Of a stretch of DNA of 32,526 nt, positions 1 to 32,526 are shown one piece after another. This DNA is from a virus: the IMG/VR virus record IMGVR_UViG_3300042355_000615, positions 1-32,526 of that record; one strand, written 5' to 3'. Under the pieces are notes generated by a model. The model searched no databases, was not told where the DNA came from, and saw only the letters and a program-made list of their open reading frames with translations. Position 1 is the first letter of the stretch. Each line of letters opens with the position of its first letter. A program made the translations under genes and the position numbers.

Positions 1-780
1 GCTACGGATACTATTCCAACTAGTGATTTTTCTAGTGCTGCAATATTTAGTATTGGAGGTATTGATGGTACTAACGGTACTAACGGTACTAACGGTACTA
101 ACGGTACTAACGGTACTAACGGTACTAACGGTACTAACGGTATTAATACAGCTACTATAGCACTGTATGCTAAAAATACTAGTAGTACTGCTGCTCCAGC
201 CGCTTTTAGCGGAGATTTTACTTATACCTTTAGTACAGCAACACTAACTGGTGGTACACTTAATGGATGGAGTACTACTGCTCCTGCTATAGTTAAGGGA
301 GACTACTTATGGGTTAGATATGCTGTAGCTGCTAGTAATACTGCTACGGATACTATTCCAACTAGTGATTTTTCTAGTGCTGCAATATTTAGTATTGGAG
401 GTATTGATGGTACTAACGGTACTAACGGTACTAACGGTACTAACGGTATTAATACAGCTACTATAGCACTGTATGCTAAAAATACTAGTAGTACTGCTGC
501 TCCAGCCGCTTTTAGCGGAGATTTTACTTATACCTTTAGTACAGCAACACTAACTGGTGGTACACTTAATGGATGGAGTACTACTGCTCCTGCTATAGTT
601 AAGGGAGACTACTTATGGGTTAGATATGCTGTAGCTGCTAGTAATACTGCTACGGATACTATTCCAACTAGTGATTTTTCTAGTGCTGCAATATTTAGTA
701 TTGGAGGTATTGATGGTACTAACGGTACTAACGGTACTAACGGTACTAACGGTACTAACGGTACTAACGGTACTACCACA
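1..780 (+). repeat. Direct repeats (342 and 306 bp units) with 9-bp (Gly-Thr-Asn) tandem tracts
   Basis: The same DNA unit begins at 1, 343 and 649, the last copy being partial. By eye the non-tandem parts are identical base for base. The units differ only in the number of the 9-bp repeat ggtactaac: eight copies at 67-138, four at 409-444 and six at 715-768. All changes are multiples of nine, so the reading frame of the tail-tip protein is kept. The window starts inside a unit, so more copies may lie upstream. Confidence 0.95.
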
Positions 781-3123
781 AAAATTATATTAGTTTATAA
801 AAGATCTACTACTATTGCACCCCCTACCGTTCCTGCTACTCCTAGTGGGGGCTCTATAGATTATGCAACAGGTGCAGTAACTGCTCCAAGTGGGTGGTCA
901 ACTAGTGTTCCAACAGGTACTGGTATAGTTTATGTATCAAAAACTACTATAACTTATAATGTTACTTCCGGTACTGCAACTCTTTCAGGATGGTTAAGTG
1001 CTGTACCTAATACTCAGATTTTAGATAATGGTGCAACTTATACATATGATGAAATTAGTCATACTAGTGCATATACTCCTAATATTCAAACTATAACTAT
1101 ATATACTAAAACTTCAAATAATGGAAATATTCCTAATACTCCTTCCGGAGGACAAATAGTATTAGGAGCTATAGGTATAAAACCAACAGTAACAGTACCT
1201 ACCGGTTGGTATTTAAACAAATCTCTTCTAGAACAAGGCAATAGTACCCAGAATATAATATGGACTTCTAGTGTTACTATTGTATCTCAAAGTGATATTA
1301 CTACATATACTACCCCAGCTTGGAGTGCTCCTTTATATGAGTACATTCCTCAAGGACAGCTAGGAACTACTAGAGTATTTAGTAAAATACCAGTATTTGC
1401 TGTAGGTAACCAAGGAAAAGTATATAAATCAATTAATGGATTTGGACCAACCGGTTTTCCTACTATTACTACAGTAGGATCTAGTGGAAATACATTTTTT
1501 AGTATAGCTGCAGATACTAGTGCACAAAAAGTCTGTGTTGTAGGCAACACAAGCTCAAGTGTAGGTATAATATGGAGAAGCCTAGACGGCGGAACTACTT
1601 GGACACAAGTAACTGGTCTACCTGTAAGTACAACAAGATTTACTGATATAATATATTCAAGTGTTTTACAGTTATTTATAGTAGTAGGTAGAGGTGGTAT
1701 AATATTAACAAGTACTGATCTTATTACTTGGACACAACGAACTAGTGGAACTACTCAAGATTTAAATAAAATTGCTGTTGAAGGAGAAACGTCTGGATTA
1801 ATACATGTTGTAGGAAACAATTCTACAGTAGTTACTAGTGGGGATGCCATAAACTGGACTAGTACAACAATTTCTACTCCTGCTACTCTTGATTTACGAG
1901 ATATTACCTACAGTAAGTCTCGTCAAAGATTTTATATTGCAACTTATCAAGCTACTAATGGTGTAATAAACACAGTTTATTATTTTGAATCTATTAATAA
2001 TTATGAAACTACTACTTGGGTACAATATTCTACTGGAGTAACTGGTAATAGTAAAATTCCTAACAGTATTCAAGCAAATGCAGCCGGTACTATTTTAATT
2101 ACTACTAATTTAGGCACTGTAATTACTTCTACAGATGCAGTAAAGTGGACAGAAAGATCCTTAAGCTCAAATCAGGATCCTCTATATGGATCTACTTGTA
2201 TAGTTAATCAATTTTTTGTGAGCTCAGCAAAAGAAAGGATATATAGTAGTGTAGATGATGGAGCTACGTGGACTACTCCTTTCTTTACTTATTTTGGTAC
2301 CATTAACATATTGAATATATCAACACCTTTTGTAACTCCAGGAAACCTTGGAACTGTACCCTCTACTACAGATATATTTAATGTATTTAATAGGTATACC
2401 CCTCAAAAGGGAGATATAGTTGTAATTGCTTATTCAAACGAATATGCAGCTACACAATATGATGGCACTAATTGGACAACTACAGATAAGTTTATACAAG
2501 GTAACTTAGTAGTAGATGGTACTATTACTACTAATCATTTAGCTGCAAATAGTATATCAAGTGCTAAAATCATAGCTGAAGCTATTACAACTGAAAAGTT
2601 AGCTGCAAATAGTATAACTGCTAATAAAATTGTAGCAAATGAAATTACTGTAGATAAAATAAATAGTAATAGTTTAAATGTTACCTCAGGAGCAAAATAT
2701 CATACTACTAATATAGGTAGTCAAATACCTTTTGATACAACTGGTTTTGATTATTATTCAGTAGGTTATGTAAACGCAACAACTCTTGGAAATACAAGAT
2801 GCATAGTTACATTTACAGTAAGTTTACATTCACAAAGTTCATCAACTCCTTCTACTTTTTTTGCAAGAGTATTTCGCGATAGATATGGAGCCACTTTTCC
2901 AGTAGTTATGTCTCCTCAATATCTTTATTGGGACGCTTATACTAATGGAGTACCTACAGGTCTTAGAGGCATATCTTTTACAGTTACTGTTATTGATTTT
3001 GTAACAGAGGCAGGATATCACGAATGGGATTTAGAAATTCTTAAAGTTAATGATGGTAATGCCTTATACAATGCTTCTTATAGTTATTGGATAACAGAAT
3101 TACGAGCCGAAAAATATGTATGA
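1..3123 (+). CDS. Tail-tip / host-specificity fibre protein, C-terminal part (5' end outside the window)
   Basis: Frame 1 reads open from the first base to the TGA at 3121-3123, at least 1040 residues, so the true start lies upstream; the GTG at 2218 is internal. Seen in order: about 102-residue modules joined by (Gly-Thr-Asn)n collagen-like tracts (1-780); two diverged copies of the same module type with PATPSGG and PxGWST signatures (780-1340); a region with five Asp-box/BNR-like motifs such as SLDGGTTW and SVDDGATW (about 1573-2271), suggesting a beta-propeller; a fibre segment of LAANSI/TANKIVANEI repeats (about 2510-2670); and a C-terminal beta-rich domain. The LAANSI-type repeats and Tyr-X-Lys/PSGG modules are typical of lambda J-like central tail fibres. 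It probably contacts the host receptor. A tail-chaperone-like gene follows, overlapping it by 8 bp. The role is inferred from domain style, not from a recognised full-length homologue. Confidence 0.85.
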   Translation, partial: ATDTIPTSDFSSAAIFSIGGIDGTNGTNGTNGTNGTNGTNGTNGTNGINTATIALYAKNTSSTAAPAAFSGDFTYTFSTATLTGGTLNGWSTTAPAIVKGDYLWVRYAVAASNTATDTIPTSDFSSAAIFSIGGIDGTNGTNGTNGTNGINTATIALYAKNTSSTAAPAAFSGDFTYTFSTATLTGGTLNGWSTTAPAIVKGDYLWVRYAVAASNTATDTIPTSDFSSAAIFSIGGIDGTNGTNGTNGTNGTNGTNGTTTKIILVYKRSTTIAPPTVPATPSGGSIDYATGAVTAPSGWSTSVPTGTGIVYVSKTTITYNVTSGTATLSGWLSAVPNTQILDNGATYTYDEISHTSAYTPNIQTITIYTKTSNNGNIPNTPSGGQIVLGAIGIKPTVTVPTGWYLNKSLLEQGNSTQNIIWTSSVTIVSQSDITTYTTPAWSAPLYEYIPQGQLGTTRVFSKIPVFAVGNQGKVYKSINGFGPTGFPTITTVGSSGNTFFSIAADTSAQKVCVVGNTSSSVGIIWRSLDGGTTWTQVTGLPVSTTRFTDIIYSSVLQLFIVVGRGGIILTSTDLITWTQRTSGTTQDLNKIAVEGETSGLIHVVGNNSTVVTSGDAINWTSTTISTPATLDLRDITYSKSRQRFYIATYQATNGVINTVYYFESINNYETTTWVQYSTGVTGNSKIPNSIQANAAGTILITTNLGTVITSTDAVKWTERSLSSNQDPLYGSTCIVNQFFVSSAKERIYSSVDDGATWTTPFFTYFGTINILNISTPFVTPGNLGTVPSTTDIFNVFNRYTPQKGDIVVIAYSNEYAATQYDGTNWTTTDKFIQGNLVVDGTITTNHLAANSISSAKIIAEAITTEKLAANSITANKIVANEITVDKINSNSLNVTSGAKYHTTNIGSQIPFDTTGFDYYSVGYVNATTLGNTRCIVTFTVSLHSQSSSTPSTFFARVFRDRYGATFPVVMSPQYLYWDAYTNGVPTGLRGISFTVTVIDFVTEAGYHEWDLEILKVNDGNALYNASYSYWITELRAEKYV

Positions 3124-3598
3124 TACACCTATAAAAAAATTTACTATATATAATAAATTAACTGGAGAAATAACAGGATTAATTGCAGCTTCTGAATTTT
3201 TAGTAAGTATGAGAGTACAACGAGATCCAAATTTAGAATTTATAGAAGGAGAGTTCTCTCCTGAAATTTATTATTTTAAAAATAATCAATTAGAAGAATA
3301 TACTGAAGAACAAAAAACTAAAAAACAAATACCTCCTGCTCCATTATTTATAGGAACATGGAGTAATGAAACTATGGAATGGATGCCTATACAAGATATA
3401 ACCACATTAAGTCAAGGTATTGTATTAGAGCGTAATAAACTTCTATCAGATACTGATTGGACAGACACTTTATCTGCTAAAAGTAGATTAGGGGAAGACT
3501 TATATAACCAATGGCAAATATATCGTCAACAATTGCGAGATATTACTAATCAACCAAATTACCCTTATCAAGTAACGTGGCCAAATGCTCCTAGTTAG
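3116..3598 (+). CDS. Tail assembly chaperone-like protein (Phage_tail_APC type), copy 1
   Basis: 160 residues. The C-terminal 60 residues carry LLSDTDWTD, then YRQQLRDIT and a final VTWPNAPS, the signature of the Phage_tail_APC family (Pfam PF16778: R..LL..tDW ... YRqaLRdi ... WP). The N-terminal part is a small variable domain with no motif I recognise. The start overlaps the end of the tail-tip gene by 8 bp, suggesting translational coupling. Genes of this family usually sit directly behind tail-fibre genes and are thought to help fibre folding or attachment. A second gene with the same C-terminal domain lies at 19092-19550. A terminator follows 2 bp after the stop. Confidence 0.8.
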   Translation: MYDTPIKKFTIYNKLTGEITGLIAASEFLVSMRVQRDPNLEFIEGEFSPEIYYFKNNQLEEYTEEQKTKKQIPPAPLFIGTWSNETMEWMPIQDITTLSQGIVLERNKLLSDTDWTDTLSAKSRLGEDLYNQWQIYRQQLRDITNQPNYPYQVTWPNAPS

Positions 3599-3600
3599 AT

Positions 3601-3637
3601 AAAAATACCCGACCCTAAACCAGGGCGGGTATTTTTT
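3601..3637 (+). terminator. Rho-independent terminator after the tail-tip operon
   Basis: A G/C-rich hairpin has arms 3601-3616 and 3622-3636, one bulged A (3612) and a 5-base loop, followed by a T-run. It lies 2 bp after the stop of the chaperone-like gene and just before a promoter, so it separates the upstream structural operon from the fibre operon. The A-run on the left side could let it act on both strands. Confidence 0.88.
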
Positions 3638-3640
3638 ACA

Positions 3641-3669
3641 TTGACAACTTTATGCTCTTGTGTTACAAT
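3641..3669 (+). promoter_or_regulatory. Near-consensus sigma70 promoter with extended -10
   Basis: TTGACA at 3641-3646 matches the -35 consensus exactly. After a 17-bp spacer, TACAAT at 3664-3669 differs from TATAAT at one base and is preceded by TGT, an extended -10. Transcription would start near 3676, about 75 nt before the coding region at 3751. It reads into the fibre and lysis genes. It is the only promoter in the window that I can support this well. Confidence 0.82.
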
Positions 3670-3671
3670 AG

Positions 3672-3750
3672 TTGAAAATGTCCGTTTCAAAACTAAAATT
3701 TTCAAGGAGCCAAACCTTTTAGGCTACTGCACGGAAAGAAAGGGTAAAGA
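3672..3750 (+). promoter_or_regulatory. Leader with alternative inverted repeats
   Basis: Just downstream of the promoter, TTGAAAAT (3672-3679) can pair with ATTTTCAA (3698-3705), or its first six bases can pair with TTTCAA (3685-3690); the two pairings exclude each other. The first arm spans the expected start site, so it could instead be an operator. A weaker short stem, AGCC/GGCT, follows at about 3709-3726. A purine-rich stretch (gaaagaaaggg) precedes the start codon at 3751. No known riboswitch class was recognised. Confidence 0.4.
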
Positions 3751-4104
3751 ATGTTAGAAATATCAGAACAAGTCATTCAAGTCTTGGGCCTTATTGCTAT
3801 AGCCGTTGTAGCCGCATTTTTTGGCATCCAGCAGCTAATAAAAAATTGGAAAGCAACTCAAGCAGAGTCGGGAATTATACAAATTATGCACCGAGAGCTA
3901 GAGCGAATGGGTGAGCAGAATACTAAACTAAGCCTAGAGCTTGGTAGACTACACGAGCAGATTATAGCCCTGAACAGGGAACTAGAAAAGCTTACACTCG
4001 AAAACCAACGCTTACAGGTTGAGGTAGTTGCACTAACAAATGAAGTCGGTATATTTAAACGACTAGCAAAACAAGGAGCATACCTAGATGCAACAACCAG
4101 CTAA
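3751..4104 (+). CDS. Small membrane-anchored coiled-coil protein
   Basis: 117 residues. Residues 8-30 form one hydrophobic segment (VIQVLGLIAIAVVAAFFGI). From about residue 45 to 105 there is a heptad pattern of Leu and Ile in a Glu/Lys-rich helix (LSLELGRLHEQ, LEKLTLENQRLQVEV), a leucine-zipper-like coiled coil. This predicts an inner-membrane protein with an oligomerising helical domain. It is the first gene after the promoter and overlaps the next gene by 17 bp. It resembles small membrane/coil proteins found near phage lysis or tail genes, but I do not recognise a family. Spanin-like or superinfection-exclusion roles are possible and unproven. Confidence 0.75.
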   Translation: MLEISEQVIQVLGLIAIAVVAAFFGIQQLIKNWKATQAESGIIQIMHRELERMGEQNTKLSLELGRLHEQIIALNRELEKLTLENQRLQVEVVALTNEVGIFKRLAKQGAYLDATTS

Positions 4105-4687
4105 AATTAATTATAAAGTGTATCAGGGTGCAACCTTTCAAGAAATTTATCGTTGGGAATCGCAAACAAAAGTTTACACACCCATCTCACAAATTTCTCG
4201 GAGTGCGCCTTGTGTAATAACTACAACTACTGCATCAAACATTCCCATTGGCTGGCGATTTCGTGTGGCCGGTGCGGGTGGAATGAAAGAGATTAATAGT
4301 GTGGGTGAGGATAATTGGTATATAGCTACTGGGGTTAGTGGTACGCAAATTACCATAAATCAGGTAAATAGTTTGAGTTATACTCAGTACACCAGTGGCG
4401 GAGTAGTAGAGTATAATGACTGGGTTGGACTAAACAATCTTACAGCACGTATGCAAATTCGTGAAACTGTTGAAAGTCCTGCCATAATATATCAGTGCGG
4501 AACCCAAACCGGTGAAATTGTCCTTGATCAAGTCTACAAAACAATTACTATAACTATTCCTGCCGGCATAACCGAAGATTTTACTTTTGAAACTGCTGTA
4601 TATTCTGTAGAATTAGTAGATCAACAAGGTAGAGTAACTCCTTTCTTAACAGGTAATTTAGTACTAGTTAAGGAGGTAACCCGATGA
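4088..4687 (+). CDS. Conserved phage structural protein of the YxGxTF...TARMQIR type
   Basis: 199 residues, beta-strand-rich, with no signal peptide or membrane segment. The order of motifs, YQGATFQEIYRW near the N terminus, LTARMQIRETVE, then GEIVLDQVYKTITITI, VYSVELVDQQGRVTPFLTG and a terminal KEVTR, matches a small family often found in tailed phages near baseplate or fibre genes and usually annotated only as hypothetical or structural. About 70 residues (roughly 38-110) appear inserted between the YxGxTF strand and the RMQIR strand. The start overlaps the upstream gene and the stop overlaps the next start (ATGA). A virion-surface or baseplate adaptor role is an inference. Confidence 0.72.
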   Translation: MQQPAKINYKVYQGATFQEIYRWESQTKVYTPISQISRSAPCVITTTTASNIPIGWRFRVAGAGGMKEINSVGEDNWYIATGVSGTQITINQVNSLSYTQYTSGGVVEYNDWVGLNNLTARMQIRETVESPAIIYQCGTQTGEIVLDQVYKTITITIPAGITEDFTFETAVYSVELVDQQGRVTPFLTGNLVLVKEVTR

Positions 4688-4950
4688 CAACTACAGTAGT
4701 CGTAGATAAAAATACTACAGTAACTATACGGGAACAAACAGTAAATACTGTAGTTGTACGAGACCAAACTCCCAGAACTGTTATAACCGGTATAATGGGG
4801 CCTCCTGGAAAAACTACAGTAAGTGGCCTAGAAGATGTTGATGTAACCTCTTTAAATCCCGGAAGTATACTAGTATACAATACACAAACTCAAAAATGGA
4901 TTTCAACTACCTTGCTGAATCAACAAACAGTTGATTCAGGCCAATATTAA
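4684..4950 (+). CDS. Short conserved phage structural protein with GPPG motif
   Basis: 88 residues. The Val/Thr-rich N-terminal half ([24 protein letters not shown]) leads to [13 protein letters not shown], a single collagen-like turn. The C-terminal half, [16 protein letters not shown] then [11 protein letters not shown], matches a segment repeatedly found in phage fibre and appendage proteins. It is probably a small virion adaptor made together with the preceding protein: the genes share ATGA, and the start has a perfect Shine-Dalgarno (aaggaggt, about 4670-4677). Its function is unknown. Confidence 0.75.
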
Positions 4951-4961
4951 AAGGGACAAAA

Positions 4962-6383
4962 ATGGCTTCTATTATTAGAATTAAACGTTCAGAGGTAGCT
5001 GGAAATCCAAGTGTTCTAGCTGCAGGCGAAATGGCCTACTCTGGATTAGTTAATAACGATTCAAATGGCGGTGACCGCCTATACATTGGTATGGGTAACG
5101 AAAATAATGGTAACGCTGTTAATCACGTAGTAATTGGTGGTAAATACTTTACTGACCTACTAGATCATACACGTGGTACACTAACAGCTAGTTCTGCCAT
5201 TATCGTTGATGCAAATAAAAAGATCAATGAACTACTAGTAGATAATATTACAATAGATGGTAATAGCATCACTAGCACTGATAGCAATGGTAATATAAAT
5301 ATTACTCCAGACGGTACCGGTATTACCATAATTAAAAATATTTATACCGATGCCAGCACTAGTCTTGCTGAGTATATCTACGACACTGTAGGTGGAGCAA
5401 TTACTGCTGGTACAGGTATTACTGTAACTAATAGTGATCCCGGTAATACTAGTACAATTAGTATCACTGCTACTGGCGTAACAGCTGGAAGTTACGGTTC
5501 TCAAACTGCAATACCTGTACTTACCGTTAATGCACAAGGTCAAATTACTAGTGTTAATACTGAAAATATTGCCACTAACCTAAATATTGCTGGCGGTACA
5601 GGTACTGATGCGGTTGCACTACTCACTGATACCTTAACATTTACAGGCGGTACTGGCGTTACTACTGCAGTTACTAATAATACAGTAACTATTAGCATAG
5701 GTCAAGCTGTTGGTACTACCAGTGATGTAACGTTTAATAATGTTACAGTAAATGGTCAATTAAGCAGTGATGATATTACAGCTGCAAATATTAGTGTAGC
5801 AGGTAATGCTACTATTACTGGTAATCTTACTGTTCAAGGTACTACTACCACTGTAAATAGTACGGCCGTTGCAATTACAGATATTAACATTGAACTAGCC
5901 AAAGATGCTACAACTGCTGCTCAAGCTAATGGTGCTGGTTTAACAGTAACAGGAGCTGGTGCAACACTTACTTATACCAGTGCAGATGATCGCTGGAATT
6001 TAAACAAAAACTTAGTAGTTACAGAAGTTATTGGTAATAGTGCTACAACTACTAAATGGAAAACAGCCCGCGACTTAAGCCTAACTGGTGATGCTACTGC
6101 TACTCTAGTAGGCGTAGATGGTAGTGCTGCAGTAAGCGCTGCAATTACCCTAGCTACTGTTAATGCAAATGTTGGTAGTTTTGGCGATGGTTACACAGTA
6201 CCTACAGTAACAGTTAATGCCAAAGGCTTAGTAACTGCAGTAACCACAACAGCAATTCCAACTGCAACTGCAGCAGCAACTAGCGGTGCAGCTACACTAG
6301 GCTTAGCAAAATTTAATAGTGCAAACTTTACAGTTGACAGTGGCTGGGTAACTATAAGTGTAGTTGAAGGCGGAAGTTATTAA
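4962..6383 (+). CDS. Phage fibre/structural protein, cyanophage-like modular type (473 aa)
   Basis: 473 residues, Thr/Asn/Ala/Gly-rich and beta-strand-rich. The N terminus, [20 protein letters not shown] followed by DRLYIGMG, is the entry domain common in cyanophage and T4-like fibre proteins (xIRxKRSxVxG ... LxxGExA). Middle repeats such as [20 protein letters not shown] and [17 protein letters not shown] follow, then [11 protein letters not shown]. That last module recurs in the next gene (about 8840-9110). The C terminus repeats [14 protein letters not shown] strands. It is likely a trimeric fibre or sheath of an appendage. A ribosome-binding site (aaaagggac) lies before the ATG. No catalytic motif was seen. 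Confidence 0.8.
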
Positions 6384-6392
6384 AAGGTAGTT

Positions 6393-6408
6393 TTTTAACT
6401 ACTAGTAC
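6393..6408 (+). other. Short hairpin between two fibre genes
   Basis: In the 46-bp gap between the two fibre genes, GTAGTT and AACTAC flank four T bases, a perfect 6-bp stem. There is no clean T-run after it, so I do not call a terminator. It could be an RNA processing or stability element. Positions are approximate by a few bases. Confidence 0.3.
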
Positions 6409-6429
6409 AAGTCCTTTTTAGGAAACACT

Positions 6430-9400
6430 ATGGCTAGATTAATACTTAAAAAATCAGCGGTTATTACCGATGGTGCACCAAAACAACCTGCGCCAGGCGA
6501 CCTTGAGTACGGTGAGCTTGCCCTTAACTATGCAGTTGGTACACTCTACTACAAAAAATCTGATAATACAATTGGTGCTATTGGCGCAGGTGCTTCACCT
6601 GGCAACGGCACCCTGACACTCCAGGCTCAGGCGGGCCTAACTAACACTAGTGTTTCCATTGGTACAGGTACAGGATTTAGTGCTAATACTGCAACTAATA
6701 CAACCTATCAAGTTAATGTTGGTCCAGCACTAAGCGCACTAGCCGGCACCATGACAGGTGCAGGTAGTGGCTTTTTACGCAAGTCGGGTGCTGATACTTA
6801 TGAGGTAGATACTAATACGTACGCTACTGCAAGTAGTTTAGTTAATTACTTGCCGCTTGCTGGTGGCACCATGACTGGTGCTATTAATATGAGTGGGACC
6901 CAAACTCTTACCCTTGCTGGTTTTGCGGGTATTGAGTACTACAATACTGCTGGTACTTGGGAAGTCTATATTGGTACTGAAAATAACACCGGCAATGTAC
7001 GGTATAATTCTAGACAGGGTACACATACTTGGTATGCAAATGGAACTTCTATAGGTTCTTTAGCCTCAACAGGTCTTAGTATTGCTGGAACCTTAACTTT
7101 ACAAGGTAATAGACTAGGTATTAAAAATACTGCTATTACCGCTGGCATAGACAGCGTAGCAGGATGGGCTTACGACAGCACATTTAGTGTTGCTAATCCA
7201 GTTGATATATTCTTTAAACCAGACGGTTTAATAATGTATCTAGCGTTTGGTACTTCAATTACCCAGTATAATTTGTCAGTTGCATGGGATATCACCACAG
7301 CAGTAGCAGGCTCAACATTTTCAATGTCACTAATTGACGTTAGTACATTAGGATTGTTTATTAGTCCAGATGGTACTAAGATGATAACCTCTGGTAACAG
7401 TGGAGTTGTTATTGCCAACGGTTCAGGTGTTGCAGGCGAAGATAGAGCTTACTATTTTACCTTAGGTACACCTTGGGATGTAAGCACCGCAACATTAGTA
7501 AGTTCAATACGATTTGCCATAGGTGATGCAGGTGGTATTCCAGCAGCAATGACTGCACCACAGGCGGTAGACTTTAAGAATGATGGTACAATAATGTACA
7601 TCATAGATTCAACTACTGATGCTGTGCATCAGTTTGCGTTGAGTTCGGCATATAATGTTGCAACGGCAACCTGGACTAAACAATTTAGTGTTAGTGGCCA
7701 AGAAAGCGGCCCAACTGGTCTGAGATTTAACACTGCTGGTACACGCATGTACGTATACGGTAGTACCGGAGACGACGTAAATGAATATAGATTGGGCACA
7801 GCGTGGGACATTGCCACTGCTGTATTTTATGATAAATTCTACACAGGTTGGTTTGAACCTACTCCAACCGGTATATACATTAACGAATCTGCTAACGTAG
7901 CATTCTTATGCGGATCTAGTGGTGATGTAGTATTAAAATTCCGCACAGATCGTCAGGCAGTAGAGATTGACGCAGAAACTACTACCAGTAAAATTGAACT
8001 TGCTGGCAACACGAGAGTTACAAATAACTTTTACGTTAACGGACGTACAGTACTTGAAGGTCGAGTTGACACCCTTGGAGATCTTGTTATCGGGGGTGAT
8101 ATTACAGTTCTTGGTAATGATTTAGTTGTTGGTTCTGCTACGAGTAGTGCGACATTATTCTCTGGATTAACGTCGGGTGCTTTAAGCATCGCTACCAGCG
8201 AAACAACTGGTGCAATTACTGTAGGCGGAACAGCAGCCACTGGTGTAATCACCGTCGGTCAGTCCACAGTTAATCAGACTTTAAACTTATCATCGGGTGC
8301 TACTACCGCAGTTTCGACTAAAGTTATTAATATTGGTACCGCCGGTCTTGCAGGTTCGACTAGTACAATTAACATCGGATCAACAGTTTCGGGAGCACTG
8401 GGTGTTACTACAATAGGTGGAACACAAACTATAATTAGTTCTACTACTTCTGCTGTTTCAACTACTACTGGTGCGCTACGGGTAACTGGTGGAGTGGGTA
8501 TTGGTGGAAATTTACATGTTGGCGAAACTATAACTTCAGGTGGTGGCACCTTAACTGGTGATTTAATTATTAATTCATCAGGATTAGCAACTAGTCCAGC
8601 TTTACGAATTAACCTATCAGATTCTGGTAGTGCATTCTTACATGCTCAAGAATCTATTGCAGCAAATTTAACTGCTGATCAATCAATAATACATGTATTA
8701 GGAGTAGCAGCTAGTACAAAAAATGCTGGATATATTGGTTATAAGTACAGTGGTACTGCTGGTTCTAATAATAATTTATTAACATTTGGACATTGGGGTT
8801 CCGATCATCTAATGACATTAGATGGGGGCGGTAATTTAATTATTACAGGCAATTTAACTGTTAATGGTACAACTACCACAATTAATTCAACCACAGTAGC
8901 TATTGATGACCTAAACCTACAACTAGCCACAGATGCGCCTACAGCAGCTGCAGCAAATGGTGCAGGTATTAGTATTGGTGGTGCAGGTGCAACCTTTACC
9001 TATACCAGCGCTGATGATCGCTGGAACTTAAATAAGAATCTTAATGTTGGTACAGTATATGGTGCACTAAGTGGTAATGCTACAACTGCTACTACACTTC
9101 AAACTGCTAGAAATATTAATGGTACTAGTTTTAATGGAAGTGCTAATATTACTACAGCCAATTGGGGTACTGCTAGAGATATTACAATAGGCGGAACTTC
9201 TAGGTCTGTAAATGGTAGTGCTGCCGTTACTTGGTCTATTGCAGATCTAGTATTGCCCGATGGAGCTGAAAGAACTAAGCAATGGGTAGTTGCTGCAAAC
9301 GGAGCACAGGGACGTCGACATACAATCGGTAGAGTATACGGTACTCCAAACCATTGGATAAATACGTGGCAAAATATTCGTATAAAAATAGTTCAAGAAG

Positions 9401-11778
9401 ATTGGAGTAGTGGATACGTAGACTACAATTTGTTTGGTTACTACGGAATGGGTAACGGAACTAGTTGGATATTACGACTAAAAGATGCTGATGGAGTAAA
9501 TACTGGTTATTTTAGAGTTAGTTTAGGTACAGTAACTTATGCTGGTTGGCAATACTCTGGTCAAAATACGTATTATCAAGATGTTTATATTGATGTAGAT
9601 TATTATACAACAGTTCGTGTAACCGCAACAACATATGGGCATAGCTATCAAAGTACAAATCCTACGGATGGAACCAGTGGGTGTTATACAGTTTTTTATG
9701 ACAGTCCTAGTGCAGCAGATATAGCTTATGTTAACGACGATAAGTCAAGCACTTATCATTTTGGCGATAAAATTCTAAATGCTGCAAACTACAACAGTTA
9801 TAGCCCAACCCTAACAGGCGGAAGTGCGTCGGGTACTTGGGATATAAGTATAAGTGGCAATGCTGCTACAGCTAATGCTCTAAATACCGGAAACAACTAT
9901 ACAGGTAATCAATTTACAGCAAGTAGTTCTAATGGATATTTTTTTGCGAACAGAAGTGTAATAGCCAATCAAGCAGGTATTCAATTCCAGACTGCCGGAA
10001 CTACAAATTGGTGGAATTTCCTAGACAATAATTCAAATATTCTCGCTTGGTACCAATCAAATACTAATACGCAGGTAATGACTCTTACTCAAGCAGGAGT
10101 TCTTAATGTTATTGGAGGAATTACTCAAAATAGCAATCAGGTACTACATGCTGGCAACTACAACAGCTATAGTCCAACCCTAACAGGTACGGGAGCTAGT
10201 GGTACTTGGGGTATAAATATTACAGGAAATGCTGGTAGTGCTAACATTCTTGGAACTACGCGTTTAATAAACGGTACAAGCTTTAACGGTTCAGCTAACA
10301 TTGATACAACTGAATGGTATCACTCAGATCGTGACTTTCCAAACGGTACATTAATTACTACAAATATTAACTACGCAGTTAGTGAGGGGGATCCCTTTGT
10401 TCTTGAAATTCGTGGTAACAGCTACGGAAATATTATACCGTTAGACTTGGTATATCAGGGTTATATCTATGCCGACACGATTATTAACCACGGCGGTATT
10501 TCCAATGGATTTAATATTACTGGTCTTGTTGCAATTAACAACGGCGGCAACTTATGTTTCTGGTTTCCAAGTCAAGGATATTGGAACGGATACAACGTAA
10601 AGGTTTATTCAGCTTACGCAACACGAGCTACAAATCGTGTTACTTCAATTACTGGTGTAGCAAAACCTACTACAGCAAAAGAAGTTGCGCTTTCTGCTAA
10701 TATTCGTCAGTCTTTACATAGTGGCAACTACAACAGTTACAGCCCAACCCTAACAGGCGGTGGAGCGTCAGGTACCTGGGGTATTAATATAACTGGTAGT
10801 GCTGGTAGTGCTGGTAGTGTTCCCTGGTCTGGCATAACGAGCATACCGGCATTATGGTATCAGTCTGGTTCGTGGCTTGGAGATCTAGGATCTAATGGAT
10901 TTACACGCGAAAATGGCGTGTCAATGACTGGTGGGGCTGAGTTTGTTTTACTTTCAAACGGTGGTCGAGGGTATACTCTAGTCGATGGCTCTTACTATGC
11001 ATATGAAAACGGAGGATTTTTTTCCTCAAATAACTCTGCTTATGGTACCTTACTTGGTTTTTATGCAGATACAACAACTTCACTTAATTTTAATACAACT
11101 AGTGTAAAACTAAGTGGTAATCAAATTCTACATGCTGGTAATTACACAAACTATACTGTTCCTATATCGCACACACATTCTTTTGATAGTTTAACCAGTA
11201 AAACTGGTGGTACTGGCGACTACATGACTACCGGTAGTTTTATTGCTCAAAATATTTTACGAGTTCAAAATGGTGGGGCAGATTGGGACTCTCTTGATCT
11301 TAATGCAGATGGTGCAACACACTATATCAATGCACGCGGAGCTGAAACTGGCTTAGAATTTCAGTTTGATGGTGTTACTAGGATGTCGTTGTCAAACGCA
11401 GGATCCTTAAACTTACCTAATGGTGGACTTACTGCTCTTACTAAGTCATTTCTTATCCCACACCCAACCAAGCCCGGCAAAAAGTTACGTTATGGATCGC
11501 TTGAAGGTCCAGAAAATGGCGTGTATGTTCGCGGCAGGCTGCAGGGTACAGATTGTATTCAACTACCTGAGTATTGGACTGAACTAGTAGACCCGGATAG
11601 TATAACCGTACAACTTACTTGTCGCGGCAAACCGCAGCAACTATATATTCGTGAAGTCCGGAACAACTGTATGTGGGTTGACATAGACGGAGCTTGGGCT
11701 GCAGACATAGACTGCTACTACTTTGTACAAGCAGAGCGTAAGGATGTAGCTAAGTTGGAGGTAGAGGTAGAAGAATGA
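6430..11778 (+). CDS. Giant modular tail fibre protein (1782 aa) with beta-propeller insert and conserved C-terminal domain
   Basis: 1782 residues. Seen in order: an N-terminal fibre domain (ARLILKKSAVITDG ... LEYGELALNY) shared with many phage fibres; glycine-rich repeats (PLAGGTMTGAINMSG); a propeller-like region at residues about 240-515 with repeated xxPDGxxMY...WDITTA units; a Ser/Thr/Gly triplet region; the [24 protein letters not shown] module (about 800-890); three HAGNYNSYSPTLTGGGASG-type modules; and a C-terminal domain with KSFLIPHPTKPGKKLRYGSL, then EGPENGVYVRG, ending in YYFVQAERKDV. That last domain is known from the ends of cyanophage-type fibres and may serve trimerisation or folding. 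It is probably the long tail fibre. The stop overlaps the next start (ATGA). Confidence 0.85.
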   Translation: MARLILKKSAVITDGAPKQPAPGDLEYGELALNYAVGTLYYKKSDNTIGAIGAGASPGNGTLTLQAQAGLTNTSVSIGTGTGFSANTATNTTYQVNVGPALSALAGTMTGAGSGFLRKSGADTYEVDTNTYATASSLVNYLPLAGGTMTGAINMSGTQTLTLAGFAGIEYYNTAGTWEVYIGTENNTGNVRYNSRQGTHTWYANGTSIGSLASTGLSIAGTLTLQGNRLGIKNTAITAGIDSVAGWAYDSTFSVANPVDIFFKPDGLIMYLAFGTSITQYNLSVAWDITTAVAGSTFSMSLIDVSTLGLFISPDGTKMITSGNSGVVIANGSGVAGEDRAYYFTLGTPWDVSTATLVSSIRFAIGDAGGIPAAMTAPQAVDFKNDGTIMYIIDSTTDAVHQFALSSAYNVATATWTKQFSVSGQESGPTGLRFNTAGTRMYVYGSTGDDVNEYRLGTAWDIATAVFYDKFYTGWFEPTPTGIYINESANVAFLCGSSGDVVLKFRTDRQAVEIDAETTTSKIELAGNTRVTNNFYVNGRTVLEGRVDTLGDLVIGGDITVLGNDLVVGSATSSATLFSGLTSGALSIATSETTGAITVGGTAATGVITVGQSTVNQTLNLSSGATTAVSTKVINIGTAGLAGSTSTINIGSTVSGALGVTTIGGTQTIISSTTSAVSTTTGALRVTGGVGIGGNLHVGETITSGGGTLTGDLIINSSGLATSPALRINLSDSGSAFLHAQESIAANLTADQSIIHVLGVAASTKNAGYIGYKYSGTAGSNNNLLTFGHWGSDHLMTLDGGGNLIITGNLTVNGTTTTINSTTVAIDDLNLQLATDAPTAAAANGAGISIGGAGATFTYTSADDRWNLNKNLNVGTVYGALSGNATTATTLQTARNINGTSFNGSANITTANWGTARDITIGGTSRSVNGSAAVTWSIADLVLPDGAERTKQWVVAANGAQGRRHTIGRVYGTPNHWINTWQNIRIKIVQEDWSSGYVDYNLFGYYGMGNGTSWILRLKDADGVNTGYFRVSLGTVTYAGWQYSGQNTYYQDVYIDVDYYTTVRVTATTYGHSYQSTNPTDGTSGCYTVFYDSPSAADIAYVNDDKSSTYHFGDKILNAANYNSYSPTLTGGSASGTWDISISGNAATANALNTGNNYTGNQFTASSSNGYFFANRSVIANQAGIQFQTAGTTNWWNFLDNNSNILAWYQSNTNTQVMTLTQAGVLNVIGGITQNSNQVLHAGNYNSYSPTLTGTGASGTWGINITGNAGSANILGTTRLINGTSFNGSANIDTTEWYHSDRDFPNGTLITTNINYAVSEGDPFVLEIRGNSYGNIIPLDLVYQGYIYADTIINHGGISNGFNITGLVAINNGGNLCFWFPSQGYWNGYNVKVYSAYATRATNRVTSITGVAKPTTAKEVALSANIRQSLHSGNYNSYSPTLTGGGASGTWGINITGSAGSAGSVPWSGITSIPALWYQSGSWLGDLGSNGFTRENGVSMTGGAEFVLLSNGGRGYTLVDGSYYAYENGGFFSSNNSAYGTLLGFYADTTTSLNFNTTSVKLSGNQILHAGNYTNYTVPISHTHSFDSLTSKTGGTGDYMTTGSFIAQNILRVQNGGADWDSLDLNADGATHYINARGAETGLEFQFDGVTRMSLSNAGSLNLPNGGLTALTKSFLIPHPTKPGKKLRYGSLEGPENGVYVRGRLQGTDCIQLPEYWTELVDPDSITVQLTCRGKPQQLYIREVRNNCMWVDIDGAWAADIDCYYFVQAERKDVAKLEVEVEE
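7150..7975 (+). repeat. Beta-propeller-like repeat block inside the giant fibre
   Basis: Within the 1782-residue fibre, four to five units share a pattern: FKPDGLIMY, ISPDGTKMI, FKNDGTIMY, FNTAGTRMY and INESANVAF, each followed by a variable stretch and, in four of them, WDITTA, WDVSTA, YNVATA or WDIATA. The spacing is about 45-60 residues. It resembles the blades of lactonase/WD-like propellers. The neighbouring parts of the fibre lack this pattern. Confidence 0.7.
9780..10800 (+). repeat. HAGNYNSYSPTLTG...GTWGI modules in the giant fibre
   Basis: Three copies of an about 85-bp coding module start near 9781, 10148 and 10722, conserved in DNA as well as protein. Related copies occur in the second large fibre near 16681 and 17557. 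The copy at 10722-10798 and the copy at 17557-17632 differ by only a handful of bases by eye, mostly in third codon positions. Confidence 0.75.
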
Positions 11779-11987
11779 AAACTATACAACATAATGTAAA
11801 TGGTATAGCAATCTATGAGTCTATAGAAGAAGATCAAGACTATGCTTCACCAGAATTAGTTACTAAAAGAATAAAAATATGCAATTTATGCGAATTTTTA
11901 GACAACGATAAGTGTTCAAAATGCTCTTGTCTAGTTCAACATAGAACTAAGTATATAGATATACACTGCCCAGAAGGAAAATGGTAA
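11775..11987 (+). CDS. Small Cys-rich, probably zinc-binding protein
   Basis: 70 residues with C36-x2-C39, C47-x2-C50-x-C52 and C65 in the ending HCPEGKW. This arrangement fits a small zinc-ribbon-like phage family that ends in CPxGKW and is often encoded beside fibre or adhesin genes. The start shares ATGA with the giant fibre stop, and the stop shares bases with the start of the following gene, so all three are probably translated together. That coupling suggests a role in making or assembling the flanking adhesins, but the biochemical role is unknown. No signal peptide was seen. Confidence 0.75.
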   Translation: MKTIQHNVNGIAIYESIEEDQDYASPELVTKRIKICNLCEFLDNDKCSKCSCLVQHRTKYIDIHCPEGKW

Positions 11988-12547
11988 TGGGAGTTATTTA
12001 TAATATAGCGCCAAAAATTGTTACATATTCTGATGTTAATGCTATCTATTTAGTAGGTGCAACTATATTATCACAGGATGAAGAAAATGATGGCTATTCT
12101 ATGATGATTCAACATAATACTGGAAGTAGTTGTGATTCTACTGGAGTTTTTGTTCAACTTAAAGATACTATTCCTTGGACTAGAATATCTGCAGAATTTT
12201 GGACTAAAGGTGCTGCAGCATGTTGGACATATATGGAACCTGGTGGATATGGCTCTTCAAATGGTGATGGAAATATTTACAATTATGATGAATCTGCCGG
12301 AGATAAATGCATTAGAACATATTTAGCACAAGATGAAGCGCAATTTGTAACACATTACAAAGCATCTGCGTGTGATAATGATGCAAATAACTTTATGCGG
12401 TACAATACAACTACATATAGAAAATGTACATTTGTTCGTCGCAGAAATGTTAATGGCAATTTAGGTGGAATTCATCATGGTAGGGCATGTAGTGAAGTTG
12501 GATCAAATGCTATTACCGTAATAAAAAACATAAGAATATGGAGATAA
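11987..12547 (+). CDS. Cys-containing putative tail adhesin (186 aa)
   Basis: Two in-frame ATGs exist (11981 and 11987). I choose 11987: it lies 9 bases after AAGGA and forms a TAATG overlap with the upstream stop. The protein is beta-rich and soluble, with six cysteines spread along it (SSCDSTG, ACWTY, DKCIRT, SACDND, RKCTFV, RACSEV) and the ending VIKNIRIWR, which looks like the last strand of a jelly-roll fold. I recognise no family. Its place among fibres, and an AT-rich composition shared with the following gene, suggest a receptor-binding accessory protein. The partner may be the zinc-binding protein just upstream. Confidence 0.65.
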   Translation: MGVIYNIAPKIVTYSDVNAIYLVGATILSQDEENDGYSMMIQHNTGSSCDSTGVFVQLKDTIPWTRISAEFWTKGAAACWTYMEPGGYGSSNGDGNIYNYDESAGDKCIRTYLAQDEAQFVTHYKASACDNDANNFMRYNTTTYRKCTFVRRRNVNGNLGGIHHGRACSEVGSNAITVIKNIRIWR

Positions 12548-12548
12548 T

Positions 12549-13757
12549 ATGGCACTTATACACTCTCCTCAAATAGTTACCAATGGTTTAGTTTTTTATT
12601 ATGACATACAAAATACTCAAAAATCATGGTTAGGTCAGCCTACAACTAATCTTGTTGGCGATGGTATGAGTATTTATAATAATGTATCAGGAGATGTTAG
12701 TGCCTCTTTAACAACTACTGGCGAATACTATAAAGGAGCAACAGTTTATAAATTAACACTAACTCCTACAACTGCTAGTGGTGTTAGTTGGTTGTCAAAT
12801 GCAAATAATCCTGGCATTGGTGTAGTAAGTGGAGGAGGAGGAGGTACTGCAAATCGATATACAGGTCACTCTATATTCTTTAAATCTACAGTACCGCTAG
12901 CAAGTACACCAATATATACTCATTATTCAAATATAGCCGGTTGGCAAAGCAGTAGTAATAATTATGCTATGGGTGATGGCTGGTATAAGGCACATGTTAT
13001 ATGGTATGATACTGTAACAAGAAGTGATGGAAAATACTGGGCTATAAATCCACTATCTGCTACATTAAACGTTCCCATAGTTATATATTGGGCTGGGCCT
13101 TTTAAAGAAGACAGAAATAATTCTACCTTTGTTGCTCAATATACTCCAAGTTCTCGTTCTAATACACAAGCTGTATTAGATTTAACCGGTCAAAGTACAA
13201 TTACTGCACAAAGCTTGACTTATAATACGGACGGTACTTTTAGTTTTAATGGTAGCAATTATATTAATAGCTCTTTAAGTAATATATCTAATTTTACAGT
13301 TGAAATAGCATTTAAATCAGATAGTGTTGAGAATTATAGAAATCCCATTGATTGCAATTGGTTAAGATTTAATGGTTCATATAGTAATATTGGTCCTAGA
13401 TTAGAACAAAATAGTTCAGGTACTTTAGTTTGGTTAATTGGTGATACTTCGGGTAATTATGATACTAGAACTGTCGTTACTTCAGGTTTAAATCAAGCAG
13501 CAACACATGTAGCAACAATTGTAAAAGATAATTTGAACTATACATCATATTATAATGGAACGCAAGTTCAAACTGGAACAGCAGCATATACTTGGCCAGG
13601 AAATTTTAATGACATACAAATAGGTAGAGGATTCTCGACATCTAGTGAAAGATGGTTTATTGGAAAAATTTATTATGTTAGAATTTATAACCGAGGATTA
13701 ACAGCTAGTGAAGTCCTACAAAACTTTGCTGCACAACGGGGGTTATACGGAATATGA
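12549..13757 (+). CDS. LamG/concanavalin-like lectin-fold virion protein, copy 1 (402 aa)
   Basis: 402 residues. The N-terminal SPQIVTNGLVFYYD and the C-terminal half from about residue 225 (GTFSFNGSNYINSS ... FTVEIAFKSD ... IQIGRG ... YYVRIYNRGLTASEVLQNF) follow the pattern of LamG/concanavalin-A-like jelly-roll domains; the ending YNRxLTxxEVxQNFxAxRxxYGI is characteristic of phage versions. A separate beta-rich domain occupies about 40-200. It probably binds glycans on the host surface. Its stop shares ATGA with the next gene, a clear paralogue with the same ends but a different middle. It appears richer in A+T than that neighbour. Confidence 0.8.
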   Translation: MALIHSPQIVTNGLVFYYDIQNTQKSWLGQPTTNLVGDGMSIYNNVSGDVSASLTTTGEYYKGATVYKLTLTPTTASGVSWLSNANNPGIGVVSGGGGGTANRYTGHSIFFKSTVPLASTPIYTHYSNIAGWQSSSNNYAMGDGWYKAHVIWYDTVTRSDGKYWAINPLSATLNVPIVIYWAGPFKEDRNNSTFVAQYTPSSRSNTQAVLDLTGQSTITAQSLTYNTDGTFSFNGSNYINSSLSNISNFTVEIAFKSDSVENYRNPIDCNWLRFNGSYSNIGPRLEQNSSGTLVWLIGDTSGNYDTRTVVTSGLNQAATHVATIVKDNLNYTSYYNGTQVQTGTAAYTWPGNFNDIQIGRGFSTSSERWFIGKIYYVRIYNRGLTASEVLQNFAAQRGLYGI

Positions 13758-14833
13758 GTGTATATAACGGACCCCAAATCGTAACAAGTGGACTAATTGC
13801 TGCCATTGATGCTAGCAATATTAAATCTATGATGGGTACGGGCCCCGAAAGAATACAGAGTACATACTCTAGCTTTAATAACTGGAATGGTCTAGTAGGA
13901 ACTAGTGGCTCGTATGTTAGTAAAACAGGAAAAACTGGTGTTACCCTAACGATTACTAATAGCAATGGCGGCGGAGTTAATTGGTGGAATAGTAATCATT
14001 CAGTTACAGCCTGCACTCCAAGTGTTCCGTATATAGTAACTGCTAGAGTTCGTTGGCAAACAAACACACCCAACCCTAATCTATTCTATATTCGCCAGTA
14101 CAATTCTAGTGGATCTCAGATTTCGGAGTACGGTATATTTTCGTCTAGCAATATAGTAGACTTAGGCGACGGCTTTTACTTTACTTGGGCATATTTTACC
14201 ACAGGCTCAACAGCTGCTAGTTTTATAGTACACGGGTATGATTATAGCAATATAAGTATCTGGCTAGAGGATGTACAGTGTAAGCGAGCAGGCTTAGAGG
14301 ATTTAGTTGCTGGTACTTACCCTGCTCCTATGTTTGGTACAATGACTTGGTCGCCTAGTAATGGTGGAAAACTTAGCTATAGTGCTGGAAATAATCTTCA
14401 GATTACTAATCTAAATTTAGCTAGTAGTAGTTATACAGTAGTATCTGCAGCCAGATATACTGGGGGTACTCGTGGCAGAATAGTTAATGGAATAAATAAC
14501 AACTGGTTAATTGGTCACTGGAACACTACTACAGAAAATTACTATGCAGAGGGCTGGGTTAGCGGAGTAGGAGCAGGAGCAAGCGACACCAACTGGCGAA
14601 TACATGCAGCAACTTGGAATACCGGTACAGATAGTGCTAGCCTGTACGTAAATGGTAATTTAGTGGCTGGACCTAATGCTAATGCAAGTGCTGGGCCTAA
14701 CGGTATAGGTGTCGGCACAAACGGCGAATACTCAGATGCAGAATTTTCATTTGTGTATGCGTATAACCGAGTACTAACGGACGCAGAGATACAAACAATT
14801 TTTTATGCTGAACGTGCCAGATTTGGCATATAA
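13754..14833 (+). CDS. LamG/concanavalin-like lectin-fold virion protein, copy 2 (359 aa)
   Basis: 359 residues. The start YNGPQIVTSGLIAAID and the ending FVYAYNRVLTDAEIQTIFYA then ARFGI parallel the upstream protein, so the two arose by duplication or came from one pool. The middle includes a carbohydrate-binding-like stretch (VNWWNSNHSVTACTPSVPY; FYIRQYNSSGSQISEYG) and a C-terminal jelly roll (SLYVNGNLVAGPN, IGVGTNGEYSDAEF). The role is probably host glycan binding, inferred from the fold. It is coupled to the upstream gene by ATGA. Its codon use is less A/T-skewed than the upstream copy, suggesting separate origins. Confidence 0.78.
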   Translation: MSVYNGPQIVTSGLIAAIDASNIKSMMGTGPERIQSTYSSFNNWNGLVGTSGSYVSKTGKTGVTLTITNSNGGGVNWWNSNHSVTACTPSVPYIVTARVRWQTNTPNPNLFYIRQYNSSGSQISEYGIFSSSNIVDLGDGFYFTWAYFTTGSTAASFIVHGYDYSNISIWLEDVQCKRAGLEDLVAGTYPAPMFGTMTWSPSNGGKLSYSAGNNLQITNLNLASSSYTVVSAARYTGGTRGRIVNGINNNWLIGHWNTTTENYYAEGWVSGVGAGASDTNWRIHAATWNTGTDSASLYVNGNLVAGPNANASAGPNGIGVGTNGEYSDAEFSFVYAYNRVLTDAEIQTIFYAERARFGI

Positions 14834-14850
14834 AATAATAGGAACTAATT

Positions 14851-17800
14851 ATGGCCTTGTCTGACAAAAATATTTTAATTACCCCTAATCGGAGTCAAAC
14901 TGCCGACCCTAAAATTGAGTTTGTTGGAGCAAGCAGCACACTAGGCCCACAAACAATTACCCTACGTGTGTATCCAACTAGTAGTGGAACTATTAGCTTG
15001 GAGGGTAGCGCCGGTCAGCTATTTAGCGTAACTAATACATTAACTGGAACTATTTATAGTGTAAATGATGTGTCGGGAATTCCCAGCATAGAAGTATTAG
15101 ATACCGGACTGGTTAAGTTTGCACAGTATAGTGGTAATGTACTAGTTGGTACAGGTATTGATGACGGTAGTAAATTACAAGTACGTGGAAATTTACGAGC
15201 CGGAGTCAACGGTTGGAATAGTTCGCCTGCCAGTACTACATTTCCTCATACCTTAGCTGCAACTACTGGTAGTAGTAGAGTTGTAAACTTTGATGGTAAT
15301 GGTAACAGCACACCGTCAGTATGGTGGACTAATGGTTCTAGAGCTCTAGGTGCTATTGATGCACAAGATCCTGGTCTTACCTTCTGGGCTAATAATGGTT
15401 CTAGTTGGCAAAAGCAAATAAGTCTTGGATACGGCACTGTAAATATTGAGACTGTGCTACAACAAGGCGGCAATCAGGTACTACATGCTGGAAACTATAG
15501 TAGCTATGCACTACCACTAAGTGGTGGTACTGTTACAGGTAACACGCGTATTAATCAGTTAGGTGTTGGTAGTTCCAACAATGCTAATTTTGATTTTTAT
15601 AATAATGGTTCCAGCTACTTTAATGGTTCAGTTACTATAGACGATAATTTAACAATAACTCCTACTTCTAATCAATCTCTTTCAGTACAACATAATGGTA
15701 CTGGTACTGCTTGGTTTGGTCGAATTGTATCAAGAAATTCTAGTATGGATAAGGCTGCCTTTCTTGGCACCTATGGCGGAGTTGCTGGTGTATTTGCTCA
15801 TAATGATGCACTTGGTGCTTGGGCACCTCTATATATTAATACCATTGATAGCGGCGCAGCAAACGGCACAGGGCAAGCAGTAATATTTTCGCGACTTCAA
15901 CTAGATGCTGATGGTACCGACTCGTGGTACAGAGCAGGTAGTGGTAATCGGCACAGATTTACAACTACTGGAGGTGCCGATTTTATTATTGGTAACGGTA
16001 GTGGTGTTGTAACTATAAACGGCAATCAAGTACTACACGCTGATAATTATAGTAGCTATGCGGTTCCTTTAACTGGCGGAACAATGACAGGTAGACTTAC
16101 CACTACTGCTTGGACTACTAGTGCTCGTAACTATTCAAACGAGTGGATTGAATTTCCAAACCATAGTGGACTGTACTCTGGATTAAATGCTGCTCATTTT
16201 TATCCAAATAATTCTAGTTATGGTAGTTGGAGAAGTGCTGGATCGCGTAATGGTTGGGGCGGTATAGAGTTTGATGCTAGTAATGGCAATGTATCCCTAA
16301 TGATTAATACAGACTCAAATACATCAGGATTTCATAATAACAGCTATGGCTGGCAATGGCGGTGGAACAATGGTACTGCATATGTACACAAAAATTCGTA
16401 CGGAGGCGGTACAGCTGCTGCAGTTCTTGATAGCTCAAACTACACCAACTACACACTACCACTAGGTGGAGGAAATTTAACTGGGCGACTAATAGTAAGT
16501 GTAAATGGTCGTGGTACAAGTTACAGCCAATCAAATATTGAGGTTTATACTACTGATAACACACCACCAGGCTTATCCTTTCATCGTGGTGGATATAGCG
16601 CAACTACACTATATGAAAACGATGGTGAACTGTACACAAACCCTTGGACTACTAGGGGTCAAACTGGTAAACTTCTTGCTGCCGGCAACTATAATAACTA
16701 TGCACCCACCCTAACAGGTGGCGGAGCATCAGGAACTTGGAGTATAAGTATTACCGGTAGTGCAGCTAGTGCTAGTAATGCGGGATATGCTAATAGTGCA
16801 GGCAGTGCTGCCAGCGTTGCAGCATCTGCAATTACTGGTCAGGTTGGTATGTGGACAAGTGCCGCTCGTCCAGGCCCCTACCGCCTATACCGCCGTGAAG
16901 ATGATACTAATTACAGTGTGCAAACTCACTGGACTGGTAGTTATTGGAGGTTGTATGGTTATAGTGGAGATAGTGCACATGCTGATACCCATGTAGGTTA
17001 TGCAGACAGTGCAGGTACAGTTACTAATATTTCGTCATCTCAAGTTGCCCCCATTGTTATCTATACTACACCAAGTGATGCTAGCGGATATATATGGATT
17101 AGGTTTAATTATGCTAACGGTAACACTTTCAATTCTGGCCAACACCAGATAGAGTTCTATGTAACTCGCTCAATCAACGAGAATAGCAATAGCCCATATG
17201 GTGGTTGCACTGCAAAGTTCACCGCTCAAGCTCGCGAATGGCACAGCGGTCAAGAAATGATGGTTGTGCAATATGGAGAGCATGGTGCAAATGCAAGTTT
17301 TGGGCAAGGCTTTTACATTTCTAACGCTCGTATTGCGGATCTTGCTGGTAATGGTAACTGGGTTTACCTTCGAGTTAGAGCTGGTATTACCTACTACTTT
17401 AGAGAAGCTCTTCATGGCGGCACTGGTTGTGATTTCAGTACTCTACAAGGAACAACCGATCCCGGCTCGACACAGCCAATCTTTGCCGGATTTAATTTGA
17501 TTTCAACTTCTGGCGACGTCAACTTCTACGACAATGGTAATGCTGTACTACACGCCGGTAACTACACTAGCTATAGTCCAACCCTAACAGGCGGTGGAGC
17601 GTCGGGTACTTGGGGCATCAATATAACTGGTACAGCAAGTGATCCTAGTAAGGTACCACTAACCGGCGGCACAATGACCGGCACCTTGTTTATTAATAGT
17701 AAACTACGAGTTAATACGGCCAGCGGCCCAAGCGATAATGCATATGGAACGGCAACAGACATACCCATGTATATGTTTGGTAGTACTCGTACTCAATCAA

Positions 17801-18402
17801 CATTTTTAATTGAAAATAACGTTAATAGTAGTATTGACTATCCTGTCATTGTTATTAGAAGAACTCTAACACCTGTTGGTAGCAGATTTGGAGGAATGAT
17901 ACGATTTGCTGATAAGAATAGTTCGGGTACCGAAATATCTTCACAGATTTACTCATTTAACCGTTTAACTTCACAAGATTTATTCTTAGATGCTGGATCT
18001 GGTACAAACGATCGCGTAGTTTTGCGTGCAGGAAGTTCTTCTTCTATGCAAGTAGCCGAAACTTTTATTATGAATGTAAAAGCCGTAATTTACACCTACA
18101 GCGGATCTACCTCTTCATTAGATATTGATTGTAGAGAAGGCAATTACTTTACAAGAACTATTAGTAGCAATAGCACATTTACTTTTAGTAATGTACCTGC
18201 TGCGTCCGGGTTTAATGTTGCGTATTCATTTACACTTGAACTAACACATACTAGCGGTACGGTTACTTGGCCTGCAAGTGTAAAATGGCCTGGTAATACT
18301 GCTCCTTCCCTAACAACTGGTAAAACTCACTTATTTATGTTTGTTACAGATGATGCTGGAAGTAGATGGCGCGGTTCTTATTTAACTAACTACGATAATT
18401 AA
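14851..18402 (+). CDS. Second large modular tail fibre protein (1183 aa)
   Basis: 1183 residues. The N terminus (SDKNILITPNRSQTADPKIE, ITLRVYPTSSGTISLEGSAG, IYSVNDVSGIPSIEVLDTG) is a domain repeatedly seen at the start of cyanophage-type fibre proteins. The centre has five QVLHAGNY-type modules separating variable receptor-like domains, and PLTGGTMTG repeats. The C terminus from about residue 1080 (YFTRTISSNSTFTFSNV, GTVTWPASVKWPG, THLFMFVTDDAGSRWRGSYL) is a conserved beta-sandwich ending also known from aquatic phages. It probably forms a second receptor-binding fibre. Module DNA is shared with the giant fibre at 9780-10800. A ribosome-binding site (aggaac) precedes the ATG. Confidence 0.83.
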   Translation: MALSDKNILITPNRSQTADPKIEFVGASSTLGPQTITLRVYPTSSGTISLEGSAGQLFSVTNTLTGTIYSVNDVSGIPSIEVLDTGLVKFAQYSGNVLVGTGIDDGSKLQVRGNLRAGVNGWNSSPASTTFPHTLAATTGSSRVVNFDGNGNSTPSVWWTNGSRALGAIDAQDPGLTFWANNGSSWQKQISLGYGTVNIETVLQQGGNQVLHAGNYSSYALPLSGGTVTGNTRINQLGVGSSNNANFDFYNNGSSYFNGSVTIDDNLTITPTSNQSLSVQHNGTGTAWFGRIVSRNSSMDKAAFLGTYGGVAGVFAHNDALGAWAPLYINTIDSGAANGTGQAVIFSRLQLDADGTDSWYRAGSGNRHRFTTTGGADFIIGNGSGVVTINGNQVLHADNYSSYAVPLTGGTMTGRLTTTAWTTSARNYSNEWIEFPNHSGLYSGLNAAHFYPNNSSYGSWRSAGSRNGWGGIEFDASNGNVSLMINTDSNTSGFHNNSYGWQWRWNNGTAYVHKNSYGGGTAAAVLDSSNYTNYTLPLGGGNLTGRLIVSVNGRGTSYSQSNIEVYTTDNTPPGLSFHRGGYSATTLYENDGELYTNPWTTRGQTGKLLAAGNYNNYAPTLTGGGASGTWSISITGSAASASNAGYANSAGSAASVAASAITGQVGMWTSAARPGPYRLYRREDDTNYSVQTHWTGSYWRLYGYSGDSAHADTHVGYADSAGTVTNISSSQVAPIVIYTTPSDASGYIWIRFNYANGNTFNSGQHQIEFYVTRSINENSNSPYGGCTAKFTAQAREWHSGQEMMVVQYGEHGANASFGQGFYISNARIADLAGNGNWVYLRVRAGITYYFREALHGGTGCDFSTLQGTTDPGSTQPIFAGFNLISTSGDVNFYDNGNAVLHAGNYTSYSPTLTGGGASGTWGINITGTASDPSKVPLTGGTMTGTLFINSKLRVNTASGPSDNAYGTATDIPMYMFGSTRTQSTFLIENNVNSSIDYPVIVIRRTLTPVGSRFGGMIRFADKNSSGTEISSQIYSFNRLTSQDLFLDAGSGTNDRVVLRAGSSSSMQVAETFIMNVKAVIYTYSGSTSSLDIDCREGNYFTRTISSNSTFTFSNVPAASGFNVAYSFTLELTHTSGTVTWPASVKWPGNTAPSLTTGKTHLFMFVTDDAGSRWRGSYLTNYDN

Positions 18403-18403
18403 A

Positions 18404-19078
18404 ATGGATACAATTAGTTTTAATAATTTTATGGCTAGTGGCCAACCCAGAGGGTATACACTAACAGCCGGAACTAAAGCGCCAACCCTAGGTGCTGGTG
18501 GACATCCTAATTATCCTCCTAGTGGTTGGACAGGTTTATCATATGGAAATGTTGATGATAGTTTTGTTAGTGTTACTATACCAAGCTTTGCACTTAATCT
18601 AAATGGTTTTACAACAGCCTATATCGGTTCAAATACTTATATTACTTTTGGCAGTGGGTCAACTGTTTTTAGTAGTTTAAGTGCAAGTAATCCTGCTCTA
18701 CATAAAATTCACTTAGGAGCTGCCGATAATTCATATCAACAAGTTTCAATGATTCAATCTGGAACTGATTATACAAGAATTAGATATGAAGGTAATGGTA
18801 GTCCTAGCGGTACTATTGGTTCACCTGGTATTGTATATGAAGCTACTTTTTTTAATAGCGCAAAAACAGACGGAGTACCTGTACTAGAAGTATTATTTGG
18901 TAATCATAATAGAACGAGTGGTGCATCTGGCATAGCTACTACAAACTCTTATCTAGCTACACCCTCTCCTGCAGGATACTTTTCAGCAAATCAAAGCTAT
19001 GTTTTTGTAGGCAATGCTTCGGGCGGTACCGCATGGACTATATATACTGGATACTATATGGCTAACACAGGATACTAA
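18404..19078 (+). CDS. Putative tip adhesin / virion surface protein (224 aa)
   Basis: 224 residues, starting one base after the stop of the second fibre. It is rich in Gly, Ser, Thr and Tyr and lacks a signal peptide or membrane segment. Visible features are GAGGHPNYPPSGWTGL, then VTIPSFALNLNGFTTAYIGS followed by NTYITFGSGST, and a late VYEATFFNS ... VLEVLFGNHNRTSG section. The IGSNTYITFG stretch occurs in proteins annotated as tail-associated in aquatic phages, as far as I recall. I cannot assign a named family. Position directly behind a fibre gene and ahead of a chaperone-like gene fits a detachable tip adhesin. Confidence 0.65.
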   Translation: MDTISFNNFMASGQPRGYTLTAGTKAPTLGAGGHPNYPPSGWTGLSYGNVDDSFVSVTIPSFALNLNGFTTAYIGSNTYITFGSGSTVFSSLSASNPALHKIHLGAADNSYQQVSMIQSGTDYTRIRYEGNGSPSGTIGSPGIVYEATFFNSAKTDGVPVLEVLFGNHNRTSGASGIATTNSYLATPSPAGYFSANQSYVFVGNASGGTAWTIYTGYYMANTGY

Positions 19079-19091
19079 TTAAGGAAAACTA

Positions 19092-19550
19092 ATGATATAT
19101 GTAAAATTAAATAGTAATGGTGAAATTGAAAAATACCCTTATAATCTGTACGATTTAAGAGTAGATTTTCCTAATACATCGTTTACTATTCCTGTAGAAG
19201 AAAGTTCTCTGAATAGTAGAGGTATTTTTAGGGTAGCAGAAAGCGTAATGCCACAGATTGATCATACTAAAGAATTAGTTGAATTACAACCAACTCTACA
19301 AAACGGAACTTGGACAAGGGTTTGGAGTGTAGTAGATGCACTTCCAGAACACATTCAAACTAAATTTGATACTGCTGCATACGACATAAGAAAACGTAGA
19401 AATGAACTACTTTCAAGCACAGATTGGACACAAGTAGCAGACACCCCTGTAGATAAACAAACATGGGCAACGTATAGACAAGCTCTTAGAAATATTACCA
19501 CACAATCAAACTTTCCTTGGTCAGTAGAATGGCCAACCCAACCCGTATAA
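19092..19550 (+). CDS. Tail assembly chaperone-like protein (Phage_tail_APC type), copy 2
   Basis: 152 residues. The C-terminal part reads RRNELLSSTDWTQVADTPVD, then WATYRQALRNITTQSNF and SVEWPTQPV, a close match to the Phage_tail_APC pattern (PF16778) and to the end of the protein at 3116-3598. The N-terminal half (MIYVKLNSNGEIEKYPYN) is the usual variable domain of this family. It follows the second fibre and adhesin and has a clear ribosome-binding site (aaggaaa). Each chaperone-like copy therefore closes one fibre group, and copy 2 probably serves the fibre encoded before it. That pairing is an inference. Confidence 0.82.
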   Translation: MIYVKLNSNGEIEKYPYNLYDLRVDFPNTSFTIPVEESSLNSRGIFRVAESVMPQIDHTKELVELQPTLQNGTWTRVWSVVDALPEHIQTKFDTAAYDIRKRRNELLSSTDWTQVADTPVDKQTWATYRQALRNITTQSNFPWSVEWPTQPV

Positions 19551-19562
19551 TAAGGAATTATT

Positions 19563-19970
19563 ATGGTAACCTTTACAATTAAACCAACAAGCATTCGTAC
19601 TAAAACTCTGGATGGATTAACCGGCGTAGTAAAACTAGTAGAGTGGATACTAGAAGGCGAACTTAGTGGCCAAAAATTTTCATTACCACAAACTACTACA
19701 TTACAAGATCCAGAACCTGCTAATTTTATTCCCTTAAATCAAATAACTGAACAACAGGTAGTTCAGTGGATTGAAAATACTGTAGATTTACAACCTATAA
19801 AAGCACATATTGAATTTGTGCTTAATAAAGAAGCAGCAAAAGCCGATTTAACCCAAGAAAGCTTACCTTGGGCACCGCCAGCTCCTGAGCCTACTACTCC
19901 TGTTGCGCCAACCGAAGCTCCAGTTACTACGCCCCCTATTAATTCAGCCCCTCCACCTACTAATCCTTAA
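19563..19970 (+). CDS. Conserved phage protein with Pro-rich tail (135 aa)
   Basis: Residues 1-98 form a compact domain with a LDGLTGVVKLVEWILEGE strand pair and FIPLNQITEQQVVQWIENTV, ending in LPWAPP. The remaining residues are a Pro/Thr/Ala-rich tail (EPTTPVAPTEAPVTTPPINS). The domain resembles a small conserved protein near fibre genes of T4-like aquatic phages whose function is not known. It has a good ribosome-binding site (aaggaat). It ends the fibre region and precedes the envelope block. Confidence 0.7.
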   Translation: MVTFTIKPTSIRTKTLDGLTGVVKLVEWILEGELSGQKFSLPQTTTLQDPEPANFIPLNQITEQQVVQWIENTVDLQPIKAHIEFVLNKEAAKADLTQESLPWAPPAPEPTTPVAPTEAPVTTPPINSAPPPTNP

Positions 19971-19985
19971 TACTTAGAGGTTACT

Positions 19986-20531
19986 ATGCGGCAATTAGCT
20001 TGGCTATTATTTTTGATCTCAACCCTTACCTTTGCCCAAACAACAGACAGGATTATTTCAGAATCAACAAGTAATAGTCAATCTAATTCGACTAGTACTA
20101 GCATAAATGAAACCACAGTTAAATCGCCACCACCTAGTGCTACTAGTCCTCCTATAACAATTATAAGTAATGACCTATGTGTTGTAGGAGTTTCGGGTGC
20201 TGTGCAAACTCAAATCCTAGGCATTAGCGGTGGTAGTACTGTTCGTGACTTAAACTGTGAGCGATTAAAACTAGCTAAAAACTTATACGACATGGGCATG
20301 AAAGTAGCTGCTGTAAGTACCTTGTGCCAAGATTCCAGAGTATTTGATGCTATGATGGATGCTGGTACTCCGTGTCCTATACAAGGAAAAATAGGAGAAC
20401 AAGCTCGTCAACTATGGCAAGATAATCCCGGTCTACAACCAAAACCACTACAGGCTACCACAAATGAATCATTTTGGAAAAACTTTAGTTTTGGCTTGGG
20501 CACTATTCTCTTACTCATCCTACTCCTATAG
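19986..20531 (+). CDS. Secreted, C-terminally membrane-anchored protein with conserved Cys core (181 aa)
   Basis: 181 residues. Residues 1-18 (MRQLAWLLFLISTLTFAQ) are a signal peptide. A Ser/Asn/Thr-rich linker (about 20-55) follows. The core contains LCVVGVSGAVQTQILGISGG, DLNCERLKLAKNLYDMGMKV and VSTLCQDSRV...GTPCPIQG, with four cysteines suited to disulphides. Residues about 160-181 (WKNFSFGLGTILLLILLL) are hydrophobic and end the protein, like a tail anchor. It is probably periplasmic and held in the inner membrane. I recall similar proteins in aquatic T4-like phages without assigned function. Its last 68 bp also encode the signal peptide of the next gene. Confidence 0.75.
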   Translation: MRQLAWLLFLISTLTFAQTTDRIISESTSNSQSNSTSTSINETTVKSPPPSATSPPITIISNDLCVVGVSGAVQTQILGISGGSTVRDLNCERLKLAKNLYDMGMKVAAVSTLCQDSRVFDAMMDAGTPCPIQGKIGEQARQLWQDNPGLQPKPLQATTNESFWKNFSFGLGTILLLILLL

Positions 20532-21504
20532 CCAAACAAGTGCTAACTTAGTACCCTACTCAAGTATAAGCCTACAAGGCAACCTTAAATTTTCGCCAGG
20601 AGATGCTGTAGTATTTGGAAAAGGTGGAGGTAGTCTAACCTACACAGGTATACTTACACAAAAAATCTTACAAGATACAGGCATACCCTTAACCATTACA
20701 GGCGTAGAATACGGCTGGGATTATAGCTTAGGTTGTACAGGTTGTAAAAATTACTTAACAGCTACTACTGTACTTAGTGATAGAATAGGTACTATTTATA
20801 GTAAAAACTATACACTAACAGGTATAGGCAGTGTTGCAGAAAGGGTAACACTAGGAGAATTAAAGGCTGCTACACTAGACACTTTTAAACTCGGGTTTCA
20901 AGGTCAGCAGCTGTGGCAAGAAAAACAGTGGCAAGGCCCTAGTGTAGTAAATCCATATTATAGATTTACTTATATGCCTAATATTACTACACCACAACCA
21001 GAAATACCACAACCAAAACTGCCACAAATACCACAGCAACTTATCCTTCAAAAACCAGAACAAGTATTAGGAACCTATGTTGATCCAGTTAAAGATGCCC
21101 TACCAAAATTAGTACAAGATCCTATAGTTAATCAAGTCCTAGAAAAACCAGAAACAACGCGCGAGTATCAAGCACCAACCCTAAACCGCGGCATACCTAG
21201 CACCACAACTACCGAAGAAAAGCCCAAAACTACCGCAGCCACTAGAATTAGTACTCAGGTTACACAGCAATCCAATAGTAAACAAACTACTAATGAACTA
21301 GTAACTATTGCAAATATGACTAGCCAAGCCCCTAGTCTAGACCAGTACCAGCGACAAGTAATCTTAGATGCGGCATTTTATGTAACAAAAGATATTTATA
21401 AAACTGTTCAGCCAGTAGACAATCAAAGATTACTTCGCGGCCTAACTGGTAGCTCTAACCTAAATCATGGGAGAATGGTAGATGAGCAATACAGATCTAA
21501 ATAA
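20464..21504 (+). CDS. Secreted Pro-rich periplasmic protein (346 aa)
   Basis: 346 residues. Residues 1-23 (MNHFGKTLVLAWALFSYSSY...) have the n-, h- and c-regions of a signal peptide. The mature protein has a beta-rich domain (25-165) with CTGCK near residue 93, a Pro/Gln-rich segment (QPEIPQPKLPQIPQQ) that could span the periplasm or peptidoglycan, and a Thr/Gln-rich C-terminal region ending in a short helical part. The signal peptide is read from the DNA that encodes the membrane anchor of the upstream gene in another frame. No good Shine-Dalgarno precedes the ATG, so translation may depend on reinitiation. I do not recognise the family. Confidence 0.72.
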   Translation: MNHFGKTLVLAWALFSYSSYSYSQTSANLVPYSSISLQGNLKFSPGDAVVFGKGGGSLTYTGILTQKILQDTGIPLTITGVEYGWDYSLGCTGCKNYLTATTVLSDRIGTIYSKNYTLTGIGSVAERVTLGELKAATLDTFKLGFQGQQLWQEKQWQGPSVVNPYYRFTYMPNITTPQPEIPQPKLPQIPQQLILQKPEQVLGTYVDPVKDALPKLVQDPIVNQVLEKPETTREYQAPTLNRGIPSTTTTEEKPKTTAATRISTQVTQQSNSKQTTNELVTIANMTSQAPSLDQYQRQVILDAAFYVTKDIYKTVQPVDNQRLLRGLTGSSNLNHGRMVDEQYRSK

Positions 21505-22138
21505 ACAGGTAGAAAAACTAGAACAAGCTCAAAAGCAGTATATGAGCAAAGATACTGTGATTAGTATAGGTGGGTACAGTTTTACACCTGCAAAGCTAAT
21601 GATTGCGGCCGGTATTATAAGTAGTGTAGTCGGCGGCATGTACGGAGTTTTTGAAGCCTACAAAGACTACGAAAATATGAAGAAAAAGATTGCTAACTAT
21701 GTTGCACCCGACTTTAGTGAATATGAAGCTCGCATAATTAAACTAGAAACGGATAGTGAAAAAGTAGTAGACTATACACGAGACATTAATCAAAATCTAA
21801 AAGGCGATATTCGTCGCACAGAAACTGTCTTAGAGGGTGTAGAGCGCGGAACTAAAGTTGCTCAACGTGAAACCGAAAAAGAAGTGGTTAGTATTCGTAG
21901 ACAGGTTGATGATGACGTTAAAGAAATACGACGACAAGTTGATACAGAAATAAAAGAAATACGTCGTAGTGCTGATACCAGTGTTCGTGAAATGCAAAAA
22001 CAAGTTGATGCAACTGTACAAACCGTAAATGAACGTGTAAACAGAATTGAACGTGATACTAACGGTGAACTACGAGCTATTCGGCGTGAGGTAGATGACA
22101 AGATTAAAAAGGCACTAGATAATCCTCTTGCTAATTAA
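21482..22138 (+). CDS. Membrane-anchored long coiled-coil protein (218 aa)
   Basis: 218 residues. A soluble N terminus is followed by one hydrophobic segment (about 33-56, PAKLMIAAGIISSVVGGMYG), then 150 residues of charged helix with repeats such as VVSIRRQVDDDVKEIRRQVD and TEIKEIRRSADTSVREMQKQ. The repeats have a period near 11 residues, predicting a long rod-like coiled coil of about 20 nm if fully helical. The start overlaps the upstream gene by 23 bp and has gggag eight bases ahead. It could be a spacer that reaches across the periplasm, or a cytoplasmic rod; topology cannot be fixed from the sequence. I do not recognise a named family. Confidence 0.75.
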   Translation: MSNTDLNKQVEKLEQAQKQYMSKDTVISIGGYSFTPAKLMIAAGIISSVVGGMYGVFEAYKDYENMKKKIANYVAPDFSEYEARIIKLETDSEKVVDYTRDINQNLKGDIRRTETVLEGVERGTKVAQRETEKEVVSIRRQVDDDVKEIRRQVDTEIKEIRRSADTSVREMQKQVDATVQTVNERVNRIERDTNGELRAIRREVDDKIKKALDNPLAN

Positions 22139-22148
22139 GGGGAGTAGT

Positions 22149-22667
22149 ATGGATCCGCTAACGCTAATGGGTACGGTAACAGCTGCATTTAATGGCCTAA
22201 AAGCTGCTGTAAAAGTAGGTCAAGAAGTCGAGGGAGTATACCGTCAATTAAGTAAGTGGGCGGATGCTGCAGGGCAACTTCAACAACTAATCAATGATAA
22301 TAAAACGGATACGGGTGAGCAAAAACCTGGCTTGTTTGAAAAAATAGGATTTGGTAAAACCGCAACAGCAGAAGCCTTTGATATAATTATAGCACAGCAA
22401 AAATTGCGAGAAATGGAAGCTGAAATATATCATATGTTTTATTATGGTGAACTTCAACACCTAGGAGCAGAGGGCTATAGTCAGTTTAATCAGCTACGTC
22501 GTGAAATTCGTGAGCGCCGTGAGCGTATGATTCGTGATCAAGCCCGTCGTAGAAAACGGTTTATTGAAAACCTATTCTGGGGAACCTTACTAGTTATAAC
22601 ACTTACTATTGCAATTAAATTTTTTGTATGGTTATTTGATATTGGCCGCGAAGCAGGCCGATGGTAG
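22149..22667 (+). CDS. Conserved phage membrane protein with basic helix and C-terminal anchor (172 aa)
   Basis: I choose the ATG at 22149, which has aaggggag just upstream, over the TTG at 22128. The protein starts MDPLTLMGTVTAAFNGLKAA, continues with helical segments (VEGVYRQLSKWADAAGQLQQ), a strongly basic helix (RREIRERRERMIRDQARRRK, about residues 119-138) and a C-terminal transmembrane segment (NLFWGTLLVITLTIAIKFFV). This order matches a hypothetical family common in T4-like cyanophages beside lysis genes. The basic helix next to the anchor suggests most of it is cytoplasmic. The stop lies inside the start region of the i-spanin gene. Confidence 0.75.
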   Translation: MDPLTLMGTVTAAFNGLKAAVKVGQEVEGVYRQLSKWADAAGQLQQLINDNKTDTGEQKPGLFEKIGFGKTATAEAFDIIIAQQKLREMEAEIYHMFYYGELQHLGAEGYSQFNQLRREIRERRERMIRDQARRRKRFIENLFWGTLLVITLTIAIKFFVWLFDIGREAGRW

Positions 22668-22675
22668 GAGACGCA

Positions 22676-23110
22676 ATGTGGATTCTTCAATGGCTACCTT
22701 GGTGGCTATTTTATATGGTACTAGCCTTAGGATTATTTGGACTAGTGGTAACTTATTTACTTAAGTTTATTCCACTACCCATAATTCATGTGTACAAAAC
22801 TCCACTACAAATTGGGTCTATTATACTTGTAGTTATTGGGGTCTATATGCTAGGATCTATAGCTAATGAACGTGCTTGGCAAGCTAGGATAAAAGAACTA
22901 GAAGTTAAACTAGCACAAGCTGAGGCTGAAGGGGCAAAAGAAAATATTAAGATAGTAGAAAAAGTAGTTGTGCAACAGAAAATAGTACGCGAACGCGGTC
23001 AAAATATAGTACAGTATGTTGACCGAGAAGTAGTTAAGTATGATACTAAGTGTGAAATTCCACAACCATTTGTAGACGCACATAATCGTGCGGCGGAAAA
23101 AATACAATGA
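22676..23110 (+). CDS. Putative i-spanin (inner-membrane lysis protein)
   Basis: The ATG at 22676 follows aggag by five bases; I prefer it to the ATG at 22661. It gives 144 residues: two hydrophobic segments (about 8-30 and 44-63), a helical coil (ARIKELEVKLAQAEAEGAKE) and a C-terminal periplasmic stretch (VVKYDTKCEIPQPFVDAHNR). The gene overlaps a lipoprotein gene by ATGA, the arrangement of Rz/Rz1-type spanin pairs, which bridge inner and outer membrane in the last step of lysis of Gram-negative hosts. Two hydrophobic segments rather than one is less common for an i-spanin. The single Cys could form an intermolecular disulphide. The function is inferred from context and architecture. Confidence 0.75.
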   Translation: MWILQWLPWWLFYMVLALGLFGLVVTYLLKFIPLPIIHVYKTPLQIGSIILVVIGVYMLGSIANERAWQARIKELEVKLAQAEAEGAKENIKIVEKVVVQQKIVRERGQNIVQYVDREVVKYDTKCEIPQPFVDAHNRAAEKIQ

Positions 23111-23370
23111 AATCGATAGTAATATTATTATCACTAGTGTTAGTAGGTTGTAGCACTCCTGTTCCACTAAAACCTAAATTTCCAGAAGCACCACAGATAT
23201 TACTAGAGCCTTGCAGATCACTAAAATCACTAGAACAAAATGCTAAACTTAGTGATGTAGCTAAAACGGTTACAGAAAATTATCACCTTTACCATGATTG
23301 TAGCTTAAAGTCCAGTATGTGGCAGGAGTGGTACAAAACTCAACGTAAATTATTTGAGGATGTAAAATGA
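23107..23370 (+). CDS. Putative o-spanin (outer-membrane lipoprotein)
   Basis: 87 residues. The N terminus MKSIVILLSLVLVGC is a lipoprotein signal with lipobox LVGC, giving a lipidated Cys at residue 15 and a mature protein of about 73 residues. A Pro-rich start (STPVPLKPKFPEAPQ) is followed by a helical part ending WQEWYKTQRKLFE, as in many Rz1-like proteins. There are two more cysteines. The start overlaps the i-spanin stop and its own stop overlaps the endolysin start (ATGA), giving a spanin-spanin-endolysin cassette. It would sit in the outer membrane and bind the i-spanin to fuse the membranes at lysis. Confidence 0.8.
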   Translation: MKSIVILLSLVLVGCSTPVPLKPKFPEAPQILLEPCRSLKSLEQNAKLSDVAKTVTENYHLYHDCSLKSSMWQEWYKTQRKLFEDVK

Positions 23371-23990
23371 CCTTAACCCTAGAACAATTACAAAAATTAA
23401 TACCACGCAATAAGTATACAAGCTATTGGTTACAAGTTATTAATCAGCTATTTCCTGATTATGAGATTAACACTCCCCTACGTCAAGCAGCTTGGATTGC
23501 ACAGTGTGCTCATGAATCGGCTGAGTTTACTGTCCTACAAGAAAATCTTAACTATCGTTGGCAAAGCCTACGCAAAGTATTTTCTAAATACTTTCCTACG
23601 GATGAACTAGCACAACAGTATGCTGGTAAACCCAATAAGCAAGAGGCAATAGCTAACCGTGTATATGCTAATCGTATGGGTAATGGCGATGAGGCTTCAG
23701 GGGATGGATGGCGATACCGTGGCCGAGGACTTATTCAGCTAACTGGTAAGGATAATTATACTTGGTTTGCTCACAGCATAGAAATCAAACCAGAAGAAGC
23801 AGCAGATTACCTAGAAACTTTTGAAGGAGCTGCTCAAAGTGCGTGCTGGTTTTGGGAAACTAATAGCTTAAATCGTTGGGCAGACCAAGGGGATATTTTA
23901 ACCTTGACAAAACGAATTAATGGTGGTACAATAGGCATAGAAGATCGTAAAAAACACTACGAGCACGCCTTACACATACTAGGAGGCTAA
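23367..23990 (+). CDS. Endolysin, glycoside hydrolase family 19 (chitinase-like)
   Basis: 207 residues, close to a bare GH19 catalytic domain. The HESAEF motif (residues 49-54) carries the expected catalytic Glu50. YRGRGLIQLTG (117-127) and TKRINGG (181-187) are family hallmarks. These enzymes cut the glycan strand of peptidoglycan in phages of Gram-negative bacteria. No signal peptide or binding domain is present, so release through a holin is expected; candidate holins lie just downstream. The gene is coupled by ATGA to the o-spanin, and the following gene has aggagg near its end. Confidence 0.95.
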   Translation: MTLTLEQLQKLIPRNKYTSYWLQVINQLFPDYEINTPLRQAAWIAQCAHESAEFTVLQENLNYRWQSLRKVFSKYFPTDELAQQYAGKPNKQEAIANRVYANRMGNGDEASGDGWRYRGRGLIQLTGKDNYTWFAHSIEIKPEEAADYLETFEGAAQSACWFWETNSLNRWADQGDILTLTKRINGGTIGIEDRKKHYEHALHILGG

Positions 23991-23992
23991 CG

Positions 23993-24283
23993 GTGATTAG
24001 TGATAAAAAACTATTTCTATTCTTGTTAATTTTACTTGCATTACCTGTTGCACTAGCTGCTTTTGGTAGCGATAGGTTTAGGTATCCTTGTCAAGATCCT
24101 CAAAACTGGGAAACTAAGCAGTGCCAAAAACCATTATGCGACGTTACTCGTACTTGTCCAGAGCATATATTTAAAGGGCAGCGAGATCCTAGACTAGGGC
24201 CGCCAGAGACTAGAGTTGAACCGATAGGTCAGACTTGCCAACAATGTCAACCAGATAAAGGAGGAGCTAAAGGTGCAAAATAA
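23993..24283 (+). CDS. Small secreted Cys-rich protein of the lysis region (96 aa)
   Basis: GTG start with aggagg six bases ahead. Residues 1-22 (MISDKKLFLFLLILLALPVA...) are a signal peptide or anchor. The rest has PCQDPQNWETKQCQKPLCDV, RTCPEHIF and TCQQCQ, seven cysteines in 60 residues, then a Gly/Lys/Ala tail. The FRYPCQDPxNW pattern is familiar from short proteins next to lysis genes in T4-like cyanophages, whose function is unknown. Disulphide-bonded folding in the periplasm is likely. The gene overlaps the next one by 11 bp. Confidence 0.75.
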   Translation: MISDKKLFLFLLILLALPVALAAFGSDRFRYPCQDPQNWETKQCQKPLCDVTRTCPEHIFKGQRDPRLGPPETRVEPIGQTCQQCQPDKGGAKGAK

Positions 24284-24716
24284 GGAGACTTTAATTTATA
24301 CCGAAGAACAACTAATGGCTAGACTTAAATTCTTTATAGGAGTTTGTCTAGCACTTACACTAACAGGCATTGTATTTGTAGTTCTCTACAGTATAATATT
24401 TGTTACACAGCCACTTAATGCTATGAGTCCAATTGATCAAAAGTTCTTTGAACTTATTGTACCTATAGCAACATTTTTAACTGGTACACTTAGTGGTATT
24501 ATGCTTGCAGGAGTTAAAAAAGAAGATCAAGAAGTAATGCTTCAAGCACAAAAACAGCAACAAGAGGGATTTAAAACTACTATTGAGGCTATACGTACAC
24601 CAGAACCTAAACCGCAGCACGTCAGACAAGAGCCAGTACTGTTTGCTAGTGGTCAGCCAGAATCGGGATACGGCGGAAAACCTAAGCCTCCACAAGCACC
24701 ACAACCGGAGATTTAA
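24273..24716 (+). CDS. Two-segment membrane protein, candidate holin or antiholin (147 aa)
   Basis: GTG start at 24273, with aaaggaggag upstream inside the preceding gene. Hydrophobic segments lie at about 20-46 (FIGVCLALTLTGIVFVVLYS) and 62-82 (FELIVPIATFLTGTLSGIML), joined by a short loop with a Pro and an Asp. The remaining 60 residues are a Gln-rich, then Pro-rich, hydrophilic tail. Two membrane spans beside an endolysin fit a class II holin topology, but the long tail is unusual. A regulator of lysis is an alternative. No family was recognised. Confidence 0.6.
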   Translation: MQNKETLIYTEEQLMARLKFFIGVCLALTLTGIVFVVLYSIIFVTQPLNAMSPIDQKFFELIVPIATFLTGTLSGIMLAGVKKEDQEVMLQAQKQQQEGFKTTIEAIRTPEPKPQHVRQEPVLFASGQPESGYGGKPKPPQAPQPEI

Positions 24717-24935
24717 ATGCTTAAATCACTACTACAAGATGGAGTAGACGGCAGCCTAAGCAGCAAACGTGTAATAACATTTTTAGCTTTTATGTTATGT
24801 AGCTTAGGTTTTGTAGCTAATTTATTTTTTGGGTATAAAGTAGACGGGACGTTATACGATAGTATGATGTATATAGTATTAGTAGGCCTAGGTGTAATTG
24901 TTACTGAAAAGTTTAGCCCACACAAAAAGGACTAA
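24717..24935 (+). CDS. Candidate holin (72 aa, two membrane segments)
   Basis: 72 residues. It has a short charged N terminus (MLKSLLQDGVDGSLSSKR), hydrophobic segment 1 (about 20-40, VITFLAFMLCSLGFVANLFF), a short polar turn with Asp, hydrophobic segment 2 (about 48-64, YDSMMYIVLVGLGVIV) and a basic tail (KFSPHKKD). Size, topology and charged ends match small class II holins. It starts one base after the upstream stop, with ggag before the ATG. Of the two membrane proteins after the endolysin it is the better holin candidate. Confidence 0.65.
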   Translation: MLKSLLQDGVDGSLSSKRVITFLAFMLCSLGFVANLFFGYKVDGTLYDSMMYIVLVGLGVIVTEKFSPHKKD

Positions 24936-24937
24936 CC

Positions 24938-25135
24938 ATGAAATATATTTTAGCCGTGTTAATTGCCTTATCTGGTACAGGTTATGTACTAGCAGAACCC
25001 GAAACTAAACGGGTTTGTGAAATTCAAAAAGATAGCAAAGGTAAAGAGCAAGAAGTTTGTAAAACTATAAAGATTCACAAAAAGCTAGAAGGTGCTCAAA
25101 AACCTAGTGAGGTAAAACCAGACGCAAAAAAGTAA
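24938..25135 (+). CDS. Small secreted Lys-rich protein (65 aa)
   Basis: 65 residues. Residues 1-19 (MKYILAVLIALSGTGYVLA) form a signal peptide with probable cleavage after ALA-like LAEP. The mature part is about 46 residues, strongly charged (KDSKGKEQEVCKTIKIHKKL) with a Cys pair (CEIQ...EVCK) that could form one disulphide. It starts 2 bp after the candidate holin, with aaaggac upstream. It is the last gene of the envelope block. No family was recognised; a periplasmic role at lysis is inferred from position only. Confidence 0.6.
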   Translation: MKYILAVLIALSGTGYVLAEPETKRVCEIQKDSKGKEQEVCKTIKIHKKLEGAQKPSEVKPDAKK

Positions 25136-25175
25136 TCTAAGTATTTAACTTTAACTTCTTAACAGGGTCGAATCG

Positions 25176-25865
25176 ATGGCAACTAGATCAGGTAAAAAAG
25201 CTCGCAAACAACAAACCAATACTCAGTCAAACCCTATTGAGTATGGTTTTAAGGATGTAAAACCTCTGAATTTTATACAAGAACAATACTTAAATGCTAT
25301 AAAACAAAACGAGGTAGTTTTTGGAGTAGGTAGCGCAGGTACAGGTAAAACATTTGTAGCCGCTAGTTACGCTGCAGGAGAGCTTTTTCATAGACGCGTA
25401 AATAAAATTATACTAACTCGTCCTAATATAGAAACAGGTCGTGGACTAGGATTTTTACCAGGTGAATTAGAGGAAAAGTATGCCCCATACTTAGAACCAT
25501 TTGACAACGTGTTTCAACGATCTTTAGGCAAAGGATTCTATGAATATGCACTTAAAAATCATGATATAGAACCCAGACCTATAGGATTTATGCGTGGAGC
25601 AACATTTGATAATGCAATAGTTTTAGTGGATGAAGCACAAAACTTAACTAAAACTGAACTAAAAATGCTCTTATCACGCATAGGTAAAAATTGTAAAGTA
25701 ATTCTAAGCGGAGATCCAGACCAGCGAGACTTAGCTAACTCAGGACTTGAAGATGCTATAAAAAGACTAGAAGGCATTGAAGGTATAGAAGTAGTTAGAT
25801 TCTTAGATCAAGACATAGTTCGTAGTAAAATGTGTAAACAAATAATTTTAGCATACAAGGATTAA
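25176..25865 (+). CDS. phoH: PhoH-like P-loop ATPase
   Basis: 229 residues. Walker A GVGSAGTGKT lies at 50-59, Walker B AIVLVDEAQN at about 147-156, and PhoH signatures LTRPNIETGRGLGFLPGELE (80-99) and SGDPDQRDL follow. This is a complete PhoH-type ATPase domain without extra RNA-binding domains. phoH is one of the most common genes in marine and freshwater phages. It was first linked to phosphate starvation, but its role in phages is not settled; RNA helicase or repair roles have been proposed. It follows the lysis genes after 40 bp and ends one base before the next start. A pstS gene on the other strand gives a second possible phosphate link. Confidence 0.95.
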   Translation: MATRSGKKARKQQTNTQSNPIEYGFKDVKPLNFIQEQYLNAIKQNEVVFGVGSAGTGKTFVAASYAAGELFHRRVNKIILTRPNIETGRGLGFLPGELEEKYAPYLEPFDNVFQRSLGKGFYEYALKNHDIEPRPIGFMRGATFDNAIVLVDEAQNLTKTELKMLLSRIGKNCKVILSGDPDQRDLANSGLEDAIKRLEGIEGIEVVRFLDQDIVRSKMCKQIILAYKD

Positions 25866-25866
25866 A

Positions 25867-26517
25867 ATGGCAAAAACTTACAAACCCACTAGTGGCATGG
25901 CATCGGCGGCCCGTCGTGCCCTAAAGTGGAAACAGGAAGGTAAGCCTGGCGGTACTCTAGTAGGTTTAGCCAGAGCTAATCAATTAAAGGACCGAGAACC
26001 ATTAAGCGCTTCAACTGTACTACGAATGTACAGCTTTTTTTCCCGTCACGAAGTAGACAAAAGGGCTACAGGTTTTCGTAGTGGTGAAGAAGGGTTTCCT
26101 AGTAAGGGTAGAGTAGCTTGGGATCTCTGGGGAGGTGATGGTGGTTATTCGTGGAGTCGTGCTAAGCGTAATCAAATTATGCGCGAACGTGAAGGCAAAG
26201 CTCTTAAACTACTAAGCCTAACAGTAAAAGCATATGTAAAGCAAGAATACTTAGACATTGTAGCTCAAGCAATTGAAGACTATGCTAATGAAAATATTGG
26301 AGAAGAAATAGAGGCTTTTGGTCAGTTTATGTACCATGCAGAACTACTACGTAATGGTCATGTTGATGTATACCTACAAGATTTGCCAGATGTAGATCAG
26401 CCTTATCGTGACATACTAGTAGAAATAGTTAGTACACTATATGATAGTGATGAAGATAGTTCGGATGATATGGATGATGAGGACAGTGACCAAGACACTG
26501 ACGATTCACCCAGATAA
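25867..26517 (+). CDS. Protein with conserved RHEVDK/WDLWGGDxGxSW domain and acidic tail (216 aa)
   Basis: Residues about 10-105 contain SAARRALKWKQEGKPGGTLV, GLARANQLKDREPLS, SFFSRHEVDK, PSKGRVAWDLWGGDGGYSW and SRAKRNQI. This domain recurs in many phage and prophage proteins, sometimes fused to head-maturation proteins, without a settled function that I know of. Residues 115-190 are a helical segment without motifs I recognise. The last 30 residues are almost only Asp, Glu and Ser, like a DNA-mimic or binding tail. The gene is one base behind phoH and directly before the strong terminator, so it closes the rightward operon. Confidence 0.7.
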   Translation: MAKTYKPTSGMASAARRALKWKQEGKPGGTLVGLARANQLKDREPLSASTVLRMYSFFSRHEVDKRATGFRSGEEGFPSKGRVAWDLWGGDGGYSWSRAKRNQIMREREGKALKLLSLTVKAYVKQEYLDIVAQAIEDYANENIGEEIEAFGQFMYHAELLRNGHVDVYLQDLPDVDQPYRDILVEIVSTLYDSDEDSSDDMDDEDSDQDTDDSPR

Positions 26518-26518
26518 C

Positions 26519-26554
26519 AAAAAGCCCCGTTACTGTAAGGTAACGGGGCTTTTT
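26519..26554. terminator. Bidirectional rho-independent terminator between convergent operons
   Basis: A perfect 15-bp inverted repeat (26519-26533 and 26540-26554) with a 6-base loop has a G/C-rich core flanked by A5 on the left and T5 on the right. It works for rightward transcription after the acidic-tail gene. The same hairpin gives a T-run on the lower strand just beyond the stop of the 58-residue gene. It separates the late-type block from the replication and metabolism block. Confidence 0.95.
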
Positions 26555-26556
26555 AT

Positions 26557-26733
26557 TTAACTAGCAGGCGTTTCAGGTGGAGGCTGAAGTGCTTGTAGTT
26601 GTTCTTGTGCTTCTTTTTGAATCTTTTGACTTAGAGGATTGCAAACTTTAGCAGGCAATTCTTGTAAGCCTGCTAGGAGTGCATTAATTTCGTTTACGCT
26701 AAGTGTAAGTGTTAAGATAGGATCATTATTCAT
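26557..26733 (-). CDS. Small conserved phage protein (58 aa)
   Basis: Leftward reading from the ATG at 26733 to the TAA at 26557 gives 58 residues starting MNNDPILTLTLSVNEINALL. They continue with AGLQELPAKVCNPLSQKIQK, a Glu/Gln/Ala helix and a short Pro-rich end. The pattern LTLSVNEINxxLxxLxxLPxxxxxxLxxKIxxQ matches a short hypothetical family of T4-like cyanophages. The gene lies 9 bp behind the nrdJ stop and 2 bp before the terminator, so it is probably the last gene of the leftward operon. Its Shine-Dalgarno is weak. Function unknown. Confidence 0.75.
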   Translation of the reverse strand: MNNDPILTLTLSVNEINALLAGLQELPAKVCNPLSQKIQKEAQEQLQALQPPPETPAS

Positions 26734-26742
26734 ATTTAAATA

Positions 26743-28704
26743 TTACTTTACTGGGCATGCGCCGGTTAAACATTCGTCATCTAAGATTGCGTCAAAACTA
26801 TTGGCACTATCTATATTGACGGCTTTTAGGTCTTGAACATATGTGCGAAACGTATATTCGTCGACAACTTCTTGTGGTAGGTATAAGTAGCCAAGATCTT
26901 TGGCTGTTTTTGTAGGATCACTTCTATAAATAAATGAAACGCCAACATAGCAGTCCCAATTATTCATTAACCAATCCACAATTTGTGGAACTTCATGTGG
27001 CTCGTAGCTAATAGTTACTGACGTATTTTGCTGAGTCCAACTAGTCTGAATTAACTTGTAACGCTCTAGCTGATCAATAGCAGTTTCTAGGTTAACTTCT
27101 TTACCGTCTTGTTTATGGAACGGAACATCCGACCACTCTACTGGAAAGGTTACTAGAACACCGGTATCATCAGTAGGATGATTAAATACTTTGTAGTTTG
27201 CCTCACGTAGCTTATCTACAACTGGATCGTACTTGCTAAACTGCACATTGTTGAAAATGTACTTGCCTAGCGGCTTGTGAACACCCTCAGTTGTATCCAT
27301 AATTTTACTTAGTGTGCCTGACGGCTTAACGCAAGTAATGTTTTTAGGACGAGGCAACCCTAGCTCATCTGCCATACCAATGGCTGCACTAGTAGCTGTA
27401 CGCTTTAGGTATTCATAATCATATCCAGTCATGTCTGGACGCTTAGCAATACCAGTTAGGCCTACACCACACAGTCGCAAGAAGTAATTGTTGAGATGCC
27501 ATGCTTCTTGGAGGATACCGTCTTTGAGGTTAACACAGGTTTGACGGTAATTAGCTCGGGCGGCAAGCCGTATAGCTTCGTGAAGTCCTGCGGTATTTCC
27601 CTTAAACTTTCCAATATCTGTTTCTGTAAGATTACAGAATGATTTGTTTCCGAGTAGAATCTCAACACAAGGATTTGCTCCCTTATACCAAGGTGCACGA
27701 CGACGTGCTTCTTGTGCATTAATAAACCCTGGCTCACTTCCGCCAGCTTCTTGCATAATTGCAAATATTTCGCTTAGTTGCTCGTAGGTAGGCTTTTCAT
27801 TAAACACTAGACTATTGTTACTTTGCTGACGATGTGCATTGCCATGCAACCACCAGTCTTTTTTAGCTACTGCAAATTCTTGCCACTCCGGTTGGCCGTA
27901 GTCGAAAAGCGCAATCTCAGCACTTCGGCGACTAGACAGAATGGTACCAAGCCAATTAACAATATCCATGATATCCATTCTGGTGAGTAGTGAATCTGCC
28001 CGTCCATTAAGGATACGGGCGATAGCAACATAAGCAGTACTGATAGCCGAGTCACCCGAACTAATCCATCCATAGCCTTTTAACCTTTCACCAGCAGGAC
28101 GCAGTTGACTGAAGTCTAGAACAAGAGTATCAGCAGGATATTTTCCTGCCATTAGTTTACCAATGCTTTTAGCCCATGCTTCTGCACTATCGCCAACCTG
28201 AATACGCCAAGTTTTTGTTTGCGGGTCCCAAGTTTCTACATTATGTTCACAGCCACCCTTTTCAGTACGCTGTGATCGTACCACTTCGATATTTTGAATA
28301 GGTTTTGAGAATCCATTTAGTGTGCCTATAATAGGCTTAAATCCTACGCCGCAACCTTGTAAAAGTAGCCATAGTACATCTACTACGTCATATACAGTTT
28401 CTACTTCTGTAAAGCTACAATTAAACTGTGATGCTTCACGATTTTTAGCTACTTGTGTGCCGCCTAGCCATAAGGTACGACCGCTCATAGAAACTTTACG
28501 CTCAAGCATAAGTTGTTCTAGGCGATTTAGTTCTGCGTACTCATTGGGAAGCAGCTGCCTACCGGCAGCACGTTCCCACAACCATGCCTGATGTGAGATT
28601 ACTCGGCTAACAGTATCTTGCCAAGTTTCAAATTGTTTGCCATCATCACTGATGGGTCTGTTATAAGTTCGTCGGGTAATTACTTGTGCTCGTGTGCTTG
28701 TCAT
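26743..28704 (-). CDS. nrdJ: Adenosylcobalamin-dependent class II ribonucleoside-triphosphate reductase
   Basis: 653 residues, of the monomeric Lactobacillus-type (RTPR) branch. Residues Cys96 (in FNCSF) and Cys357 (in SFCNL) fit the active-site redox pair. NPCVE (344-348) supplies the radical Cys346 and Glu348. The C-terminal ECLTGACPVK holds Cys645 and Cys650, the shuttle pair with the same five-residue spacing as in the Lactobacillus enzyme. It reduces ribonucleoside triphosphates to deoxy forms with B12 and no separate small subunit, supplying DNA precursors during infection. A strong Shine-Dalgarno (gaggagt) precedes the ATG, and dut lies 9 bp upstream in the same direction. It depends on host cobalamin. 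Confidence 0.95.
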   Translation of the reverse strand: MTSTRAQVITRRTYNRPISDDGKQFETWQDTVSRVISHQAWLWERAAGRQLLPNEYAELNRLEQLMLERKVSMSGRTLWLGGTQVAKNREASQFNCSFTEVETVYDVVDVLWLLLQGCGVGFKPIIGTLNGFSKPIQNIEVVRSQRTEKGGCEHNVETWDPQTKTWRIQVGDSAEAWAKSIGKLMAGKYPADTLVLDFSQLRPAGERLKGYGWISSGDSAISTAYVAIARILNGRADSLLTRMDIMDIVNWLGTILSSRRSAEIALFDYGQPEWQEFAVAKKDWWLHGNAHRQQSNNSLVFNEKPTYEQLSEIFAIMQEAGGSEPGFINAQEARRRAPWYKGANPCVEILLGNKSFCNLTETDIGKFKGNTAGLHEAIRLAARANYRQTCVNLKDGILQEAWHLNNYFLRLCGVGLTGIAKRPDMTGYDYEYLKRTATSAAIGMADELGLPRPKNITCVKPSGTLSKIMDTTEGVHKPLGKYIFNNVQFSKYDPVVDKLREANYKVFNHPTDDTGVLVTFPVEWSDVPFHKQDGKEVNLETAIDQLERYKLIQTSWTQQNTSVTISYEPHEVPQIVDWLMNNWDCYVGVSFIYRSDPTKTAKDLGYLYLPQEVVDEYTFRTYVQDLKAVNIDSANSFDAILDDECLTGACPVK

Positions 28705-28713
28705 GTTACTCCT

Positions 28714-29196
28714 CTATGTTCCTGTGCTGCCAAAGCCGCCTGTACCTCGTTGGGTATCATTCCAGCAGTCTGTAAATGTGGCTAATTGAATTGGTACTAT
28801 TACTAGTTGTGCAATTCTGTCGCCTTGTTTAATTTTATATAAGTCGCCTGAAATATTTTTTAACAGAACTTTTAGTTCGCCACGGTAATCACTGTCTATA
28901 ACGCCTACGCTATTAGGCAGTATGATTCCCCTTTTTCCTTGACTGGATCTGTTAAAGATTAACCCGACAAAGCCTACTGGAATTTTGACTGCTATACCTG
29001 TACCAACAGCTTTGGTTTCTTCAGGATAAAGATCAATAGTTTCCGCACTACACAGATCGGCTCCTGCATCTGTGGGGTGCTGACGTTTAGGTAGCTCTGC
29101 ATCTGCCGTTAGTCGTAAACATTGAATATTAAGTGTACTAGCATAAAATCCTTGTATACTAGTTGTTCCTGTTAATGTTGTTGCGCCATTTATCAT
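28714..29196 (-). CDS. dut: dUTPase (dUTP pyrophosphatase)
   Basis: 160 residues with the five motifs of trimeric dUTPases: DAGADL (43-48), RSSQGKRG (83-90), GVIDSDYRGE (98-107, catalytic Asp101), GDRIAQLV (125-132) and RGTGGFGSTG (150-159). It hydrolyses dUTP to dUMP, lowering uracil misincorporation and feeding dTMP synthesis. The N terminus has about 20 residues (INGATTLTGTTSIQGFYAS) before the usual start of the fold, without another start codon in between. The start shares ATGA with the exonuclease gene upstream, supporting this start by coupling. Confidence 0.95.
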   Translation of the reverse strand: MINGATTLTGTTSIQGFYASTLNIQCLRLTADAELPKRQHPTDAGADLCSAETIDLYPEETKAVGTGIAVKIPVGFVGLIFNRSSQGKRGIILPNSVGVIDSDYRGELKVLLKNISGDLYKIKQGDRIAQLVIVPIQLATFTDCWNDTQRGTGGFGSTGT

Positions 29197-30035
29197 TTAA
29201 TATACTCTTGTAGGATAGTATCTATATGTTGTGTGTTAGAACCTAGTGCATCTGCACAGTATGTAACTAAGTCCATAAGCTGATAGTTTAGCATGATAGT
29301 ATCTGCACTATCATTAAGTGTTTTAACGTATTTTAGTTTGCTGGAGATAGGTAGATTTGCAACTATATCAAGAGCAGTGCCCCACTCTTCCACAAGTTGA
29401 TGAGCACGTTTAGGGCCGATGCCTTCTACTCCGCGAACATTATCTCCAGTATCACCCATTAGGCATTTAATACTAATGTATTGATCTTGTGTAAAGTCGT
29501 AGTGAGTGTGCCAATTATTAGCTGTAACTTCTTTGCGTGTTACATAACTAAATCTGCTAGTATCTTCACCCACTAGTAGATCCCAGTCTTTATCGCTACT
29601 AATTAGCCAAGTATGGGTAACGGGATAATTTTTGACCTGTTGAGTTATGTAAGCGGCTATATCATCAGCCTCAGTTTGTGGAAACTGAACAATCGGGTAT
29701 GTAGTCTGAGTACGAATCCAGTCTAGTGTGTGCTGATAATCTTCAAAAAATCGCTCAAAAGCTGCACGTTCCGCTTCAGTTTGCTCAGCAAATTTATCTT
29801 TTCGGTTTTGTTTATATTCAGGATAAATCTGTTTACGATAGCTGCTTGAACCTTGATCCGCAGCCACAATAACCCAGCGAGCTTTGTAACTCTTTTTAAG
29901 ACTATCTATTGTACGCAAGTAATCTTCATAAAAGTCTGTTGCGCCATTATGCTTCCAGCGAAATGCTAAGTTTAGTGCATCCACTACCATTAAGGTATTT
30001 TCTAATTCACTTACTTGTTGAAATGATTTACTCAT
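29193..30035 (-). CDS. 5'-3' exonuclease / flap endonuclease (RNase H-type, T4 Rnh / T5 FEN family)
   Basis: 280 residues. The acidic metal-binding set is present: Asp19 (VVDALN), Asp60 with the following SSYRKQIYPEYKQNR arch segment, Glu122/Asp124/Asp125 (EADDIAAY), Asp148/Asp150 (SSDKDWDLL), and Asp195/Asp198 in MGDTGDNVRGVEGIGPKRA, the helix-hairpin-helix DNA-binding turn. It removes RNA primers and 5' flaps during lagging-strand replication. It is translated 2 bp after pstS and overlaps dut by ATGA. Its length is closer to T4 RNase H and T5 exonuclease than to polymerase-fused forms. Confidence 0.93.
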   Translation of the reverse strand: MSKSFQQVSELENTLMVVDALNLAFRWKHNGATDFYEDYLRTIDSLKKSYKARWVIVAADQGSSSYRKQIYPEYKQNRKDKFAEQTEAERAAFERFFEDYQHTLDWIRTQTTYPIVQFPQTEADDIAAYITQQVKNYPVTHTWLISSDKDWDLLVGEDTSRFSYVTRKEVTANNWHTHYDFTQDQYISIKCLMGDTGDNVRGVEGIGPKRAHQLVEEWGTALDIVANLPISSKLKYVKTLNDSADTIMLNYQLMDLVTYCADALGSNTQHIDTILQEYIK

Positions 30036-30037
30036 AT

Positions 30038-31048
30038 TTAGTGCTTAATCTGACTCCAAACACGGGTTCTAATTTGAGCTTGTAGTGTCTCTGGAAGGTG
30101 TACATAATCAAGTTCTTCACTCATTTTAGCACCGTGTTTAAATGCCCAATCAAAAAACTTAATAGCTTCTTGGCTGGATTTTTTATCTTGTGGATCTTTG
30201 TACATGATAATAAAACTAGCAGTACTAATTGGCCAAGTATTCTTACCCGGTTGATCAACAATACTTAGACCCATACCGGGTACACTAAACCAATCTGCAC
30301 CAGCCGCAGCGGCAGCAAAAGTAGTATCATCAGGATTAACAAATATACCGTCCTTGTTTTGTAGTTTCATGTAGGTCATGTTATTTTTCTTAACATAGGC
30401 ATACTCTACATATCCCACAGAACCACGTACCCTACGCACATTAGCAGCCACGCCTTCATTACCTTTGCCACCTACACTGCTACTAGCAGGCCATTTTACT
30501 GCTGCGCCACGTCCTACACGACTCATCCAGTCTGGGCTTACTGTGCTCAAGTAATCAGTAAAATTAAAAGTAGTTCCCGATCCATCAGCTCTGTGTACTA
30601 CGGTAATAGCCATATCTGGTAATTTTTTGGCTGGATTAAGTTGCTGAAGTTTAGGGTCATTCCACTTTACTATAGTACCCATAAACACTTCAGCCAGTAC
30701 GGGTCCGGTAATAACAAGTTCACCAGGTTGAAATCCGTCAAGATTAATAACAGGGACTGTTCCACCTATAATTGCAGGAAATTGAACTTGTCCCAGCTTA
30801 TCCAGATCTTCACCCTTAACCGGAGCATCTGTAGCTCCAAATGTTACTGTTTTATTATTAATTTGACGAATACCGCCAGAACTGCCAATACTTTGATAAT
30901 TTAATCCAATTTTAGTCTCTTTTTGATAGGCTTCAGCCCATTTAGCGTATATTGGATAAGGAAAAGTAGCTCCTGCTGCTGTAATTGTTTGAGCTGCAAC
31001 TGAAATAGAGGCTGTAGCAAGAATAATTCCAACTAATTTATTAATCAT
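30038..31048 (-). CDS. pstS: Periplasmic phosphate-binding protein PstS (auxiliary metabolic gene)
   Basis: I choose the ATG at 31048, which has agga six bases ahead, over the TTG at 31054. It gives 336 residues. Residues 1-20 (MINKLVGIILATASISVAAQ) are a signal peptide. The mature protein has the PstS landmarks AGATFPYPIYAKWAEAY, IGSSGGIRQI, FGATDAP, and RADGSGTTFNFTDYLS, including residues that bind phosphate in the family. It captures periplasmic phosphate for the host Pst ABC transporter. Phage copies are known in cyanophages and other marine phages and are read as boosting phosphate uptake during infection. No pstCAB genes are present, so it must use host partners. Confidence 0.95.
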   Translation of the reverse strand: MINKLVGIILATASISVAAQTITAAGATFPYPIYAKWAEAYQKETKIGLNYQSIGSSGGIRQINNKTVTFGATDAPVKGEDLDKLGQVQFPAIIGGTVPVINLDGFQPGELVITGPVLAEVFMGTIVKWNDPKLQQLNPAKKLPDMAITVVHRADGSGTTFNFTDYLSTVSPDWMSRVGRGAAVKWPASSSVGGKGNEGVAANVRRVRGSVGYVEYAYVKKNNMTYMKLQNKDGIFVNPDDTTFAAAAAGADWFSVPGMGLSIVDQPGKNTWPISTASFIIMYKDPQDKKSSQEAIKFFDWAFKHGAKMSEELDYVHLPETLQAQIRTRVWSQIKH

Positions 31049-31056
31049 AGACAATC

Positions 31057-31512
31057 CTAGGTTTTGATAAACTCAATATTTTCATTTGTTATCCAATCTT
31101 CTGCTAGTGCAACAAAAAATTTATAATCATCTCTGTTTATATACACATAAGGATATAGATCATTAGGTATATCTTGAAAGGCTACAAATATTTTACTACG
31201 ATCAAACTTAAAGAATAGTAGTGGTTGTTTACCGACTTGACCACTTTCTCGTAGTGTTTGCTGCCACCAGTCTAGAAGCGTAGGACTTTTACTGGTTAAT
31301 ATATGGCTAGTAAGATGATCGTCTGCATAGCCTTTTACTTCTACACAGTATATATTCTTTTCGCCCGGAATATATAAGTCACCTTTTAGGCCATGTTTTT
31401 CATTTAGTGCACCAGAGCCTGGAACTCGTTCCCACTTTAACTGGGTATGTTCTCGTAAAAATTCTTTTACTTTGGTTTCGGTTCTAGCGCCCTTTTGTCG
31501 GCTATCTACCAC
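31057..31512 (-). CDS. PD-(D/E)XK nuclease, Holliday-junction-resolvase-like
   Basis: 151 residues from a GTG start. An N-terminal helix with Glu12 (TETKVKEFLRE) is followed by WERVPGSGALNEKHGLKGDL (Asp45) and YCVEVKGY (Glu58, Lys60), the E...D...E-x-K core of the restriction-like nuclease fold. The VPGSG-GD order resembles archaeal Hjc and phage resolvases. The C-terminal half (PLLFFKFDRSKIFVAF, DDYKFFVAL) is the usual strand-helix end. It could resolve recombination or replication junctions with the gp46-like ATPase encoded upstream; another nuclease role is possible. It overlaps the upstream gene by 3 bp or more and lies 8 bp before pstS. Confidence 0.75.
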   Translation of the reverse strand: MVDSRQKGARTETKVKEFLREHTQLKWERVPGSGALNEKHGLKGDLYIPGEKNIYCVEVKGYADDHLTSHILTSKSPTLLDWWQQTLRESGQVGKQPLLFFKFDRSKIFVAFQDIPNDLYPYVYINRDDYKFFVALAEDWITNENIEFIKT

Positions 31513-31684
31513 GACGAACTTTTGGAAGTAAACCCACGGGCTTAGGATTTTTCCAGTTATCTATTGCTTGATTTATTTCTAGGGCTAGGGCATCCCAATC
31601 AGTTATCATGTCTAGTTTACCACCAGCGTGATAAACAAATGTGGTATGCTTGCCTTTTACAATCTTTGAGCGTTTGGGCTTCAC
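31502..31684 (-). CDS. Small unknown protein (60 aa)
   Basis: 60 residues from a GTG start that forms TAGTG with the stop of the aldolase-like gene and has ggag seven bases ahead. It is basic at both ends (MKPKRSKIVKGK, LPKVRRGR) with a middle of HAGGKLDMITDWDALALEIN. Its end overlaps the nuclease gene by 11 bp. Conserved overlaps on both sides support a real gene. It may bind DNA given its charge, but no motif was recognised. Confidence 0.65.
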   Translation of the reverse strand: MKPKRSKIVKGKHTTFVYHAGGKLDMITDWDALALEINQAIDNWKNPKPVGLLPKVRRGR

Positions 31685-32331
31685 TATGTAGCTCCATGTA
31701 AAATAATTTTACATATATGCTCTAACCTTTCAATATGTTCAAAAGCACGCCAAGGACTGGTGTCTACAGCTACAACGCCATGCCTATCCATTCCTACTAT
31801 ATTATACTCTAATGAGCCGTCTAGTTCAAGTCCAAGATTTCGAACACACGCATCAGCTAATTCTTGAGTTAGTGGTAAAAATGCTGGAACAGTTTTTCCA
31901 ACTTTAGTATACCTACTTAATTCAGGGAACTCATTAGATAAAGTTGTTAAGTCAATTCCCTTATACATAGCTGCAGTTGTATAAGTAGGGTGTAAGTGTA
32001 AAACAACTCTGGTATCTGTATTAATTTCCTTTTGTAGAGCAAAATGCATAGGAATTTCGCCGCTAGGTTTTAAGTTTTTGCTTATAGGAGTATGTTCCGC
32101 CTCTTTCCAGTCTATCCAATACATATCTGGACCTACTATTCCACTATGTATTCCACTAATAATATTTAGTTTTTTAAATTGATCTGGTTGAAGTGTTTGC
32201 TTACGAACACCACTAGGAGTTACATAAAAGTATTTTTGTTCACGATACCTAATACTAGCATTTCCATCTCGAGTAGTTACCCAGCCACGTCTATACCCTT
32301 CTTGAAATATGTCACATATAGTTTCTAACAT
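31684..32331 (-). CDS. Class II aldolase/adducin-family enzyme (auxiliary metabolic gene)
   Basis: 215 residues. The family landmarks are RDGNASIRYR (21-30), TPSG (38-41), KPSGEIPMH with Glu92, HLHP with metal ligands His112 and His114, and MDRHGV with His174. These fit a zinc-dependent class II aldolase-fold enzyme such as fuculose/rhamnulose aldolase, ribulose-phosphate epimerase or methylthioribulose-phosphate dehydratase. The substrate cannot be read from the sequence. The start directly follows the stop of the gp46-like gene (TAAATG) with gagga ahead, so it is co-translated with recombination genes. It may alter sugar-phosphate or methionine-salvage metabolism, or make a modified nucleotide or glycan. 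Confidence 0.85.
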   Translation of the reverse strand: MLETICDIFQEGYRRGWVTTRDGNASIRYREQKYFYVTPSGVRKQTLQPDQFKKLNIISGIHSGIVGPDMYWIDWKEAEHTPISKNLKPSGEIPMHFALQKEINTDTRVVLHLHPTYTTAAMYKGIDLTTLSNEFPELSRYTKVGKTVPAFLPLTQELADACVRNLGLELDGSLEYNIVGMDRHGVVAVDTSPWRAFEHIERLEHICKIILHGAT

Positions 32332-32526
32332 TTAGTCCTCTATCTTAGAAATATTTTGCTTTTTAACAACCGTAATTTTTTCTAGCAGGGGATGGGTAAA
32401 GCCGTGTGATACTAGTAGTGTATTTAAATTTTCTTCGCGTAAAAGAATTTCTACTAGTTTTTCTTTTCCGTCTAAGTCTAGAGCTTCTACAGTTTCATCT
32501 AAGATTAGTAAGTTTACTCGATTTTG
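32332..32526 (-). CDS. Recombination endonuclease subunit gp46/SbcC-like ATPase, C-terminal end (partial)
   Basis: Leftward frame open from the right edge to the TAA at 32332-32334, 64 residues visible. NRVNLLILDETVEALDLDGK contains the Walker B (LLILDE) and D-loop, and TLLVSHGFTHPLLEKI contains the switch His after a strand, as in ABC ATPases of the Rad50/SbcC/T4 gp46 type. The rest of the protein lies outside the window. With the neighbouring nuclease genes this supports a recombination module. Other SMC-like ATPases cannot be excluded from this fragment. Confidence 0.75.
   Translation of the reverse strand, partial: QNRVNLLILDETVEALDLDGKEKLVEILLREENLNTLLVSHGFTHPLLEKITVVKKQNISKIED

Follow-up and report, generated by a model that had tools for sequence, protein, structure and literature searches.

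A recently duplicated module array on Gly-Thr-Asn linkers in the exchangeable tail-tip fibre slot of an uncultured phage

Results

The repeat array at the start of the contig

The window, i.e. the whole stretch of DNA analysed here (32,526 nt), is the complete IMG/VR 'linear' record IMGVR_UViG_3300042355_000615; it is thus an entire contig, and position 1 is a contig end. It opens with linker tracts and modules that share a single reading frame within the ORF at 1-3123, followed by a gene for a tail fibre assembly chaperone (Table 1). The first-pass annotation described three identical units carrying eight, four and six copies of GGTACTAAC, an observation that is confirmed in part: the tract counts hold, but there are only two full units, plus a truncated leading end. 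The 270-bp parts between the tracts, also said to be identical in DNA, are so without exception, all 18 linker units use the codons GGT ACT AAC, and the 66 nt 5' of each tract have the same letters in all three cases. After the third tract the repeat is left, and GGTACTACCACA... opens a diverged module of the same family (64% DNA and 36% amino acid identity to copies A and B). The Gly-X-Y period is uninterrupted over 10, 6 and 8 triplets, respectively: GID-(GTN)8-GIN, GID-(GTN)4-GIN and GID-(GTN)6-GTT. Chance low complexity as the origin of the repeats was set aside, given that TRF scores the 306-nt period at 1305 and the three 9-nt tracts at 153, 81 and 122.

Table 1 Features of the fibre locus and other annotated genes of the window
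Feature	Position	Strand	Evidence
Contig-start 127-mer	1-127	+	Identical to 649-775 letter for letter; a branch vertex in the k=127 assembly graph
Central tail-tip fibre gene (probable), 5'-truncated, C-terminal 1040 aa	1-3123	+	5' end of ORF open; right flank collinear with G004; weak matches to Collagen and PHROG tail
Linker tract (GGTACTAAC)8, Gly-Thr-Asn	67-138	+	TRF and repeat comparison
Module copy A, 270 nt / 90 aa, predicted beta-sandwich	139-408	+	100% identity to 445-714; AlphaFold2 pLDDT 93.2
Linker tract (GGTACTAAC)4	409-444	+	TRF and repeat comparison
Module copy B	445-714	+	100% identity to copy A over 270 nt
Linker tract (GGTACTAAC)6	715-768	+	TRF and repeat comparison
Third, diverged module of the same family	781-1035	+	Iterated HMM, residues 261-345
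Region like the PB4 straight-fibre spike domain	2347-2589	+	PF24168, 21.5 bits, E 1.3e-4, below cut-off 27
Tail fibre assembly chaperone, in swapped cassette	3116-3598	+	PF16778, E 1.2e-14
Right border of swapped cassette	3601		Near-identity with G003/G004/G009 starts here
PhoH gene	25176-25865
Periplasmic-binding-protein-like gene	30038-31054	-	PF12849, E 1.4e-32
Class II aldolase/adducin-like gene	31684-32331	-	PF00596, E 2.3e-29

Identity of the gene

Relatives of the window phage were found via its ribonucleotide reductase gene (26743-28704); the longest contigs, about 98 kb, are G003, G004 and G009. In G004, the slot corresponding to the window ORF holds a complete fibre gene of 1503 aa immediately downstream of the gene for a tail-tip hub protein that has NlpC/P60 and gpJ-FNIII domains, and the same order, fibre gene after hub gene, is found in G009, L138, L140-L142 and L144. 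By its collinear right flank, the window fibre gene would follow a hub gene as well. The sibling allele in G004 matches PB4_spike (PF24168) with 55 bits; the match of the window fibre, below the cut-off, comes from the C-terminal part alone, the N-terminal part of the gene being absent from the contig. Together with the Gly-X-Y triplets, the weak Collagen and PHROG tail matches and the module fold with its match to a tip attachment protein J (see below), these results bear out the earlier proposal of a tail-tip protein with collagen-like tracts. Because the PF01391 Collagen match reaches 22.2 bits, below the gathering cut-off of 27.2, it is the Gly-X-Y period that suggests a triple helix in the linkers.

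The hub protein of L142 is 79% identical to that of G004, and its fibre gene begins with an N-terminus like that of G004 and then reads GGTACTAACGGTACTAACGGTACT at the contig end; the missing upstream part of the window gene may resemble this arrangement. G017 was considered as the other half of the L142 phage and rejected, as the fibre gene of G017 is complete and differs. No relative of the hub protein turned up in bacterial genomes. A blastn search of 1-3123 against 50,697 phage records gave no match, and tblastn of the window fibre yielded only a weak one, of residues 547-627 to Caulobacter phage KSC.

The products of 3116-3598 and 19092-19550 have similar C-termini, ...YRQQLRDITNQPNYPYQVTWPNAPS and ...YRQALRNITTQSNFPWSVEWPTQPV, and each is encoded soon after a fibre or structural gene; of this pair, the Pfam tail assembly chaperone assignment covers the product of 3116-3598. 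No chaperone ORF of this kind follows the fibre gene in G009 or G004.

The module family

The module is predicted by AlphaFold2, from a 28-sequence alignment, to fold into the beta-sandwich given in Table 1, whereas single-sequence folding of 450 residues gave a pLDDT of 32. The model matches a viral 'Tip attachment protein J' in BFVD (entry A0A6J5KN60; E 1.8e-7, TM 0.83, 49% identity), and by both predicted fold and sequence family the module belongs with the C-terminal modules of lambda gpJ-type proteins. Among solved structures, VIA-align gave as the best, although weak, match the straight fibre of DT57C (Z 6.4, 77 residues, 3.3 A), a likeness that is suggestive at most; Foldseek against the PDB found no significant match, and the module sequence matched no Pfam family and no PDB sequence.

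An alignment of six modules was too diverse to scan the collection with; an iterated HMM detected 60 module copies, spread over 20 ORFs in the loci examined and alternating with short, often Gly-rich linkers. GTN linkers occur elsewhere in L002, L007/L009/L161, L167 and L020. Adjacent modules in these 20 ORFs mostly show 59-72% DNA identity, and only those of the window array reach 100%. This difference upholds the earlier view that duplication or conversion was very recent: with no differences in 270 nt, the duplication or last conversion would date to less than about 1% divergence. The other near-identical pairs, in L020 (99%; minus strand, ORF from 1043) and L167 (97% DNA; ORF from 5944), both lie two modules apart in an A-B-A-like pattern, suggestive of duplication of module pairs. 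The family (alignment A2), which is without a Pfam match, could help to annotate many tail-tip proteins.

Exchange of the fibre slot between near-identical phages

Compared with G004 and G009, the window is 99.03% identical over 3601-8534 and 96.4% identical over 21545-32526, but left of 3601 there is no similarity to G003, G004 or G009. Thus, despite 99% identity immediately downstream, the fibre of these relatives is an entirely different one. It too is a repeat array: the sibling allele (G003, G004, G009 and L138) consists of modules with 10-aa units, NAVTADKINA and relatives, varying in number and order. The fibre allele with NAVTADKI(N/S)A / NAVTAAKIEA decapeptide arrays, unrelated to that of the window, was recorded in L130:10993-15504, L131:1-2918 and L132:15479-17812, and the G009 genome contig opens inside it. 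A third kind of fibre, with an Ala-rich repeat, is present in L141, L144 and G012, and G007, of the same phage group, has different genes at the slot.

The fibre gene has 4512 nt in G004, and 2334 and 2916 nt flanking the contig break in G009. The G009 fibre is the same as that of G004 at both ends and contains at least 738 nt more, i.e. an extra module of ~0.8 kb with a unit order and substitutions that G004 lacks. This comparison is the best available evidence for apparent module gain or loss in near-identical phages, although the contig break adjoins the extra module, which could reflect a population mixture.

A second large fibre/structural block, window 8535-17700, has almost no counterpart in G004/G009, and both sides of it are 90-99% identical. 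Exchange of host-recognition genes thus appears to involve more than one block.

Contig ends and the limits of assembly

The caveat that the repeats might be an artefact of the contig edge proved decisive. The longest exact repeat of the contig prefix, 1-127 versus 649-775, ends at exactly 127 nt and no further; 127 is also the largest k of a published JGI metaSPAdes set (33, 55, 77, 99, 127; PMC10604447), with which the window record was presumably assembled, so that the contig starts at an assembly-graph branch. In the k=127 graph built from the contig, the junctions 1/649 and 322/628 each have two successors, and the junction 103/409 has two predecessors. When arrays were simulated, the 1/649 k-mer formed a branch for the array as printed and for longer arrays alike; were the array as printed directly preceded by unique sequence, it would be a coincidence for divergence to set in immediately ahead of base 1, as it would have to. 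The stretch 103-448 / 409-754 is identical over 346 nt, much longer than k, and therefore no k-mer connects one tract to the next, whereas every tract (36-72 nt) is shorter than 127 nt, such that each tract length is supported together with its flanks. The assembly thus supports the tract lengths but not the number and order of modules.

Contigs of relatives behave similarly. The first 127 nt of G003 and the last 127 nt of L138 each match G009 over exactly 127 nt, the L174 contig begins at the start of a shared 177-nt repeat, and contigs end inside the fibre gene in G009, L138, L140-L142 and L144. A receptor-binding gene is thus left unclosed by short-read assembly and cut in several metagenomes, partly at exact k-mer branches, so that tip-fibre variation in uncultured phages is likely under-counted.

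Discussion

Does the array change in length?

Taken together, the window array is real and recently duplicated, in a known kind of protein and in a slot that near-identical phages swap and that changes length, while the copy pattern as assembled is limited by the assembly. We consider it probable that the array is part of a trimeric central tail-tip fibre, the receptor-binding tip of a long-tailed phage of the lambda gpJ / T5 pb4 type, built of beta-sandwich modules on Gly-Thr-Asn linkers, which arose by recent duplication, whose linkers change by slippage or unequal recombination, and which is longer than assembled or variable. Globular modules of ~90 residues would be strung on short collagen-like linkers, and unequal recombination, with either identical modules or identical tracts as partners, would have duplicated the modules. 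The unit number of the linkers would shift, by slippage or unequal recombination, in 9-nt steps of three codons, so that the frame is never lost. The real array would be longer than assembled or vary in the population, and the contig may stop at a k-mer branch for this reason. At a helix rise of 0.29 nm per residue, as in collagen (PMC3368898), linkers of 24, 12 and 18 residues would measure, if triple-helical, about 7, 3.5 and 5 nm. Changes in the array would alter the length of the stalk and how many domains it presents to the host surface, with the C-terminal part of the fibre probably carrying the distal tip. Unequal recombination and slippage are the likely causes of array change; by extension, array length may affect host recognition and host range in this phage. 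If it does vary within populations, it would offer simple host-range exploration without loss of frame.

For in-frame length variation, as proposed in the first-pass annotation, the extra module in the G009 sibling allele provides indirect support. No second copy of the window array was found in protein and DNA-pattern scans of IMG/VR, and hence variation of this array itself was not observed. L161 and L162, the single near-identical pair with a GTN-linked fibre, come from two samples; their fibre genes are identical, tract numbers included. Overall, the earlier interpretation is partly supported.

The identical modules and codons require only recent duplication, and near-identical module pairs are present in other phages (L020 and L167); they would be compatible with neutral turnover, whereby unequal crossing-over and conversion keep the modules identical and the tract number drifts with no effect on adsorption. 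However, two unrelated alleles of one phage lineage share the repeat-array design, and exchange of the whole slot while the flank is still 99% identical is what selection on host recognition would be expected to produce; we regard neutral turnover as unlikely, although it deserves some weight. Nearly the same, if slightly less, can be said for an assembly chimera, in which the 8-4-6 pattern would exist in no single genome, strains that differ in tract number (4 or 8) having been threaded into one path through the k=127 repeat graph, and the real module number would be lower or higher. The start of the contig at a graph branch, the tracts unlinked by any k-mer and the breaks of relatives' contigs in the same gene speak for such a chimera. 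However, the junction k-mers demand that a tract lead into a module and the same module end into another tract, so there must be at least one real module with a tract on either side, and multi-module arrays of the family lie inside contigs L007/L161, L020 and L167.

The agreement between L161 and L162 would also fit repeats that are fixed-length structural spacers tuned to one host envelope, their identity stemming from a single recent duplication. The extra module of G009 relative to G004 and the contig breaks in the fibre gene across several metagenomes argue against fixed spacers, which we consider improbable. Variation by a diversity-generating retroelement was set aside, as the module copies are identical rather than adenine-mutated. 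Beyond the reading that we prefer, a recently duplicated tip-fibre array with changing linkers, it is conceivable, if rather doubtful, that the tail-tip slot is a site of standing variation in this ~98-kb phage lineage, with repeat arrays as alleles whose module and linker numbers change fast within a population and produce tips of many lengths at once.

Relation to known fibres

Phage receptor-binding proteins that are collagen-linked and vary in their tracts are already known. The straight fibre of DT57C is a central trimer anchored to the hub (PMC10713586), and T5 / DT57C pb4 resembles the window fibre in its slot after a gpJ-like hub gene (as seen in the relatives), in the PF24168 match of the sibling allele and in the likeness of the module to a DT57C domain; the window fibre differs in its module arrays and collagen-like linkers and in its own PF24168 score of 21.5 against a cut-off of 27 bits. 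Lambda-type protein J shares the fold and sequence of the module, and in L002 window-type modules with GTN linkers stand at the end of a J-like protein; however, hub and fibre are two separate genes in the relatives of the window, and DNA-identical modules are unusual. Antireceptors of Streptococcus thermophilus phages, from a different host group, have collagen-like repeats between domains (PMC5601072), and the type is defined by a variable region close to these repeats that determines host range. EPclA and EPclB of E. coli O157:H7 prophages are trimeric collagen fibres whose lengths vary by multiples of three residues (PMC3368898); they have collagen domains in phage fibres in common with the window protein but other flanking domains, and are described as tail fibre or spike proteins rather than tip modules. 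In ORF8 of Guarani virophage, an 81-nt deletion in collagen-like repeats was selected on a new host (PMC7242381), although this is a virophage of giant viruses and not a tail protein.

Modules of the window's family also occur in 27 near-identical Vibrio phage records (L155, Vibrio phage D445), with six modules in one large protein annotated as hypothetical, and this group is a possible isolate system for module arrays. Elsewhere in the window, the periplasmic-binding-protein-like and aldolase/adducin-like genes are possible auxiliary metabolic genes, judging by their Pfam matches.
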